A stretch of 64,000 nucleotides of DNA from Lebetimonas sp. JH292 (GTDB lineage: Bacteria; Campylobacterota; Campylobacteria; Campylobacterales; Nautiliaceae). The translations under genes were made by a program, and so were the position numbers. Shown one piece after another: positions 1 to 64,000 of this stretch (positions are counted from its first letter, which is position 1; the number at the start of each line of letters is the position of its first letter). Under the pieces are notes generated by a model. The model was not told where the DNA came from and did no database searches. It saw only the letters and a list, made by a program, of their open reading frames with translations. The stretch spans positions 1 through 64,000 of the forward strand of contig NZ_ATHQ01000001.1 in assembly GCF_000523275.1 (NCBI RefSeq), given 5' to 3'.

Positions 1-243
1 AGAAACTCTTTAAAATTTGTCTCTTACAAAGACAGAAAAGAAATTGCAAAGGATTTAAAATCAGTATATCAAGCTGATACTGAGGATTTAGCCATTCAAA
101 ATCTTGAATATTTCAATGAAAAATGGGGCAAAAGATACCCTCATATAAATCCAATTGAATCTTTAAATTCTATCAAAAAATGGAAAAGTAACAGAATCAG
201 AAATTGGTTTGTAATTTATCCGCAACTTGTGATATATTTCTAG
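1..243 (+). pseudogene. IS256-family (mutator) transposase remnant
   Basis: The open frame enters from the left edge and ends at a stop at 243. It reads RNSLKFVSYKDRKEIAKDL, then EKWGKRYPH, then NPIESLN, then RIRNWFVIYPQLVIYF. These blocks match, in order, the C-terminal half of IS256-type DDE transposases. The stretch normally found between KWGKKYP and NAIESLN is missing, and so is the longer stretch between IESLN and the terminal PIRNW block. The frame is therefore internally deleted at least twice and cannot encode an active enzyme. No terminal inverted repeat was recognised. It lies beside an NRAMP pseudogene, so this edge of the window looks like a zone of decay. The family call is from remembered motifs. 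Confidence 0.72.
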
Positions 244-296
244 GAATTTTTAGTAAAATATCTTAAAGCTTTAGTATATGGGTTTTATTTACACAG

Positions 297-830
297 TTAA
301 TTTGATGGGCTTAAAAACTCCGCTTTTAAATATACCTGACCGATTCCGTCAACTCTGCATGATACATGATCTGGAACATCGCACATTCTTATATTTTTAA
401 TTACTGTTCCTCTTTTTATGGTTTTTCCAGCGCCTTTTACATCCAAATCTTTTATAACTGTTACATTATCTCCATTTTTTAATTCATTTCCGTTTGCATC
501 TAAAATTTTTTCTTCTTTTTTGTTTGCAATTGCCATTTCTTCATCTGTTAAATAAATCATATCTGTTAAATCGCTTCTGCCAAGTGCACTTAAAATTTTG
601 TAGCTCAATATTTTTACAGCAGGAACTTCACTCCACATAGCTGTATTTAAACAATTGAAGTGACTTTCATCATAATTTTCTGATTCTATTTGATTTCTAC
701 AGGTTTCGCAAAGTACAACATATCCGTCATTATTATCACTTTCAAAAACTACGTATATAGAAAGGTTATTATCACTTTCACATAATTCACATTTATTGTT
801 AGCTCTATTAAAGATTTCTTTTTCATTCAT
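297..830 (-). CDS. yjdM: PhnA/YjdM-family zinc-ribbon protein
   Basis: This 177-residue cytoplasmic protein carries an N-terminal zinc ribbon, C14-x2-C17 and C41-x2-C44, and a C-terminal PhnA domain beginning near residue 108 (LDANGNELKNGDNV, then DLDVKGAGKTIKRGT). The E. coli homologue YjdM is about 110 residues; the longer form with a linker between ribbon and PhnA domain is common in other phyla. Despite the old name, the family has no proven role in phosphonate use. It stands alone between two pseudogenes, with a short AT-rich leader at 831-900. The start is an ATG preceded by AAAAGGAAAAAA. Function is unknown; family assignment is firm. Confidence 0.88.
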   Translation of the reverse strand: MNEKEIFNRANNKCELCESDNNLSIYVVFESDNNDGYVVLCETCRNQIESENYDESHFNCLNTAMWSEVPAVKILSYKILSALGRSDLTDMIYLTDEEMAIANKKEEKILDANGNELKNGDNVTVIKDLDVKGAGKTIKRGTVIKNIRMCDVPDHVSCRVDGIGQVYLKAEFLSPSN

Positions 831-964
831 TTTTTTCCTTTTTTAAAAAATTATAACAAATTAGAACTAAATTAAATTATAAAACATAATTAAATTTAAA
901 ATTATTGTTGCTACTAAAGTAAATAGAGTAAAAACATTATTAAAAAGCGTATTTTTATATATTA

Positions 965-1783
965 TTATAAGGAAAATCGTCTAAAACCTGTGAATAATAA
1001 AGGGCATCAACTACTGATAAAGGTGAAATAACAATAATATCTCCAAAATTACGCCAATAGAAAATAGGGCAAAAGCATATTTCCCGGCTACCGGTTTTAA
1101 AGCTTCAGCTATACTTTGAATTGTATCTATATTGTTATGACCAAGCATACGATAAAAGATTAGAATATATCATCCCAATAATTGTATCTATTGTTTTTTG
1201 CTTGAACGACTGTTTTATGTTCTTCTTTTTCTTCTGCAGCGTGCCGCTATAATCCAAGCTGTTTTCATTTCAATATGAGGAATAAAAGTATTTAAAAGAA
1301 CTTCTTTAATGTTTGGATGGGCAATAATAGCATTTATAATATATACCAATAATATTAAATATATTGCAATATATCCAATAAATGCCGTTATTGGAATAAG
1401 AAAATAAAGTTGATTTTTACCTGTAATAATGCCTAAAATAGCAGCTAATGCTTCTAAATCTGCTCCTATTGTTAAAATATTAGCAACAGAAAATATCAAA
1501 ATTTATTATAAAACGCATTTGTAAGTTCAGGTAAACTTTTACCCGTTACAAGAGCAATTCTTACAATTGTATTTTGAACACCAATCATCATAGGAGTTGA
1601 TAATAAAAGTAACCATAGCTGAGAAAATCCGGTAGTAGCTCCCACCATCGTATAAGTTACAATTCCTGCAGGATCATCACTAGCACCTCCTGTAATAATG
1701 CCAGGACCTAATTCTTTAATTCTTTCACGGTTTTTTGCTATATCTGATTTGATTTTTTCTTTAAAATTTTCAAATTTAGACAT
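965..1783 (-). pseudogene. NRAMP-family divalent metal transporter pseudogene (mntH-like)
   Basis: Reading from 1783 downwards, the first frame gives GPGIITGGASDDPAGIVTYT, the NRAMP TM1 signature, but stops near 1496. A second frame continues with FSVANILTIGADLEALAA and HPNIKEVLLNTFIPHIE, typical NRAMP middle segments. Further fragments follow in other frames: AAEEKEEHKTVVQAK, TIDTIIGMIYSNLLSYA, AEALKPVAGKYAFALFSIGVI and ALYYSQVLDDF. All are in the family's normal order, so this is one gene broken by several deletions and frameshifts. A working copy would import Mn2+ or Fe2+ with protons. The number of lesions rules out a single sequencing error. Confidence 0.85.
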
Positions 1784-1967
1784 ATAGTTTTCCTAATTTT
1801 TCAATATCTTTATAATAATATTAACATAGTTTTGTATTTTTGTTTTGTATTTTTTAAATAATAATGGAATTGGAATAATTAAATATTTGTTTTTTATTTG
1901 CTTTTATAGAAATAAAAATTTAATTTATTATTTAGTTAACATAATGTATATTCTCTTAAAATTATTT

Positions 1968-2654
1968 TTAAAGCTTCATAAACCTTTGTGCATCTTTAAA
2001 TGCACTGTTATCATCAGTGTTATTAAAATAAACAAAAGATTCATCTAAAAGATTTAATTTAATACTTTTTAAAATATCATCAGGATAAGAGCCTACATAT
2101 TTTCCGCTAAATCCGTGAAATCTTACATAATTAAAATCTGCGGTATACTCAAAAACAAACTCCTGATTATAATCATGCCAAACCAAACAAATATTAGCGT
2201 TCTTCATAATTTCATATACTTCATCGTTATACCAGGTTTTATTTCTGCATTCTATTGCATATTTTAAATTTTTATCCAAAGCATTTACAAAATTTAACAA
2301 AAGTTCTTTTTTATATTTTAAGCTTGGAGGAAGCTGAAAAAGAATTACCCCTAATTTATCTCCCAAAACAGATACAATATTCAAAAATTCTTTTAATTTA
2401 TCCGCATTTTTTAATTTTGAAGTATGAGTTATTATTTTATTGGATTTAATTGAAAGTTTAAAATCATTTTTAATTTTATATTTCCAGTTTTTTATTGTTG
2501 TAATTTTAGGAAATCTGTAAAAGGTTGAATTAAGTTCAAGCGAATTAAAGAACTTAACATAATATTCCAGCCATTTGGAAGTTGGAAGCCCGGAAGGGTA
2601 AAAATCCCCTTGCCAGTTGCGGTAAAAATAACCGCTTGTTCCTATATATACCAT
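1968..2654 (-). CDS. DUF72 (YecE-like) family protein
   Basis: This 228-residue soluble protein opens with MVYIGTSGYFYRNWQGDFYP, followed by LEYYVKFFNSLELNSTFYRFP. Both are the hallmark N-terminal blocks of DUF72, a TIM-barrel family of unknown reaction. Later AIECRNKTWY and YVRFHGFSGKYVGSYP also fit. It is slightly shorter than the usual 240-270 residues but appears complete. Its ATG overlaps the last base of the dctM stop codon, so it is the last gene of the minus-strand run that starts with fapA. No function is claimed. Confidence 0.85.
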   Translation of the reverse strand: MVYIGTSGYFYRNWQGDFYPSGLPTSKWLEYYVKFFNSLELNSTFYRFPKITTIKNWKYKIKNDFKLSIKSNKIITHTSKLKNADKLKEFLNIVSVLGDKLGVILFQLPPSLKYKKELLLNFVNALDKNLKYAIECRNKTWYNDEVYEIMKNANICLVWHDYNQEFVFEYTADFNYVRFHGFSGKYVGSYPDDILKSIKLNLLDESFVYFNNTDDNSAFKDAQRFMKL

Positions 2655-3946
2655 TACTTAACCATTATGTGCACCAAATGCGGATAAAAAATCAGTATCA
2701 AAAGAGCAATAACCTGAAAAATAATAAAAGGAATTACACCTATGTATAAATCTTTGGTCTGAATTTTATCCCCAGCCGCTCCTTTTAAATAAAACAGGCT
2801 GAATCCGAAAGGCGGTGTTAAAAAGGATGTTTGTAAGTTGACAGCTATAAGCAGTGCAAACCAAAGAGGGTCTATTCCAAACTGTTGAACAATAGGAATT
2901 AAAATAGGAATAACAATAAATGTAATTTCGACAAAATCTACAAAAAAACCTAAAATAAAAATAACCAGCATTGTAATTGCAACAAATATATACGGATTTG
3001 AAATGTCCTGGGTAAAAAACTGTGTAATTAAATCCCCTGCCCCGCTTTCGTTAAATACCAGTGAAAATGCCCTTGCACCGATTAACACCATAAAAACCAT
3101 GGCGGTAGTTTTTACTGTTTCAACGCTTGAATATCTCAAAAGTTCCCAATTAAATGTTTTATATACAATTGCTAAAATAATTGAGCCAAGAGCACCTATT
3201 GCCGCTGATTCCGTAGGTGTTGCAAAGCCTGCAAATATACTTCCCAATACCAATATAATTAAAATAGAAGGTGCAATTAAAGATTTTAAAGCATCAATTA
3301 TTATTTTTGAATATTTTTCGTCTGTCTCAATGGCCGGAGCAATTTCAGGTTTTATAAAAGCCAAAATTAAAATATATATAATATAAAGTCCGACTATAAT
3401 TAATCCCGGAATTACAGCAGCTTTAAATAAATCACCTACACTTATCTGCATAACCGCTCCCAAAATAATTAAAACAATGCTTGGAGGAATAATCTGACCA
3501 AGAGTACCGCTTGCCGCAATTACACCGCTTGCAAGACGTGGAGAATATCCGTGTCTAATCATTACAGGAAGTGATATAACCGTCATCATCACGACGCTTG
3601 CACCCACAATTCCCGTAGATGCGGCTAAAATTGCACCGACTACAACAATTGCTATTGCAAGCCCTCCCCTTACGGGTCCAAATAATTTTCCAATTGATTC
3701 AAGCATATTTTCGGCAATTTTGCTTTTTTCTAATATAAATCCCATAAGAATAAACAAAGGAACGGCCATAAGTGTAAAATTCTGCATAACACCGTATATT
3801 CTATAAGGCAAAAGCCCAAAAACGTCAAGTCCTATGTTTGGATCGATAAATGCAACAAAAATCGCACTTGCGCCAAAAGCAAAAGCAACCGGAATACCGA
3901 GCATTAATAAAACAAATGCCACCGCAAAAAGAATTATACCTGTCAT
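2654..3946 (-). CDS. dctM: TRAP transporter large permease, DctM subunit
   Basis: The 430-residue product is a strongly hydrophobic inner-membrane protein with about a dozen membrane segments. It belongs to the TRAP DctM family: FAFGASAIFVAFIDP near the N-terminus, GAILAASTGIVGASVVMMTVI, PPSIVLIILGAVMQISVGDLFKAAVIPG in the middle, and LQTSFLTPPFGFSLFYLKG near the C-terminus. It forms the Na+-driven import channel with DctQ, encoded immediately upstream with a 4-base overlap. TRAP transporters need a periplasmic DctP binding protein, and none is encoded nearby. The substrate (C4-dicarboxylate or other organic acid) cannot be told from the permease. Confidence 0.93.
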   Translation of the reverse strand: MTGIILFAVAFVLLMLGIPVAFAFGASAIFVAFIDPNIGLDVFGLLPYRIYGVMQNFTLMAVPLFILMGFILEKSKIAENMLESIGKLFGPVRGGLAIAIVVVGAILAASTGIVGASVVMMTVISLPVMIRHGYSPRLASGVIAASGTLGQIIPPSIVLIILGAVMQISVGDLFKAAVIPGLIIVGLYIIYILILAFIKPEIAPAIETDEKYSKIIIDALKSLIAPSILIILVLGSIFAGFATPTESAAIGALGSIILAIVYKTFNWELLRYSSVETVKTTAMVFMVLIGARAFSLVFNESGAGDLITQFFTQDISNPYIFVAITMLVIFILGFFVDFVEITFIVIPILIPIVQQFGIDPLWFALLIAVNLQTSFLTPPFGFSLFYLKGAAGDKIQTKDLYIGVIPFIIFQVIALLILIFYPHLVHIMVK

Positions 3947-4524
3947 TTTACACCTTTTAATTTATAATATGCTTTTCTAAGTTCGGCTACACATTGTATT
4001 ATTACCACTAAAAAAGCCCATATTATCGCCGATTTAATAATCCATCTGCAGCAAAGCCCACCCGGGTCTGCTGATTGTTCATGCATAGAATAACTCATTT
4101 GAACAAAAGGAATAGCTTCAATCACTATTAAAGTCGATAGGGGAATTACAAAAAAAATAATTGTAATTATTTGAATTATCGCCTTAATTTTTATCGGAAA
4201 TTTGTCATAAAATATGTCCACCCTTACGTGCTTATCCCTAGCTAAAGTATAAGCTATGGAAAAAAGAAATGTTATATCAAACAGATGCCATTCAAGCTCC
4301 TGCATAGCAATGCTTCCGCCATGCCACAATTTCCTTGCAATTACATCATAACTTACAATTAGAGTCATTGTTATAAGAGCAATTATAGATATAATCATAA
4401 AAAATTTGCTTAAATTTTCAGCCATTAAATCAATTTTGGGAATAAAAGAGAGAATAATTACAGCTATTGCAACACCGATAATACTTAAATCGATGTGATT
4501 ACTCAAATTTAATAAAAAATCCAT
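3943..4524 (-). CDS. dctQ: TRAP transporter small permease, DctQ subunit
   Basis: The 193-residue protein has four predicted membrane segments (about residues 15-30, 38-60, 83-100 and 116-140, with a further hydrophobic stretch near 168-185). It has the DctQ pattern ELEWHLFDITFLFSIAYTLARDKHVRVDIFYDKFP in the middle. DctQ is the small membrane partner of DctM. The pair follows murF by 45 bases that are filled by an AT-rich tandem repeat, so transcription from the cell-wall operon probably continues into them. It ends in ATGA overlap with dctM. Confidence 0.9.
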   Translation of the reverse strand: MDFLLNLSNHIDLSIIGVAIAVIILSFIPKIDLMAENLSKFFMIISIIALITMTLIVSYDVIARKLWHGGSIAMQELEWHLFDITFLFSIAYTLARDKHVRVDIFYDKFPIKIKAIIQIITIIFFVIPLSTLIVIEAIPFVQMSYSMHEQSADPGGLCCRWIIKSAIIWAFLVVIIQCVAELRKAYYKLKGVK

Positions 4525-4572
4525 TTCTAATCCTTTAACTTTTCATTTTTAACTTTTAATTTTTAACTTTTA
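4525..4572 (-). repeat. AT-rich heptad-like tandem repeat between murF and dctQ
   Basis: Read on the minus strand this is a run of AAAAGTTAAAAATTAAAAG-type units: three copies of TAACTTTT-like sequence in 45 bases on the plus strand. It fills the whole gap between murF and dctQ. The same kind of repeat occurs at 12533-12560, 21541-21578, 24273-24305 and inside bioA. Confidence 0.6.
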
Positions 4573-5979
4573 TAAGTATTCTGGCAAATCATTGCTAAAA
4601 AGAATTAAATCCCCCGTTTTTGTAACATCAGACAATATCTTTTCAAGATTGTTTTTATTTTTAAGAATTATTTTTTCTATTGTTAAATTTTCACAAAGCG
4701 TTTTTCTGTTAGCTTCCCCCGTAATAATTGCAATATCAAAAACACTGTTTATTTTTTTTGCAATTTTTTCATTCATCTCTTTCGTACCCTCTACAATTCC
4801 TGGAGTTACAATAATTTTTCTTCCGTTAAATTCTTTTACCAAATCATATGAGCTCAACATTCCTTCAATATTACCGTTGAAGCTGTCATCAATAATTATT
4901 TTGCCGCCCACTTCTATTTTTTGAAGTCTGTGGGGTACATTTTCCAATTTTAGCACTTTGTATTTTATTTTTTCAATATTTTTTATAAATTCTATCGCAA
5001 CAAAGACGGCAAGTGTTACATTTAGTGCATTAAATTCCCCTAAAACTGCTGATTTAAAATGCTGGGGTTCTCCGTTTATTTCCACATCCCACTCTATTCC
5101 ATTTAGAGATGATTTCACATTTTTTATTTTATCTTTTATTACAATTACTTTTTCATTGTCTATTTTCTCGTATGAAAAACCTTTTTTTAATTTCGGACTT
5201 TCAAAAATTTCAAATTTAGTTTTTTTAATATTTTCCAATGTTTTAAAATATTCTATATGCTGAGGGCCTATTTTTCCAAGTACTGAGTATTCGTTTTCTA
5301 AAAATTTAACTATCTCTTTTATATCTCCTTTTTCCCTTGCCCCGGCTTCAGCTATGTAAATTTGTGTATCTTCGGGTAAATCTCTGTTTATATCTAAAAC
5401 AATGCCTTTTATCGTATTTACGCTTCTCGGGGTTTTATAAGTTTTATAATCATCTTTTAACAACTGATAAATAAAGTTTTTAATTGAAGTTTTTCCGTAA
5501 CTTGCAGTTATTGCAATAATGGTAGGATTAATTTTATTTAATTTTTCTTTTGCCTTTCTTTTGTATGCTAAAAACAGAATATATTCAATCCATTCAGAAA
5601 ACATTATACTGAATATTAAAACACACAAAATACCGATACCCGGATTTATTTTGAGTTTATATATAAAAAGCAGATTTATTGTTTCAAGCAGCCCTAAAAT
5701 TAAAAAAAATCTTTTTACCCTTTTTGTAATATTTAAACCTTTGGTTCTTCTGGCCCATAAAAATACTGCGGGAATTAAACCGAAAAAAAGATATATCCAA
5801 AAAAATTTATAAGCTACAATATAAGTAACAACAGGAACAACAAAATATATCAAATGCCAAAAAGGTTTATGAAAATGAAATATAATTCTTTTAACTTTAT
5901 AGTTATACCATTGAAGCGTGGTAATTAAATAAAATCCCAAAACATAAGCCGTTATAAAATTAACAATCAATTCAAACAT
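4570..5979 (-). CDS. murF: MurF-type UDP-MurNAc-tripeptide--D-Ala-D-Ala ligase, membrane-anchored form
   Basis: The protein (469 residues) is a Mur ligase that adds D-Ala-D-Ala to the UDP-MurNAc peptide, the last cytoplasmic step of peptidoglycan precursor synthesis. Residues 1 to about 145 form several membrane segments, an N-terminal anchor seen in Campylobacterota MurF. The Mur ligase core follows: P-loop TASYGKTS near 158-165, the central IYIAEAGAREKGDI block, HIEYFKTLENIKKTKFEI, and the C-terminal domain with DDSFNGNIEGMLSSYDLVKEF. Position beside ddl, which makes the D-Ala-D-Ala substrate, supports MurF over other Mur ligases. The start ATG follows AAGGAAATCT. It is 8 bases after acyP. 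Confidence 0.88.
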   Translation of the reverse strand: MFELIVNFITAYVLGFYLITTLQWYNYKVKRIIFHFHKPFWHLIYFVVPVVTYIVAYKFFWIYLFFGLIPAVFLWARRTKGLNITKRVKRFFLILGLLETINLLFIYKLKINPGIGILCVLIFSIMFSEWIEYILFLAYKRKAKEKLNKINPTIIAITASYGKTSIKNFIYQLLKDDYKTYKTPRSVNTIKGIVLDINRDLPEDTQIYIAEAGAREKGDIKEIVKFLENEYSVLGKIGPQHIEYFKTLENIKKTKFEIFESPKLKKGFSYEKIDNEKVIVIKDKIKNVKSSLNGIEWDVEINGEPQHFKSAVLGEFNALNVTLAVFVAIEFIKNIEKIKYKVLKLENVPHRLQKIEVGGKIIIDDSFNGNIEGMLSSYDLVKEFNGRKIIVTPGIVEGTKEMNEKIAKKINSVFDIAIITGEANRKTLCENLTIEKIILKNKNNLEKILSDVTKTGDLILFSNDLPEYL

Positions 5980-5987
5980 AGATTTCC

Positions 5988-6257
5988 TTAATACCTGATT
6001 TCAAAATCACTAAATTTAATTTCAGGTATTTCCTGATATTCAATATTTTCCACAATGGAATAAGGAGAGCCTTCCTTTAATATTTCTAAAAATTCTTTTA
6101 AACTTTTCTCATTTTCAATATTTGCCACTGTTTCAACCATTCCGTCAGGAATATTTTTAATATAACCTTTGAATCCTCTCTTTCTTGCTTTTTCACTTAC
6201 AAATTTTCTATACCAGACACCCTGCACCCTGCCGGAAATTAAAAATTTATAAGTCAT
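5988..6257 (-). CDS. acyP: Acylphosphatase
   Basis: This 89-residue protein has the standard length and fold pattern of acylphosphatase, which hydrolyses acyl phosphates such as carbamoyl- or acetyl-phosphate. The phosphate-binding loop GRVQGVWYRKF (arginine near 17) and the catalytic asparagine in GYIKNIPDGMVE are both present. The gene lies between ddl and murF with no gap to ddl: its ATG directly follows the ddl stop. This is a small passenger gene in the cell-wall operon. Confidence 0.92.
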   Translation of the reverse strand: MTYKFLISGRVQGVWYRKFVSEKARKRGFKGYIKNIPDGMVETVANIENEKSLKEFLEILKEGSPYSIVENIEYQEIPEIKFSDFEIRY

Positions 6258-7292
6258 TTATTTTCCTTTTGCCATTTGTATTTTGTTAATATACTGATAA
6301 TCAATTATAATCTTTTCTTCCAAAGTTACACTTTTTGCAAGCATTTCCAATTTATTTTCAAAATCGTCAAACAGATAATTAGCCATACTTCCGGGAATTG
6401 GATTTATTTCATTAAGATAAATAATTCCGTCTTTTTCAAAAAAATCACATCTAATCAGTGCGTTTTTAAATGTTTTGTTATAAATTTTTGTAAAATTTTC
6501 TTTTATTATTATTTCTAAGTTTTGTTCAATATCACTTAACATAATATTTTTTCTACTGAAATCTAAATATTTTTTTTCAAAATCAAGATATTCTTTTTTT
6601 TCAACTTTTTCTATTTTTGAGAATATAAATTCTTCATTTGCCAAAAAACCGGCAAGATTATATTCATTAATTCCCTCTACAAACGGCTCTGCTATAATTA
6701 AATCATCAAATTCCCTTGCAACATCAAACGCATAATCAAGTTCATTCTGATTTTTTGCAATGCCGACCCCTATGCTGCTGCCAAGTCTGGCAGGTTTTAC
6801 TATTATGGGAAAATTAAATTTTGTTTTTGGAGAATTTATTATTTCATATTCAATTACTTCGACACCTATTTCTTTAGCATAAGCTTTAGTTAAAACTTTG
6901 TTATAACTTATTGCACTTGCCTCAATATTCGGAGATATGGCTTTTATATTAAAAAATTCGAGCATTCCCGGTATTTTACCGTCTTCACCGTCTCGTCCGT
7001 GCACAAGATTAATTGCAACGTCAAAACTTAATTTTTCTTCTTTTTTTAAAATTCCTTTTTTGTAAAAAAATCCGCCCTTTTTTATTTCCAATTTTTGTGA
7101 TTTTTTATATTCACCACTCGCAAAAAACTTACTTTTCATATTTTCTTTTTCTATTAAGTAAAAATCTCTCTTCTCATCTATAAAAACAAATTTTAACTCA
7201 TTGTTTTTTATTTTCTCTTTCAGTGTTATCGCACTTACAATTGAAATTTCATGTTCAAAACTCTGCCCTCCGAATATAATAAGAAAAGTCAT
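6258..7292 (-). CDS. ddl: D-alanine--D-alanine ligase
   Basis: The 344-residue enzyme is an ATP-grasp ligase joining two D-alanines for peptidoglycan. The N-terminal FGGQSFEHEISIVSA block, VHGRDGEDGKIPGMLEF in the substrate-binding region, the ATP-grasp loop KPARLGSSIGVGIA and the metal-binding LNEINPIPGSM near the C-terminus are all intact. It lies directly after ruvA with zero spacing and before acyP and murF, so ligase and its user MurF are co-transcribed. The length matches Campylobacterota Ddl. Confidence 0.95.
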   Translation of the reverse strand: MTFLIIFGGQSFEHEISIVSAITLKEKIKNNELKFVFIDEKRDFYLIEKENMKSKFFASGEYKKSQKLEIKKGGFFYKKGILKKEEKLSFDVAINLVHGRDGEDGKIPGMLEFFNIKAISPNIEASAISYNKVLTKAYAKEIGVEVIEYEIINSPKTKFNFPIIVKPARLGSSIGVGIAKNQNELDYAFDVAREFDDLIIAEPFVEGINEYNLAGFLANEEFIFSKIEKVEKKEYLDFEKKYLDFSRKNIMLSDIEQNLEIIIKENFTKIYNKTFKNALIRCDFFEKDGIIYLNEINPIPGSMANYLFDDFENKLEMLAKSVTLEEKIIIDYQYINKIQMAKGK

Positions 7293-7838
7293 TTATTTTA
7301 CTCCTTTGCTAAGTCTTTTAAGTCCTTCTTTAATCATTTCTTCAACACTGCCTACCTCTACCCCGTCAAGTGCTTTTAAAATATCTTTTTTATTAAAGCC
7401 CAAATTTTCAAGGGCTGTTAAAGCCTGATTAAAAACGGGATTTACATTTTCTATTTCAAATTCGCTCATTTCCATTAATATTCTTTTAGCACTCTTAGGA
7501 CCTATTCCAGGGACTTTTTTAAGTGCTTCAATATTTTTGGTTGAAATTATATCCATAAAAGTTTCGGGAGTGTAGGTTGAACAGATTGCAAGAGCTACTT
7601 TTGGGCCGACTCCGTTTAATTTAATAAGCCGCTCAAAAAGTTTTTTTTCATTTTTATCTAAAAACCCATATAAGCTGTATTCGTTTTCTTTGATAATTTC
7701 AGTAATATAATATATTCCGTCTGATGCATTTGAAAAAGTAAACATACTGACATTCAGTTCATAAACAATCCCGTTTACTTCCAAAAAAATTTTACCGCCT
7801 TCTTTTTCAAAAATTCTACCCTTAAGAGCCGCTATCAT
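7293..7838 (-). CDS. ruvA: Holliday junction branch-migration protein RuvA
   Basis: The product (181 residues) has the RuvA layout: an N-terminal OB-fold (MIAALKGRIFEKEGGKIFLEVNGIVYEL), two helix-hairpin-helix motifs (LNGVGPKVALAI and VPGIGPKSAKRILMEM) and a C-terminal domain III that contacts RuvB (NQALTALENLGFNKKDILKAL). It binds four-way junctions and loads the RuvB motor, which is not in this window. Its ATG lies inside the last 17 bases of fapA, so the two are translationally coupled. Confidence 0.95.
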   Translation of the reverse strand: MIAALKGRIFEKEGGKIFLEVNGIVYELNVSMFTFSNASDGIYYITEIIKENEYSLYGFLDKNEKKLFERLIKLNGVGPKVALAICSTYTPETFMDIISTKNIEALKKVPGIGPKSAKRILMEMSEFEIENVNPVFNQALTALENLGFNKKDILKALDGVEVGSVEEMIKEGLKRLSKGVK

Positions 7839-9708
7839 TATTTTCCTTTATTTTTATTTTTACTATTTTTTTTATATTTCCAAAATCTTTAAGTTTAAAT
7901 CCGCAAACACCTTCGTTGCCTTTAGTATCATATGTCAGTTTTATCGGGGGTTCTACAAAATCAAATTCTATTCTGTTATAAGGTGTCCATGGGCTTAAAG
8001 AGAGAATTTTTGCATATATTACGGCATTTTGTAATTTATCGATTGTTTCTTTCATCTCTTTTATTCCCTGTTTTAATTCCTCGATTTTTTCTTTTAATTC
8101 AACCGTTTTTTGTTTAAAAGAATTAAATTCTTTTAATTTTTTTATTATAGCGGGTAAAGTTTTTATACCTTTTGTTTTATTTTGTAAGTATAATTTTTTC
8201 AATTCATTAACAGAACTTTTATTTTCTTTCAAAACCCTTAATCTTTTATTATATTCTTCTATATTGATTTTTAAATCCCTTTTTATTTCTCCCAGTTTTT
8301 TTTGTAATTTGTCTGTATCTATGCTTTCACCCAATACCTTGGCAGGAGAAATAATTAATTTATTTTCACTTCCTTTTAAAGTATGTATTTTAATCTCGTC
8401 CAGTGCGTAACATTTTAAATAGGAACCTAAAATTTCTATTTCTACTTTTTTAGCAAAAATTTCCCCTCCCACTACCTGAGAAATTACCGCCTTATTTGCT
8501 CTTACTGTTCCGTTTTCAAGCCTTGTTATTTTTATTTCATCTGCTTCAACATATCCTTTATGAATATTTATTTCTCCTTTTTGGGTATAAATTTTACTCT
8601 TTTGATGAGTCTGTCCCATTATTTTTAAATCTTTACATTTAATCAATGCGGAATTTCCGACATTTCCCCTTACAATTAATGTTGTTGTTTCAACCGTGGT
8701 GTTATCCCCTATGGCCTCTTTGAGCGCATCGGATTCTTTTACGTCAATTTTAATATCACTTTCTTTGGCACCTGTAACATCACCTGTTTTTATATTAATC
8801 TGTTTTATCTCCATTTCATCTTTTATTACGAACACTCCGGAATCATTATACAAATATCCGTTTTTTAATGCTGTAAAAACTATTTTTTCATTATCTTCCT
8901 CTTTTTTTATTGTTTTCTGGTCGTATCCAATACTTGGAATTTCAAAATCTTTGACTTTTTCGGCCAAAATTATTTTTCCTCTGCAGTTTCTGCCGTTTTT
9001 ACCCGGTTTTGTTTTTTTTATCTCTATTAAAATCTCGCCTGCTTTTACGGGATAAATAAGCTCTTTTTTTACAGCAGTTTCATTTTTTTTATAATGATAA
9101 ACCACTTCTCCCTGAACAGTGGGGATTTCATCTATACCTTTACATAACAATATTTCTTCTTCACATTCCAAAGAACCTATTATTCTTAATTTTGCAACTG
9201 TTTTTTCTATTGATTCATTCATTTTTTCATCAAACAAATTTATTAATAAAGAGTTCCTTATTTTTTTCTTATTAAGTTCTTCTCTAAATTTTTCAAACAG
9301 AATGTCACTGTATACAATAAGTGATTTTGGCGAAAGAATAAATTTTGCCCCCTTTAATTTTTCATTTATTTCTATTTTCCCTATTAATTCAAAGTCACTT
9401 ACTTCATATTTAATTATTTTAATCTCATACACCTGCTTTATCTCGTTTTTTTCATTTCTCAAAAAGTTTTCGTTTTTAAGTAACATTTTTGAATCTTCAT
9501 CAACTTCAATAAACTCATGGTCGTTTTCTGTTTTTATAAAGGTTTTAACTTCAGTTATTTCAAAATCAAGATTCGAAAAAGGAATATTGTATTTGGAGGA
9601 AATTTTGGCAAGAGTATCATTAACATTTTCGGTTCTTACGACCAGAGGCAGGGCTTGTATCTCTTTTTTTTCCTCGTTTTCTTTTTTAAAAAAACCAAAC
9701 AGACCCAC
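7822..9708 (-). CDS. fapA: FapA (DUF342) family flagellar-assembly A-like protein
   Basis: This 628-residue protein opens with GLFGFFKKENEEKKEIQ and contains the FapA/DUF342 core: GEILIEIKKTKPGKNGRNCRGK in the middle, VFVIKDEMEIKQINIKTGDVTGAKESDI, then a right-handed beta-helix-like run and a coiled coil (about 455-555, rich in K, E and L) before a short C-terminal beta domain. The family is widespread in Campylobacterota and is linked to polar or flagellar organisation, but its biochemistry is not settled. The start is GTG with AAAAGG upstream. An ATG one base upstream is in another frame. It is the first gene of the minus operon, only 29 bases from divergent murJ. Confidence 0.82.
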   Translation of the reverse strand: MGLFGFFKKENEEKKEIQALPLVVRTENVNDTLAKISSKYNIPFSNLDFEITEVKTFIKTENDHEFIEVDEDSKMLLKNENFLRNEKNEIKQVYEIKIIKYEVSDFELIGKIEINEKLKGAKFILSPKSLIVYSDILFEKFREELNKKKIRNSLLINLFDEKMNESIEKTVAKLRIIGSLECEEEILLCKGIDEIPTVQGEVVYHYKKNETAVKKELIYPVKAGEILIEIKKTKPGKNGRNCRGKIILAEKVKDFEIPSIGYDQKTIKKEEDNEKIVFTALKNGYLYNDSGVFVIKDEMEIKQINIKTGDVTGAKESDIKIDVKESDALKEAIGDNTTVETTTLIVRGNVGNSALIKCKDLKIMGQTHQKSKIYTQKGEINIHKGYVEADEIKITRLENGTVRANKAVISQVVGGEIFAKKVEIEILGSYLKCYALDEIKIHTLKGSENKLIISPAKVLGESIDTDKLQKKLGEIKRDLKINIEEYNKRLRVLKENKSSVNELKKLYLQNKTKGIKTLPAIIKKLKEFNSFKQKTVELKEKIEELKQGIKEMKETIDKLQNAVIYAKILSLSPWTPYNRIEFDFVEPPIKLTYDTKGNEGVCGFKLKDFGNIKKIVKIKIKENNDSGS

Positions 9709-9737
9709 ATTAAACCTTTTTTGATATAATACCGCTT

Positions 9738-11123
9738 ATGATTAAAGCAATAATTATAAATTTTTTAGGTATTTTCAATTCGAGAATTCTCGGATTTATC
9801 AGGGATTTGCTGAGTGCCTCTATACTCGGGGCAAATATGTATTCCGATATCTTTTTTGTCGCTTTCAAATTTCCCAACCTTTTTAGAAGAATTTTTGCCG
9901 AAGGAGCCTTCAGCCAAAGTTTTCTGCCGACATTTGCAAAAACTAAAAACAAAGCACGGTTTGCGTATATAATTTTTATCAAGTTTTTTATAATTATACT
10001 TATTTTAAGCCTTTTTGTAACTATTTTCAGAGATTTTGTCACCAATATTTTAGCATACGGTTTCAGCAATGAGGCAAAAAAAATAGCTTCCCCTCTTATT
10101 GCCGTTAATTTCTGGTATTTGGATTTTATATTTATAGTAACTTTTCTTGCGAGTTTACTTCAATATAAAAATCATTTTGCAGTTACCGCTTTTTCAACAG
10201 CTCTTCTTAATATTTCGTTGATAGCGGCTTTAATCATTTCAAAAAACCTGCCTAAAAAAGAGATTATCTGGTATTTAAGTTTAGGTGTTTTAATAGGAGG
10301 ATTTGCCCAGTTAACAGCTCATTTGATAATGGCCAAAAAGAAAAAAATTTTAAGAGCGCTTCTTATCGGATGTAAAAGAGAGGAAAAAATTGACATAAGT
10401 GAATTCAAAAGACATTTTTTACCTTCTGTATTTGGAAATTCCACCGCACATATTTCAGCATTTTTAGATACATGGCTTGCTACATTTTTGGTATCCGGGA
10501 GTATAAGTTATTTATATTATGCAAACAGACTTTTTCAGCTTCCTTTTGCTTTGTTTGTCATTGCAACTTCAACTGTGTTTTTCCCAAAAATAACAAAACT
10601 TTTAAATTCAAAAAAAGAGGATAAAGCAATTTCGATGATGAAAAAAATTTTTTGGATTTTACTTTATTCGCTGATATTGGCAACTGTTGTGGGAATAATG
10701 GATTCAAAAGAAATAATAAAAGTCTTGTTTGAAAGAGGTGCATTTACCCATACTGACACTATAATGACGGCAAATGTTTTAATTATGTATTTAATTGGAC
10801 TTATTCCTTATGGTATTGGCAAACTATTTTCAAGCTATATGTATGCAATACATAAACATTTAAAAGCAGCCAAAATATCAGCAGTTGCTTTGGGGGGAAA
10901 TATATTTTTTCAATTATTTTAATTATTCCACTTAAAGTTTACGGCCTTGCACTCTCGAGCAGTATAGCGGGAATAATCATGTCATATTTATATATAAAAG
11001 AATTTTCATTTAAACTGTTTTTTAAGTTTTTTGAAAAAAAGTTATTTCTTTTATTTGATATTATGCATAATTGCAAGTATAATTACTGCTATAATTTTTA
11101 AAAAGATTTTATTGTTAATTTAA
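9738..11123 (+). CDS. murJ: Lipid II flippase MurJ, coding frame broken near the 3' end
   Basis: The first 394 codons (9738-10922) give a typical MurJ (MviN): LGFIRDLLSASILGANMYSDIFFVAFKFPNLFRRIFAEGAFSQSFLP, then many membrane segments. MurJ moves lipid II across the inner membrane. At the T6 run near 10905-10910 the frame shifts. Adding one T restores FSIILIIPLKVYGLALSSSIAG. A second shift near 11048-11056 must be corrected to reach the natural end ASIITAIIFKKILLLI and the stop at 11121-11123, 9 bases before cysS. As read, the last two membrane helices are lost. MurJ is normally essential, so sequencing error or tolerated truncation must be considered. Confidence 0.85.
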
Positions 11124-11132
11124 AGGAGCAAA

Positions 11133-12533
11133 ATGAAAATATATGATTCACATTTAAAAGAAAAAGTTGAATTTAAATCGATTAAAGATAATGAAGTCAG
11201 AATTTATGTGTGCGGTCCTACCGTATATGATGACGCTCACTTAGGACATGCGAGAAGTTCCGTCAGTTTTGACTTGCTTAGAAGAACTCTTATGGCACTT
11301 GGATACAAAGTAACTTTTGTAAAAAATTTTACGGATATTGATGATAAAATCATAAATAAAATGAAAGACACTTCTAAGAGTTTAAAAGAATTAACCGAAT
11401 ATTATATAAATTCTTATTTGAGAGACATGGATGAGCTTAATATACTAAGAGCGGATATAGAGCCAAAAGCAACCGAAACACTTGAAGAAATGTTTGATTT
11501 GATTGAAAAGCTTGTAAAAAACGGATGTACCTATACTTTGAAAAACGGGGATATATATTTTGATACATCAAAAGACCCCCAATACTGCTCTCTTTCGAAC
11601 AAATGCCAGGACAGTGAAGAAAATATTCACAGAATAGAAACCGAAGGCAAAAAAAACCCAAGAGATTTTGCCCTATGGAAAGCATGCAAAGGAGAAAATG
11701 ATGTCTGTTTTGATTCTCCTTTCGGTAAAGGAAGACCCGGGTGGCATTTGGAATGCTCCGCTATGATTAAAAAACATATTGCTTATCCTGATGGTGAATA
11801 TCAGATTGATTTACACGGAGGGGGAGCGGATTTGTTTTTTCCCCATCATGAAAACGAAGAAGCGCAAAGCTGGTGCGCATACAATCAACATTTGGCAAAA
11901 TACTGGATGCACAACGGTTTTGTAACAATTAACGGTGAAAAAATGAGCAAATCCCTTGGAAACAGCTTCTTTGTAAAAGACGCTCTAAAACATTATTCCG
12001 GGGAAGTTTTAAGATTTTATTTGATGGGTACTCACTACAGGGCCCCTCTTAATTTCTCTGAAGAGGATTTAATTGCCAGCAAAAAAAGACTGGATAAATT
12101 ATACAGACTTAAAAAAAGGGTTTACGCAATAGCTAAAAAACAAAAAGATGAAGAGTTTGAAAACAAATTGCTTGATGCTATGAAAGATGATTTAAATATT
12201 TCAAAAGCCCTGGCTGCTATAGACGAATTTGTTAAACTCTCGAATGAAAAACTGGATAAAAATCCAAAAGATAAAACATTAAAACAAAAAATTATAAGCA
12301 ATATTGATTTTATTGATAAACTCCTCGGTGTCGGCGGAAGCGATGCTTATAAATATTTTCAAAGCGGCATAGATGAAAATTTAAAAACAAAAATTGAAGA
12401 ATTAATTCAAAAAAGGAAATCTGCCAGAAAAAACAGAGATTTTACCCTTGCCGATAAAATAAGAGATGAACTAAATAAATTGGATATTCAAATCCAGGAT
12501 ACCCCAAACGGAACCGTATGGGAAAAAATATAA
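11133..12533 (+). CDS. cysS: Cysteine--tRNA ligase
   Basis: The 466-residue enzyme charges tRNA-Cys. It carries the class I signature GPTVYDDAHLGHARS (HLGH in place of HIGH) near residues 29-43, zinc ligands including LECSAM and HHENEEAQ, and the KMSKS loop GEKMSKSLGN. The C-terminal DALR-like helical region and RDFTLADKIRDEL end are complete. The start ATG has a strong AAAGGAG six bases upstream. The gene follows murJ closely and precedes pyrD by 23 bases, suggesting one transcript. Confidence 0.97.
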   Translation: MKIYDSHLKEKVEFKSIKDNEVRIYVCGPTVYDDAHLGHARSSVSFDLLRRTLMALGYKVTFVKNFTDIDDKIINKMKDTSKSLKELTEYYINSYLRDMDELNILRADIEPKATETLEEMFDLIEKLVKNGCTYTLKNGDIYFDTSKDPQYCSLSNKCQDSEENIHRIETEGKKNPRDFALWKACKGENDVCFDSPFGKGRPGWHLECSAMIKKHIAYPDGEYQIDLHGGGADLFFPHHENEEAQSWCAYNQHLAKYWMHNGFVTINGEKMSKSLGNSFFVKDALKHYSGEVLRFYLMGTHYRAPLNFSEEDLIASKKRLDKLYRLKKRVYAIAKKQKDEEFENKLLDAMKDDLNISKALAAIDEFVKLSNEKLDKNPKDKTLKQKIISNIDFIDKLLGVGGSDAYKYFQSGIDENLKTKIEELIQKRKSARKNRDFTLADKIRDELNKLDIQIQDTPNGTVWEKI

Positions 12534-12556
12534 GGAATGAAAATGGATAATGGAAA

Positions 12557-13630
12557 ATGGATATTTTTAAAACTATAAAACCCCTAATTTACAAAACCGA
12601 CCCGGAATTTGCACATAATGCAGTTGAGACAATTTTCAAAACTGCAAGACGTTGCCCTCTTTTTTTTAATTCTTTAACAAAAAGAAATTTTATTGATAAC
12701 CCTATATTAAATCAAAAAATATGGGATTTGGAATTTAAAAACCCCGTAGGTGTTGCGGCGGGATTTGACAAAAATGCAACTATGGTTTCGGCCTGGCCCG
12801 CACTCGGTTTCGGATGGGGAGAAATCGGTGCTGTAACACCTCTGCCGCAGCCTGGCAATGAAAAACCCCGTTCATGGAGACATGTAGAATATGAAGCTAT
12901 TCAAAACGCTTTTGGATTTAACAATGAAGGAGTTGAAGTTATAAAAAAAAGACTATCCAAGATATATCCTTTTATTTTACCGATAGCGGCAAATATAGGA
13001 AAAAATAAAACCACACCTGAAGATAAAGCGATAGAGGATTATAAAATTTTGGTAAAAGAGCTTAAAGATGTAGTCGATTTTTTTGTAATTAATATTTCAT
13101 CTCCAAACACACCAAATCTCAGGAATCTATTAAACGAAGAATTTATAAATAATATTTTTAATGAATTAAAACCGCTTACTAAAAAACCGATACTCATTAA
13201 ATTTTCTCCGGATATGGAAGATGCTGATATTGTAAATCTGGCAAACATAAGCGTAGAAGCCGGGGCTGATGGTATAATTGCCACAAACACCACAATAAAT
13301 TACGATATTATAAATTCCCCTATAAAAAGAGGTGGAATTTCAGGTAAACCTTTAGCAAAAAGAAGTTTTGAAGTATTGAGAATAATTGCTTCTGAAATAT
13401 TTGGAAAAGTACCTATTATCAGTGTGGGAGGCATAGACAGTGCCGAAGAAGCCTATAAAAGAATAAGAATGGGGGCAAGTCTTCTTCAGATTTATACGGC
13501 AATAATTTACAAAGGCCCTGGAATTGTAAGGAAAATAAATAAAGGATTGATTGAACTTTTGAAAAAAGACGGGTTCAATCATATTTCTGAAGCAACAGGT
13601 ATAGATATTCCAAAAAAAATTAAAGGATAA
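12557..13630 (+). CDS. pyrD: Dihydroorotate dehydrogenase, quinone-dependent (class 2)
   Basis: This 357-residue FMN enzyme oxidises dihydroorotate to orotate in pyrimidine synthesis and passes electrons to the membrane quinone. The N-terminal amphipathic helix of class 2 enzymes is present (DIFKTIKPLIYKTDPEFAHN). GVAAGFDKNATMV, NAFGFNNEGV, the active-site loop NISSPNTPNLR with the class 2 serine, and the FMN phosphate site ISVGGIDSAEEAYKRIRMGASLLQIYT all fit. An ATG 14 bases upstream (12543) reads in another frame, within a small ATGGAAAATGG repeat. Confidence 0.96.
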   Translation: MDIFKTIKPLIYKTDPEFAHNAVETIFKTARRCPLFFNSLTKRNFIDNPILNQKIWDLEFKNPVGVAAGFDKNATMVSAWPALGFGWGEIGAVTPLPQPGNEKPRSWRHVEYEAIQNAFGFNNEGVEVIKKRLSKIYPFILPIAANIGKNKTTPEDKAIEDYKILVKELKDVVDFFVINISSPNTPNLRNLLNEEFINNIFNELKPLTKKPILIKFSPDMEDADIVNLANISVEAGADGIIATNTTINYDIINSPIKRGGISGKPLAKRSFEVLRIIASEIFGKVPIISVGGIDSAEEAYKRIRMGASLLQIYTAIIYKGPGIVRKINKGLIELLKKDGFNHISEATGIDIPKKIKG

Positions 13631-13632
13631 AA

Positions 13633-14856
13633 ATGCTTCCAAAATTTTATTCTCATAAATTAAAAAACAATCTGGAAATTATAGCAATACCTTGCAACAA
13701 AGGAAGCAATGTAATTACAAGCAATATATTTTATAAAGTCGGAAGCAGAAACGAAGTTTTGGGAAAAACGGGTATAGCCCATATGTTGGAACATATGAAT
13801 TTTAAATCAAGCAAAAATTTAAAAGAAGGCGAATTTGATAAAATTGTAAAATCTATAGGAGGCGTGGATAACGCTTCGACAGGTTTTGATTATACACATT
13901 ATTATATTAAAACATCTTCAAATTATCTTGGTAAAACATTTTTCCTTTTCAGTGAAGTTATGAGTAATCTTAATTTAAATGATGATGAATTTCAAAGAGA
14001 AAGAAAAGTTGTTTATGAAGAAAGACTCTGGAGAGTAGATAATAATCCGGTGGGATATTTATATTTTAGACTTTTTAACAATGCATTTCTTTACCATCCG
14101 TATCACTGGACACCTATCGGTTTTAAAGAAGATATATTAAGCTGGACAATAGACGATATAAGAGATTTTCATTCAACATATTACCAGCCTAAAAACGCTA
14201 TTTTACTTGTTGTGGGAGACATTACACCTAAAAGCGTATTTAAAGAAGCGCAAAAATATTTTTCAAAAATAGAAAATAAAAAAGAAATTCCAAATTTTCA
14301 TTATAAAGAACCGGAACTTGACGGAGACAAATTTATTGAAATAAAAAGACAAACTAAAGTAAACATTGTAGCCCTTGCTTTTCATATACCTGAATTTAAT
14401 CATAAAGACCAGATAATTTTAAGCGCATATTCGGAAATATTAAGCGGTGGGAAAAGTGCTGTTTTAAAAGAAAAACTTCAATATAAAAAAGAATTGGTGA
14501 GTGAAATATATGCATATAATATGGAATTAAAAGATAAAGGAATATTTTTAGCACTTGCAGTATGTAATCCCGGGGTTGAGCCTAAAAAAGTTGAAAAAGA
14601 AATTAAAAAAATTTTATTAAATACAAAACCGACTAAAAAACTTTTAAACAAAATAAAAAACACCACAAAACTCGATTTTATAACTTCAATGGAAAGCAGC
14701 GGCGGAATTAGCAATATTTTTGGTGATTATTTTGCAAAAGGGGACATCAGTCCTCTTCTTAATTATGAAGAAAATATATCAAAATTAAAACCAGAGGATT
14801 TTGAAAAAATTAAAAAATATTTTGAAAAAGGGGTTAGTGTTATTTTACATTCTTAA
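13633..14856 (+). CDS. M16 family zinc metallopeptidase
   Basis: This 407-residue protein is a single M16 peptidase unit of the PqqL/YmxG type. The inverted zinc motif HxxEH is H50-MLEH54 (GIAHMLEHMNF), and the distal glutamate lies in VVYEERLWRVDNNP about 75 residues later. LLVVGDITPKSVF marks the end of the first M16 domain; the second domain ends near SNIFGDYFAKGD. No signal peptide is evident. The ATG follows the pyrD stop by two bases, so they are co-transcribed. Substrate unknown. Its stop overlaps the stop of the convergent diguanylate cyclase. Confidence 0.9.
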   Translation: MLPKFYSHKLKNNLEIIAIPCNKGSNVITSNIFYKVGSRNEVLGKTGIAHMLEHMNFKSSKNLKEGEFDKIVKSIGGVDNASTGFDYTHYYIKTSSNYLGKTFFLFSEVMSNLNLNDDEFQRERKVVYEERLWRVDNNPVGYLYFRLFNNAFLYHPYHWTPIGFKEDILSWTIDDIRDFHSTYYQPKNAILLVVGDITPKSVFKEAQKYFSKIENKKEIPNFHYKEPELDGDKFIEIKRQTKVNIVALAFHIPEFNHKDQIILSAYSEILSGGKSAVLKEKLQYKKELVSEIYAYNMELKDKGIFLALAVCNPGVEPKKVEKEIKKILLNTKPTKKLLNKIKNTTKLDFITSMESSGGISNIFGDYFAKGDISPLLNYEENISKLKPEDFEKIKKYFEKGVSVILHS

Positions 14857-15938
14857 TTTTCAATATATTTATCAACTATAGCTCTATTTTTTCCACTTTT
14901 TTTTGCCGTATACATTAATTTATCCGCTTTTTCTATTAAATTTTTTACAGGCACTCTATTTTTTAATTTTACAAAAAGACCTCCAACACTAACTGTTACG
15001 TTTATTTTAAAATTTTCAAAATTAATTTCTTTAGAAGCTACAGCTTCTCTAATTTCTTCCAATTTGTTTTTTAAAGTATTGATATCTTTTATTGCAGAAA
15101 AAACAATTATAAACTCTTCCCCTCCGTATCTAAATAAATAATCTGAAAGTCTAATTTTGTTTTTAATAGTAGACGCAATATTTTTTAATACTTCATCTCC
15201 CGCTAAATGATCGTAAGTATCATTTACTTTTTTAAAATTATCAATATCTATAAAAGCTATTGCAAATGGTTTTTGTGATACAATAGAAACATCTTCAATA
15301 CCTAAAATCAAACCCTCTAAACTCGCTCTTGTTAAAGTTTTTGTAAGAGGGTCTAATTTTAATTTTTTAATTTCCATTGCAGTTAGATTTGTTATCAAAA
15401 AAGATAAAAACATTAAAGAATTTTTTATAAATTCATTATATTTTTCAATTAATAATAGATAATTTTCTTCCTCTTTTAAAACAACTATTTGTTCAATTAT
15501 TTCATTTAAATTATTTAAAAGTTTTAAAATTTTTTCTTTTTTATGTTTTTTATCAATAGTTTCAATTCTGTTTTCAATATTTGCCAAATAAACCTTTTCC
15601 TGGAATTTATTATCATTATATGTTAAATAATTTAAAAAGTTTTCAGTAAGGTTTAAAAAATAATTTACATATTTAAAAAGTTCTCTATCACTAGATTTTA
15701 ATGAACTTAATATATAATCGCTAAACAAAATTTTTTCTCTGTCAATATAATCTTGTAAATAACTAAGTGCTGAATAATTTCTAAGTAAATTAAAAAAATT
15801 GTTTGTTTGTATAAAAAATTTTTCAACATCACAAAAATCAAACTTATCAATGTTTTTAAAAATATTTTTTAAAAAAGAAAGTTCCAAAAAATTAATGTTT
15901 TCAAGATATATGTAATAATCCATTCCAAAATGATCCAA
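14853..15938 (-). CDS. Diguanylate cyclase, GGDEF domain (main part of a split gene)
   Basis: The frame begins with a TTG or an internal ATG near 15923 and runs 361 residues. About 200 residues of helical, non-membrane sequence precede a complete GGDEF domain: LTRASLEGLILG, FIDIDNFKKVNDTYDHLAGDEVL, the active site YRYGGEEFIIVFS (here as RYGGEEF) and KADKLMYTAKKSGKNR. It should make cyclic di-GMP. The upstream 84-codon frame at 15901-16155 overlaps it by 38 bases, and removing one A from an A8 run would fuse the two into one protein of about 435 residues. The N-terminal region was not recognised. Confidence 0.82.
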   Translation of the reverse strand: MDHFGMDYYIYLENINFLELSFLKNIFKNIDKFDFCDVEKFFIQTNNFFNLLRNYSALSYLQDYIDREKILFSDYILSSLKSSDRELFKYVNYFLNLTENFLNYLTYNDNKFQEKVYLANIENRIETIDKKHKKEKILKLLNNLNEIIEQIVVLKEEENYLLLIEKYNEFIKNSLMFLSFLITNLTAMEIKKLKLDPLTKTLTRASLEGLILGIEDVSIVSQKPFAIAFIDIDNFKKVNDTYDHLAGDEVLKNIASTIKNKIRLSDYLFRYGGEEFIIVFSAIKDINTLKNKLEEIREAVASKEINFENFKINVTVSVGGLFVKLKNRVPVKNLIEKADKLMYTAKKSGKNRAIVDKYIEN

Positions 15939-16155
15939 TTTTTTTTATTCTGTTTTTTATTTTTTCATTTTTTTCATTTACAAAAAACTCAAAAATTTTT
16001 ACTAAATTATTTTCATATTCTTCTATCAAAAGTAAAAAATCATTATTATTAAAAAATCTTTTAGTGTAATTGTCACTTTTTAATTTTTCAATTAAATTAT
16101 CATAAGCTTTTTTTAATAATTGATTAAAATAAATTTTTAGATCATTCTTATCCAT
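15901..16155 (-). CDS. Probable N-terminal part of the split diguanylate cyclase
   Basis: This 84-codon frame starts at an ATG after TAAGGGCTGAT and encodes a helical, lysine-rich peptide (MDKNDLKIYFNQLLKKAYDN). It ends KNRIKKIGSFWNG in its own frame. One base less in the A8 run just before GGATCA gives KNRIKKLDHFGMDYYIYLENI, a smooth join to the cyclase frame. The good start and ribosome site here, and the lack of one at the cyclase, suggest this is the true 5' end of a single gene. It could also be a small independent gene; that seems less likely. Confidence 0.55.
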   Translation of the reverse strand: MDKNDLKIYFNQLLKKAYDNLIEKLKSDNYTKRFFNNNDFLLLIEEYENNLVKIFEFFVNEKNEKIKNRIKKIGSFWNGLLHIS

Positions 16156-16163
16156 ATCAGCCC

Positions 16164-16823
16164 TTACAAATAACTATTTAGTAAAGCGCTTCCGACCCTT
16201 ATCATATTGCTCCCCTCTTCTATTGCTATTTCGAAATCATTGCTCATACCCATTGAGCATATTTTTGCCCCGTATGGCATTAATTTTTCAAAAATATTAT
16301 AAGTCAGTTTAAAACTTTTTCTAATCTCTTTTTCATCATCGCTGTGGGCACCTATTGTCATAAGGCCTTTAAGCTCTATATTTTTCAAATTTTCTTTTAT
16401 TTTCAAATATGTTTCAATTGCTTTTTCAGGTTCTAAGCCGTGTTTTGTAGGCTCCCCTGAAGAATTAATTTCAAGCAGGCACTTAACAGGTTTTTCAGCT
16501 CTTTTATCAATTGCTTCGGCTAATTCATAAGAATTAATTGACTGAATCATAAAAGGGTCAAGTGAAAGTAGTTTATTTATCTTGTTTTTTTGCAAATTAC
16601 CTATAAAATGCCATTCAATTGGGTATTCTTCTAAAGCTTTTACTTTTTTCTCCATATCCTGAACCCTGTTTTCGCCAAACGCCCTCTGACCTTCATTATA
16701 AAGTTTGAGAAGAGGTTCTAAATTATGGGTATATTTTGTAACGGCTACAATCTGAACAATTAAATGCTCGCTTCTTTTAAGCCTTGCAACCTCAACTTTT
16801 TGTATCAATTCATCCAATGTCAT
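16164..16823 (-). CDS. yggS: YggS-family pyridoxal-phosphate homeostasis protein
   Basis: The 219-residue protein is a single-domain alanine-racemase-like barrel of the YggS/PLPHP family, which binds PLP and helps keep vitamin B6 and amino-acid pools balanced. The PLP lysine lies in IVAVTKYTHN near residue 30. FGENRVQDMEKK, EWHFIGNLQKNK, INSSGEPTKHGLEP, GLMTIGAHSDDEKEIRKSF and SMGMSNDFEIAIEEGSNMIRVGSALL are the standard family blocks. The start ATG follows AAGGAGAAATA, a strong ribosome site, 9 bases after rseP. Confidence 0.95.
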   Translation of the reverse strand: MTLDELIQKVEVARLKRSEHLIVQIVAVTKYTHNLEPLLKLYNEGQRAFGENRVQDMEKKVKALEEYPIEWHFIGNLQKNKINKLLSLDPFMIQSINSYELAEAIDKRAEKPVKCLLEINSSGEPTKHGLEPEKAIETYLKIKENLKNIELKGLMTIGAHSDDEKEIRKSFKLTYNIFEKLMPYGAKICSMGMSNDFEIAIEEGSNMIRVGSALLNSYL

Positions 16824-16832
16824 TATTTCTCC

Positions 16833-17873
16833 TTAATGAATTATTCTCATTATATCGTTAAATATTCCAATTATCATAAGAGCGCCTAAAACAGCCCAGC
16901 CTCCTATTGTGAATTTTATCATAATTTCTTCGCTTATTTCTTTTTTAAACAAAGCCTCGTATAAATTGAACATAATATGACCACCGTCAAGTGCCGGAAT
17001 AGGCAGCAAATTTAAAACTCCCAAATTCACACTCAAAAGCGCCGTTAAAAACAGAAGAGGAATAATCCCCATACTCGCAACTTTAGCCGTTACATCCACT
17101 ATTCCTATCGGTCCGCTTATTGTATTTAACCCTATCGCACCGGTTATCAGTTTTTCAATACCTTTGAAAATAAGCCCTGCGTCGTTTAAAAATTTCTGCC
17201 AGGCTACAACAGAGGCTTTTATTATAGAATAATGAACTTTTATAATTTTTCCGCCAGGGGAAATACCTATAATTTTTCTTTTTATCGGTTCGTTAAAAAT
17301 ATTTTTAGTAATAATTGTTTTAGGCTTAATAGTTAACATAATAATTTTACTCTTTCTTTTAACTCCCAAATTGACTTTATCACTGTTTTGTATCAACACC
17401 GGAATTTCATCCCACGATTTTATTTTTATACCATTTACTTCAATAATTTCATCACCTTTTTTTAACTGATGAAATACCGGGGAATTTTCCATAACATTTC
17501 CGATAACAGGTGCAAGTTTCGGCCATCCTGCAACTGCGACAGACAAATAAATCAAATATGCAAGCAGAAAATTAAAACCTGGTCCCCCTAAAAGAATTAA
17601 AATTCTCTGCCATGGACTTTTAGAAGTGTATGAATCCGGATCATTTGATTTCAAAGCCGGATTTGAATCATCCTGACCTTTCATCTGAACATAACCGCCC
17701 AAAGGAACAGCACTTAAACACCAGTTGGTATCCCCTATTTTTTTACAAATCAGTTTTTTCCCAAATCCTATAGAAAAAACTTCAACTTTTACACCTACTA
17801 ATTTTGCCATTAAAAAATGACCTAATTCATGAAAAAATATTAAAAAAGATAATATAAGTAAAGCGCTAATCAT
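16833..17873 (-). CDS. rseP: Site-2 zinc metalloprotease RseP
   Basis: This 346-residue inner-membrane protease of the M50B family has HELGHF near residues 11-16 in the first membrane helix, one PDZ domain (about 125-200, KGDEIIEVNGIKIKSWDEIP) and the distal NLLPIPALDGGH motif that supplies the third zinc ligand. RseP cleaves anti-sigma factors and leftover signal peptides inside the membrane. It overlaps pgsA by 8 bases, a common pairing of membrane functions in this phylum. Confidence 0.94.
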   Translation of the reverse strand: MISALLILSFLIFFHELGHFLMAKLVGVKVEVFSIGFGKKLICKKIGDTNWCLSAVPLGGYVQMKGQDDSNPALKSNDPDSYTSKSPWQRILILLGGPGFNFLLAYLIYLSVAVAGWPKLAPVIGNVMENSPVFHQLKKGDEIIEVNGIKIKSWDEIPVLIQNSDKVNLGVKRKSKIIMLTIKPKTIITKNIFNEPIKRKIIGISPGGKIIKVHYSIIKASVVAWQKFLNDAGLIFKGIEKLITGAIGLNTISGPIGIVDVTAKVASMGIIPLLFLTALLSVNLGVLNLLPIPALDGGHIMFNLYEALFKKEISEEIMIKFTIGGWAVLGALMIIGIFNDIMRIIH

Positions 17874-18456
17874 TTTGATTCTTTATATATGCTAAAACAT
17901 AATCCATTCCGCTATATAACGTTAATATTACGGCAATCCAAAGCAATAAATTCGCAAAAGGCCAGTTCATTATTAAAAATCCAATAGCAATCATTTGAAA
18001 AACAGTTTTTATTTTTCCGGCAAATGAGGCTTTTACACACATTCCCTCTTCTACCATAGCAATTCTAAGACCTGTAATAAAAAATTCTCTAAGAAGTATT
18101 AAATATATTGCCCATGCATTTGCCCTGTGTAAAAACAACAAACCTAAAAAAGCACCAAGTACCAGCATTTTATCGGCAAGAGGGTCAAGAATTTCACCAA
18201 GTTTGCTGATTGCATTAAAATTTCTTGCAATAAAACCGTCAAAAAAATCGGTTATGGAAGCCACAACAAACAAAAGAACTGCAAAATAATCAAACCAGCT
18301 TGAATCAATTCCGCTGAATAAATTTCTGTTTACTAAAAAGAAATACATTAAAAGAGCTAAAAAAACTCTTGAAAAAGCCAGTAAATTCGGGATATGTTTA
18401 AGTTTTTTTTCCCATCTCATATTTTTTTGAAGATTTATATTATCTTCCGTAATCAA
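17866..18456 (-). CDS. pgsA: CDP-diacylglycerol--glycerol-3-phosphate phosphatidyltransferase
   Basis: The product (196 residues from TTG, 184 from the ATG at 18420) is a CDP-alcohol phosphatidyltransferase with the motif D-x2-DG-x2-AR-x8-G-x3-D-x3-D, seen as TDFFDGFIARNF followed by LGEILDPLADK. It makes phosphatidylglycerol-phosphate from CDP-diacylglycerol. Four or more membrane segments follow. The TTG overlaps the fabL stop as TTGA with AGG just upstream, supporting coupled translation from TTG. The ATG has no clear ribosome site. Either start leaves the enzyme intact. Confidence 0.93.
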   Translation of the reverse strand: MITEDNINLQKNMRWEKKLKHIPNLLAFSRVFLALLMYFFLVNRNLFSGIDSSWFDYFAVLLFVVASITDFFDGFIARNFNAISKLGEILDPLADKMLVLGAFLGLLFLHRANAWAIYLILLREFFITGLRIAMVEEGMCVKASFAGKIKTVFQMIAIGFLIMNWPFANLLLWIAVILTLYSGMDYVLAYIKNQND

Positions 18457-19226
18457 CCTATTTTCCCTCCAAACGTTGTGCCTCCGTCAACAATAACGGT
18501 TTCTCCTGTTATCCAGCTTGCTTCATCGCTGCATAAGAAATAGACAATTCCAGCCAAATCTTCAGGCGTCCCCATTCTGTTTAGCGGACTTCTAATTTCT
18601 ACCGCTTTTTTTACCTCCTCATAATTTGGAAATGCACGCAATGCATCAGTATCAATAGGCCCTCCACTTACAGCATTAACCCTGATTCCAAATTCTCCAA
18701 GCTCAGCCGCAGCGTATTTTACCATGGTTTCAACCGCAGCTTTGCTTGCACCATGTCCGGCGTAATTAGGGGTATAAACAAGATTTCCTGTAGAACTCAG
18801 CGAAATAATACTTCCGCCTCTTTCTTTCATTCTTTTTGCCGCTTCCTGGGCGCCTACAACAAAAGCGCTTACAGTGGCTGTAAATATATTGCAAAGGCCT
18901 TTTGGTTTTAACCTCATAAAAGGTCCGAAACCTCCTACGACCGCCCTGCCGCTAATTATTGCATTTGAGACAAAGAAATCTACCCTATCAAAATCCTCAT
19001 CAATTGTCTTAAATAAATCTTTATATGTTTCGGGCTCAAGTATATTTAATTGATAAGCCTTTGCTTTTATATTATATTTTTCTTTCCATTCACTTGCCAG
19101 ATTCTCGGCAATTTCTTTATTTGAATTGTATGTAAATGCTATATTTACACCTTCTTTTGCGAACCTCTCGGCAATAGCTTTTCCTATACCCCTTGTTGCT
19201 CCACTTATAACTAAAGTTTTATAAAT
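18453..19226 (-). CDS. fabL: FabL-type enoyl-[acyl-carrier-protein] reductase, apparent ATT start
   Basis: This short-chain dehydrogenase of about 257 residues has the nucleotide motif [10 protein letters not shown], the S-x-YxxxK-type segment [15 protein letters not shown] and the diagnostic FabL block [19 protein letters not shown], so FabL rather than FabI. It should carry out the last reduction of fatty-acid elongation with NADPH. The frame is open back to a TAA at 19238-19236 and contains no ATG, GTG or TTG before the conserved start. The only plausible initiator is ATT at 19226-19224, overlapping the dapA stop. One extra G would instead make ATGAAAACTTTA with a classical TGA/ATG overlap. 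An internal ATG near 18917 would remove the cofactor site. Confidence 0.86.
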
Positions 19227-20082
19227 ACTTTTTAATTACTTCTTTAATTTTTACCTGTGATTCTTTACAAGGTGCTGTTAAAGGAAGTCTGTATTCAAGA
19301 GATGGAATAAGCCCTGCTTCATACATTGCAAATTTTATAGGGATTGGATTACTTTCAATAAATAAAACTTTGTTAATCTCATACAATTCTTCATTTATTT
19401 CTTTTGATTTTTCATATTCACCTTTTAAGGCAAGATGAATAAGTTTTCCAATTTTATCCGGCAATAAATTTGATGTTACAGATATGCATCCGCTTCCCCC
19501 TGTTGCCATAATGGGATAATTTATTGCATCTTCACCGCTTATTACGCTTATACCTGATTTTGATTTTAAAGCCACCACATTTTCAATTTTTCCGGTTGCC
19601 TCTTTAATTGCAACAATATTTTCAACATCATTAAACAGTTTTACAGCCGTGTCAACTTCGATATTAGAGCAGGTTCTGCCCGGAACATTATATAAAACCA
19701 CAGGAATAGAAATACTGTTTGCCAGTGCTTTATAATGCTCATAAAGACCTTTTTGGGTGGGCTTGTTATAATAAGGGGCTACACTCAAAATTGCATCAGC
19801 GCCTTTACTTTCAGCAAATTTAGCTAAATCTATCGCTTCATGAGTGGAATTGCTTCCCGCCCCTGCTATTACTTTTGCCCTTCCTTTACACACTTCAACC
19901 GCTATTTCAATACATCTTTTGTGTTCATCATGTGTTAAAGTTGCACTCTCCCCTGTGGTACCCACAGGTACAACACAGTCAATTCCGTTAACTATCTGCC
20001 TTTCAATCAGTTTTGCATAAGTCTCTTCATCAACTTTTCCGTTTTTTAACGGAGTGATTAAAGCAGTCATTGCGCCTTGCAT
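19219..20082 (-). CDS. dapA: 4-hydroxy-tetrahydrodipicolinate synthase
   Basis: The enzyme (287 residues) condenses pyruvate with aspartate semialdehyde in the lysine/diaminopimelate pathway, which also feeds peptidoglycan. Family blocks: [31 protein letters not shown], the Tyr of VLYNVPGRT, and the Schiff-base lysine in VAIKEATG. An in-frame start 13 codons further upstream exists, but the ATG at 20082 has AAGGAATAAA directly before it and begins exactly where the family begins ([10 protein letters not shown]), so that start is preferred. Confidence 0.96.
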
Positions 20083-20168
20083 TTTATTCCTTTTTTTTGC
20101 AATTATATCAAACTTTATCAATGACTAAATGGTAAAATATATAAGAATAACTACAAAGCTAAAAATAT

Positions 20169-20298
20169 AACAGCTTCAGAGCTTCATTTTGCTAATGCAC
20201 CGCTCAAATTTTGCTAAAAATTGCAAACAGCAAGCGCCCTGACGGGTTGAGTGCAATTTTTTAGACGCAAAATTTTCGTTAAACTCCGCAATGCTGTA
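20169..20298. repeat. Imperfect palindromic element or structured RNA candidate
   Basis: This gene-free stretch between dapA and the lolC-like gene is richer in G+C than its surroundings. Its arms pair: ACAGC at 20170-20174 with GCTGT at 20293-20297, AAATTTTGC (20206-20214) with GCAAAATTT (20267-20275), and AAAAATTGCA (20216-20225) with TGCAATTTTT (20252-20261). The loop carries a small CCC-TGAC-GGG hairpin near 20236-20246. It could be a small RNA, a miniature mobile element or a dispersed intergenic palindrome. No coding frame was recognised. Confidence 0.5.
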
Positions 20299-20338
20299 AT
20301 ATTTTTATTTTTTCGTTATTTAGTTAGTGCCTCAAACT

Positions 20339-21547
20339 TTATTCATATCTTAATGTTTCAAGCACATCGGTTTTACTTGCCTTAAGCGCAGGATAAAATG
20401 ACGCAAAAAGGACAATTACAAAAGCTCCAAAAATAATCAAGTTAAAATCTGTAAAACTGAGATTAATCGGTAATTTACTGACCCCGTAAACATCCGCCGG
20501 AAGTTTGATTATATCAAATGTCTTCAAAACCCAAATACCAACTCCTCCTACCAAAGCCCCGCTAATTATACCTATAAGCCCCACAATAAGTCCAAGTCTT
20601 AAAAAAACAGCTTTAATCTCTTTTTTTCCGGCACCCAGACTCATCATTAAAGCAATTTCTTTTCTTTTACTCATAATCATCATAAGAAGTGAACTAATAA
20701 TATTAAGCGAAGCCACAATAATTATAAGCATTAACACTAAAAACAAAGCTCTTTTTTCCATTTTTAAAGCTGCAAAAAAATTGCCGTTCTGCTGCCACCA
20801 TCCAATTACTCCGATACCGGGAGGAAGTATTTTTTTTATTTTTTCAATGTCTTTAAAAGGATTGGGAGAGTAAATATGAATACCGCTGTAAAAATTTTGA
20901 TGTAATATTCTTTTAAGACCTTCTATATTCATATAAGCTATTCCTTTGTCATATGCCACAAGGCCGCTGTTAAAATAAGAGACAATTTTTACTTTTTTAA
21001 TAATAGGAGAAATACCAAATCCAAGAGGAGTAATTTTTGAAAAAATCATTATAATTTTTTCACCTTTACTTATACCAAGGTCAGAAAAAAGCCTTTTTCC
21101 AAGTACTACATCAAAAAGTCCTGTTTTATCAATTCCATTTATAGCATTTTTAAAAATATAATTAATATTTGCTTCTTTTTTAAAATCCACCCCATAAAGA
21201 AGCACCCCGTTTAAATTGCTACTGTTTTGAACAACCGCCGATGTTTCGATATAGGGTGAATATTTAAACTCAGGAAAGTGTTTTTTTAAAAGTTTTAATG
21301 TTGAATCATCAACATTCACTAATGATGAATAAACAGTTATGGGATAATTCATAACTTTCAGTTTTTTTTCAAACTCCCTGTCCATTCCGTTCATAATCCC
21401 CATTGCTATCATTAAAGTCGCAACACCGGTTAAAATACCAAGAAAAGCGAGAATAAAACTTATATATATAAAAGGATGTTTTTTATCAAACCTTAAATAT
21501 CTTTTAATTATAAAATTTACAAATTTTTTATTCATTTTACTACTCAC
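20339..21547 (-). CDS. lolC: LolC/LolE-like lipoprotein-releasing ABC permease
   Basis: The 402-residue permease has the FtsX/MacB-type layout: one membrane helix near residues 28-50, a large periplasmic domain, then three helices in the last 140 residues. ILAFLGILTGVATLMIAMGIMNGMDREFEKKL and the C-terminal MSLGAGKKEIKAVFLRLG are typical of LolC/E, which extract lipoproteins from the inner membrane for delivery to LolA. The matching LolD ATPase is not in the window. The computed start is a GTG inside a tandem repeat; the ATG at 21535 (MNKKFVNFIIKRYLRF) is more likely. lolA lies about 2.7 kb away. Confidence 0.85.
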   Translation of the reverse strand: MSSKMNKKFVNFIIKRYLRFDKKHPFIYISFILAFLGILTGVATLMIAMGIMNGMDREFEKKLKVMNYPITVYSSLVNVDDSTLKLLKKHFPEFKYSPYIETSAVVQNSSNLNGVLLYGVDFKKEANINYIFKNAINGIDKTGLFDVVLGKRLFSDLGISKGEKIIMIFSKITPLGFGISPIIKKVKIVSYFNSGLVAYDKGIAYMNIEGLKRILHQNFYSGIHIYSPNPFKDIEKIKKILPPGIGVIGWWQQNGNFFAALKMEKRALFLVLMLIIIVASLNIISSLLMMIMSKRKEIALMMSLGAGKKEIKAVFLRLGLIVGLIGIISGALVGGVGIWVLKTFDIIKLPADVYGVSKLPINLSFTDFNLIIFGAFVIVLFASFYPALKASKTDVLETLRYE

Positions 21548-21578
21548 AACTCACTACTCACCACTCACTACTCACTAT
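21541..21578 (-). repeat. GTGAGTAGT tandem repeat between secA and lolC-like gene
   Basis: On the minus strand four to five copies of GTGAGTAGT or close variants (GTGAGTGGT, GTGAGTTGT) run head to tail between the secA stop and the permease start. Several copies contain GTG codons, which confuses start calling for the downstream gene. The unit differs from the GAAAAGT-type repeats elsewhere in the window but sits in the same kind of place. Confidence 0.75.
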
Positions 21579-24227
21579 TTAAAACCTAGGGCTTTTCCCA
21601 CAGCAGTCTTTATATTTTTTACCGCTTCCACAGGGACAGGGGTCATTTCTTTTTACTCTTTTTTTCTCCTGTTTTGCTTCAAATTCGGCCTGCAATCTTT
21701 TGGTTTCCTCATCTAAATTATTAATTATTTCATTTACATCTTTTTCTTCCATATTTTCCGGTATTTCCGGAATTTTATTTAAAATATCTTCAACTTTTTT
21801 ACCTTCAATTGCTTTCATAAACTCTGCGATATCAGGGTCAATTTCTGGCATTTGGTATTCTATCTGTAAATTGTGCAGTATTTTGGAACTTTCAACTTTT
21901 ATTCTTTGAATTAATTCTTCAAACAAAGTAAAACTCTCTTTTTTATATTCAACAAGAGGATCTTTTTGATTATATCCTCTAAGCCCTATTCCTGTTTTTA
22001 ATATATCCATCATATATAAATGGTCTCTCCAGCTTTCATCAAGTACCTGAAGTAAAACCTGTCTTAAAATCCTTTGCCTGTCTTCTTTGCTTGCTTCTTT
22101 AAATTTTTCTTCGAATTTGTTTTGTAGTTTTTCTGTTATATAATTTTTTAATGAATCATAATCTTTATTTTTCATCTCTTCCAAAGAAAAAACAATTCCC
22201 GTATATTCTTTCAAATGAGAAATCAAATTTTCATAATTTATGTCGTCTTCCTGCATTTCCGGAAAAACTTCGCTCTCATTTAAAATATATTCTACAAAAT
22301 CCTCTCTCATTTCTTTTATTTTATTTTCAATATCAAAATTTGTATCAAGTATCTGGTCTCTGAATTTATAAATAACTTTTCTCTGTTCATTTGCGACATC
22401 ATCATATTTTAAAATGTGCTTTCTTGCTTCAAAATGCATATTTTCAACTTTTTTCTGTGCATTTTCTATGGCACGGGAGACTAATTTGCTGTCAATATGC
22501 TCACCCCTTTCAATACCGAGTCTTTCCATAATTCTTTTTATTCTGTCACTTCCGAAAATTCTAAGTAAATCATCTTCAAGTGAAAGATAAAACTGGCTTG
22601 CACCCGGGTCTCCCTGACGGCCGGAACGGCCTCTGAGCTGATTGTCAATTCTTCTGCTTTCATGCCTTTCGGTGCCTATAATATATAATCCTCCGAGTTT
22701 TTTAACTTCATCGTCTATTTTGATATCAACTCCCCTACCGGCCATATTAGTAGCAACTGTCACAGCACCTTTTCTTCCGGCCTGGGCGATAATTTCCGCT
22801 TCTTTCTTATGATGTTTTGCATTAAGCACAGTATGAGGTATTTTTTCTTTTTTAAGAAGCCTGCTTAAATATTCGCTTTTTTCTACACTTGTAGTCCCGA
22901 CCAAAACGGGCTGACCTTTTGTATGAAGTTTTTTTATTGTTTTTACAACGGATTCAAATTTTTCTTCTGCCGTTTTATAAACCAAATCGTTTAAATCTTT
23001 TCTGATTACCGGCATATTAGTCGGTATTGAAATAACCTCAAGTCCATAAATTTCGATAAATTCAGTAGCTTCTGTTTGAGCAGTTCCTGTCATACCGGCC
23101 AATTTTTCATAAAGCCTGAAATAATTTTGATATGTGGTTTCCGCAAATGTTTGTGATTCTTCCTGTATTTCCACACCCTCTTTTGCTTCAAGAGCCTGAT
23201 GAAGCCCTTCGCTAAATCTTCTGCCTTCGGCAATTCTTCCTGTAAATTCGTCAACTATTAACACCTCGCCTTTTCTTACAATATAATCTTTTCCGTTTTG
23301 AAAAAGATAATTAGCCTTTATGGCCTGGTCAAGATGATGGGCCAGAATGGCATTCTCAGGAGTATAAAGATTTTCTACACCAAAAAGTTTTTCAGCTTCT
23401 TTTATTCCTTCTTCCGTCAATAAAACAACCTTGTCTTTTTCATCAACTTTAAAATGCTTATCTTTTACCATTTTTTTGGCAACCTCGTCTGCTTTTAAAT
23501 AATCTTCAACCCTTTTATTAGCCGGTCCTGAAATAATAAGAGGGGTTCTTGCCTCATCAATTAAAATACTATCAACCTCATCCACTATGGCATAAAAATG
23601 TCCTCTTTGAACCTTATCATTTATATCAAAAACCATATTGTCTCTTAAATAATCAAATCCGAATTCCGAATTGGTACCGTAAGTAACATCACATTCATAG
23701 GCCTTTTTTCTTTCACTTTCCTCCATTCCTGAAATTACAACACCTGTAGTTAATCCAAAAAATGAATAAAGCTCTCCCATCTGAGTGGCGTCCCTTTTTG
23801 CCAGATAATCATTTACTGTTACCACATGAACGCCCCTGCCAAGCATTGCATTAAGCACAACGGGAAGAGTTGCAACAAGGGTTTTACCCTCCCCCGTTTT
23901 CATTTCGGCAATTCTTCCTTCATGCAATACCATTCCCCCTACAAGCTGCACATCGAAATGCCTCATATTAAGTACTCTTTTACTTGCCTCCCGCACCATT
24001 GCAAATACATCATTTAAATATTTATCAAGCACAATATTTTTATCTTCTTTTTCCACCTCTTTTAACGCATTTTCTCTTATTTTATTAAATTCGTTTTTTA
24101 TTTCTTCATCACTCATCTTTTGATATTTATCTTCTAATGCATTTATATCTTTTACTCTTTTAAAATATTTTTTTAGTTCCCTGTCGTTTTTTGTACCGAA
24201 TATTTTCCTGAACACATGTTTTACCAT
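21579..24227 (-). CDS. secA: Preprotein translocase ATPase SecA
   Basis: This 882-residue motor drives proteins through SecYEG. It is full length: Walker [35 protein letters not shown], the preprotein cross-linking domain, second ATPase half with [12 protein letters not shown] and [18 protein letters not shown], helical scaffold ([21 protein letters not shown]) and a C-terminal zinc-binding tail [14 protein letters not shown] that binds SecB or lipids. The start ATG gives [20 protein letters not shown] weak leader precedes it. No unusual features. Confidence 0.98.
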
Positions 24228-24272
24228 TAAAAAAGCCTTTGCAAAGTTTTTTGTTATAATAACATATTCTTA

Positions 24273-24305
24273 AGTGAAAAGTTAAAAATGAAAAGTGAAA
24301 AATGT
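24273..24305 (+). repeat. AAGTGAAAAGTTAAAAATG-type repeat upstream of lolA
   Basis: Three units of GAAAAGT/GAAAAAT in a row occupy the gap between the divergent secA and lolA starts. They resemble the repeats at 4525-4572 and in bioA. The unit supplies GTGAAAA and ATGAAAA sequences that look like starts but lead to short frames. Confidence 0.6.
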
Positions 24306-24309
24306 TTTT

Positions 24310-24796
24310 ATGAAATACATTTTTATTAATTTTTATTATTACTATTTCAAATGCCCTAAATTTACCAAAAGAATTTAAAGCCAAATTCACCCAGTATATA
24401 TATTCTAAAGACAAAAAATTAACTTATAAAGGAATAGTTATACTTAAAAACAATGAAATTTACTGGAAATACACATATCCTAATATTAAAGAGATATGGA
24501 TTAAAGATAAAGTTTATATTTATGAGCCTGATTTAATGCAGGTTACTATTTCAAAAAAAGCGAAATTAAATCTTTTTAAGATATTAAAAAATGCTAAAAA
24601 ACTTGATAAAAATTTATATGTTGCAATTAATAACAAAAAAGAGATATATTTTATTTATGATAAAACTCTTAAAAAAGCATGGTATACGGATGATATCGGA
24701 AACAAGGTTGAAATTTATTTTAAAAAAACAAATAAAAACATTTCTATTCCACCGCTTAATTTTCCAAAAGATATCGATATTATTTATCAGAATTAA
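24310..24796 (+). CDS. lolA: LolA-like outer-membrane lipoprotein carrier, signal-peptide frame shifted
   Basis: From about 24320 the frame reads NALNLPKEFKAKFTQYIYSKDKKLTYKG, then GIVILKNNEIYWKYTYP and IKEIWIKDKVYIYEPDL, the beta-sheet pattern of LolA, a periplasmic carrier of lipoproteins. The mature length (about 150 residues) fits. The start ATG at 24310 opens MKYIFI in a different frame. One extra T in the T5 run at 24320-24324 joins it to MKYIFLLIFIITISNA, a good signal peptide ending at A before LNLPKE. Without that base only an internal start at 24536 remains, which would give half a protein. The 3' end overlaps the convergent Na/Pi gene by 17 bases. Confidence 0.78.
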
Positions 24797-26360
24797 GAAG
24801 CATAATATTTCTAAGTGATTTAATGTAACTTTTGGATAAATGCAGCATATTTATCATTATTGCGTTAATTTCGGCACTTACTTTTGAAGTTTTGGAAATC
24901 AGTTTGATTATATCGCTTGCCCTTTTATATGATTTGGCAATCTGGTCATATATATTTTCTATTTCCTCATACACATTTTCCCCGTTTAAATATTTTCTGA
25001 ATAAAATTGTGGCTTTTAAAATCTGATATCTAATATTTTGTAAAAATTCTTCAAGCCCTTCTTCTTCATAAATTTTTTCAATATCTCCCAGCATATCTTT
25101 TATGGATTTTACAGCGGTAGCTAGATACATTGTTTTTTTAAACAGTTTTACAATATTTTCATCCTGATTCAGCTGTGATATAAATTTATAAATTTCCCCT
25201 TCTATTTCCCTGATTTCATTATACAGTTTATTAAAATCGACATCAATTAATTCGCTGTTTTCTTCTAAAATTTTATCTATAGACTTATCTGTTTTAGAAG
25301 GAGGGACAAATATCGCAAGAAGAGCGAAATTGCTGACTTTTTTGGCAAGCCTGTTTATTTCTTTGTTCAAAGCGTCGAGAGCTAAATTTAAAATATTAAT
25401 GTCAACTGCATTTATATACTTAACAACACTTCTTTTTTTATCTTTTATTATTTTTTTAAGTAATTTTGAATAAAAATCAATAAAAGGAAACCATATAATT
25501 ACGCCCAAAACATTAAATAACGTATGAAAAAATGCTATTTTTAAAACATTGTCCAGCCCGTTCGTAAAATAAAGGGTAATTTCAACCAGATATTTAATAA
25601 AAATAAAAGCAACCACCCCTACACTTATATTAAATAAAACATGAGCTAAAGCAAGCCTTTTTTTATCTGAATTTCCTTCAATAGAACCTATTACAGCGGT
25701 AACAGTAGTACCAATATTCGCACCTATTACAAAAGCGGCTGCCATTTTAAAATCAACCACACCGCTAAAAAGCGCACTCTGGATTATTGCAATAGAAGCA
25801 GAACTTGATTGAATAATTCCTGTTATTATAAAACCGACCAGTAAAAAAACAATTAAAGGATAATTCTTAAATTCGTTTATATCAATATTTTTAGAAAAAC
25901 CCTCCATTGCATCTTTCATAATTTCAAGTCCGTAAAACAAAAGTCCTACAGCAAACACTAAAAGCAAAATTCTTTTTATTTTTTCATTTTCTATCAAAAT
26001 ACTAAATCCGCCAAGACCAATAAAAAAATAAAAAAGAGGTGTTAAATTAACTTCAAATCCAAAAACAGCAACTATCCATGCTGTAAATGTCGTCCCTATA
26101 TTCGCCCCGAAAATCACTGCAACAGCATTTTCCAGATTAATTAACCCGACACCGATTAAAGAAAGAATTATTAAAGTTATAAAAGACGAGCTTTGAAAAA
26201 GAGCTGTAAAAAATATTGAAGAAAAAAACGCTTTTATTTTACCGCCTGTGAGTTTATTAATAATTTCTTTAAAGGATTTTGATGAAAGTTTTCTTAAAAT
26301 ATCTTCAAACAGATATATTCCGAATAAAAAAAGTCCAAGACCTGCCAGAGCCTGAAGCAT
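24780..26360 (-). CDS. Na/Pi-cotransporter family protein with C-terminal PhoU-like domain
   Basis: This 526-residue protein has two inverted membrane repeats, each with the family signature: FQSSSFITLIILSLIG and later IQSSSASIAIIQSALFSG, plus GANIGTTFTAW and GANIGTTVTAV. About 310 residues of membrane domain are followed by a helical, charged PhoU-like tail (about 320-526). This matches NptA/YjbB-type sodium-phosphate transporters, which import or export phosphate. The start overlaps the IMPase stop by one base, so they form a pair. Confidence 0.92.
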   Translation of the reverse strand: MLQALAGLGLFLFGIYLFEDILRKLSSKSFKEIINKLTGGKIKAFFSSIFFTALFQSSSFITLIILSLIGVGLINLENAVAVIFGANIGTTFTAWIVAVFGFEVNLTPLFYFFIGLGGFSILIENEKIKRILLLVFAVGLLFYGLEIMKDAMEGFSKNIDINEFKNYPLIVFLLVGFIITGIIQSSSASIAIIQSALFSGVVDFKMAAAFVIGANIGTTVTAVIGSIEGNSDKKRLALAHVLFNISVGVVAFIFIKYLVEITLYFTNGLDNVLKIAFFHTLFNVLGVIIWFPFIDFYSKLLKKIIKDKKRSVVKYINAVDINILNLALDALNKEINRLAKKVSNFALLAIFVPPSKTDKSIDKILEENSELIDVDFNKLYNEIREIEGEIYKFISQLNQDENIVKLFKKTMYLATAVKSIKDMLGDIEKIYEEEGLEEFLQNIRYQILKATILFRKYLNGENVYEEIENIYDQIAKSYKRASDIIKLISKTSKVSAEINAIMINMLHLSKSYIKSLRNIMLLNSDK

Positions 26361-27112
26361 CAGAAATACTTTAAAAATTTTATATGAATAATTCCATTAC
26401 TTGCAATTATGCATTTATCTTCAAACATATTATATTCGCTTCCTTTTTCATTACTAACCTTGCCTCCGGCTTCACTTAAAATAATAATCCCTGCACTTAC
26501 ATCCCAGGGCTTCAGATTTGTTTCATAATATCCGTCAAATTTCCCTTCAGCCACATAACATAAATCTAAAGCCGCACTTCCAAATCGTCTAATATCCTGG
26601 CATTTTGGCAAAATTTTTGAGAGTTTTTCAATCACCCAGTTTAAATCATCCCTGTTTTCAGCACCCGAATATGGAAAACCTGTTGCAATCAATGCCCTCC
26701 CAAAATCACTGAATTTACTGACTTCTATTTTTTTACCGTTTTTATATGCGCCGCCTCCAGCCTCGGCATAAAAAAGTTCATCCAAAACAGGATTATAAAC
26801 AATACCGAATCTTGGTTTTTTTTCTTCATAAACGCCCACACTTATTGCACAGTGAGGAATTTGATGAAAAAAATTGGTAGTTCCGTCAATCGGATCTATT
26901 ATTATTGAATTGTTAAACTCTTCTTTTGTCGATTCTTCCGCAATAATGGAATAATTAAATTTTGAAAATTTTTCTTTTAAAAACTCTTCTATTTTTATAT
27001 CGTAATTTGTAACTAAATCTTTTTTACCTTTTAGACTTACTTCTTTAGCCGAATAAAACCCTTTTTTAAATATCTCTCCCGCCTCTTTTATTATTTGAAT
27101 AAATTTTTCCAT
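26360..27112 (-). CDS. Inositol-monophosphatase family phosphatase
   Basis: The 250-residue enzyme belongs to the lithium-sensitive IMPase/SuhB/CysQ family. Metal and substrate motifs are present: EESTKEEF with the first glutamate, IDPIDGTTNF, and WDVSAGIIILSEAGG near the C-terminus. It may act on inositol-1-phosphate, 3'-phosphoadenosine-5'-phosphate or another small sugar phosphate; the sequence does not decide. Release of phosphate would fit its pairing with the Na/Pi transporter downstream. Confidence 0.9.
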   Translation of the reverse strand: MEKFIQIIKEAGEIFKKGFYSAKEVSLKGKKDLVTNYDIKIEEFLKEKFSKFNYSIIAEESTKEEFNNSIIIDPIDGTTNFFHQIPHCAISVGVYEEKKPRFGIVYNPVLDELFYAEAGGGAYKNGKKIEVSKFSDFGRALIATGFPYSGAENRDDLNWVIEKLSKILPKCQDIRRFGSAALDLCYVAEGKFDGYYETNLKPWDVSAGIIILSEAGGKVSNEKGSEYNMFEDKCIIASNGIIHIKFLKYF

Positions 27113-27167
27113 AAGAAACCTTTTTAAGAAATTATACAGTTTTTACTATAAAACTTAAAAATATTAC

Positions 27168-28412
27168 TTATTTTAATTTATTCATTACCAATTTAAAAAC
27201 CATTGCCATTAAACTGACCCAAAAAAGCCCAAGTCCAATTCCTGCTATTACATCACTTAGATAATGAACATTTAAATAAACTCTTGTAAATGAAATTAAC
27301 AGAGGATAAATTATACACAAAATAAGCAGTATTTTTTTATTCACTTTATCTTTAAAAATTAAATATAAACTAAAAGCAAGTGCTGTACTTAATGTGGCGT
27401 GACCTGATGGGAAAGAATAACCTCCTACTTCTATTAAATAATGCGGGGGCCTCGGTCTTTTTACTATATTTTTAATAATTTCAAATAATACCGCCGCACC
27501 TGAAACTGACGAAATAAAGAACAAAGCTTTATAATATAATTTTTTAAAAATTAAAAATAAAACTATTAAAATTATAATCATCGTAACTTCCAAAGGATTA
27601 TCAAGAGATGTTATAAAAATCATTATTTTATTAAGTAAAGGATTGTAAATTTCATGAATATGTGAACTTATGTAAAAATCCCATTTTGTAATTAATTCCA
27701 AATCGGTTACATCTTCAAGCATTTTAAAAAAAAGATAAAGCCCGAAAATGTTTAAAATTAAAAGTTTTGTATCTTCTTTTTGAAAAAATTTTTGATAATG
27801 TTTGTAAAATTTATATATAAAATAAGCAATAATTGTGGCGGCTAAAACCCCAAGACCGAAATATTTTCCATAAATTTCAAATATATCGCCTAAGAAATAT
27901 CCGCCCAAAATAAAAACAGACGCCCAGAAAACTCCTGTTAAAATATTTGCAAGAACAAATTTTTTAAAATTAGCCTTATTTGCACCGGCTAAAAATGGGA
28001 CAATCCAGCGGGTTATACTGGTAGTCCTTCCTATAAAGAGGGCTTTAATTAAATTATCGTTTATTAAAAATTTTATTTTGTTATATTTTTGGGGTGTAAT
28101 TTTTAATTTTTTAGCATGACTTTTTATATATTCTTCTCCTAATTTCCTGCCTAAATAAAACCCTATTATATCACCTATAAGCAAGCCTAAAAATGCAGTT
28201 AAAATAGCTATTTTTAAATCTACAATCCCTTTGTATGCGAAAATCCCTAAAATAACAGTATAAGTTTCCATTGGAAAAAACATTCCCAAAACCGGCAGGG
28301 ATTCAATAATTGAACCGACAAATAAAACACTAAGCAGTATTAAATTAACTGTATCTTTTGGGAAAACAGACATGTAATTAAAAAATTGTTCAATAAGCTG
28401 ATGCAGATTCAT
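27168..28412 (-). CDS. DedA-PAP2 fusion membrane protein
   Basis: This 414-residue inner-membrane protein joins two domains. Residues 1 to about 200 are DedA/SNARE-associated (SLPVLGMFFPMET, GDIIGFYLGRKLGEEYI, FIGRTTSITRWIVPFLAGANK). Residues about 230-414 are a PAP2 phosphatase with all three catalytic motifs: KRPRPPH, SFPSGHAT, and RVYLNVHYLSDV. DedA proteins include the undecaprenyl-phosphate flippases, and PAP2 enzymes include undecaprenyl-diphosphate phosphatases, so one chain could both dephosphorylate a carrier lipid and return it across the membrane. It overlaps the EI24 gene upstream by 23 bases. Confidence 0.92.
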   Translation of the reverse strand: MNLHQLIEQFFNYMSVFPKDTVNLILLSVLFVGSIIESLPVLGMFFPMETYTVILGIFAYKGIVDLKIAILTAFLGLLIGDIIGFYLGRKLGEEYIKSHAKKLKITPQKYNKIKFLINDNLIKALFIGRTTSITRWIVPFLAGANKANFKKFVLANILTGVFWASVFILGGYFLGDIFEIYGKYFGLGVLAATIIAYFIYKFYKHYQKFFQKEDTKLLILNIFGLYLFFKMLEDVTDLELITKWDFYISSHIHEIYNPLLNKIMIFITSLDNPLEVTMIIILIVLFLIFKKLYYKALFFISSVSGAAVLFEIIKNIVKRPRPPHYLIEVGGYSFPSGHATLSTALAFSLYLIFKDKVNKKILLILCIIYPLLISFTRVYLNVHYLSDVIAGIGLGLFWVSLMAMVFKLVMNKLK

Positions 28413-29091
28413 TTCTGATTTCCTTTAATTTATTTAAATTGAAATGTGTAAATAAAATTAATTGGATAATATAAACAAAAACACCAAAAAGGGGAATTAA
28501 AAATAAAGCAGCCAAAATAAATGATAAAACCAAAATAGAAAATTTATATCTTTTTTTAATAGTAAAATATTCTTTTTTATCAGCTATCATCGCTAGTGAA
28601 TCATAAAAAAGGGGTTCTTTAATTAAAATTACCCATAAAATAAGATGTACCAACATATTTAATCCAGGTACAAACATTAAAGGCAGTGCAATAATAAACA
28701 ATATAATAAATATAATATTATATTTTAATGAAACAACAACACTTCCTATAAATCTTCCAAAGCCGTTTGTTTTTAGATGATAATATTTTTCATTTATTCT
28801 CTCAACAATTTTATCTGCTATAATACCTGCAATCATAACAGATGTTATAATTAAAAGCTCATAATAAAGCAGTATTCCACCTATTGCTTCAACCAAATTG
28901 GCTATAAAATTATTAGTTCCTATAAAAGGAATATGAGAAATTATAAAAAGTATAAAATTATGTATTTGAGTGTGAAACACAAAAAACACAACTCCCCAAA
29001 AAAATGCCGCAATAATTATTGGAATAAGCGAAGTTAATAATATTTTTTTATCAAACAAATCTTTTATAGATTTTATAAATATTTCAATCAT
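28390..29091 (-). CDS. EI24 domain-containing (CysZ-like) membrane protein
   Basis: The 233-residue protein has four or more membrane helices (about 18-45, 62-95, 128-155 and 188-215) and the EI24/CysZ pattern: FIKSIKDLFDKKILLTSLIPI, ALPLMFVPGLNMLVHLILWVILIKEPLFYDSLAMI. CysZ transports sulfate in some bacteria, but EI24 family members vary and Campylobacterota versions are uncharacterised. It is the first gene of the minus operon leading to the DedA-PAP2 fusion, transcribed from the divergent control region at 29.1 kb. Confidence 0.8.
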   Translation of the reverse strand: MIEIFIKSIKDLFDKKILLTSLIPIIIAAFFWGVVFFVFHTQIHNFILFIISHIPFIGTNNFIANLVEAIGGILLYYELLIITSVMIAGIIADKIVERINEKYYHLKTNGFGRFIGSVVVSLKYNIIFIILFIIALPLMFVPGLNMLVHLILWVILIKEPLFYDSLAMIADKKEYFTIKKRYKFSILVLSFILAALFLIPLFGVFVYIIQLILFTHFNLNKLKEIRNESASAY

Positions 29092-29118
29092 AAATCTCCT
29101 TTGTACCTTATTTTTAAA

Positions 29119-29188
29119 ATATTAATAGTTTATACTGAAATGAAAATGAAATTTTTTTCATTATCATTTCATTGGCTCTATTTATAAT
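29119..29188. promoter_or_regulatory. Divergent control region with two back-to-back TTTCATT heptad pairs
   Basis: A 36-base near-perfect palindrome (29136-29171, 15 of 16 arm bases pairing, TTTT centre) consists of TTTCATT direct repeats facing both ways. Rightward: TTTCATT at 29156-29162 and 29167-29173 (11-bp period), then 9 bases, then TATAAT at 29183-29188 before the glycosyltransferase gene. Leftward on the minus strand: TTTCATT at 29151-29145 and TTTCAGT at 29140-29134 (11-bp period), then 9 bases, then TAATAT before the EI24 gene. Tandem heptads with 11-bp period are the usual layout for OmpR-family regulators. The same TTTCATT pair precedes the PAP2-DedA-RR-HK operon at 55.1 kb. A Fur-type site was considered but fits less well. 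Confidence 0.62.
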
Positions 29189-29208
29189 AAACAAAAAAAA
29201 GGTAAAAA

Positions 29209-30999
29209 ATGAAAAAAGCGCTTTTTGCAATAAGTTCACTTGGACTTGGACATGCAACAAGAACACTTCCTGTTATAAAACATTTTGCAAAAGAGTATAA
29301 AATTGATATTATAAGCTATGCAAATGCTTTGAATTTCTTAAAAGAGGAACTAAAAGAATATAATAATATTAATTTTATTGAAATTGAGGATTACCCTCCG
29401 CTTGAAAGAGGTGATGGAATTTGTTATTACCTTTATTTAATACAAGATTTGATAAAAACAAATTTAATAATAAAAAAAGAAAACAATTTTGTAAAAACCT
29501 CTTCGCAAAATTATGATTTTATTTTCAGTGACGGAAGATACGGAATTTATTCAAAAGAAATACCATCGTTTTTACTTTCTCATCAAATATCATTTGCAGT
29601 TGATAATTTTTTTAAATATTTTAAATTTTTAAGTGATATAGGTAATATTTTATATTTCAGGAATTTTAATACAGTTTTTATACCTGATTTTGAAGATATC
29701 AAATTTTCATTAGCCGGCAGACTTTCCCACAATTATCTAACCAAATTTTTTAATCATAAATACATAGGTATACTCTCTTCTTATAAAAAAATGGACTTGG
29801 AAAAAGACATAGACTATCTGTTTGTTATAAGCGGATATCTGTTAGAGAAAAAAGAACATTTTATATCAAAACTTATTGAAGAAGCTAAAAAACTTGAAGG
29901 TAAAAAGGTTTTTGTTTTAGGTGATCTTACAAAAAATGAAATTAGACAAATAAAAGAGCATAATATAACAATTTATCCAAATGTAACTAAAGAACTTAGA
30001 CTTGAACTTTTCAACAGAGCTAAAAAAATAATTTCAAGAACAGGCTATACAACTATTATGGATTTGGTTGAAATTGAAAAAAAAGCAATTCTGTTTCCTA
30101 CAAAAAACTCATCCGAACAGGAATATCTGGCCAGATATCATAAACATAAAGGATATTTTGTTATTGGAGATGAAGATAATTTTGATTTAACAGAACTTGA
30201 CGCACAGACTCAAAACATAAAACCTTTTGATTTTCCATCAAAAACAAAAGAAGCCATTAATTTAATAGATAAAACCGTTAAATCGTATTTTAAAAAAAAT
30301 TTTTTTTCAATTATTATCCCAGTGCATAATGAAGAAAAATATCTGCCAAAAGTTTTTGAAAAATTATCAGAAATTGAATATGAAAATTACGAAATTATTG
30401 CAGTTGAAAACGGCTCAACAGATAACAGCTATAAACTTTTAAAAGAATACGAACAAAAAAATAATAAATTTAAAGTTTATAAAAGCAAAAAAGGCATATC
30501 TATTGCAAAAAACGAAGGTTTGAAACATATTTCTCAAAACAGCGATTATGTTATTTTTTTAGACTGCGACACATATTTTGAAAAAGATTTTTTAAATGAG
30601 CTTAATAATTTTTTAAATAAAAACAGTAATAAACCTTATTATATAGGAACCACTTCAATAAAACCGTCTGATAGTAATTCAATTTATGATAAATTATGGT
30701 TTAAAATTTTTGACATTTTTCATAAATTTACTAAAACTTCATATTCTATTCAAATTGCAAAAAGCGATATTGCTAAAAAAATCGGGTTTGATGAAGAACT
30801 TAATTTTTCCGAAGATTTAAAATTTATAAAATATTTATTGATCTACGGTGATTTTTTCTTTGTAAATACAGATAAAGTTTATTCATCAACAAGACGTTTT
30901 ATAAAAAACGGATATTTTAAAACTGTTTTTGAATGGATTTTACAGGCAGTTATGCCTAAAAGCAAAAAAAGAAATAAAGAATATACAATTTACAGATGA
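29209..30999 (+). CDS. Two-domain glycosyltransferase (MJ1255/GT28-like plus GT2)
   Basis: The 596-residue protein fuses two transferases. Residues 1 to about 345 resemble the MJ1255/MGT-type GT-B family (KKALFAISSLGLGHATRTLPV, SDGRYGIYSKEIPSFLLSHQ, RTGYTTIMDLVEIEKKAILFPT). Residues about 362-596 are a GT-A family 2 transferase (SIIIPVHNEEKYLPKVFEKL, VENGSTDNSYKLL, FLDCDTYFEKDFL with the DxD-like acidic site). No signal peptide is seen; it probably acts at the inner face of the membrane on a lipid acceptor. It overlaps the next gene by 4 bases (ATGA). Substrates unknown. Start ATG follows AAAAGGTAAAAA. Confidence 0.88.
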   Translation: MKKALFAISSLGLGHATRTLPVIKHFAKEYKIDIISYANALNFLKEELKEYNNINFIEIEDYPPLERGDGICYYLYLIQDLIKTNLIIKKENNFVKTSSQNYDFIFSDGRYGIYSKEIPSFLLSHQISFAVDNFFKYFKFLSDIGNILYFRNFNTVFIPDFEDIKFSLAGRLSHNYLTKFFNHKYIGILSSYKKMDLEKDIDYLFVISGYLLEKKEHFISKLIEEAKKLEGKKVFVLGDLTKNEIRQIKEHNITIYPNVTKELRLELFNRAKKIISRTGYTTIMDLVEIEKKAILFPTKNSSEQEYLARYHKHKGYFVIGDEDNFDLTELDAQTQNIKPFDFPSKTKEAINLIDKTVKSYFKKNFFSIIIPVHNEEKYLPKVFEKLSEIEYENYEIIAVENGSTDNSYKLLKEYEQKNNKFKVYKSKKGISIAKNEGLKHISQNSDYVIFLDCDTYFEKDFLNELNNFLNKNSNKPYYIGTTSIKPSDSNSIYDKLWFKIFDIFHKFTKTSYSIQIAKSDIAKKIGFDEELNFSEDLKFIKYLLIYGDFFFVNTDKVYSSTRRFIKNGYFKTVFEWILQAVMPKSKKRNKEYTIYR

Positions 31000-31630
31000 G
31001 CGAATTAATAAATCATTTTATAAAAATATTAATTGAATACAAAGAAATAGCGTATTTTATTTTATTTTTCGGTTCTATGCTTGAGACCGTTATAGGTTTT
31101 TCGTTTTTTATTTACGGAGAAATTGTTTTTTTAAGCGGCGCAATTTTGGCCGGAATGGGAATACTAAATATCTGGATTGTAACATTTGTTTTATATCTTG
31201 GAGGGATAGTTGGAGATAATATAAGCTATTTTTTAGGCAGAAAATATGGAATGCAGTTATACTTTTTAAATATTTTATAAACAAAAAAAATTATAAAAAA
31301 GGTCTGAAAATATTCAGGCGTTATGGAGCTTTTAGTGCATTTATGGGAAGGCTTTTAGGACCTCTTTCATGGGTGACGCCTTTTATTTTAGGTGTTTATA
31401 AACTTGATTATAAAAAATTTCTTCCTTTTGAAACAGCAGGAGTGATAATAGGTATAGGCCAGTTTATTATAATAGGCTATCTTTTCGGCAGACATTTTGA
31501 AAAAATTCTGAGCTTTGTTTCAGGATATTTTATATTTGTTGTTTTTATCTTATTGATTTGTCTGTTATTATTTTATTATTTAAAAAAAATAAAATTTTTT
31601 CATAATTTAAAAAAACATAAAAATATTTAA
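30996..31630 (+). CDS. DedA-domain part of a frameshifted DedA-LssY protein
   Basis: Two overlapping frames carry one DedA domain. 30996-31280 gives LETVIGFSFFIYGEIVFLSGAILAG and GDNISYFLGRKYG. 31343-31630 gives GRLLGPLSWVTPFILGVYKLDYKKF. The missing middle is present in the second frame further upstream (FINKKNYKKGLKIFRRYGAFSAF), so a single base is lost near 31247-31251. At the 3' end the frame stops at 31630, but one extra A in the A5 run at 31619-31623 would fuse it to the LssY frame that follows. DedA proteins are lipid flippases; this one sits between a double glycosyltransferase and a deacetylase. Confidence 0.8.
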
Positions 31631-32364
31631 TCAAATATTTAACAACACATTCTACAGTTTTTTTAATTATTTCCACAATAATTTATTTTTCTTTTCTCTT
31701 TTTTATATTTTTTATTAACCAGCCGCATAAAACACATTACAACCCCCATCCGTATAATACTAAATTACTTAAAAAAATAAAATCTTGCAAAAATCTCGGT
31801 ACATATTACATTGATAATCCAAAACATATAATACAGCCTATAAATATTATTTTAATCTCTAAATTATCTTTAAGTGAAATTCTAAATCATGACTGGATAA
31901 AAAACGATATTTTCGGTCATAATCATATCTCTTTTAGAGAATATATTAATCTTTTAAAAGATAAAGTACCGCCAGTAAGTTCATTATATTTTTTAGGTGT
32001 GTCTCAAAATTTTGCTTATCAGTATAAAAGTAATTCACTTTCTAAAAGAGAGCATATAAGATTTTGGATTTTTAAAGATAAAAACAGTTCATTTAAAAAA
32101 TATTATGCAACAATTTCATTTGATAACGGATATGATTTTACTTTTTATCATTATTTTTTCACTCCTATTCATAAAATATCTAAAAATATCGATAAAAGCA
32201 GGGATTTTTTCTATAAATATCTAAAATCAAGAAAAGATTTAAATGTTAGTTGTAAATATATTCAGACAAAATGCAAAATAAAAGAGATAAAAGGCGACAA
32301 TGAAGCAAGTGAAGAGCAGATGTTTTATACAGACGGTAAAATTTTGGAGTGTAATATAAAATGA
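31621..32364 (+). CDS. LssY C-terminal-like domain, probably fused to the DedA domain before it
   Basis: The frame is open from just after a TAA at 31618-31620 to 32364 (247 codons) but has no standard start before GTG at 31999. It begins with a hydrophobic helix (about 31654-31722), then reads PPVSSLYFLGVSQNFAYQ, HIRFWIF, ATISFDNGYDFTF and HKISKNIDKSRDFFYKYL, the pattern of the LssY_C domain that follows DedA or PAP2 domains in other bacteria. This supports one DedA-helix-LssY protein of about 455 residues, interrupted here. LssY_C is of unknown function. It ends with a 4-base overlap with the deacetylase. Confidence 0.7.
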   Translation, partial: KYLIKYLTTHSTVFLIISTIIYFSFLFFIFFINQPHKTHYNPHPYNTKLLKKIKSCKNLGTYYIDNPKHIIQPINIILISKLSLSEILNHDWIKNDIFGHNHISFREYINLLKDKVPPVSSLYFLGVSQNFAYQYKSNSLSKREHIRFWIFKDKNSSFKKYYATISFDNGYDFTFYHYFFTPIHKISKNIDKSRDFFYKYLKSRKDLNVSCKYIQTKCKIKEIKGDNEASEEQMFYTDGKILECNIK

Positions 32365-33251
32365 AACAGATATTTATCCACGCAGATGACTATGGCAATA
32401 CAAAACATATATCAGAAGTTATATGTAAATGTATAGATGAGGGGGTATTAAATTCTGTAAGTATTATTGTAAACAGTGATGCATTAGATTATTCACTGCA
32501 ATTAATTAAAAATAAAAACATCAGAAAAGTGCTTCATCTAAACATCACAGAAGGCAAACAGCTTTCAAAACAAAATTTTCATTATTTAACCGATAACAAA
32601 GGATGTTTTTTTAGAAGTTGGCAAAGACTTTTTTTTGAATACTATTTTTTATGGAATGAAGATAAAAGAAAAGCTATAAAAGAGGAGATAAAAGAAGAGT
32701 TTAAAAATCGGATTATATTGTATTGTCAAAAGCTAAATACAAAAGATATAAATATTGATTCTCATCAGCATTTTCACACAATCCCTTTTATTACAGATAT
32801 TTTAATTGAATTAAAAAATGAAATGGATATAAAGATTTTAAATATAAGAGTTCCCAAAAGTGATTTCGTAATATCTATTAGTTCATTTGATGATTTGGTA
32901 AAATATTTGGGAATACCTGTTTTTGTATTTTTGTTATTAAATAAATTATCAAACAAAATGATTAAAAAATTTCAAAAAGAAAATATAAAACATAATGATA
33001 AATTCGTTAATACCCTGTTTTGTGGAGATATGAAACTGAAAACTATCAAAAAAGAGATAAATAATGCAAAAAATTCCAATAATATAGAAATATTACTTCA
33101 TCCCGGATATATTTCAGAAGAAGAAGCGAAAGAATTTGAAGAGAATCAGTTCAAAAAATGGTATCTGCATAAAAACAGAAAAAAAGAGAAAAATTTATTG
33201 TTGTCTAAAGAGTTACAAATTTTTGTAAATAGCTTTAGATACAATTTATAA
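32361..33251 (+). CDS. ChbG/HpnK (YdjC-like) carbohydrate deacetylase
   Basis: The 296-residue enzyme has the YdjC-family metal site: HADDYGNTKHIS near residues 7-18, DSHQHFHTIPFITD in the middle, and ILLHPGYISEE near the C-terminus. Family members remove N-acetyl groups from sugars such as diacetylchitobiose (ChbG) or hopanoid-linked glucosamine (HpnK). Overlap with the LssY frame and the glycosyltransferase upstream suggests it trims a sugar the transferase puts on a lipid. Start ATG overlaps the previous stop. Confidence 0.88.
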   Translation: MKQIFIHADDYGNTKHISEVICKCIDEGVLNSVSIIVNSDALDYSLQLIKNKNIRKVLHLNITEGKQLSKQNFHYLTDNKGCFFRSWQRLFFEYYFLWNEDKRKAIKEEIKEEFKNRIILYCQKLNTKDINIDSHQHFHTIPFITDILIELKNEMDIKILNIRVPKSDFVISISSFDDLVKYLGIPVFVFLLLNKLSNKMIKKFQKENIKHNDKFVNTLFCGDMKLKTIKKEINNAKNSNNIEILLHPGYISEEEAKEFEENQFKKWYLHKNRKKEKNLLLSKELQIFVNSFRYNL

Positions 33252-33401
33252 TTTATTTACTTTTAGAAAATTTTTTACAATTTCTTCACAAATAATTACT
33301 CCTTTTTCATCTTTTTTAACGTTTTTTATTACAAAATTTATATTTAATTTATTTTGCAACTATAAAATTTTATAAAAAATTTTTGTTTAAAGGATAGCAA
33401 A

Positions 33402-34463
33402 ATGAATTTAATTAACAAAAATAATTCATTAAAATTTACCTTTATTAAAACGCTTTTTATACCGGCTTTTACGTTTAATAACTTGCATGCATTTAATTAC
33501 TCACAAACAATGTCAAAACATTATAAAGTCAAAGATTATGTAGTAGAAAAATTTTTATCGCCTGTTTTAATGGATAAAAGTATTTTAAAAATAAGAACAT
33601 ATTATACAAAAAAAGCTCCTTATTTACATATTCACACTATTTTTGTAAAAGAAAACTTTCATAATTTAGGACTATATAATTGGAATAATAGATTTCATTC
33701 TTATATAAATATATTAGATAATAAACCATTAATTCTAAAACCCAAAACAATATACTTGATATCAAAAATTAATTTTACAAATAAAAATGATGACATTCCT
33801 GATTTAAGAAATTTTACAACCAAAAAATTAAAAAATTATTTAATTCATTCTAAATTTTTATATCATTCTATATCTTATAAAAATTTTCTTTTTTATAGAA
33901 ATATAATTAGAAAATTAATCAATGATAGATTAATATACCTAAAAAACAAAGAGTTTATATTTTTGGTAGATAGAGGAATTCAAAAAGCCTTTATTTTTAA
34001 TTATAACAAAAAATATAATAATATTAGCTATATAGGCTCTTCAAAAGTATCAACAGGAAATCCGAGATTAAACAGCAGAAATGACAGATATTTTCAAACA
34101 CCCATTATGATTATCAATAGAAAAAAATATCTCAGAGGTGACTGGAAGACAGATAAAACAAATTTTCAAGAATATGGAGCAAAAAATAATAGAATTTTTT
34201 ATTTGGGAAAACACAATATACCTATAGATGATAATTCGCATATTTTTAGAGAAGTGCATTTGGCAATACATTCTACAAATCCTATAGATACTAAATTATT
34301 GGGTCACAAAGCTTCAAGGGGATGTATTAGAATTAGTTCTAATTTGGACAAAATATTAAATAAAAGCGGTATTATTGATGGTAAAAAAGGTAAATATGTA
34401 ATTGTGATAGATTCTTCATTGAAATTAAAAGATAATATCAAACTGATTAAAAAATTTAGATAA
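33402..34463 (+). CDS. L,D-transpeptidase (YkuD domain)
   Basis: This 353-residue protein has an N-terminal hydrophobic segment (about residues 14-31) that may act as a signal or anchor, a basic Lys/Asn-rich middle and a YkuD catalytic domain near 180-353. The active site is HLAIHST near 284, then LGHKASRGCIRIS with the catalytic cysteine near 307. Such enzymes form 3-3 cross-links in peptidoglycan, anchor lipoproteins or, in Helicobacter, set cell shape (Csd6). The start has AAAGGATAGCAAA upstream. A strong hairpin terminator follows. Confidence 0.88.
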   Translation: MNLINKNNSLKFTFIKTLFIPAFTFNNLHAFNYSQTMSKHYKVKDYVVEKFLSPVLMDKSILKIRTYYTKKAPYLHIHTIFVKENFHNLGLYNWNNRFHSYINILDNKPLILKPKTIYLISKINFTNKNDDIPDLRNFTTKKLKNYLIHSKFLYHSISYKNFLFYRNIIRKLINDRLIYLKNKEFIFLVDRGIQKAFIFNYNKKYNNISYIGSSKVSTGNPRLNSRNDRYFQTPIMIINRKKYLRGDWKTDKTNFQEYGAKNNRIFYLGKHNIPIDDNSHIFREVHLAIHSTNPIDTKLLGHKASRGCIRISSNLDKILNKSGIIDGKKGKYVIVIDSSLKLKDNIKLIKKFR

Positions 34464-34472
34464 TATTTATTT

Positions 34473-34512
34473 CGTTTCTCTTTGAGAATGATTTATTCAT
34501 CAAAGAGAAACG
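34473..34512. terminator. Intrinsic terminator after the L,D-transpeptidase gene
   Basis: A perfect 13-bp stem, CGTTTCTCTTTGA at 34473-34485 and TCAAAGAGAAACG at 34500-34512, encloses a 14-base loop and is followed by ATTTTTG. It separates the plus-strand gene from the convergent ABC operon and could serve both. Confidence 0.85.
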
Positions 34513-34537
34513 ATTTTTGAAAATGCTTTTAATGCAG

Positions 34538-35050
34538 TTATTTGATTTTGCGTCTGCGCCACCACAATATTATCATAACAAAAATAATAATAAAAGGAAC
34601 ACCTATAGCTACAGGTAATATTCTTGATGGGACAACTGTTTTTTTAGGTGCTACATAAAAATGCACAATACTACTTGTTAATGGTTTGTTGCTATCAGGC
34701 AAAACAGCTGTAACAAAAAGTCCGTAATGACCTGAATTAATCAAACGAATAGTCCAGTTAGTTTGATATACCCCTTTAATAGGTAAACTGGAGATATGAA
34801 CAGCCTTTTGTGCAGCCCAATCTTCCAAATCTACAGGATGTTCTTTCCCTTTATCTAAATTTACCAATGATAAATAAAGAACCACACCTTTTAGCTCACT
34901 TTTTGAGTTATTTGTAATAGTGGAATAAAATGTTGGTTTATCCCCCATTTGTAATGTTTTAGACAATTTTTCCGCTTTAAAATCAATAGAAACACTTTGA
35001 GCATACAGGGAAAATGACATAATTAAAAGAAATAAAATAATTTTTTTCAT
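34538..35050 (-). CDS. Exported single-span protein of the ABC exporter operon
   Basis: The 170-residue protein has a signal peptide (KKIILFLLIMSFSLYAQS), an immunoglobulin-like beta domain (about 20-125) and a C-terminal membrane helix (about 144-163) ending in RRRK, so most of it faces the periplasm. It was not matched to a named family. It is the last gene of an operon with an ABC ATPase and permease, overlapping the permease by 4 bases, which makes it a likely accessory subunit. Confidence 0.65.
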   Translation of the reverse strand: MKKIILFLLIMSFSLYAQSVSIDFKAEKLSKTLQMGDKPTFYSTITNNSKSELKGVVLYLSLVNLDKGKEHPVDLEDWAAQKAVHISSLPIKGVYQTNWTIRLINSGHYGLFVTAVLPDSNKPLTSSIVHFYVAPKKTVVPSRILPVAIGVPFIIIFVMIILWWRRRKIK

Positions 35051-35805
35051 AATAATCTCTCCTTTTTAGTGGTTTTAACGACAATAACAATAGATACAAT
35101 TGCATATATTAGAATAATTCCCATTCGGATTGCCTGAACAGAAAATGGTTCACTATCAATAATTACAGAATCTAATATATTTATCGCATCACCAAACGGA
35201 TTTACATAATCCATAATTTTACCAAGCCCTGCTTTTCTCATTACCGGGGAAATAAGTAACGGAGTAGATGAAATAAGCACTATAGCAAGCATAATCATCA
35301 AACTGTTTTTCATACTGTTTATAAATTGAGATATTAAAATAGCAACAGATGTATAAATAATACTAAGCATCCAACCAATAAAAAAAAGATATACAAGTCC
35401 AACCACAACATTTTGCCCGCTACTTCCAACAGCTACAAAATATGGTAATCCTATAAAAAACAGTAAAAAGTAAAGAAATGATGAAAAAGCAAGCTTAGAA
35501 AGAATAATCTGTTTAGCGTCAATAGGGGTTATTAGTAATGTTTCAAGTGTTCTGCGCTCTCTTTCACCTGCAATAGCATCACTGCCGTAAACGGAAGATA
35601 TAAGCATCATTAAAGCCAGTACAATTCCGCTTATCATATATAATGCCTGTGCATTGTCTAAAAGACTCAATTCCGTATTGGTAACCAAAAGTATAGAAAA
35701 GAGAGACAGTATAACAGATACCGCTAAGAAATAAAAAAGACCCTTTACTGAAAAAAACAGTTCCCCAAACTCTTTTTTAATTAAAGTTTTTGAAAAAGAC
35801 ATCAT
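35047..35805 (-). CDS. ABC-2 type permease (NosY/GldF-like)
   Basis: The 252-residue permease has six predicted membrane helices and the ABC-2 pattern SDAIAGERERRTLETLLITPIDAKQIILSKL near residues 74-104, shared with NosY and GldF. It follows the ATPase with a 4-base overlap, so the pair forms one exporter. The substrate cannot be told. Confidence 0.88.
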   Translation of the reverse strand: MMSFSKTLIKKEFGELFFSVKGLFYFLAVSVILSLFSILLVTNTELSLLDNAQALYMISGIVLALMMLISSVYGSDAIAGERERRTLETLLITPIDAKQIILSKLAFSSFLYFLLFFIGLPYFVAVGSSGQNVVVGLVYLFFIGWMLSIIYTSVAILISQFINSMKNSLMIMLAIVLISSTPLLISPVMRKAGLGKIMDYVNPFGDAINILDSVIIDSEPFSVQAIRMGIILIYAIVSIVIVVKTTKKERLL

Positions 35806-36710
35806 TTTACACCCCCTGTTACTTTAAAATAAAGATACTCCAAAGAACCTTCCAAAGCAATTGCTTGATTGATTTTTATACCTTTACTTAATAAATTTTT
35901 TAAAGCGGTATCAGGAGTAATATTGTTAATTTCACATTCTATCCATGACTCTTTTTTATTTATAAAATGAATATTTTCACTTTCACACTCTTTGGGGTTA
36001 AAATCCGCATCCGATATTTCATAACGAAATCTATAGTGCTTCTGTTGTGTGCGCTCATGTAAAGCACCCTCATATTGTAAAACACCATTAGCCAAAATTC
36101 CTATACGATTACATAAACGCTCAACATCATCCAATATATGTGTTGAAAGTATAACAGTAGTCTTGTTGTTACAATTAATCTTTAAAAGCAGATTATGAAT
36201 TTCTCTGCGGCCTTTTGGGTCAAGTCCATTGGTCGGTTCATCAAGAATAAGAAGTTTAGGATTGTTTACTAAAGCCCTGGCAAGCCCCAGCCTTTTACGC
36301 ATTCCCTGAGAATATTCACCAACAATTTTATTATCTTCAGGATCAAGACCGACACTTTCGAGTAAGCTCTTTATTTTTTGAGTGCTTGTATCAACACCAT
36401 ATAAATCTGCAAAAAACTGAAGATACTCTACATTTTTCATCCAGTTATATGCTTCAAAAAACTCAGGTAATGCATTAATCTCCTTACTTAACTTATGTAT
36501 ATTTTTTTCTAATGTTTCTCCATAAAGAAACACCTCTCCTTTTTCATATGGAAGCAAGCCAAGAATTACTCGAATGAGTGTACTTTTACCTGCTCCGTTT
36601 GGTCCAAGAAGACCATAAATTTCACCCTGCTTGATACTCATATTTAAACCTTTTAGAACTTCACTGATTCCGTAAGATTTATGTAAGTTTCTAATATTGA
36701 TTGCATCCAT
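35802..36710 (-). CDS. ABC transporter ATP-binding protein (CcmA/NosF-like)
   Basis: This 302-residue ATPase is complete: Walker A GPNGAGKST near 36-44, Q-loop region ALPEFFEAYNW, signature YSQGMRKRLGLARAL, Walker B LLILDEPTNGLD, and H-loop STHILDDV. About 80 residues of C-terminal extension follow. It powers the downstream ABC-2 permease. It begins 18 bases after the COG4705 gene. Confidence 0.93.
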   Translation of the reverse strand: MDAINIRNLHKSYGISEVLKGLNMSIKQGEIYGLLGPNGAGKSTLIRVILGLLPYEKGEVFLYGETLEKNIHKLSKEINALPEFFEAYNWMKNVEYLQFFADLYGVDTSTQKIKSLLESVGLDPEDNKIVGEYSQGMRKRLGLARALVNNPKLLILDEPTNGLDPKGRREIHNLLLKINCNNKTTVILSTHILDDVERLCNRIGILANGVLQYEGALHERTQQKHYRFRYEISDADFNPKECESENIHFINKKESWIECEINNITPDTALKNLLSKGIKINQAIALEGSLEYLYFKVTGGVK

Positions 36711-36728
36711 AATATTTCCTTTTATATT

Positions 36729-37493
36729 TTAATCCTCAGCCGGTATTACATCCACTTTGCTAACAGTTAAATAAGCAACTACTGCTATGATAATGCTTAA
36801 GAATATAGTATTTACAACTCCTGCACTAATACCAAAACCTCCATCTACCGGTGCTTGAATTAATAAATCACCTAATGATGCTCCAACTGGTCTTGTAACT
36901 ATAAATGCAAGCCAAAATGCTGTAACACCGTCTAACATTTTCATATAAAATAAAATACCAGCCAATACAAAAATACCGCCAAATAACATTAAAGAATTTA
37001 AGTAACCAAAATTTAAATGTTCAGATACAGTATCGCCTACAGCAGTTCCAAGTGCAAAAGTTATAAGAACTATAAGCCAGTAAAAAATCTCTCTTCTGTC
37101 ATTTGTGATTTTATGAATAGAAAGAGTTCCTTCTTCTTTGTACCACAAATAAAATCCTGCCAACATAGCAATAGTAAATACCACATCAAGCGTAATTAAA
37201 CTAACGCCTAATCCATCAACAAGTAAATCTGAGATTAAAGTCCCTTCAATACTCATCATAACTATCAAAAACCAGTATGCAGGTGCATAATATTTTTTTA
37301 ATTTCAAATCCCAAATAACAGAACCTATTGTAATAACACCCATTAAAATAGTCGTTCCTACCAGTCCAACACCTAAATCCACATTAACAAAATCAGCAAC
37401 AGTCTCTCCAACTGTTGTAGATAGTATTTTAACTATCCAGAAAAATACCGTTAAACCGGCAACTCTGTTAATTGTTGTACTTGCATTATTCAT
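36729..37493 (-). CDS. COG4705-family membrane protein
   Basis: The 254-residue, highly hydrophobic protein has about eight helices arranged as two similar halves: TVGETVADFVNVDLG in the first half and AVGDTVSEHLNFG in the second, plus RPVGASLGDLLIQ. This GDT/GET-type repeat is characteristic of COG4705 membrane proteins, of unknown role. It is the first gene of an operon with the ABC exporter, and its promoter shares an 18-bp motif with that of the neighbouring two-component operon. Confidence 0.78.
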   Translation of the reverse strand: MNNASTTINRVAGLTVFFWIVKILSTTVGETVADFVNVDLGVGLVGTTILMGVITIGSVIWDLKLKKYYAPAYWFLIVMMSIEGTLISDLLVDGLGVSLITLDVVFTIAMLAGFYLWYKEEGTLSIHKITNDRREIFYWLIVLITFALGTAVGDTVSEHLNFGYLNSLMLFGGIFVLAGILFYMKMLDGVTAFWLAFIVTRPVGASLGDLLIQAPVDGGFGISAGVVNTIFLSIIIAVVAYLTVSKVDVIPAED

Positions 37494-37527
37494 TTATTCA
37501 CTCCTTGATTAGATTATTTTCAATAAA

Positions 37528-37559
37528 AGTTTACAAGGGTAAAATAAATCAAAAATAAA
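37528..37559 (-). promoter_or_regulatory. Promoter of the COG4705/ABC operon with TTTATTT heptad pair
   Basis: On the minus strand TTTATTT-TTGA-TTTATTT (37559-37542) is followed by 8 bases and TAAACT (37533-37528) as the -10 candidate. The 18-base heptad block is identical to the one at 40039-40022 and lies 49 bases from its start codon, against 50 there. It is a candidate site for the response regulator encoded at 38860-39516. Confidence 0.55.
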
Positions 37560-37571
37560 TAATAATTTTTT

Positions 37572-38870
37572 TCATAAAATTACTGTTACTATAGTGCCTT
37601 TATTGAGTTGTGAAACAATTTGAAGATTACCGTCAATTAAATTTAAGAAGTTTTTAACAATAGAAAGCCCGAGTCCATAACCTTCTATTTTTTTATTTCT
37701 GCTTTCATCAGTTCTGTAAAATCTTTCTGTTATTTTATCTATTTTATCACCAGGTATTCCAATCCCTTCATCCTTAACAATAAAATATACTTTTTTATTT
37801 TTTAAATATAATGAAATGTAAATATTTTTCCCACTTGGAGTATATTTAACAGCATTATCAATAATATTTTTAAAAATAGTTTTAATTAAAAAGCAATTTG
37901 TTTCTTTTTCAATTTTTTCAAACTTCAATAATTCAATATTTATATTTTTTCTTTGAGCTGTTGAAGCATATTTTTCTATTACATCAAGTAAAATACTGTT
38001 AAAATCGCATATTGAAAATGTTTTTTTTACACTATATTTGTCATATTTTGTTATTAACAATAATTCGTTAATTATCGTTTCAATTTTTTGTATTTCAGTT
38101 TGTAATGTTTTTAAAGTATTTTTATAATATTCAATGTTTCTTTCTTTTTTTAACGCTAATTCAATGCTCATATCAATTACAGTTAAAGGAGTTTTAAGCT
38201 CATGAGAAACATCGCTATTGAATTTTTCAATTCTTTCAATACCGTTTTTTAATCTTTCTATCATATTATTAAAATTATCAACAAGTTCATCTATTTCTTT
38301 ACCGTTATTTGAAAAATTTATATAAGAATTCAAATTATTTATATTTATTTTTCTTACTGTTTTATTAATTTGTTTTATAGGATTTAAAATTTTATTTAAA
38401 ATATTATTTGCTAAAAAAATAAAAAGAATTAATAATAACACTTCAAGAAAAATTAAAATAGAGATAAAGCTTTCCATATTATCATCAAAATTATTCTTAG
38501 CAATTAAAATATAACGGTTATCATCTTTTAAAGCATAAAACACATCTTCATGACCATTTGTATGCAGGGCAAAAAAATTTTTTTTATTTTTTATACGAGT
38601 TAACAAAATTTTATCTTTTATTTCAAACTTCCCAAATTTATAAATTACTTTATTGTTTTTTACAATTAAAAAAGGATATTTAAATTTTCTGTTTTGATAG
38701 TTTTCAGAGTTTTCAATTTTTGATGCTTGTGTATATAATTCATTTTTGATATTTGAAATATTTTTTTGTTTTAAAAGGATATAAAAAGAAATTGTAAATA
38801 TTGTAAATAATATAAATGAAACTAATCCAAAATACAACAGTATTTTTATTTTTATACTTTTATGTTTCAA
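37572..38870 (-). CDS. Sensor histidine kinase of the PepSY-linked two-component system
   Basis: The 432-residue kinase has two membrane helices (about 10-32 and 135-155) around a small periplasmic domain, a HAMP linker, the H-box FNSDVSHELKTPLTVID, the N-box KNIIDNAVKYTP, and G-boxes VKDEGIGIPGDKI and YGLGLSIVKNFL. Start is TTG, 11 bases inside the regulator's 3' end. Closely related to the kinase at 51582-52856. Confidence 0.92.
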   Translation of the reverse strand: MKHKSIKIKILLYFGLVSFILFTIFTISFYILLKQKNISNIKNELYTQASKIENSENYQNRKFKYPFLIVKNNKVIYKFGKFEIKDKILLTRIKNKKNFFALHTNGHEDVFYALKDDNRYILIAKNNFDDNMESFISILIFLEVLLLILFIFLANNILNKILNPIKQINKTVRKININNLNSYINFSNNGKEIDELVDNFNNMIERLKNGIERIEKFNSDVSHELKTPLTVIDMSIELALKKERNIEYYKNTLKTLQTEIQKIETIINELLLITKYDKYSVKKTFSICDFNSILLDVIEKYASTAQRKNINIELLKFEKIEKETNCFLIKTIFKNIIDNAVKYTPSGKNIYISLYLKNKKVYFIVKDEGIGIPGDKIDKITERFYRTDESRNKKIEGYGLGLSIVKNFLNLIDGNLQIVSQLNKGTIVTVIL

Positions 38871-39516
38871 TTTTATAACCTAAACCTTTTATACTTTTTA
38901 TAAAATTTTTACCAAGTTTTTTTCTTAAATGGTAAATTATTACAGGTACTAAATTACTTTCATTAATTTTTTCATTATTCCATAAATATTCTTCTATCAT
39001 CATTTTAGAAACATAAGAGTTTTTTCTTTTTACAAGTAACATTAAAAGTTCGTATTCCTGTGCCGTCAAATCAATAATTGAAGATTTTTTTTTAACAATT
39101 TTCTTATCTGTATCAATAACAATATCTTTTATGCTAATAATATTTTGTCCGTTTAAAACCATTCTTCTATAAATAGCTTCTATTCTTGCCTGCAATTCCT
39201 GAAGGCTAAAAGGTTTGGGCAAATAATCATCAGCACCTGTTTTCAATCCTTTTATTTTATCTTCAATATCACCTTTTGCCGTAAGCATTATAACGGGTGT
39301 TGTAATATTTTTTTCTCTTAATGTTTTTAAAACATCAATACCGCTCTTTTCAGGCAGCATCCAATCTAAAATAATAACATCATATTGATTTAGTATTGCC
39401 AAATATTCACCATCTGCTCCATTTTGCGCAATATCAATAATAAAGCCTTCCTCCTTTAAATGTTCTTTTAATAAAGAGAGGATGTTTAAATCATCCTCTA
39501 CAATTAAAATTTTCAT
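38860..39516 (-). CDS. OmpR-family response regulator
   Basis: The 218-residue regulator has a receiver domain with DD near 8-9, phospho-acceptor D in VIILDWMLPEKSG, T in MLTAKG and K in YLPKPFSL, followed by a winged-helix DNA-binding domain (LTAQEYELLMLLVKRKNSYVSK, then VIIYHLRKKLGKNFIKSIKGLGYKI). It is co-transcribed with the PepSY gene and the kinase. The TTTATTT heptads at 40.0 and 37.5 kb are its likely targets. Confidence 0.94.
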   Translation of the reverse strand: MKILIVEDDLNILSLLKEHLKEEGFIIDIAQNGADGEYLAILNQYDVIILDWMLPEKSGIDVLKTLREKNITTPVIMLTAKGDIEDKIKGLKTGADDYLPKPFSLQELQARIEAIYRRMVLNGQNIISIKDIVIDTDKKIVKKKSSIIDLTAQEYELLMLLVKRKNSYVSKMMIEEYLWNNEKINESNLVPVIIYHLRKKLGKNFIKSIKGLGYKIET

Positions 39517-39525
39517 TATTGTTTC

Positions 39526-39972
39526 CTAATTGTCATTATTGTCATTTCCGTTATCATTTTCACTTTCGTCACTGTTGTTGATATTTTCTTTATTGTCCAT
39601 TTGATCAGAATCATCAACTTTATCAGAAACAACACTTAGTATTTTACCATTACCTGAGTCCACATATATATCTGTAGTTTTATTATTACTAAAAACTTCT
39701 GCTTTATACACTAAGTTTCCATCTATATCCTCAAGCTTAATACCAGTTATTTTACCGTTATGAAAACTGTTTTTAATTTTTTTAGCTACATCTAAAGCAC
39801 CTATTTTTGCATCTTTTTTTTCACTGATTTCTGAACCTGCAATTTGAATGGAACTTTTTATTACTACATCTTTTCCACCATCATCATTTGTTTCAATGTC
39901 TCCCGCCATTGCTACACTTCCAACTAAACCTAATATTACCATACTTTTAACAAAATATGAATTTTTTTTCAT
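39526..39972 (-). CDS. Secreted PepSY-domain protein with acidic Asp/Asn tail
   Basis: The 148-residue protein has a signal peptide cleaved after MVILGLVGSVAMAG, one PepSY domain (about 50-115, GALDVAKKIKNSFHNGKITGIKLED then LVYKAEVFSNNKTTDIYVDSGNGKIL) and a tail rich in D, N, E and S. PepSY proteins often inhibit or modulate periplasmic enzymes or sensors. As the first gene of the two-component operon it may act as a partner of the kinase. Confidence 0.82.
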   Translation of the reverse strand: MKKNSYFVKSMVILGLVGSVAMAGDIETNDDGGKDVVIKSSIQIAGSEISEKKDAKIGALDVAKKIKNSFHNGKITGIKLEDIDGNLVYKAEVFSNNKTTDIYVDSGNGKILSVVSDKVDDSDQMDNKENINNSDESENDNGNDNNDN

Positions 39973-40299
39973 GTCAAATCCTTTAATGTTTTTTTTATTG
40001 CAGCCAAATTATATATCTTCTAAATAAATCAAAAATAAAAAAATAATTTTTATTTGAGTTTTTCTTATAAACAAGAATCATTTAGCACTAATTTAATAGA
40101 ATCTTTAAATTTCGTTAAAAAAAACAGAATATGAAGGCTTATTCCATTCAAAGTAGTAGCTTTTAAAATATTTTCCTTCAGTAGAGGAGGTTATTCAAAA
40201 ATTTAAAAGCCCCAGAGCAAGAAATTATTATAATGAATGCTATTAGTATGAAGTTGATTGTCTGCTTTTAATATCATAAAAACAGACAATCGGAAAGTT
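39973..40299. other. Intergenic stretch without a gene
   Basis: This 327-base gap holds the PepSY operon promoter at its left end (40008-40039) and a hairpin at its right end (GATTGTCTG 40256-40264 with CAGACAATC 40283-40291), which may end the porin transcript. Between them, 40064-40250, short frames such as RLIPFKVVAFKIF and RGGYSKI are seen but none continues. It may be old, decayed coding or insertion sequence. No gene is claimed. Confidence 0.5.
40008..40039 (-). promoter_or_regulatory. Promoter of the PepSY-RR-HK operon with TTTATTT heptad pair
   Basis: On the minus strand TTTATTT-TTGA-TTTATTT (40039-40022) stands 8 bases before a perfect TATAAT (40013-40008). The same block and spacing occur before the COG4705 gene. 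This is the geometry expected of an OmpR-type regulator that activates its own operon. Confidence 0.62.
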
Positions 40300-41547
40300 T
40301 TAGAAATTATAAGTCAAATATAATCTATAGTTTTTAACTGGATTTTTATCATATTCAACATCTTCAAAGTGGAATTTTACTCCAAGACCTTTTAGAACAT
40401 TTTTAAATTTATATGAAGCAATTAAATCATAAGCATTTAGATCTTTTCCACCGTTTAATGTTCCGTTTGAACCTACCATGTAATCAGTATATCTTCCCAA
40501 AAGCATTATTTTTTTAGCAAATTTATATTTTAAATTTAAAGATAAAGCATTTACATCTTTTTGATAATTTTCAAGACCTATGATGTCACCTGCGTATGCC
40601 CAATTTGATGAAATACCTACACCTGAGACCATACCTTTGTCCTTATTGGCTATCGTATAGCCTAAACTTGTAATAAAACCATTGTATTTTGTCGCCAATT
40701 TAAATCCTAAAAGATCTCCACTTACACTGTTATCATTGTCAACATTACTTGAGCCGTATTGGATTCCTGCAAGCATACCAAGACCGGCTGCTTTAAATTT
40801 ATATTCAGCTTGAGCAAGAGCTACGGAGATATCACCCATATTATCACCTGTTTTGGCTATGGTTGCATTTTTTATTTTTAAATATTGTCCTGTTAGTTTT
40901 AAACCTTTTATAGTTTGATTTTGTACTAATGCAGTCCATATACCATCACCCAAAGTATACTTATATTTTGCTCCGTACATAAAAATCTTTTTATCGAATT
41001 TACCTACACCTCCCCCATTTGCACCTTTAAAGTTTGTTCTTGTTAAATATTTATCAACGTAACCGACAAATATTTTAGTTTTCGGCAACTCTTTTGTAGT
41101 AGCAGTATAACCTTCAAAAGATTCGTGGATTATTCTTGAACCGTTACCTGCAAGAAGAGGAGTTTGAATAAATTGTCTTCCTATTTTAAGCGAACTTTTT
41201 TTATATTTATATTTCAAATAAGCCTCTTCCAAGACAGCTCCCGGACCATAAAGATCTGCCTTATAAAAGTTTTTTGCTTCTGAGCTAGCCCAAGGGGAAT
41301 CACTGCTTTGAAATCTAAAGCCGGCACTAAATCCATAAAAATCACCAGTTACATAATTTAGCATAACACCAAGACTCAAAATACTTTCTTTACCTTTTGA
41401 GCCTTTATCTACATTATAATTTATAGCTTTTAACTGGCCTTTAATTTTTCCATTTTTAAACGCATCACTTAAAGAGTCTCCCGCATTTGCACTCATAGCC
41501 AATGTTGCCAAAACCACTAAGCTTAAACTTATATTTTTTAATTTCAT
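40300..41547 (-). CDS. Outer-membrane porin (Opr family)
   Basis: The 415-residue protein has a signal peptide (MKLKNISLSLVVLATLAMSANAG) and then alternating beta strands ending in NYRLYLTYNF, with the aromatic last residue needed for outer-membrane insertion. GQLKAINYNVD and LKIGRQFIQTPLLAG are typical of the OprD-like porins of Campylobacterota. An upstream in-frame start at 41610 is less likely; the ATG at 41547 has AAAAGGAGTATAAAA before it. It follows the TtrA-like gene by 2 bases, so it probably admits that enzyme's substrate. Confidence 0.88.
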   Translation of the reverse strand: MKLKNISLSLVVLATLAMSANAGDSLSDAFKNGKIKGQLKAINYNVDKGSKGKESILSLGVMLNYVTGDFYGFSAGFRFQSSDSPWASSEAKNFYKADLYGPGAVLEEAYLKYKYKKSSLKIGRQFIQTPLLAGNGSRIIHESFEGYTATTKELPKTKIFVGYVDKYLTRTNFKGANGGGVGKFDKKIFMYGAKYKYTLGDGIWTALVQNQTIKGLKLTGQYLKIKNATIAKTGDNMGDISVALAQAEYKFKAAGLGMLAGIQYGSSNVDNDNSVSGDLLGFKLATKYNGFITSLGYTIANKDKGMVSGVGISSNWAYAGDIIGLENYQKDVNALSLNLKYKFAKKIMLLGRYTDYMVGSNGTLNGGKDLNAYDLIASYKFKNVLKGLGVKFHFEDVEYDKNPVKNYRLYLTYNF

Positions 41548-41549
41548 TT

Positions 41550-44500
41550 TTATACTCCTTTTACTTTTTTTATTTTTACTGGAATCGCATGTCTTGCATT
41601 TGAACCGCATACAAAGTCGCTTGCAGTTTGCATACCAGCAGTCGGATCTAAAAGACCAATCTTGTTTATGTCTACACCGCTTTTTCTTCTTATTATAGCT
41701 TTTATCGTTTTGCCATTTATAACAATATTTTCAGCTCCGCTAGCATCTCTTCCAAGGCCATGTTCAACACCTATGCATCCAGGCATTACCCCATTTCTGT
41801 ATCTCAGATATCCCTTTACTTTTCCATATTCTGATGCAACTTCTACCAAATCACCAAGATTCAGACCAAACTCTTTGGCAGTTTTTGGATTTAGATCTAT
41901 ATATGTTGTAAATCTTATTTCGGCCAGATTATTGCTGTTTGCATCAGGAGTTGCCAACACATTTGATTTAAAAGAAAAAGCTGTTAACGGATACTTGTCT
42001 TTAGGATATATTTCGTCATATGTTTTTCCCCCAACTTGTCTTTGCTTAAAAAATTTGATAGTTCCGCTATATCTTTCACCTGTTAGTGAATTTCTTGTAG
42101 TACCAACTGTTTCATTATATATTTGTACAGGTTTTTTATATTGATGAGCGAGAAATTCACCTTTATAACTGTCTTCTACATCTTCATATCTTCCCCCTCT
42201 AGCCATCACATATGCTGTTTTTCTCCAGTTTTTTCCACAGATTCTTTTAAGTGAAGGGACATAATCTTCTATACCACTGAGCTTTATATCCTCATCAGTT
42301 GCATCTGGTACTGGTGTACCATCCATTGCAATATTTTCAAACGCCCTTAAATATATATCCTCAGCTTTATTTAACGGATACCAGTTACCATCATTTCCTT
42401 TTATGGCTTTTTCTCCAAAACCGGGAAGTTTTAACTTTTTACCAAGAGCTATCATAAAGCTAATCATTTCTATTGGTTCCCCGTTTTTAAAAGTAGCTTG
42501 TTTTGGCTTTACAACAGGAAACCTCAACGTATTACATTTAGTTAAATAACCATTCCATACATGCACAATTCCCCAAGTCTCATAAAGGACAGAATCCGGC
42601 ACGATATAATCAGCATATTTGGATGTGTCATTTATAAATGGGTCAACTGCAATAAAAAGAGGAATAGATTTTTTTGGATCAGCTAAAAGCTCTTTCATTT
42701 TACTTTCTGAACCACTTGTCCCATATAAAAAGTCAGAACTATTAGTTATTAATACATCCAACTTATAAGGATAACCTTCGGCACTATTATTTAATATATG
42801 ATGTGAAAGCTGGCTTGTAAATGGAAACCAATTCCCTTTTGCAGGATATGGATTTTCACCTTTGGCTAATTTATTTTTATACTCATTTGTTTTTTCATAT
42901 GACATTCTTGCTCTATCTATTCTTGTAGCTTTTATATTCGGTTTTCCTTTATATGCAAAAAGATTATATTTTTTACCTATAAAATCTTTATAAGCTCCTC
43001 CGCCTGCACTCATTCCGCCTTTATAGTTTAAGCTTCCCACCATTGCACCTAACAACATTACAGCATAAGCTGTATAAAAACCTGTAGTATGCATTGTGCC
43101 TCCATGACAGTCAACACTTGCTTTTCTGCCATGAGTAACAAGTTTTTTCGCTACTTCCTGCATAGTTTCTATACTAACTCCGCACTCTTTGGAATACTCT
43201 TGCAAACTTAATTCATTTACATTTTCTTTTAACTCATTAAAAGAAGTTCTTACACTGTATGTTTTTCCTTTGTATTCAACACTGCCTTTAAAATCAAGCA
43301 CTGCCTGAATCACATCATTTGAAGATTTTAAAGTATTGTCAGTTGCATCTAAAACCAAAGGAATTTTGCCATCTTTTAGTATTTTTCCAAACCCATCTTT
43401 ATCTTGAATTATTAAATGTGCAGCATTTGTCCAGGAAACATCATTCAATGCTTTCATAGCTTTTGCTGAAGGCATAGATAGATATTTTTTATTATACATT
43501 TTATTATTTATAATAATTTGTAAAACTCCCATTACAAATGCCAAATCAGTTCCGGGCTTTATAGGTATCCAATGACTTCTTGTTCCGGCTGATATCATAT
43601 CACTATTGCCTTGCATCGGAGATACTATAGTATAGTCTATATTGCCTTCACTTCTAGCACGAGCTAAAAGCTTACCTTGTCTTTTAAAAGGATTGCCTGC
43701 TTGCCCCGGAGGTGTTCCAATACTAAGCAGATACTCGGTATTTTCAAAATCAGGCTTTAAATGTGGATATTTTTTAAAATTACCAAGATATGCTGCTTCT
43801 CCGGCTCTCATGGATAAACCGCAAGTTGCACCATGACCCGCCCAATTACAGGTACCGAAAGATTTTAAAAATCTATTTACAACTACTTTAAATCTTCCTT
43901 CATGAGTAGTGCCAATAAAACATAACCCGTTTGATTTGGGTCCAAATACAGGCTCATCAGGATTGATAGGAGTTTTAATGTCTCTTACATCTTTCAATCC
44001 CTTCACATGTCCTTCTCCAAAAAGATTACCACCATTTACTATTTCATCTATAAGTTGCTCAATTTCAATCTCTTTCCATTTGTTTTCACCCCTTTTTCCA
44101 ACTCTTTTTAAGGGTTTTAAAACTCTAAATTTATCATCTATTTTATCAAAGACTGCATTACCTCTGGCGCATACATTGGATCTATATTTTTCAAATTTAC
44201 CATTTTGGGACAATATTTCATAACTTTCTTTTATACTTGTATTATACGGTAACCAAGGATCACTTGAGAGAAGATTATAAGGGTTGCCAAAAACTCTGAG
44301 TACTTTATCAGTTTTTTTATCTATTTTTACTCTAACACCGCACTGAGTTACACAACCTATACAAGTCGTGGGACAGATTTTAAAATCATCATTAGGCACG
44401 AACTGATCATTTACATAACTGTACTCTGGCTTGTAAGAATTTCCATAAATAGGATCTTTTGCTTTTTCACCATCCGTTGACATTGTCACAGCTTGTTTTA

Positions 44501-44582
44501 AAGTCTTTTTATAGCCCACAATAGAAGCAGAAGCTGCTACAGCAGATGTTCCAATTAAAAAATTTCTTCTTTTTTTATCCAT
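41550..44582 (-). CDS. ttrA: TtrA-like molybdopterin oxidoreductase catalytic subunit
   Basis: This 1010-residue protein begins with a Tat-like signal (KKRRNFLIGTSAVAASAS). A 4Fe-4S site is formed by C70, C74, C77 and C81 (CPTTCIGCVTQC). GNPYNLLSSDPWLPY is typical of tetrathionate-reductase TtrA and its relatives. GATCGLSMRAGEAAYL near residue 250 supplies a likely cysteine ligand to molybdenum. The C-terminal molydopterin-binding fold is complete. It should work in the periplasm with the TtrB-like and NrfD-like subunits to reduce tetrathionate or a related sulfur compound with electrons from quinol. Arsenate or polysulfide reduction cannot be excluded. Confidence 0.82.
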   Translation of the reverse strand: MDKKRRNFLIGTSAVAASASIVGYKKTLKQAVTMSTDGEKAKDPIYGNSYKPEYSYVNDQFVPNDDFKICPTTCIGCVTQCGVRVKIDKKTDKVLRVFGNPYNLLSSDPWLPYNTSIKESYEILSQNGKFEKYRSNVCARGNAVFDKIDDKFRVLKPLKRVGKRGENKWKEIEIEQLIDEIVNGGNLFGEGHVKGLKDVRDIKTPINPDEPVFGPKSNGLCFIGTTHEGRFKVVVNRFLKSFGTCNWAGHGATCGLSMRAGEAAYLGNFKKYPHLKPDFENTEYLLSIGTPPGQAGNPFKRQGKLLARARSEGNIDYTIVSPMQGNSDMISAGTRSHWIPIKPGTDLAFVMGVLQIIINNKMYNKKYLSMPSAKAMKALNDVSWTNAAHLIIQDKDGFGKILKDGKIPLVLDATDNTLKSSNDVIQAVLDFKGSVEYKGKTYSVRTSFNELKENVNELSLQEYSKECGVSIETMQEVAKKLVTHGRKASVDCHGGTMHTTGFYTAYAVMLLGAMVGSLNYKGGMSAGGGAYKDFIGKKYNLFAYKGKPNIKATRIDRARMSYEKTNEYKNKLAKGENPYPAKGNWFPFTSQLSHHILNNSAEGYPYKLDVLITNSSDFLYGTSGSESKMKELLADPKKSIPLFIAVDPFINDTSKYADYIVPDSVLYETWGIVHVWNGYLTKCNTLRFPVVKPKQATFKNGEPIEMISFMIALGKKLKLPGFGEKAIKGNDGNWYPLNKAEDIYLRAFENIAMDGTPVPDATDEDIKLSGIEDYVPSLKRICGKNWRKTAYVMARGGRYEDVEDSYKGEFLAHQYKKPVQIYNETVGTTRNSLTGERYSGTIKFFKQRQVGGKTYDEIYPKDKYPLTAFSFKSNVLATPDANSNNLAEIRFTTYIDLNPKTAKEFGLNLGDLVEVASEYGKVKGYLRYRNGVMPGCIGVEHGLGRDASGAENIVINGKTIKAIIRRKSGVDINKIGLLDPTAGMQTASDFVCGSNARHAIPVKIKKVKGV

Positions 44583-45741
44583 TTTGCACTCCTTTATAAC
44601 TATCTCTCATTTCTTCATCCCATGGAAAAATCACTGCAAATATTGAAATCGCTGCAATAACAAATGCAAAATTTGATGCAACTGACATTATGCTATCCGG
44701 TCCAAAAACTGGAGATATATACTCCATAAATCCGGGCACTGTTTTTGGTAGCTCTTGTCCTCCTATGACTAAAGTTTCCCTAAACATCCATCCTCCAACA
44801 GCTGAAGCAATTGCTGCTAATGAAACTAAAAATAGTGACTTTCTTAATAAAGTTAATCCTATAATTGCAGGTATAATATAACATATAATATATTCGCCAA
44901 CTACCTTGCTTAAATGTAAATCAAAATATTTAAAAAGTATATATTTGTTTGATCCATTAAACGGCATTGCAAAACTTAACCAAAATACGTGTACAAGAAG
45001 TTCTATTAAAATAAACCAGGCTAAAAGGTTGGCAAGACTTTCGATCATCTTTCTGTCAACTTTCATTTTCTCTGAAAAGAATTTTTGAAAAATTATTAAC
45101 AAAATAATCAAAACGCCTATACCTTCTACCAGCGCAGAAGTAAGAAATAAAACAGGCATCAATGGCGTATGCCATAATGGAACAGCATGAACAACTCCTA
45201 TAATATAGCCGGTATAAATTTCCAAAGCCATAGCTAATGGAATACCCGCAGCAGCAAGAAAATATAAAATCTTATTATCCTTATTATCTATGTTTTGTGA
45301 AACTCTGCCCAAAGTTAAAATTTTATAAAACATTCTGCCTGCTGCACCAGAGTTTTCCATTCTTTTAAGAAAATATGGACGATAAAATGTCAGTATTGTT
45401 AAAATAATGAGTCCAGTATAAGACATAAGTATCAATACTCCCCATTTCATTGGTGATGTAGGAAAGTGTCCCCATCCATAAAGGAAAAAATTTATCAAAC
45501 GGCCGGGTTGCTTTAAATCATCAATAAGATTCAATGGAGCCGCCACAATAAATGCAAATGCTATCAACAATGAAAATCCGGCAATGGGACGATACTTTTT
45601 TATACCAAATACAATAGCCAAGCTAAAAATAATAAAAGCAGCGGCTGAAGTACTCGTAAACCAAAAATAGTTAGGAATATCAAACCCCCAAGCTCTGTCA
45701 GGAGTAACTGAAGCTAATGTGGTTATTATTTGTGTTTCCAT
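44575..45741 (-). CDS. ttrC: NrfD/PsrC/TtrC-family quinol-oxidising membrane subunit
   Basis: The 388-residue protein has about ten membrane helices and NrfD-type blocks (WFTSTSAAAFIIFSLAIVFG, DDLKQPGRLINFFLYGWGHFPTSPMKWGVLI, MALEIYTGYIIGVVHAVPLWHTPLMPVLFLTSALVEG). It anchors the complex and takes electrons from menaquinol. It overlaps ttrA by 8 bases and follows ttrB by 1 base, giving the order B-C-A. Confidence 0.86.
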   Translation of the reverse strand: METQIITTLASVTPDRAWGFDIPNYFWFTSTSAAAFIIFSLAIVFGIKKYRPIAGFSLLIAFAFIVAAPLNLIDDLKQPGRLINFFLYGWGHFPTSPMKWGVLILMSYTGLIILTILTFYRPYFLKRMENSGAAGRMFYKILTLGRVSQNIDNKDNKILYFLAAAGIPLAMALEIYTGYIIGVVHAVPLWHTPLMPVLFLTSALVEGIGVLIILLIIFQKFFSEKMKVDRKMIESLANLLAWFILIELLVHVFWLSFAMPFNGSNKYILFKYFDLHLSKVVGEYIICYIIPAIIGLTLLRKSLFLVSLAAIASAVGGWMFRETLVIGGQELPKTVPGFMEYISPVFGPDSIMSVASNFAFVIAAISIFAVIFPWDEEMRDSYKGVQNG

Positions 45742-45742
45742 T

Positions 45743-46543
45743 TTACACTCCTTTTTCTGGATAAATAACCCATTCTTTTTCTAAAATTTTTAATTTAGAA
45801 CGCACCCAATCATCAAGGACAGGCGTCGCATCCAAAACTTCTACAAGTCGATCATCCAAACCAATATAAAACACCTGGGGTTTATTGCCTTGTTCAGGTT
45901 TTAAAACATCGTGTGAATAAGTATTAAAAAGCTTTGAAACTTCTGAATTTTTATCATTCAAATCACCAAAAATTCTTGCTCCCCCCACACATGTTTCAAC
46001 ACATGCCGGTAATAGCCCTTTATCAACTCTTTGTGCACAAAAATTACATTTATCTACTACTTTTGTCTCTGTATTGATAAATCGTTTATCATAAGGACAA
46101 GCTTCTACACAGTATCCGCACCCCCAACAAACAGTATTATCAACGACAACAATTCCATCTTCTCGTTTAAATGTTGCTCCTGTTGGGCAAACACTTACAC
46201 AAGAAGGCTCATCGCAATGATTACATAGTTGAGGCAAAAATCCTTTCCTAACATCTGGAAATTCTCCAATCTCCATCTCGGGAACATACGTTCTATGCTG
46301 TCCTTTAGGAACTTGATTTTCCACCATACATGCTGCTGTACAAGCTTGACAACCTATGCATTTTCTAAGATCTATAACCATTACAAAATGTTTACCTTTT
46401 TGACCAATATATTTTGGGTCATCTTTATCTCTACCAGGGATTTTTAAAGAAAAAGCATTTGCGTCAGATGCTGCTACCATAGCAACCGCTGTTGAAGCAA
46501 TTCCTTTTTTAATAAAATCCCTTCTTGATTTTTCTTTAGGCAT
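45743..46543 (-). CDS. ttrB: TtrB-like ferredoxin subunit with four 4Fe-4S clusters
   Basis: This 266-residue protein carries a Tat signal (KSRRDFIKKGIASTAVAMVAA) and sixteen cluster cysteines in four groups: CIGCQACTAAC, CNHCDEPSCVSVCP, CWGCGYCVEACP, and CNFC with ACVETC. This is the electron-transfer subunit between the NrfD-like membrane protein and the molybdenum subunit. Start ATG follows AAGGAGTAAAT. First gene of the structural operon, behind its own promoter. Confidence 0.9.
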   Translation of the reverse strand: MPKEKSRRDFIKKGIASTAVAMVAASDANAFSLKIPGRDKDDPKYIGQKGKHFVMVIDLRKCIGCQACTAACMVENQVPKGQHRTYVPEMEIGEFPDVRKGFLPQLCNHCDEPSCVSVCPTGATFKREDGIVVVDNTVCWGCGYCVEACPYDKRFINTETKVVDKCNFCAQRVDKGLLPACVETCVGGARIFGDLNDKNSEVSKLFNTYSHDVLKPEQGNKPQVFYIGLDDRLVEVLDATPVLDDWVRSKLKILEKEWVIYPEKGV

Positions 46544-46570
46544 ATTTACTCCTTTTTAAGAATTCAAACA

Positions 46571-46602
46571 ATTATAAAACAAAAAAGGGGGAAAACAGGG
46601 GG
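46571..46602 (-). promoter_or_regulatory. Promoter of the ttrBCA-porin operon with CCCCCTK heptad pair
   Basis: On the minus strand CCCCCTG (46602-46596), four T, CCCCCTT (46591-46585), 8 bases and TATAAT (46576-46571). Period 11 and spacing 8 equal those at three other regulator-linked promoters here. Two C5 runs stand out sharply in such AT-rich DNA. It is a candidate site for the response regulator at 48306-49002. Confidence 0.65.
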
Positions 46603-46618
46603 AAAAATTAAATCATTA

Positions 46619-48316
46619 TTAAAAAATTATAGTAAAAACTGCTCCCTTATCTTCATTTTTAACTTCAAGTTTTCCATTATTGTTTTTCTCAATAATAGTC
46701 TTTGTCATATATAATCCTATACCAATACCGCTTTTAGCGTGCTTTGTACTAAAGTATGGTTCAAAAATTTTATCTATAGGAATAACTTTTATTCCTCCTG
46801 CGTTATCCGAAATAAGAATTATTTTGTTTGAATTTTCTGTGAAAGTTTTTACATGTATTTTACCATTTCGTATACCTCTTTGAACAATTACATCTTTAGC
46901 ATTAACAATGATATTTAAAACCGCTTGAGCCATTTCATTTGGATAACCGTTTAATGTAAAATCATCTTTTATTTCTATATCAAGCTTAATATTATTATTT
47001 TTCAGTGAAGCTATTATAAGTTTTTTTATTTTTTCTATAAGATTTGATACAAAAAAATTTCTAAAATCATCTATTGTTTTAGACATAAATGCAATTGCTT
47101 CATTTGCTTCTTGTATTTTTAACTTAAATTTTTCTTTTGTAAGATTGTTTCTTTCAGAATGAAGTTCCATACTTATTAGAATTAAAGACAGTTCAGTTAA
47201 AGGCTGCCTCCATTGGTGAGCTATATTTCCTATCATTTCACCCATACTGGCTAATTTACTTTGATGAAGTAATATTCTCTCTTTTTCATTTACTTCTCTC
47301 TCTTTTTTTAGCCTCTCTTTTATCTCCTTTTCCACTCTAATCTGTAAATTTTTATTTAACTTTTGCAACTCTTTTTGACTATTTACAAGTTTTGTATTTA
47401 CTTCATCGAGTTGCCTTAAAATGATATCAAAACCATAATTTATAACTACAGCAGTAACTATAATAAATAATATTATTCCTATAACACCTTGTAAAATCGC
47501 TTTATTTAATATCATTCTCCAATTGGAAATATCCTGAAAAAAAATGATCTTAAAATCATTTTTTTTATTTATACCTCTTCCTTTAATGATATAAGTCAGA
47601 TAATCTCTCTTTTTAAACTTAATCTCTTTAAAATTGGATAGTTTCTTATTTTTTATCAATTTTTTAACATAATCGTTTCCATGTAATGAAAAAATGAGGT
47701 TTTGCCCGTAACCGTCATAATATATATATGCATCCATATCTATAAGTTTTCTAATTTGAGATAGAAAATATCTGGGATCTATTACAAAAACAACATATCC
47801 TATTATATTGGAGTTTTTATCTCTTGCCTCAGACACGGTATGATAAAAAAACTTTCCCTCCCCATACCAAAAGCCGTCATATGGAAATTTTTTACCTTTG
47901 ATATAAGGAAGTTTTAACTGTGCTTTTTGACCAAAATATGTCAAAAGTTTTCCATTATTATCATAAAAAGCAAAAGTTGTTAAGTATCTGTTCTCTTTTG
48001 TTATAATTTTCCATCTTGGAAGACTTAAATCATGCAACGCTTTTATATCTTTTTTTTCAAATGCTTTTTTTATCCCGTAAGAATTTATGTTGGCATATCC
48101 TCTTGTCGTATAAAACTTTCTTACTCTTTTTAATATTTCATTATAAACGTGCGTTACTTTTTTAAGCTCCATTTGCTGGTTGGCTTTGGCAAAATTCTTT
48201 ATATCTATATATCGTATGGAAAAAAATATGACGGACAGGGTAATGATAACGAACAGGACAAGTATAATGGTTTTTGTTTTTACCGATACGGAGCTTGATA
48301 AATTTTTAAATTTCAA
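46619..48316 (-). CDS. Sensor histidine kinase of the ttr-linked two-component system
   Basis: The 565-residue kinase has membrane helices near 17-35 and 273-293 enclosing a periplasmic Cache-like sensor domain (RGYANINSYGIKKAF, FYDNNGKLLTYFGQ, ARDKNSNIIGYVVFVIDPRYF). A coiled coil follows, then H-box SMGEMIGNIAHQWRQPLTELSL, N-box LNIIVNAKDVI, and G-box DNAGGIKVIPIDKIFEPYFSTK. It is unlike Salmonella TtrS, which has a binding-protein-type sensor. It probably senses the terminal acceptor or a breakdown product. Confidence 0.9.
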   Translation of the reverse strand: MKFKNLSSSVSVKTKTIILVLFVIITLSVIFFSIRYIDIKNFAKANQQMELKKVTHVYNEILKRVRKFYTTRGYANINSYGIKKAFEKKDIKALHDLSLPRWKIITKENRYLTTFAFYDNNGKLLTYFGQKAQLKLPYIKGKKFPYDGFWYGEGKFFYHTVSEARDKNSNIIGYVVFVIDPRYFLSQIRKLIDMDAYIYYDGYGQNLIFSLHGNDYVKKLIKNKKLSNFKEIKFKKRDYLTYIIKGRGINKKNDFKIIFFQDISNWRMILNKAILQGVIGIILFIIVTAVVINYGFDIILRQLDEVNTKLVNSQKELQKLNKNLQIRVEKEIKERLKKEREVNEKERILLHQSKLASMGEMIGNIAHQWRQPLTELSLILISMELHSERNNLTKEKFKLKIQEANEAIAFMSKTIDDFRNFFVSNLIEKIKKLIIASLKNNNIKLDIEIKDDFTLNGYPNEMAQAVLNIIVNAKDVIVQRGIRNGKIHVKTFTENSNKIILISDNAGGIKVIPIDKIFEPYFSTKHAKSGIGIGLYMTKTIIEKNNNGKLEVKNEDKGAVFTIIF

Positions 48317-49002
48317 ATATATATCCTATGCTGTATATATTTTTTATATTTTGGGAACCTATCTTTCTTCTAATCTCTTTAACAAGAGATTTGACAGCTT
48401 CTTTGCTTGGATATTCATATTCCCAAACATAATTGGAAATTTCATCAAAAGACACAACTTTATTTGCATTTTGAATCAAAAACTCCAAAAGTCTGCTTTC
48501 TTTTTTAGATAAGTTTATGTTTTTATTACCATAAGATACTGTTTTTTTTTGCAGGATTATAAATACAGCCATTTTTTAATTTTATGTTCATATTGTAATC
48601 AACTAGTTCTAAAGCTACTTTTTCCAATGCTTTTAAGAAATTATTTTTATCGAAAGGTTTTATTAAAAATTTTGTAATTTTAAGTTCAATTGCTCTCCAC
48701 AAATAATTTTGTTCAGTATGAGCAGATAATATAATGACAGGAATTTTTTTTATTTTTTTTCTTATTTCTTTAACAGCATCTAATCCATCCATATTTGGCA
48801 TACAAATATCAAATATTAAAACATCATAATTTCCAAAACTCATTTCCTCGACAGCTTCTTTGCCATTACAAACAGCTACCACCCTTTCAAAAAATATCTC
48901 TAAAATATCAATAACTTTATTTCGTATTCCATCTTCATCTTCCGCATATAAAACTTTTTTATCAGACAATATATTTAATATGTCAATATTATTTATTTTC
49001 AT
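48306..49002 (-). CDS. OmpR-family response regulator split by a poly-A9 frameshift
   Basis: The receiver frame (48526-49002) gives YAEDEDGIRN, DVLIFDICMPNMDG, ILSAH and FLIKPFDKNN, but runs out at an early stop after NPAKKNSILW. The DNA-binding frame (48306-48572) gives VSYGNKNINLSKKESRLLEFLIQNA and VKSLVKEIRRKIGSQNIKNIYSIGYIFEI. The two join at an A9 run at 48550-48542 (minus strand); eight A would make one regulator of about 231 residues. As read, the receiver and the DNA-binding domain are separate peptides. The kinase start overlaps the end by 11 bases. Confidence 0.85.
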
Positions 49003-49155
49003 CTTTTAGCCCTCTAATGTATAATTTTATTTTTGATATAATTATACATAAAATTTAATAAAGAACTTCTGTATTTCTTTACTAAAAAACATCTTCTTCT
49101 GTACAATAAATCATTAAGTAAAATTAATATTTTTTTATAAAACATTAAATAAAAC

Positions 49156-49923
49156 TTAGATGTTTGTTAGCTTTATAATATTCTCAATAAAAATTCCTAT
49201 ACCCATAATAATTGTAAAAACTGCAAAAATAAAACGCAATCTATTCTGATTGATTTTTTTAGCAAAATATGCACCGATAAATCCGCCTAAAGCACCTCCT
49301 ATTGCAAAAACTGCACTTATATTATAATCAATTTCTCTGCCTTGAATTAAATAACTTAATAATCCAAAAACTCCAAACAAAAATATAATAAACAATGAAG
49401 TTGCAATAGCTTCTTTTATTTTTAAATTAGCTCCCATATATAATGCCGGTACAAGTAAAAATCCTCCTCCTACACCAAAAAAACCACTGGCAAAACCGGT
49501 TATAAAACCAAGAATTAATATCTTTTTATAATCAATTCCTGTTGTTTTTTTATTTATCTTTTGATTTTTTGGTTTGGTCATTTTAAAACCTATAAAAATC
49601 ATTAATATTGCAAAACTAATTAAAAGATCAGGTCCTTTTAGAACTTTATTTGCCAATGAACCAAGATATATACTGATAATTCCTGGTGTTGCCATTAAAA
49701 ATGCTATTTTAAAATTTACAAGAAACTCTTTAATATAAGAAAAAGAAGCGATAAGAGAGGTTATACCTACAGCTATAAGCGAAGTAATAATGGCTAAATG
49801 AATATCTTCCCCTACTAAATATACAAGTAAAGGAACAGCAATTATAGACCCTCCTCCACCTGTTAAACCTAAAGCAACTCCTGAGATTAAACCTCCTATT
49901 AATGCTAAAATAATATCAGTCAT
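49156..49923 (-). CDS. TauE/SafE-family sulfite/anion exporter
   Basis: The 255-residue protein has about eight helices and the two family repeats: LIGGLISGVALGLTGGGGSIIAVPLLVYL and LGFITGFASGFFGVGGGFLLVPALYMG. TauE/SafE members export sulfite, sulfoacetate or other organosulfur anions. It lies 15 bases after a DsrE-like gene and near a TDT exporter, forming a small sulfur-anion cluster next to the ttr operon. Confidence 0.88.
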   Translation of the reverse strand: MTDIILALIGGLISGVALGLTGGGGSIIAVPLLVYLVGEDIHLAIITSLIAVGITSLIASFSYIKEFLVNFKIAFLMATPGIISIYLGSLANKVLKGPDLLISFAILMIFIGFKMTKPKNQKINKKTTGIDYKKILILGFITGFASGFFGVGGGFLLVPALYMGANLKIKEAIATSLFIIFLFGVFGLLSYLIQGREIDYNISAVFAIGGALGGFIGAYFAKKINQNRLRFIFAVFTIIMGIGIFIENIIKLTNI

Positions 49924-49938
49924 AAAGATTTCTTGATT

Positions 49939-50271
49939 TTATGCCACTACAAAATAAGTATAACCGGCTTTTCTATAAGCATTAATGGCTTGTAGTCCGC
50001 CTTCACTTGCAATTGATGTCCCTTCAGGCAAATCTTTACTATCTAATCCGAGTAAATGCATACTGTTTATACAAAAATTAAAATCTACTCCCTTAGCTGC
50101 AAATTCTTCAATTTTTTCTTTTAAATGCCCGTGTGCAAATGCAGGTAACACTGCCCCGCCAACAACTACAACCTTAATATCAACTTCTTCCATATTTGCA
50201 TGTAACATATTGAATAAATGCACATAATGACTCGGTTCCAATAATTGCATTACCCATTTTTCTTGTTTCAT
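49939..50271 (-). CDS. DsrE-family protein
   Basis: The 110-residue protein has the DsrE/F/H fold pattern: KVVVVGGAVLPAFAHG, then GVDFNFCINSMHLLGLDSKDLPEG with one conserved-position cysteine, and AINAYRKAGYTYFVVA. DsrE-type proteins bind or pass sulfane sulfur. The frame opens further upstream at 50373 but overlaps the TDT gene; the ATG at 50271 with AAAGGATAATACT before it is preferred. Confidence 0.85.
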   Translation of the reverse strand: MKQEKWVMQLLEPSHYVHLFNMLHANMEEVDIKVVVVGGAVLPAFAHGHLKEKIEEFAAKGVDFNFCINSMHLLGLDSKDLPEGTSIASEGGLQAINAYRKAGYTYFVVA

Positions 50272-50284
50272 AGTATTATCCTTT

Positions 50285-51475
50285 TTATGTATATTTTTTT
50301 TTATTTTGTTCAAACTTTTTACACTCCTCTTCTTCTTTTGGCAATCCTGTTTCAGGAGATAAACAAGGAGCATGGAATAGATATCCGCTCCACATTCCTT
50401 TTATAGTTTTTACAAATATAATTAACCAAAACACCATTAACTGTACGCTTAAAAGCATTCCGAAATATTCAAATGCATTTATGCCTGTTTCTTTCCAAAG
50501 TTGAAAAGTTGACGCTGTAAAAACTCCTACCGGGAAAGTAAATCCCCACCATCCCATATTAAAAGGCAGTCCTTCTTTGAAAAACTTTAATGTTATAAAC
50601 CAAGCCATAAAAAACCACCATAATGCATATCCCCATATTAACAATCCCATAATTAATCCAAAATCGTATAAAAATGAAGATATTCCTTCTAAGCCTGTAC
50701 CAGCTAATGCACTTTTAGCACTGTTTCCAAGCAAAAGCAATCCAAGTGCACCTGTTCCTAATGGTCCCAACGTCAGCCAGCTGGTAACAGCCATTGCTTT
50801 ATCAGGAAGTTTATGAGTTGCAAGCCTTAAAAATAAAATCACCAATATTGAAAATGCCAATGGCACAGAAAACGTCCATAAAATGTAACTTAATATAAGC
50901 ATAGTCTCACCCATAGAATTTGGAAAATATGGAGCCAACATTCCACCTGCAGATGCGGTAACTTCAGAAGCTACAATTGGTAAAAGCCATACAGCTGTCA
51001 TATTTTCCAATTTATGTTCTTTTTGAACTGTAAACATTAAATAAGGCACTAACCATCCTACACCTACTGCTAAAATAACATCAATCCACCATAAATATAA
51101 TGCTATATCCAAAGCTTTATCACCCATTATTGGTGGACCAAATATAGCAAATCCTTCTAATATTGGGACTAATGCCATAGGTATAGCTCCTAAAAACATA
51201 GATTGAACGGGGTGCTTTAACATAAGAGCAATAGCTTCAGGATATAAAATTATCCTGGCAATCATTAAAAATGAAAACAGTAAAAAGAAAAGAATATCGA
51301 CTATCCAAAATCCAATACCAATTTGTGTTTGGCCGTAAAATATATTTGTATTTATATTATGTAATGTCAAAAAAGCAATACCGGTACCCATATTAAGAGT
51401 AAACCAGTTTGGTGTGAAGTCTCTAATTACTTCTGATAAGCCTTTATTTTGTAAAGGTTTTAAATTCATTTTCAT
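50285..51475 (-). CDS. TDT/SLAC1-family anion transporter
   Basis: The 396-residue, ten-helix protein belongs to the tellurite-resistance/dicarboxylate (TDT) family, related to TehA, yeast sulfite pump Ssu1 and plant SLAC1: DFTPNWFTLNMGTGIAFLTLHNI, EVTASAGGMLAPYFPN, WWGFTFPVGVFTASTFQLWKET. Neighbours (DsrE, TauE) suggest sulfite or thiosulfate export. It begins the three-gene run. The 3' end is rich in Glu and Lys. Confidence 0.86.
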   Translation of the reverse strand: MKMNLKPLQNKGLSEVIRDFTPNWFTLNMGTGIAFLTLHNINTNIFYGQTQIGIGFWIVDILFFLLFSFLMIARIILYPEAIALMLKHPVQSMFLGAIPMALVPILEGFAIFGPPIMGDKALDIALYLWWIDVILAVGVGWLVPYLMFTVQKEHKLENMTAVWLLPIVASEVTASAGGMLAPYFPNSMGETMLILSYILWTFSVPLAFSILVILFLRLATHKLPDKAMAVTSWLTLGPLGTGALGLLLLGNSAKSALAGTGLEGISSFLYDFGLIMGLLIWGYALWWFFMAWFITLKFFKEGLPFNMGWWGFTFPVGVFTASTFQLWKETGINAFEYFGMLLSVQLMVFWLIIFVKTIKGMWSGYLFHAPCLSPETGLPKEEEECKKFEQNKKKYT

Positions 51476-51581
51476 ATCCTTTTTTTTGTAATAATATATA
51501 AAATTTAATAATTAGTAAAATTAATTAAATTTAATTAAATAATTATTTTTTTTAATAAATAAGATATTTTAATTTTATATT

Positions 51582-52856
51582 TTAAAAAACAACCTCTACT
51601 TTGGTGTCTTTATTTACTTCAGAGCTGATAATAATTTTTCCGTTATAAAATTCAACAATTTTTTTGACAATCGAAAGCCCGAGTCCAAAACCTTCTGTTT
51701 TTTTGTTTCTGCTTTTTTCAATTCTGTAAAATTCATCTGTTATTTTTGAAATTTCTTCTTTTTTTATGCCTATTCCTTCATCTTCAACAATAAAATGAAT
51801 GTTTGAATCTTGGTATAAAGATACATAAATATTTTTATTTTCAGGTGTATATTTAATTGCATTTTCTATAAGGTTTGAAAAAACTACATATATTAAATTT
51901 TTATCACCCGTAAAAAGCACTTTTTCAAAATTTTCAATATGAAGTTTTAAATTTTTCTCTTTTAATTTACCCTCAAATCTTTCTAATACCTGCAATAACA
52001 CATCATCAAGTTCTATTAACTTATTATTTTGATTATTTAAATTTTTTGTAAGTAAAAGTAACGAATTTATTATTTTTTGCAAATTTGAAATTTCATTATT
52101 TATTTTTTTTAATGCATTTTTATAATAATCAATATTTCTTTCTTTTCTTAAAGCTAAATCAATTTCACCTTTTATTATTGTCAAAGGAGTTTTAAGTTCA
52201 TGTGAAACGTCGGAATTAAACCTTTCTATTTTTTTAGCTCCTTCATTTAATCTTTTTATCATTTCATTGAACGCAAGGGCTAAATTTTGAAGTTCTGTAT
52301 AATTTTTAGGTATAGGCAGAGTTTCATTTAAATTTTGAATAGTGATTTTTTTTGCAAGTTCGGTTGTTTTTTCAACGGGCTCTAATATTTTATTAATCAT
52401 TTTATTTGCAAAAAACAAAAGAATTATAATTAAAAGAGGGTCTAATACTAAAAGTGTATCTTCTAAATTTTCAACTTTATCAATAATATTCTTTTTTATT
52501 AAAATAATTTTATCCTCACCGTTTTTATAGACAAAAACAGCTCTTAATTTTTCTCCCTCATCTATAACTTGAAAAGTTTTATTAAAATCAATATTTTTAT
52601 CAAAATTTTTGCTTTTAAAAATAATTTTGTTATTTTGATAAATTAAAACTTCAAGATTTGTAAGCTTTTCGTTATAAGAAAAATTTTTTAAGTGATTTTC
52701 AATATAAACTGCTTCTTTATAAAGCCTGTTTTTAATTGATTCTTTAATGGATTTATTAAAAAAATATACAGCCAAAAAGCTGAAAATAAAAATAATAATA
52801 ATTAAAACTGCCCCAAACCATAACAGTATTTTTATTTTTAAAGAATTAAACTTCAA
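51582..52856 (-). CDS. Sensor histidine kinase of the PAP2-DedA operon
   Basis: This 424-residue kinase has two membrane helices (about 10-33 and 132-150), a short periplasmic loop, HAMP, H-box FNSDVSHELKTPLTIIK, N-box NLIENAIKYTPE and G-boxes VEDEGIGIKKEEI and FGLGLSIVKKIV. Start is TTG inside the regulator's end. It is a paralogue of the kinase at 37572-38870. Last gene of the operon PAP2-membrane protein-DedA-RR-HK. Confidence 0.92.
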   Translation of the reverse strand: MKFNSLKIKILLWFGAVLIIIIFIFSFLAVYFFNKSIKESIKNRLYKEAVYIENHLKNFSYNEKLTNLEVLIYQNNKIIFKSKNFDKNIDFNKTFQVIDEGEKLRAVFVYKNGEDKIILIKKNIIDKVENLEDTLLVLDPLLIIILLFFANKMINKILEPVEKTTELAKKITIQNLNETLPIPKNYTELQNLALAFNEMIKRLNEGAKKIERFNSDVSHELKTPLTIIKGEIDLALRKERNIDYYKNALKKINNEISNLQKIINSLLLLTKNLNNQNNKLIELDDVLLQVLERFEGKLKEKNLKLHIENFEKVLFTGDKNLIYVVFSNLIENAIKYTPENKNIYVSLYQDSNIHFIVEDEGIGIKKEEISKITDEFYRIEKSRNKKTEGFGLGLSIVKKIVEFYNGKIIISSEVNKDTKVEVVF

Positions 52857-53499
52857 GCCTGTATCCTAAACCTCTGTAATTTTTGATAATATCCCCTACT
52901 TTTTTTCTAAGATGATACATTGTAACGGCAATTACATTATTATCAATATATTCTTTTTCTCTCCATAGTTCATCTTTTATTTTTTCATTTGATATATAAG
53001 CATTTTTGTTTTTTATCATAAATAAAAGAAGTTCATACTCTTTTGCGGTAAGCTTAATAATTTTATTGTCTTTTTTAACTTCCTTAGTATTTAAATCTAT
53101 TTCCAAATCTTTAATTTTTAATATATTTTGATATGTTTTTAAATTTCTTCTGATAAGTGCTTCTATTCTGACTAATAATTCTTCAAATTCAAAAGGCTTT
53201 GTTAAATAATCATCTGCCCCGCTTTTAAAACCTTTTATTTTATCACTGAGTTCACCTTTAGCAGTAAGCATTAAAATCGGGGTATTTATTTTTTCTTTTC
53301 TCAAATGCTCAATTATTTCAATTCCTGACATTTTAGGCAACATCCAGTCTATAATAATCAAATCATAATTATTAATTTCTGCCAAATATTCCCCTTCTTC
53401 CCCGTCAAGGGCAAAATCTACTTTTTTACCTTCTTCTTCAAGCCCCCTTTTTAAAAAAGAAACAATTTTTTCATCATCTTCAACCAAAAGAATTTTCAT
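52846..53499 (-). CDS. OmpR-family response regulator of the PAP2-DedA operon
   Basis: The 217-residue regulator has the acidic pair VEDDEKI, phospho-acceptor in [35 protein letters not shown], and a winged-helix domain [21 protein letters not shown] with [22 protein letters not shown]. Strongly similar to the regulator at 38860-39516. It overlaps dedA by 20 bases. Likely targets are the TTTCATT heptads at 55.16 kb and 29.15 kb. Confidence 0.94.
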
Positions 53500-54088
53500 T
53501 TTTAGCCTTTTGATATTTATAATAAATAAAAATAATTACTGCTAATATTACCAGTGTAATGGCAGTGATTTCTCTTAAATATTTATGAATAAGCTCCTGG
53601 TTTTGACCTATAAAATATCCAAGTCCCACTAAAACCAAAATCCAAATAAGACTTCCTAGTGCTGTAAAAAAACTAAAAATAATTCCGTTCATATTAGCAA
53701 GTCCTGCAGGAAAAGAAATATACTGCCTCACACCCGGTATCAGTCTTCCGGAAAAAGTGGAAATATGACCGTGTTTTTCAAAAAAATAATCAAGTTTATT
53801 TAGTTTTTCTTTGCTTATGAATTTTTCTAAAAATTTTCTGCCAAACTTACTTGCCAATAAATAATTAAACCACGCTCCGCTGAGCGAGCCTAAAACTCCT
53901 GAAATAATAACCAAAAACAGATTCATATCCCCCTTGTAAGCCAGATACCCGGCAGGTATCATAACAACTTCACTTGGAAAGGGAAAAAAAGAGCTCTCTA
54001 AAAACATTAATATAAAAATTCCAATATATCCCCAATTTCCGATGGTTGTAACTAAAAAATGAACTATTGCTTCCACATTTTCCTCCAA
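53480..54088 (-). CDS. DedA-family membrane protein
   Basis: The 202-residue protein is a stand-alone DedA protein: [47 protein letters not shown], and [21 protein letters not shown]. These include the acidic residue and the G/R motif seen in characterised undecaprenyl-phosphate or phospholipid flippases. It overlaps both neighbours. This is the third DedA domain in the window. Confidence 0.93.
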
Positions 54089-54567
54089 AAACTTTTAAAT
54101 TTTTCTTTATAAGGTTTTATAAAAAAAGCAATTTTTTCTTTAAGCTGTTTGAATTTTTCTTTTAATTCTAAAAACAGAGGATTTTTTTCTATCTTTTCAT
54201 ACAGAAAATATCCAAACTGAATAATTTTATATTTCATAAGCCTGTCTTTATTTCTTTTAAAAATATCAACACTCGGAATATAAATAATTATTTTTAAAAT
54301 ATAAAACAGACTTCCTGTAATTACAAAGCCCTTGGCAGCTAAAAAAACACCTATTGTAGCCGAGGTTTCAGCAAGAATTACTATAAATACAAAAGAAAAA
54401 AGCAAAACCAAATCATTGCTGTTTTCAATAAATCGCATTATTCTTTCATAAAAATGAAAATTTTTTATAAATAAAAGAAGCTTTTTTGCCGAATTTACAA
54501 CTACTTCTTCAAATAAAAACCATAAAAAGAAAAAAAGATATTCTAAAAACTTTTTTATTTTCTTAAT
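54064..54567 (-). CDS. Uncharacterised membrane protein, apparent ATT start
   Basis: From the internal ATG at 54438 the protein has 124 residues, but the frame runs on upstream with sensible sequence ([21 protein letters not shown], then [19 protein letters not shown]) to an ATT at 54567-54565. GGAG lies six bases before that ATT and a TAG blocks the frame further up, so ATT appears to be the start, giving 167 residues. Three hydrophobic segments are followed by a Lys/Phe-rich cytoplasmic tail ([23 protein letters not shown]). Family not recognised. It overlaps PAP2 upstream and DedA downstream, suggesting a role with them. Confidence 0.6.
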
Positions 54568-55123
54568 TTTTAACTCCTAAAATTTTATTCCATATAAAAA
54601 TAGCAATGTCATTTAATTTCTGCAATTTTTCTTTTAATGAATAAATTATTATTGCAGAAATTAATCCAACGAAAAATCCTCCAATTATATCAAAAGGCCA
54701 GTGAACACCAACATACACCCTTGCAATTCCACAAAGAAGAGCCAATAAAAACGCAAAAATTCCTATAATTCTTGTAGATTTGAACATCAAAAGCATAAAT
54801 GCAATTGAAAAAGTTAGTGTTGCATGGTCTGATGGAAAAGAGTTTTCTGGCTTATGATGAATTAGCAGCGTTCCTATATGAACCATAAAAGGTCTTGGAT
54901 GAAAATAAATAAGAGTAATTATTTGATTAAGTAAAAGTCCCATCATTGCGGAATAAAAAGCAAATAATGATTCATTTTTTCTTTTACTAAACCATAGATA
55001 AATTAAAATAATTGCAAAAATAAATGGTGTTGTTTTAGCACTTAAAATCATAATTTCATCTAACAGATGATTATATCCCGCTAAAGAATTAATATCTAAA
55101 AACCATTCTTTATTAAGCCCCAT
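54563..55123 (-). CDS. PAP2-family membrane phosphatase
   Basis: The 186-residue enzyme has five or six helices and the three acid-phosphatase motifs: a KR-like first motif seen in HPRPFMVHIG, ENSFPSDHATLTFS, and RVYVGVHWPFDIIGG. BcrC-type undecaprenyl-diphosphate phosphatases and lipid-phosphate phosphatases look like this. First gene of an operon with a DedA protein and a two-component system. Confidence 0.9.
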   Translation of the reverse strand: MGLNKEWFLDINSLAGYNHLLDEIMILSAKTTPFIFAIILIYLWFSKRKNESLFAFYSAMMGLLLNQIITLIYFHPRPFMVHIGTLLIHHKPENSFPSDHATLTFSIAFMLLMFKSTRIIGIFAFLLALLCGIARVYVGVHWPFDIIGGFFVGLISAIIIYSLKEKLQKLNDIAIFIWNKILGVKN

Positions 55124-55142
55124 TATATTCCCTTTTTAAGGA

Positions 55143-55174
55143 ATTATAATGGGGAAAATGAAAAAAGAATGAAA
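55143..55174 (-). promoter_or_regulatory. Promoter of the PAP2-DedA-RR-HK operon with TTTCATT heptad pair
   Basis: On the minus strand TTTCATT (55174-55168), CTTT, TTTCATT (55163-55157), 8 bases and a perfect TATAAT (55148-55143), 20 bases before the PAP2 start. The 7-mer is the same as in the divergent region at 29.1 kb. Candidate autoregulatory site of the operon's own regulator. Confidence 0.66.
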
Positions 55175-55192
55175 ATATATTTTAATTCATAA

Positions 55193-56272
55193 CTAAAACT
55201 CTATAATAAAAATATTTTGTCCATCTTCATATCTGTAATCTAATTTCATATTATGAAACTTCAAAATTGAAAAAACTATATACAACCCTAACCCCATTCC
55301 GTGATTATGCGTTTTTATATCATTATGAAAGGGATTAAAATAACTTTTTAAAGGTTTTGGAAGTCTATTCCCTTTTGAAATAAACAATAGCCGGTTTTTA
55401 ACCTGTTTAATAATTATTTTATGGTCTTTTGAATATTTTAAACCGTTATCAATAAGATTCTTTAAAGCCAAAGACAAAAGTTCTATATCTCCTTTTATTT
55501 TAGTATTCTCATCTATTGAAACTGTTATATTTTCAATCTCTTTTTTTTCAAGTAGATATACAGAAAAAGCTTTTTCTGATAGCTCTTTTAATGTAAAAGT
55601 AGTTTTATTTAAATGATAATTTTTTGAAATAACCTGTTCCGCTTTTGCAAAATCGTTAATTAAATAATTTAATTTGTCAAATATTTTAATTAAACGTTTT
55701 TTTTGTTTTTCATCATTTACCAACTCACTTACTATTTTTCCTTTTGCAATAGGGGTTTTAAGCTCATGCATTATTGTTCTCAAAAACAGATTGCGCGAAT
55801 TAAGCAATAACTCTTTTTCTCTTATATTTTTAATTATTAAAAAATATATAAAAATTAATATAATTAAAAACATAAAAAAAACCGCATATAAAAAATAACC
55901 CGTTTTTCGTATATTAGAAGGTTTTTGTACACAAATTTCAAAAAAAGGTGTTCTAATAAAAAGATAAATTTTATCTTTATAAAAAAAGAGATTAAAATTT
56001 CTTCTGTGAATTTTAAAATTATATTTTTTTAAAAATTTTCTACAATTTTTTACCTGTTTAAATCCAATACTATTCAATAATTCCAAACTTTCTTTATAAT
56101 TTAATCTATTCTTGTGTATATATCTTATTATAGGTGTATATTGCCTGATAGTTTTTATATAGTTTTTATGCTTTATCTCTTTTTGAATAAAAAAAAAGCC
56201 TGTTGATATAACAATTAAAATTATTATAAAAAAAATACGTAATTTATTTTCTAAAGAAAGATTAATTTTCAT
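55193..56272 (-). CDS. Sensor histidine kinase of the Spy-linked two-component system (ArsS/CpxA-like)
   Basis: This 359-residue kinase has membrane helices near 10-27 and 128-148 around a periplasmic domain of about 100 residues, H-box RTIMHELKTPIAKGKI, N-box LKNLIDNGLKYSK and G-box GMGLGLYIVFSIL. The D-box is degenerate (LLFISKGNRLPKPL). This shape is that of ArsS-type kinases of Campylobacterota. It overlaps the regulator by 4 bases. Confidence 0.9.
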   Translation of the reverse strand: MKINLSLENKLRIFFIIILIVISTGFFFIQKEIKHKNYIKTIRQYTPIIRYIHKNRLNYKESLELLNSIGFKQVKNCRKFLKKYNFKIHRRNFNLFFYKDKIYLFIRTPFFEICVQKPSNIRKTGYFLYAVFFMFLIILIFIYFLIIKNIREKELLLNSRNLFLRTIMHELKTPIAKGKIVSELVNDEKQKKRLIKIFDKLNYLINDFAKAEQVISKNYHLNKTTFTLKELSEKAFSVYLLEKKEIENITVSIDENTKIKGDIELLSLALKNLIDNGLKYSKDHKIIIKQVKNRLLFISKGNRLPKPLKSYFNPFHNDIKTHNHGMGLGLYIVFSILKFHNMKLDYRYEDGQNIFIIEF

Positions 56273-56940
56273 TCGCTAAGCCTGTATCCCATACCTCTTA
56301 TTGAAAAGATATATTTGGGATTTTTTGCATTGTCATTTAATTTTTTTCTAAGTCTTCCGATAATTACATCCAGGCTTTTACCGTAAAGGTCGTTTAAAGT
56401 TTCACAATTTTCAATGATATATTCTCTTGAGAGTGTGGTGTTTTTGTTTTTAATTAAAACGAGTAATACTTCATATTCCGCATATGTTAAATTCAGTATT
56501 TTATCTTTAAAATTTCTAACCTGTTTTTTTTCATCGTAATCAAACAAACTTTTTTTAATAATTTCTTTCTTTTTGTTTCTTCTTAAAAGACTCATGATAA
56601 CAGCATACATTTCTTTTGGGTCGTACGGTTTTGGAAGATAATAATCAGCCCCTCTCTCCAGCCCCAAAACTTTATCGGCAACATCGCTTCTTGCACTTGA
56701 AATAATTATAGGAATATTGCTTTTTTTCCTTATTTCTTTACAAACTTCCAAACCGTCAATTCCGGGAAGAGTCAAATCCAAAATCACTAAATCATAATTT
56801 GAAAAATTAGTAACAAGGCCCATATAAGGGTCTTGGTAATTTGTTATTTTAATATTGTATTTTTCTAAAAGCTCCCCTAAAAATTCTGCAAATTCAGGGT
56901 CATCTTCTATCATTAAAACATTTATCATTTTAATCTGCAC
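56269..56940 (-). CDS. OmpR-family response regulator of the Spy-linked system
   Basis: The 223-residue regulator has MIEDDPEFAEFLG, phospho-acceptor in LVILDLTLPGIDGLEVCKEI, IIISSARS, YLPKPYDPKE, and a winged helix (LTYAEYEVLLVLIKNKNTTLSR, VIIGRLRKKLNDNAKNPKYIFSIRGMGYRL). It resembles ArsR/CpxR. It overlaps the Spy gene by 16 bases and the kinase by 4. Confidence 0.93.
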   Translation of the reverse strand: MQIKMINVLMIEDDPEFAEFLGELLEKYNIKITNYQDPYMGLVTNFSNYDLVILDLTLPGIDGLEVCKEIRKKSNIPIIISSARSDVADKVLGLERGADYYLPKPYDPKEMYAVIMSLLRRNKKKEIIKKSLFDYDEKKQVRNFKDKILNLTYAEYEVLLVLIKNKNTTLSREYIIENCETLNDLYGKSLDVIIGRLRKKLNDNAKNPKYIFSIRGMGYRLSE

Positions 56941-57365
56941 TGTTTTAATTTTCTCATTTCAAGCATCAGTTTTAACTGCTCTTTTTGATTATCGTTTAAC
57001 ACGTTATAAATTTTTTCAATAAGTTCTGCCTGGCGTTTTATGGCATTTTCTCTTCTGTTTTCCAAAATCTGAATAAATTTGCTTTTATTAAAAGATGTTT
57101 TTGTAAATGCATCACTTACATTTTCACTGTTGCATCTTGCATTTTTTATAATATCTCTTATTTTCATTCTTTGCTCTTTTGATAAATCGAGTTTCATAAC
57201 CATTGCTATAACAGAATTGCCTCTTTTATGTTTTTTACCGTCTTTTATATTATGCTTTGGAGGCATCGGTTGCATTTGATTTTGCATACTTTGAGGTCCA
57301 AATGCAAAAGCTGATGAGGTAATTAAAGCTACTGCCAACACTGAAATTAGTTTTTTTGTTTTCAT
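56925..57365 (-). CDS. Spy/CpxP-family periplasmic protein
   Basis: The 146-residue protein has a signal peptide (KKLISVLAVALITSSAFAF), a Met/Pro/Gln/His-rich stretch (about 23-50) and a helical core with LTxxQ-type repeats: LDLSKEQRMKIRDII and LNDNQKEQLKLML. Spy/CpxP proteins are periplasmic chaperones or metal sensors and damp their kinase. The gene order Spy-RR-HK fits a CpxP-CpxR-CpxA-like loop. The Met/His-rich stretch may bind copper. Confidence 0.85.
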   Translation of the reverse strand: MKTKKLISVLAVALITSSAFAFGPQSMQNQMQPMPPKHNIKDGKKHKRGNSVIAMVMKLDLSKEQRMKIRDIIKNARCNSENVSDAFTKTSFNKSKFIQILENRRENAIKRQAELIEKIYNVLNDNQKEQLKLMLEMRKLKQCRLK

Positions 57366-57397
57366 TGAAAACTCCTTTTTATTTTTTTTGCAAAAAA

Positions 57398-57450
57398 ATT
57401 ATAACCCTTTAAAGTAAATAAAAAATAAATAGAAAGTAAATGAAAGTAAA
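57398..57450 (-). promoter_or_regulatory. Promoter of the Spy-RR-HK operon with four tandem TTTA(C/T)TT heptads
   Basis: Minus strand, downstream to upstream of the -10: TATAAT (57403-57398), 8 bases, TTTACTT (57418-57412), TTTA, TTTATTT (57429-57423), 4 bases, TTTACTT (57440-57434), 3 bases, TTTACTT (57450-57444). The first three repeats have an 11-bp period. It is the longest heptad array in the window and a likely target of this operon's regulator. Confidence 0.66.
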
Positions 57451-57461
57451 CAAGAGAAAAA

Positions 57462-58340
57462 TTATACGTTATATCCTAATTCCCTTGCCACCCTTTTTAT
57501 ATTCTCAAGCCTTTTCTCAATTGGAGGATGAGAAGCAAATAATTCCATAAATCCCACAATTCCAAATGCTTTCATTTCAGCAGGAAGCGCAATTTTTTCT
57601 TTTGGAATCTCTCCAAGTTTTGCTAAGGCATAATAAATTCCCTCCGGCCCGTCTATTTTTACTGCCCCGGCATCGGCTTTATATTCCCTGTATCTGCTAA
57701 ACCACATGGCGATTATTGTGGCAAATATGCTTAAAACCATCTCAAGTGCAAATGAAATTGCCATATATGTAAAAGGATTTACATTTCCTTCCTCATCTTT
57801 CGGTGCAACAATATTTGCTATCAGGCGTGAAATAAAAAACACAATCGAATTCAACACACCCTGGACTAATGTCATTGTTATCATATCCCCGTTTTTGATG
57901 TGATTTATTTCATGTGCTAATACGCCTTCAATTTCTTTTGTGTCCAGCATATCAAAAAGGCTTGTTGAAACAGCTACAAGTGCATTGCTTTTAGAAGGGC
58001 CTGTTGCAAACGCATTCGGAGGACCATCAAATATCCCGACTTCCGGCATAGGAATACCGGCGTTCCCTGCAAGTTTTGCAACGGTGTCAACAAGCCACTT
58101 TTCAGCTTCATTTGAAGGAGTTTCAATAACCCTGACACCCGCACTCATTTTTGCAAGCCATTTAGATAGCATTAGTGAAATTATACTGCCGCTAAATCCA
58201 ACAATTACCGCCAAAACTGCAAGTCCGCTCACAGTTCCTGGGTCTAACCTGATGTGAAAAACAGCTTCTATGATAAATATTGTTAAATATATTGAAGCCA
58301 TAACGGCAAGGTTCATAATAATAAGCATTAAAATTGCCAT
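57462..58340 (-). CDS. htpX: HtpX-family membrane zinc metalloprotease
   Basis: The 292-residue protease has N-terminal membrane helices (about 3-27 and 36-62), the M48 zinc site GVLAHEINHIKNGD near residues 136-149 and further helices at 150-205. EYKADAGAVKI supplies the third ligand. LAGNAGIPMPEVGIFDGPPNAFATGPSKSNALVAVSTSL is a family block. HtpX degrades misfolded membrane proteins. In E. coli it belongs to the Cpx regulon, matching the Cpx-like operon directly downstream. Confidence 0.95.
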   Translation of the reverse strand: MAILMLIIMNLAVMASIYLTIFIIEAVFHIRLDPGTVSGLAVLAVIVGFSGSIISLMLSKWLAKMSAGVRVIETPSNEAEKWLVDTVAKLAGNAGIPMPEVGIFDGPPNAFATGPSKSNALVAVSTSLFDMLDTKEIEGVLAHEINHIKNGDMITMTLVQGVLNSIVFFISRLIANIVAPKDEEGNVNPFTYMAISFALEMVLSIFATIIAMWFSRYREYKADAGAVKIDGPEGIYYALAKLGEIPKEKIALPAEMKAFGIVGFMELFASHPPIEKRLENIKRVARELGYNV

Positions 58341-58374
58341 TTCTCCTCCTTAATTTTTTAAATTATACAAAAAT

Positions 58375-59877
58375 TCAGTTAATTTTGGATGATTTTCTAA
58401 TCATCAAATAATAGATAGTAACTGTAGGAATTGTAACATTTAAAACTGTTACTATTATCATTAAAATTCCAAGCTGCGAATAATCCTGAGGAACAATTAT
58501 TTTCCCGTTTTGGACAATCTGTCTGCTGATTATAAAAATTTGATTCAAATACTTCGTGAGTATTCCCCCAGCCGTTAAAGCTAAATTCATAAGACTTGCC
58601 ATAAGCGCAAACCATGTAGCCCTTTTCCCTTCGGGTGCATGTATTGCAATCAGTGTCAAAAGGGGTATCATACTAAGCTGATCAAACGGAGATTCAACAG
58701 CGGTATCTATAATTGCAACAGTTTTTGGAGCCAATCCCATTGCTTGGGGAATTCCATAATAAAGTCCGATTATAGGTAAAAACAGTATGGTGGTTACAAT
58801 TGTAAGCCACAAAAGCGTGTAATGGGCAGGTTTTTTTGCTATAAAATCGCTGAAAAGCCACATTCCCAATATTGAAAGTATTGCACCTATTTGGGCAAGT
58901 GTACCGAAAAACGCTTTATTAAAATGCAATACATCTATTTCCCACCACTGAAGCCCCGGACCGACACTCGGCATTGCACGGTAAATAAAAATAACAATTG
59001 CCGTTTTTATAATAAATTTTCTTTTTATTTCATTTATATCTTTTAAAACCAGACTCAGCATATAACTTATAACAGCCAAACTTACAATAAAAATAATATC
59101 CTGGGAATGTTTAAAAAGAAAAGCCAATATTTTATTATCCCATTTTTGATATTCAGCATATCCCATTAAAACAACAAACACCGCAAAAATGAGCCCTCCG
59201 CACAAAATTTTACAGTTAATTGGACTCGGTTTTGCAACATCAAGTTTGACCAATGTAACTCCTGTAACCGAAATTAAAGGTATTAAAAGAGCAATTTCAA
59301 ACACTTTTTCATAAGGAAGAATCTCGGCAATCCATCCGCTTAAGCCTGCCACCAAAACTGCAGCCAAAGATATTGCAAGTCTTCCTAAAATCTGAACATA
59401 TGCGAGCTCTTCCTCCACTTTTTCTTCAGGCTGGTTTCTGTCCACAACCTCGGTGCTCATTGTATCCGCCACAACATCCTGAAGGACAAATCCTATAACA
59501 CTTAAAAATGAAGCTATAATATAAACATTGTCTTTAGAGCTGAATTGTGCCCAGGAATGATTTCCAGCAAGTCCTATTAGCAAAATAGTCCCCATTGCTA
59601 TAAATCCAGCACCTATATACACATAAGCTCTTCTTTGTGAACCGAATATCGGAATACTGTCTACAAGTTGCCCGAAAACCATTTTTATAGTCCAGGGGAC
59701 ACTTAGCCAAACACCAAGGGAAATTAAAGCGGCAGCTGAAAGATGCAGCTGTTCTTTTACCCAGAAGGTCTCGGCAACCCCGCTTATACCGCTTGCTCCG
59801 TATGCAAAATAGACCATAAGTAGAGGTAAATATTTAATTTTAAAATGCTTTATAGGATTTAATAGAGAATTTTTAAT
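58375..59877 (-). CDS. MFS transporter, apparent ATT start
   Basis: This protein (500 residues from ATT) has about twelve to fourteen helices and MFS blocks: VPWTIKMVFGQLVDSIPIFGSQRRAYVYIG after helix 2, and VLQDVVADTMSTEVVDRNQPEEKVEEELAYVQILGRL in the middle. It resembles the folate-biopterin/BT1-like branch. The first ATG (59817) starts inside what looks like helix 1 (LPLLMVYFAYGASG). The frame continues to ATT at 59877-59875, adding KNSLLNPIKHFKIKYLPLL, with AAGGA four bases before it and a TAA 9 bases upstream. Substrate unknown. Confidence 0.82.
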   Translation of the reverse strand: MKNSLLNPIKHFKIKYLPLLMVYFAYGASGISGVAETFWVKEQLHLSAAALISLGVWLSVPWTIKMVFGQLVDSIPIFGSQRRAYVYIGAGFIAMGTILLIGLAGNHSWAQFSSKDNVYIIASFLSVIGFVLQDVVADTMSTEVVDRNQPEEKVEEELAYVQILGRLAISLAAVLVAGLSGWIAEILPYEKVFEIALLIPLISVTGVTLVKLDVAKPSPINCKILCGGLIFAVFVVLMGYAEYQKWDNKILAFLFKHSQDIIFIVSLAVISYMLSLVLKDINEIKRKFIIKTAIVIFIYRAMPSVGPGLQWWEIDVLHFNKAFFGTLAQIGAILSILGMWLFSDFIAKKPAHYTLLWLTIVTTILFLPIIGLYYGIPQAMGLAPKTVAIIDTAVESPFDQLSMIPLLTLIAIHAPEGKRATWFALMASLMNLALTAGGILTKYLNQIFIISRQIVQNGKIIVPQDYSQLGILMIIVTVLNVTIPTVTIYYLMIRKSSKIN

Positions 59878-59942
59878 AGCTTCCTTTTATATTTATCAAC
59901 ATTAGCCTTTTTTGACTATAATTATAATAAAAAAGGCAACAT

Positions 59943-60008
59943 ATGGTTAATGTAATTAAAGGTGATATAAGAGATTTCAAAGCAGATTTTATAATTGTAA
60001 TCAAATAA
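59943..60008 (+). pseudogene. 5' remnant of a macrodomain-type gene
   Basis: The 21-codon frame MVNVIKGDIRDFKADFIIVIK matches the first strand and loop of macrodomain (ADP-ribose-binding) proteins, usually xIxGDIxxxxxDxIVNAAN, and then stops at the convergent cyclase gene. Only the start remains. Upstream lies a 9-bp AT-rich hairpin (59905-59937, GCCTTTTTT with AAAAAAGGC). The match is short, so the call is tentative. Confidence 0.35.
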
Positions 60009-60714
60009 TTTTAATCAGATAACCGTTTTTGCCTGTTTTTTTGACCTCGTACATAATTTTATCCGCAGTTTTAATAAAATTTTCAAGTTTTAAATTTTTT
60101 GCAGGTTCCCTTACATAAACGGCTCCTATACTTACTCCTATTTTAAAATTATCTTTTATCTTAATATTATTGATTTTTTCTAAAAGAATATTTAAAAATT
60201 TTTCAAAATTTTCAAAATTAGACGGTATTGTAAAAATCAGAAATTCATCCCCTCCCAATCTGCAGTATGCATCGTTTGATCGTAAAAAGGTCTGTTTTAC
60301 AATATCAGCAACTTTTTTTAATATTTCATCACCATATTTATGCCCAAAAGTGTCATTAATATTTTTAAAACCGTCTAAATCAAAAAAAATTAAAGCGAAT
60401 GATAATTTTTCTCTTTTAGCAACGGAAAACAATTTTTCCACATCATACATAAATTTATACCTATTAGGCAACATTGTTAACATATCATAATGGGCAAGAC
60501 CGGAAAGTTGCTTAGTGAATTTCAAGCCTATAAAATGATGAATTATAATAATAAACACAACAGATAATTGTATAAAAAAAGAAATTCTATTCTGTGTAAA
60601 AACAAAAGCGTTTATTAATAAAACAGTAATTAAAAAAAAGTGTTCGGCAATAATTCTATATTCAGATAATTTTATATTGAAATACATTGAAAATTTAAGC
60701 CCCCTCTTTTTCAT
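60001..60714 (-). CDS. Membrane-anchored diguanylate cyclase (GGDEF)
   Basis: The 237-residue protein has two membrane helices (about 20-40 and 45-65) and one complete GGDEF domain (LTMLPNRYKFMYDVEKL, FFDLDGFKNINDTFGHKYGDEIL, RLGGDEFLIF, KTADKIMYEVKKTGKNGY). The active-site GGDEF is intact, so it should make cyclic di-GMP. No inhibitory RxxD site was seen at the usual place. It is the second GGDEF protein in the window. Confidence 0.93.
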   Translation of the reverse strand: MKKRGLKFSMYFNIKLSEYRIIAEHFFLITVLLINAFVFTQNRISFFIQLSVVFIIIIHHFIGLKFTKQLSGLAHYDMLTMLPNRYKFMYDVEKLFSVAKREKLSFALIFFDLDGFKNINDTFGHKYGDEILKKVADIVKQTFLRSNDAYCRLGGDEFLIFTIPSNFENFEKFLNILLEKINNIKIKDNFKIGVSIGAVYVREPAKNLKLENFIKTADKIMYEVKKTGKNGYLIKII

Positions 60715-60809
60715 AGAACAAAATTATTAATACCATATTAAAATTAAACTAATATTAAAAATTAAAGTTTATAAAAATAATATCAAAGACTTATTTTAAC
60801 ATAATAATA

Positions 60810-62264
60810 TTACTCTAAATTTTTTATACCTTCAAAAGCAATATCTATCATTTTATCGATTTCATCTTTTTTTATAACATAAGGCGGCATAAAATATATT
60901 ACATTTCCAAGAGGTCTAAGTAAAACTCCGTTTTTTAACCCGTATTCATATACTTTAAGGCCCATTCTCCTCTCCCATGGATAATCAATCATTTCTATTG
61001 CGCCAATCATCCCGGTCTGACGGATTTCTTTTACATTTTTTAATTTTTTAAATTCCTGCATTCTATCCCATATATATTTGCTTATCATTTCATTGTATTC
61101 TAAAATACTCAAATTTTCATTTTTCACTTTACACTTTTCACTTTTAACATCAAATTCCCATTTTTCATCATGGCAACTCTTCAAGTAGCCAGATGAGCAA
61201 AGCTCATTTTCCATTTTCCATTTTTCATTTTTCATTATAAGTTCCCATTCTCCATTACTTTCAATCCACTTTCCGTTCTCAAATATATCGAGTGTTGCAT
61301 TGGCGGCCGCACACCCGAGGGCATTGGCAGTATATGAATGCGAATGTAAAAATGCTTTTAGTTCTTTATAATCACAGTAAAATGCGGAGTATATCTCATC
61401 TGTAGTAAGTACAACGCTTAAAGGCAGATAGCCACCTGTAAGCCCCTTGCTTAAGCACATAAAATCTGGCTTTATTCCGGCCTGCTCACAGGCAAACATG
61501 CTCCCGCTTCTACCAAACCCAACGGCAATTTCATCGGCAATAAAATGAATATTAAATTCTTCACACAGTTTTTTAAGCCCTTTTACAAAAGAAGGAGAAT
61601 GCATTTTCATATAACCCGCACACTGTATAAGAGGCTCTATTATTAATGCACTTACTTTTTTATGATATTTTTCAAAAATTATTCTGGTTTTATCTAAAGC
61701 TTTTTTAGTTTCCTCTTCGCTTTTGTCTTTCGGAATCGGAACAGTCATGTTTTTTATTAAAATTTCTTTATATGTGTCTTTGTAAAGACCCACATCACCC
61801 ACACTTAAAGCTCCTATTGTCTCACCGTGATAGGAATTCTCAAGAGAGAAAAAAAGAGGTCTGGTTTTACCTCTGTTTTTCCAGTAATGAAAGCTCATTT
61901 TTATGGCAACCTCCACGGCAGAGCTTCCGTTATCGGCATAAAAAACCTTATCAAACCCACTCAGTTTGCAAAGCCTTTCGCTGAGCCTTATGGCCTGGGG
62001 ATGGGTAAATCCTGCAAAAATTACATGTTCAAGCGTTTCAAGCTGTTTTTGAATTTTTTTGTTAATATAATTATTGCTGTGGCCAAAAAGATTAACCCAC
62101 CAGCTGCTTATGGCGTCAATATATCTGTTTCCTTCGAAATCCTCCAAATAAACACCCTCACCTTTTTTTATCGGTATTAACGGCAAAAATTCGTGATCTT
62201 TCATTTGAGTGCACGGATGCCAGTTGTATTTTAAGTCTTTTTTCATAATTTCTCTGTTTTTCAT
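60810..62264 (-). CDS. bioA: Adenosylmethionine--8-amino-7-oxononanoate transaminase (with repeat insertion)
   Basis: The enzyme (484 residues from the ATG at 62264, which has AAAAAAGGGATTTTTA before it) makes 7,8-diaminopelargonate in biotin synthesis. Family blocks are intact: WHPCTQMKDHE, SSWWVNLFGHSNNYINKKI, GSSAVEVAIKMSFHYW, IADEIAVGFGRSG and the PLP lysine in CLSKGLTGGYLP. Between FENGKW and LEYNEMISKYIWDRM lies about 50 residues of repeat-derived sequence (KNEKWKMENE, KSEKCKVKNEN) absent from normal BioA. The insertion is in frame and in a surface region, so activity may survive. An upstream start at 62486 overlaps the divergent gene and is unlikely. Confidence 0.9.
   Translation of the reverse strand: MKNREIMKKDLKYNWHPCTQMKDHEFLPLIPIKKGEGVYLEDFEGNRYIDAISSWWVNLFGHSNNYINKKIQKQLETLEHVIFAGFTHPQAIRLSERLCKLSGFDKVFYADNGSSAVEVAIKMSFHYWKNRGKTRPLFFSLENSYHGETIGALSVGDVGLYKDTYKEILIKNMTVPIPKDKSEEETKKALDKTRIIFEKYHKKVSALIIEPLIQCAGYMKMHSPSFVKGLKKLCEEFNIHFIADEIAVGFGRSGSMFACEQAGIKPDFMCLSKGLTGGYLPLSVVLTTDEIYSAFYCDYKELKAFLHSHSYTANALGCAAANATLDIFENGKWIESNGEWELIMKNEKWKMENELCSSGYLKSCHDEKWEFDVKSEKCKVKNENLSILEYNEMISKYIWDRMQEFKKLKNVKEIRQTGMIGAIEMIDYPWERRMGLKVYEYGLKNGVLLRPLGNVIYFMPPYVIKKDEIDKMIDIAFEGIKNLE
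61113..61263 (-). repeat. In-frame degenerate repeat inserted in bioA
   Basis: The minus strand has two blocks of ATGAAAAATG/GGAAAATGG-type and GTGAAAAGTG/TAAAGTGAAAAATG-type units separated by about 50 bases of unlike sequence (near 61160-61205). The units match those in intergenic gaps at 4.5, 12.5 and 24.3 kb. The total length is close to 150 bases, a multiple of three. Confidence 0.65.
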
Positions 62265-62325
62265 TAAAAATCCCTTTTTTCGGATGTTTTTTTTTATTAT
62301 AATATCAAAAAACAAAAGGCAGTTA

Positions 62326-63765
62326 ATGATTGAATGGATGCAGACACACAGAAAATGGCTGGTAATTACCATCTGGATAGCCACCATTGCTTTTATAGGG
62401 GCCGGATTTGTAGGATGGGGACAGTTTAATTTAAGCTCAAAATCTTCTACGGTTGCGGAAATAAACGGAAATACCAAAGTTAACATTCAGGATGTCCAGG
62501 AAATTTACAATAATCTTTTTATGGATTTAAATAAACAGCTTGGGGGAAAACTTGATGATGCAACAGCCGAAAAATTGGGTCTGAAACAGCAGGCTTTTAA
62601 AATGGCGCTTGAGCAGGGAATTCTGAGGGCGTATGCAAAAAATCTGGGACTTTATGTAACAGATGAAGAAGTGGCAAAAGCGATAATTGATACCTTCAAA
62701 AACACCAACACTTATAAAAAATATCTTCAAATTAACGGATTGAAAGCAAAAGAATTTGAAAATAATTTGAGAAAAAAACTTTTAATCCGAAAGCTTATGA
62801 GTGCATTACATTTAAAACCTTCAGATACAGAACTGCTGACACTCGCAAGCGCACTTTATAATGCAGACAATATTTCAATACAAATAATAAATAAAAATAA
62901 TATAAAAGTGGATATAAGTGAAGATGAGTTAAGAGCTTTTTGGAAAAAAAACAAAGACAAATACAAAACACCCCCAATGTATAAAATTGCAATAGTCAAA
63001 ACGCCTATCACCGGCGAAGTCAGCGAAAAAGAATTAAAAGATTATTATAAAAACAACAAAAATGATTTTAAAAACGAAAAAGGTGAAATATTGCCGTTTG
63101 AAAAAGCAAAAAGCCAGGTCAAACAGGCACTTTTGGCCCAAAAATCCAAAAGAGAAGCTATATTGGCTTATAAAAAACTTAAAGAAGGGGCAAACAATTA
63201 TAAATTATACACATTGGGCATAAATAATAATTTAATTCCCCCGCAAAAAATGCAGGAACTTATTAAAACAGGATATTTAAAACCGTTTATAAAAAATAGT
63301 TTTTATATCAGCGCTTTATTAATAGAAGAAATAAAACCCTCCCCTATGCCGTATATAAAAGCAAGAGCTTATGTTTTAAAAGAATTATTGAACATAAAAA
63401 CAAAAAAAGCACTTCTTCAAACAGCTAAAAACAGACTTAAAAACTTTAAAGGCAGGAATATAGGATATGTTACAAAATACGATGCCGTTAAAATAAAAGG
63501 TTTAAAACCTACTGAAGCTACAGAATTTTTATTTAATCTCTTTTTATCAAAAAAGCCTGAAGGATATTTTTTAATACCGTCCCAAAATCCTAAAAAAGCA
63601 GTTGTTTATAAAATTTTGGAACAAAAGTTGCTGGATAAAATTAAATTTGAAAAAAACAAAGCACAGGTTAAAATATTCGCGGATAATCTGATTAACACTC
63701 AGGCTATTCAGGATTTAATTAACGAATTAATGCAAAAATATCATATAAAAAGCTATGTAAAATAA
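62326..63765 (+). CDS. PpiD/SurA-like membrane-anchored foldase
   Basis: The 479-residue protein has a short cytoplasmic N-terminus, one membrane helix (about 10-32, WLVITIWIATIAFIGAGFVGWGQF) and a long periplasmic part beginning with a SurA-N-like helical domain (VAEINGNTKVNIQDVQEIYNNL, EQGILRAYAKNLGLYVTDEEVAKAI). The GVLSRPH-type parvulin centre is not visible, so it may be a chaperone without isomerase activity. The ATG at 62326 (MIEWMQTHRKWL) is preferred to an upstream one at 62209 that overlaps bioA. It precedes ftsA by 10 bases. Confidence 0.85.
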   Translation: MIEWMQTHRKWLVITIWIATIAFIGAGFVGWGQFNLSSKSSTVAEINGNTKVNIQDVQEIYNNLFMDLNKQLGGKLDDATAEKLGLKQQAFKMALEQGILRAYAKNLGLYVTDEEVAKAIIDTFKNTNTYKKYLQINGLKAKEFENNLRKKLLIRKLMSALHLKPSDTELLTLASALYNADNISIQIINKNNIKVDISEDELRAFWKKNKDKYKTPPMYKIAIVKTPITGEVSEKELKDYYKNNKNDFKNEKGEILPFEKAKSQVKQALLAQKSKREAILAYKKLKEGANNYKLYTLGINNNLIPPQKMQELIKTGYLKPFIKNSFYISALLIEEIKPSPMPYIKARAYVLKELLNIKTKKALLQTAKNRLKNFKGRNIGYVTKYDAVKIKGLKPTEATEFLFNLFLSKKPEGYFLIPSQNPKKAVVYKILEQKLLDKIKFEKNKAQVKIFADNLINTQAIQDLINELMQKYHIKSYVK

Positions 63766-63775
63766 AGGAATTAAA

Positions 63776-64000
63776 TTGGCGATACTTGCTGTAGATGTGG
63801 GAAGTTCTAAAACAACGGCAATAATAGCTGAAAACAACGGTAATTTAACCGTCAGCGGTGTTGGAATATCTAAATCAAACGGTATAAAAAAAGGTATTAT
63901 CACTAATATTGAAGAAGCCAGTAAAGCAATTAAAAATGCGGTAAACGATGCAAAAAGAGTTGCCGGCATAGAGCTTTCAAGTGCTGTAATATCTATATCC
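63776..64000 (+). CDS. ftsA: Cell division protein FtsA, N-terminal part
   Basis: The first 75 codons, cut by the window edge, read MAILAVDVGSSKTTAIIAENNGN, the phosphate-1 motif of the actin-like ATPase FtsA, then SNGIKKGIITNIEEASKAIKNAVNDAKRVAG, also typical of FtsA. It would tether FtsZ to the membrane at the division site. Start is TTG with AAGGA 7 bases upstream. ftsZ is expected next but lies outside. Confidence 0.9.
   Translation, partial: MAILAVDVGSSKTTAIIAENNGNLTVSGVGISKSNGIKKGIITNIEEASKAIKNAVNDAKRVAGIELSSAVISIS

Follow-up and report, generated by a model that had tools for sequence, protein, structure and literature searches.

The divergent gap at 29.1 kb of the 64,000-nucleotide stretch of Lebetimonas DNA analysed here (the window) carries repeated TTTCATT heptads in front of two operons for envelope proteins, and a similar pair occurs at 55.1 kb. 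The locus raises the question of whether such pairs bring three lipid-related loci under one regulator and, if so, under which one. The pairs can be regarded with good confidence as operators of an OmpR-family two-component system, belonging to a regulator clade represented here by RR1 and its paralogue RRA, that would activate three envelope-lipid operons.

Architecture of the heptad pairs

In the gap between the EI24 and glycosyltransferase genes, two pairs stand back to back and point outward, each with an 11-bp period. The rightward pair, TTTCATT-ATCA-TTTCATT (TTTCATTATCATTTCATT, 29156-29173, + strand), faces the glycosyltransferase operon and is kept before glycosyltransferase orthologues; a TATAAT -10 box (29183-29188, +) follows 9 nt past its second heptad. 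The leftward pair, TTTCATT-TTCA-TTTCAGT (TTTCATTTTCATTTCAGT, 29134-29151, - strand), has one mismatch, faces the genes for EI24 and a DedA-PAP2 fusion, and is followed by a -10-like box, TAATAT (29119-29124, -), at the same distance of 9 nt. The third pair, TTTCATT-CTTT-TTTCATT (TTTCATTCTTTTTTCATT, 55157-55174, -), precedes an operon encoding a PAP2 enzyme, a membrane protein, a DedA protein, a response regulator and a histidine kinase, with a TATAAT box (55143-55148, -) 8 nt past the second heptad. Start codons follow the pairs at 35, 42 and 33 nt, respectively. The preliminary description of this DNA had claimed outward-facing pairs (one copy TTTCAGT) of 11-bp period with 9 bases to the -10 box, and a third pair of equal period before the PAP2 operon; coordinates and spacing agree with both claims. 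The fuller consensus, drawn from column counts over 26 non-redundant promoter sites, consists of two 11-bp units (TTTCATTTTCATTTCATTTTCA), the consensus unit being TTTCATTTTCA, which occurs twice in tandem.

The distance to the -10 box is fixed in most of these promoters. TATAAT (at least 5 of 6 positions) lies exactly 9 nt past the second heptad at 18 of the 26 sites and at 8-9 nt at 21 of them, whereas 5000 shuffling trials average 2.1 and never exceed 9. Direct repeats with a period of 11 and a constant 9-nt distance to the -10 box across genomes are what an operator of the OmpR/PhoB family looks like. Assuming the usual distance from -10 box to transcription start, the first heptad would span about -39 to -33, with the second at about -28 to -22, and OmpR-family activators, for instance PhoB and PmrA, typically show this class II layout over the -35 position.

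Repressors also bind over the -35 position, and the motif is T-rich, so that a repressing regulator, or pairs that serve as promoter elements (UP or extended -35) read by RNA polymerase itself, can be imagined. Either is unlikely: the operator promoters combine good -10 boxes with the absence of -35 hexamers near TTGACA, which is the architecture in which OmpR-family activators, PhoB and PmrA among them, substitute for the -35 element, and the motif follows the regulator clade rather than promoters generally.

Position of the pairs in the genome

It is position, rather than abundance, that sets the window pairs apart. At 2 mismatches the window holds 15 copies of the bare pair against 11.2 expected from shuffles, no significant enrichment, and density by itself therefore proves nothing. 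Across the 1.64-Mb genome, TTTCATT-N4-TTTCATT has 4 exact matches, two in the window and two in coding sequence, and 23 matches at no more than 1 mismatch, while the reversed control gives 14 at 1 mismatch. Apart from one AT-rich site, the three window sites are the only ones of the 23 to lie between genes with a start codon close ahead; nearly all the rest fall within coding regions or coincide with AATGAAA gene starts read in reverse. The genome-wide pattern search called for by the preliminary description thus confines promoter placement to the window pairs, bar the one AT-rich site. This site, at C2:55418 before an alanyl-tRNA synthetase homologue (matrix score 18.8), was excluded as an AT-rich run lacking a proper -10 box.

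A 33-bp matrix trained on 23 sites, all from foreign genomes, gives the three window sites scores of 25.8, 19.1 and 18.9, the top three of the window; the next window match, in coding sequence, scores 12.8, and the best score on 20 Markov-simulated windows is 19.6. The same three sites rank first among the sampled candidates of their own genome.

Operons behind the pairs

On the leftward side, the preliminary description had named EI24 and a DedA-PAP2 fusion as the genes faced by the pair. Both are present, with the EI24/CysZ-family membrane protein first (233 aa, 28390-29091, -; Pfam PF07264, 3.8e-22) and the DedA(VTT)-PAP2 fusion second (414 aa, 27168-28412, -; PF09335 and PF01569), but two more genes follow on the same strand. 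They encode an inositol-monophosphatase family protein (26360-27112, -; PF00459, 1.7e-60), co-directional after a gap of 55 bp, and a Na+/Pi cotransporter (24780-26360, -; PF02690, 1.2e-45), and possibly belong to the EI24 operon. The phosphatase and cotransporter (24780-27112) may make use of phosphate set free by the PAP2 enzymes.

The rightward operon begins with a double glycosyltransferase of 596 aa (29209-30999, +), GT-28/GT-1-like in its N-terminal part and GT2 in its C-terminal part, whose orthologues in Campylobacterota are 54-63% identical. Taken alone, the N-terminal half has homologues of 45-54% identity in Gracilibacteria, Patescibacteria, Woesearchaeota, Caldisericaceae and archaeal MAGs (L219-L221, L216, L223-L225), a distribution that suggests wide gene transfer. 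The DedA/LssY gene reported behind the glycosyltransferase is indeed there (30996-32364, +), but two frameshifts in the assembly split its reading frame; it is spread over three frames, with breaks at about 31.26 and 31.6 kb in sequence rich in A/T runs. Orthologues are single frames of 470 aa, an intact one being that of locus L181, and the break may mean that the gene is a pseudogene, or may stem from an assembly error or homopolymer slippage. The last gene encodes a YdjC/ChbG-HpnK family deacetylase (32361-33251, +; PF04794, 2.1e-35) that scores under the curated cut-offs for both HpnK and ChbG.

The third operon comprises a PAP2 phosphatase (54563-55123, -), which matches undecaprenyl-diphosphatase models best and falls below the equivalog cut-off; a small membrane protein without Pfam match (54064-54438, -); a DedA/UptA-like protein (53480-54088, -; PF09335, 1.3e-25; 102.7 bits to the UptA model, whose cut-off is 250); the response regulator RR1 (52846-53499, -); and the histidine kinase HK1 (51582-52856, -; HisKA and HATPase_c). 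RR1 has the receiver and effector domains of its family (PF00072, 2.7e-29; PF00486, 1.2e-17) and forms with HK1 a two-component system of the OmpR/PhoB type.

Conservation across Campylobacterota

The operator is found in seven families of Campylobacterota beside the regulator clade that contains RR1, kept at constant spacing before orthologous genes, as expected from the preliminary proposal that relatives should conserve it. Over 22 loci of the RR1/RRA clade, the pair at no more than 1 mismatch occurs in 18 of 326 upstream regions, while in control loci with a sister-clade (RRB-type) regulator it occurs in 0 of 101. When 42 letter permutations of the heptad are searched in place of the word itself, only register shifts score alike and the others give 0-2.

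The divergent arrangement is itself conserved. Locus L197 has DedA and EI24 on one side of two back-to-back pairs and the glycosyltransferase, DedA-LssY and YdjC on the other, as in the window, and L195, from a Nitratifractor MAG, has both pairs between EI24 and the glycosyltransferase. The operator stands before glycosyltransferase orthologues with 0 mismatches at 41 nt in L181/L198 (genome G358) and in L197, and with 1 mismatch in L195 and L196. The glycosyltransferase is the third gene of an operator-headed operon in G055 and in L222/L213, where the head operator has 2 mismatches (1 if read in an overlapping register). The full upstream region of the orthologue in L194 lacks the operator. 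In G002, a member of the Lebetimonas family and the one genome with a glycosyltransferase orthologue but only an RRB-type regulator, the gene stands without the operator. Homologues outside Campylobacterota (Halothiobacillus and others) have no operator upstream, which is expected, since the regulator is missing there. Close EI24 orthologues carry the pair at 1-2 mismatches in 4 of 4 cases, and distant homologues at no more than 2 mismatches in 0 of 27 (best 3, mostly 4-6); the majority of PAP2 orthologues carry the operator.

Other members widen the gene content. In G047 the operator precedes PepSY-RR-HK, EI24, PAP2, an ArnT-like PMT-GtrA-GT-YdjC operon and DUF347-YkuD; in G055, PepSY-RR-HK, DUF347-YkuD and PAP2-DedA-GT; in G025, GT2-LAB_N-PMT and a PEMT-family gene. 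The ArnT-like PMTs of the operator operons of G047 and G025 score below the ArnT equivalog cut-off. In G369 the operator stands back to back between PAP2 and EptA, the latter with an exact operator and a score of 671 bits against a cut-off of 500. At further loci the operator heads genes for LtaS-like enzymes, DedA-PAP2-LssY fusions, and efflux operons of the TolC-RND and MacAB types. The triple fusions that carry the operator (L276, L277, L137, L288) are about 680 aa long, and that of L276 adjoins LtaS-like and EptA genes.

That the pairs are functionless words, arising by chance in AT-rich DNA or as start-codon words (AATGAAA) read in reverse, is scarcely credible, even though the window shows no enrichment at 2 mismatches and several genome matches are indeed reversed AATGAAA gene starts. 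The constant -10 spacing, the conservation before orthologues in several families, the permutation control and the absence from the sister clade speak against it, and chance words were ruled out at the level of sequence conservation. Random density, an outcome named beforehand as speaking against the earlier proposal, does not describe the pair in promoter DNA.

Identity of the regulator

A regulator of the RR1/RRA clade (E<=1e-62) is present in 17 of 397 genomes of the phylum; G267, which lies outside the tree, was counted among them by identity. Of these 17, 14 have an operator with a -10 box at no more than 1 mismatch, as do 61 of the 380 others (p about 1e-8); for the exact operator the counts are 9 of 17 against 8 of 380 (p about 8e-10). 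The test treats genomes as independent, ignoring phylogeny, and its significance is overstated. Three of the 17 clade genomes have no operator with a -10 box at that threshold. The exact site of one non-carrier (G029, of the same genus as G047) lies at a contig end. In one other family, operator and -10 box precede a sodium:neurotransmitter symporter (SNF) gene in G337 (L280), G417 (L279) and G331 (L292); a clade regulator is carried by G331 and none was detected in G337 or G417. The RR1/RRA model does not account for these symporter sites, and a similar word may be recognized by regulators of another kind.

The genome holds two close paralogues of RR1. RRA (38860-39516, -), 54% identical, lies in a PepSY-RRA-HKA cluster (37572-39972), and the regulator tree places it with RR1 in one clade (100/99) that includes regulators of several other families. 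RRB (C1:868483), 56% identical, groups apart with Nautiliaceae-type regulators of its own family, and the recognition helix of its group differs (SNVINVYISHLRKK vs SNVIQVTIYHLRKK). Outside the seven families, identity to RR1 drops to about 35-50% among the regulators found.

The preliminary description had assigned all three loci to the regulator at 52846-53499, RR1. The operator does track the clade of RR1 and the PAP2, DedA, EI24 and glycosyltransferase genes, but the paralogue at 38860-39516 could bind these sites as well, so that RR1 is the favoured choice and no more. That the sites are genuine and mainly bound by RRA (with its PepSY protein and HKA), or shared by RR1 and RRA, is a possible though less probable arrangement: RRA belongs to the same supported clade, lies 9.6 kb from the 29.1-kb sites, closer than RR1, and has its closest relative in G047, where a consensus operator precedes that relative's own PepSY-RR-HK operon. 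The recognition helix of RRA, however, has diverged from the clade consensus (NLVPVIIYHLRKKLG vs NVIQVTIYHLRKKIG), whereas RR1 keeps the clade pattern, and the promoter of RRA itself has merely a degenerate pair, TTTTATT..ATTTATT, with TATAAT (TTTTATTTTTGATTTATT..., 40008-40040, -; matrix score 10.4), in contrast to the consensus operator of the RR1 operon. The degenerate pair may be the site of RRA, as if RRA and its promoter site had drifted together, a single case. RR1 is favoured as the binder of the three sites because its helix retains the clade pattern and a consensus operator heads its operon.

A third regulator, the CpxR-like RR2 (56269-56940), is encoded next to the PAP2 operon, beside a Spy/CpxP-like gene, and a weak pair (matrix score 9.9) precedes the Spy-RR2-HK2 operon. 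It is very improbable as the binder, for it stands well apart from the clade (at most 37% identity, end branch 4.67), and the operator loci of relatives have no RR2-like gene where RR1/RRA-type genes are present. RR2 was dismissed as the regulator on this phylogenetic distance and absence from related loci.

Computation establishes the sites with their spacing, conservation and gene content, and their co-occurrence with the regulator clade; for RR1, we infer binding, activation rather than repression, its use instead of RRA, and the chemistry, along the following lines. The phosphorylated regulator would bind the two 11-bp repeats (TTTCATTTTCA TTTCATTTTCA) over the -35 position as a head-to-tail dimer, recruit polymerase and activate transcription from the -10 box 9 nt away. 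Transcripts would then be made for EI24 and DedA-PAP2, perhaps with the phosphatase and the Na/Pi importer; for the double glycosyltransferase, the broken DedA-LssY and the YdjC deacetylase; and for the PAP2 enzyme, membrane protein, DedA protein, RR1 and HK1, the last operon implying positive autoregulation. The products would modify envelope glycolipids and recycle undecaprenyl-phosphate, much as PmrAB and PhoPQ regulons act on lipid A.

The most likely role is carrier-lipid recycling and surface-lipid modification under envelope stress. This assignment is based on the gene content of the regulon, including the EptA- and ArnT-type systems of relatives (the latter GT2 + GtrA or LAB_N + PMT), and on published links of DedA proteins to Ara4N modification and colistin resistance (PMC7835334, PMC6849406, PMC8692421). 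The reading of these loci as a lipid-carrier recycling and glycolipid-modifying system, first proposed from the window, agrees with this wider regulon and its EptA and ArnT-like enzymes.

Relation to known two-component systems

In the enterobacterial PmrAB (BasRS) system, too, an OmpR-family regulator acts on direct repeats that lie over the -35 position with a period of about 11 bp. Among solved structures, PmrA gives one of the better full-length matches to RR1, and the regulons of relatives hold EptA, ArnT-like, PAP2 and DedA genes together with their own two-component operon. In some genomes the regulon thus includes lipid A-modifying enzymes (EptA, ArnT-like), the mark of a PmrAB-like function. 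Unlike PmrA, however, for which the equivalog cut-off is 330 bits, RR1 and RRA score 172.2 and 185.3; the operator word, TTTCATT-N4-TTTCATT, is not a PmrA box, which is of the CTTAA type; and the regulon adds EI24, the double glycosyltransferase, DedA-LssY, YdjC, DUF347-YkuD and PepSY. The system would accordingly work like PmrAB, a likeness that stops short of identifying RR1 or RRA as PmrA.

Among the motifs compared, the nearest is that of C. jejuni DccR, WTTCAC-N6-TTCACW, which is built like TTCAT-N6-TTCAT. Genes of the MacAB type, part of the DccR regulon, are also found in operator-bearing relatives here. DccRS resembles the present system in being an OmpR-family system of Campylobacterota with membrane and periplasmic protein genes (PMC9449129). 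Separate from PhoB, RR1 scores 179.5 against a PhoB cut-off of 296.2, and the phosphate-uptake core of a Pho regulon is missing here save for the possible Na/Pi cotransporter of the EI24 operon. PhoB recognizes two 11-bp direct repeats just before the -10 box, the -35 being replaced, and its heptad TGTCATA resembles TTTCATT. In NCBIfam, RR1 and RRA both match the CzcR/SilR/CopR model best, as HK1 does the corresponding sensor model; the score of 203.4 is nevertheless below the curated cut-off of 279.2, and no metal-efflux content was seen in the conserved regulon, bar RND/TolC and MacAB-type operons.

In the literature searched, neither the motif string nor a description combining these genes in Campylobacterota was found. 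The shared switch very probably marks a genuine counterpart of the polymyxin-resistance (PmrAB) regulon, apparently one not described before. An even chance is given to the broader proposal of a new Campylobacterota regulon with an operator and a regulator clade of its own, an independent counterpart of PmrAB, that would couple undecaprenyl-phosphate recycling (PAP2, DedA, LssY fusions, EI24) to glycolipid assembly by the unusual double glycosyltransferase, with EI24, the glycosyltransferase, DedA-LssY and YdjC forming a new lipid-decorating pathway. A precise predicted operator and a defined regulator clade are thereby available for envelope-lipid modification, for which none has been described in this phylum in the searchable literature, and the operator can be used to locate more regulon members across Campylobacterota genomes. 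The poorly understood DedA proteins, DedA-PAP2-LssY fusions, EI24, DUF347 and double glycosyltransferase would be placed in one programme with EptA and ArnT-like enzymes.

Neighbouring gene clusters

Two further clusters adjoin the regulator genes. Just upstream of the PAP2 operon, the Spy/CpxP-like (LTXXQ) gene and RR2-HK2 form a CpxRA-like cluster (55193-57365). Upstream of the PepSY-RRA-HKA cluster and a porin-like ORF (40300-41610) lies a gene for a molybdopterin oxidoreductase of 1010 aa with a twin-arginine-like N-terminus (41550-44582).
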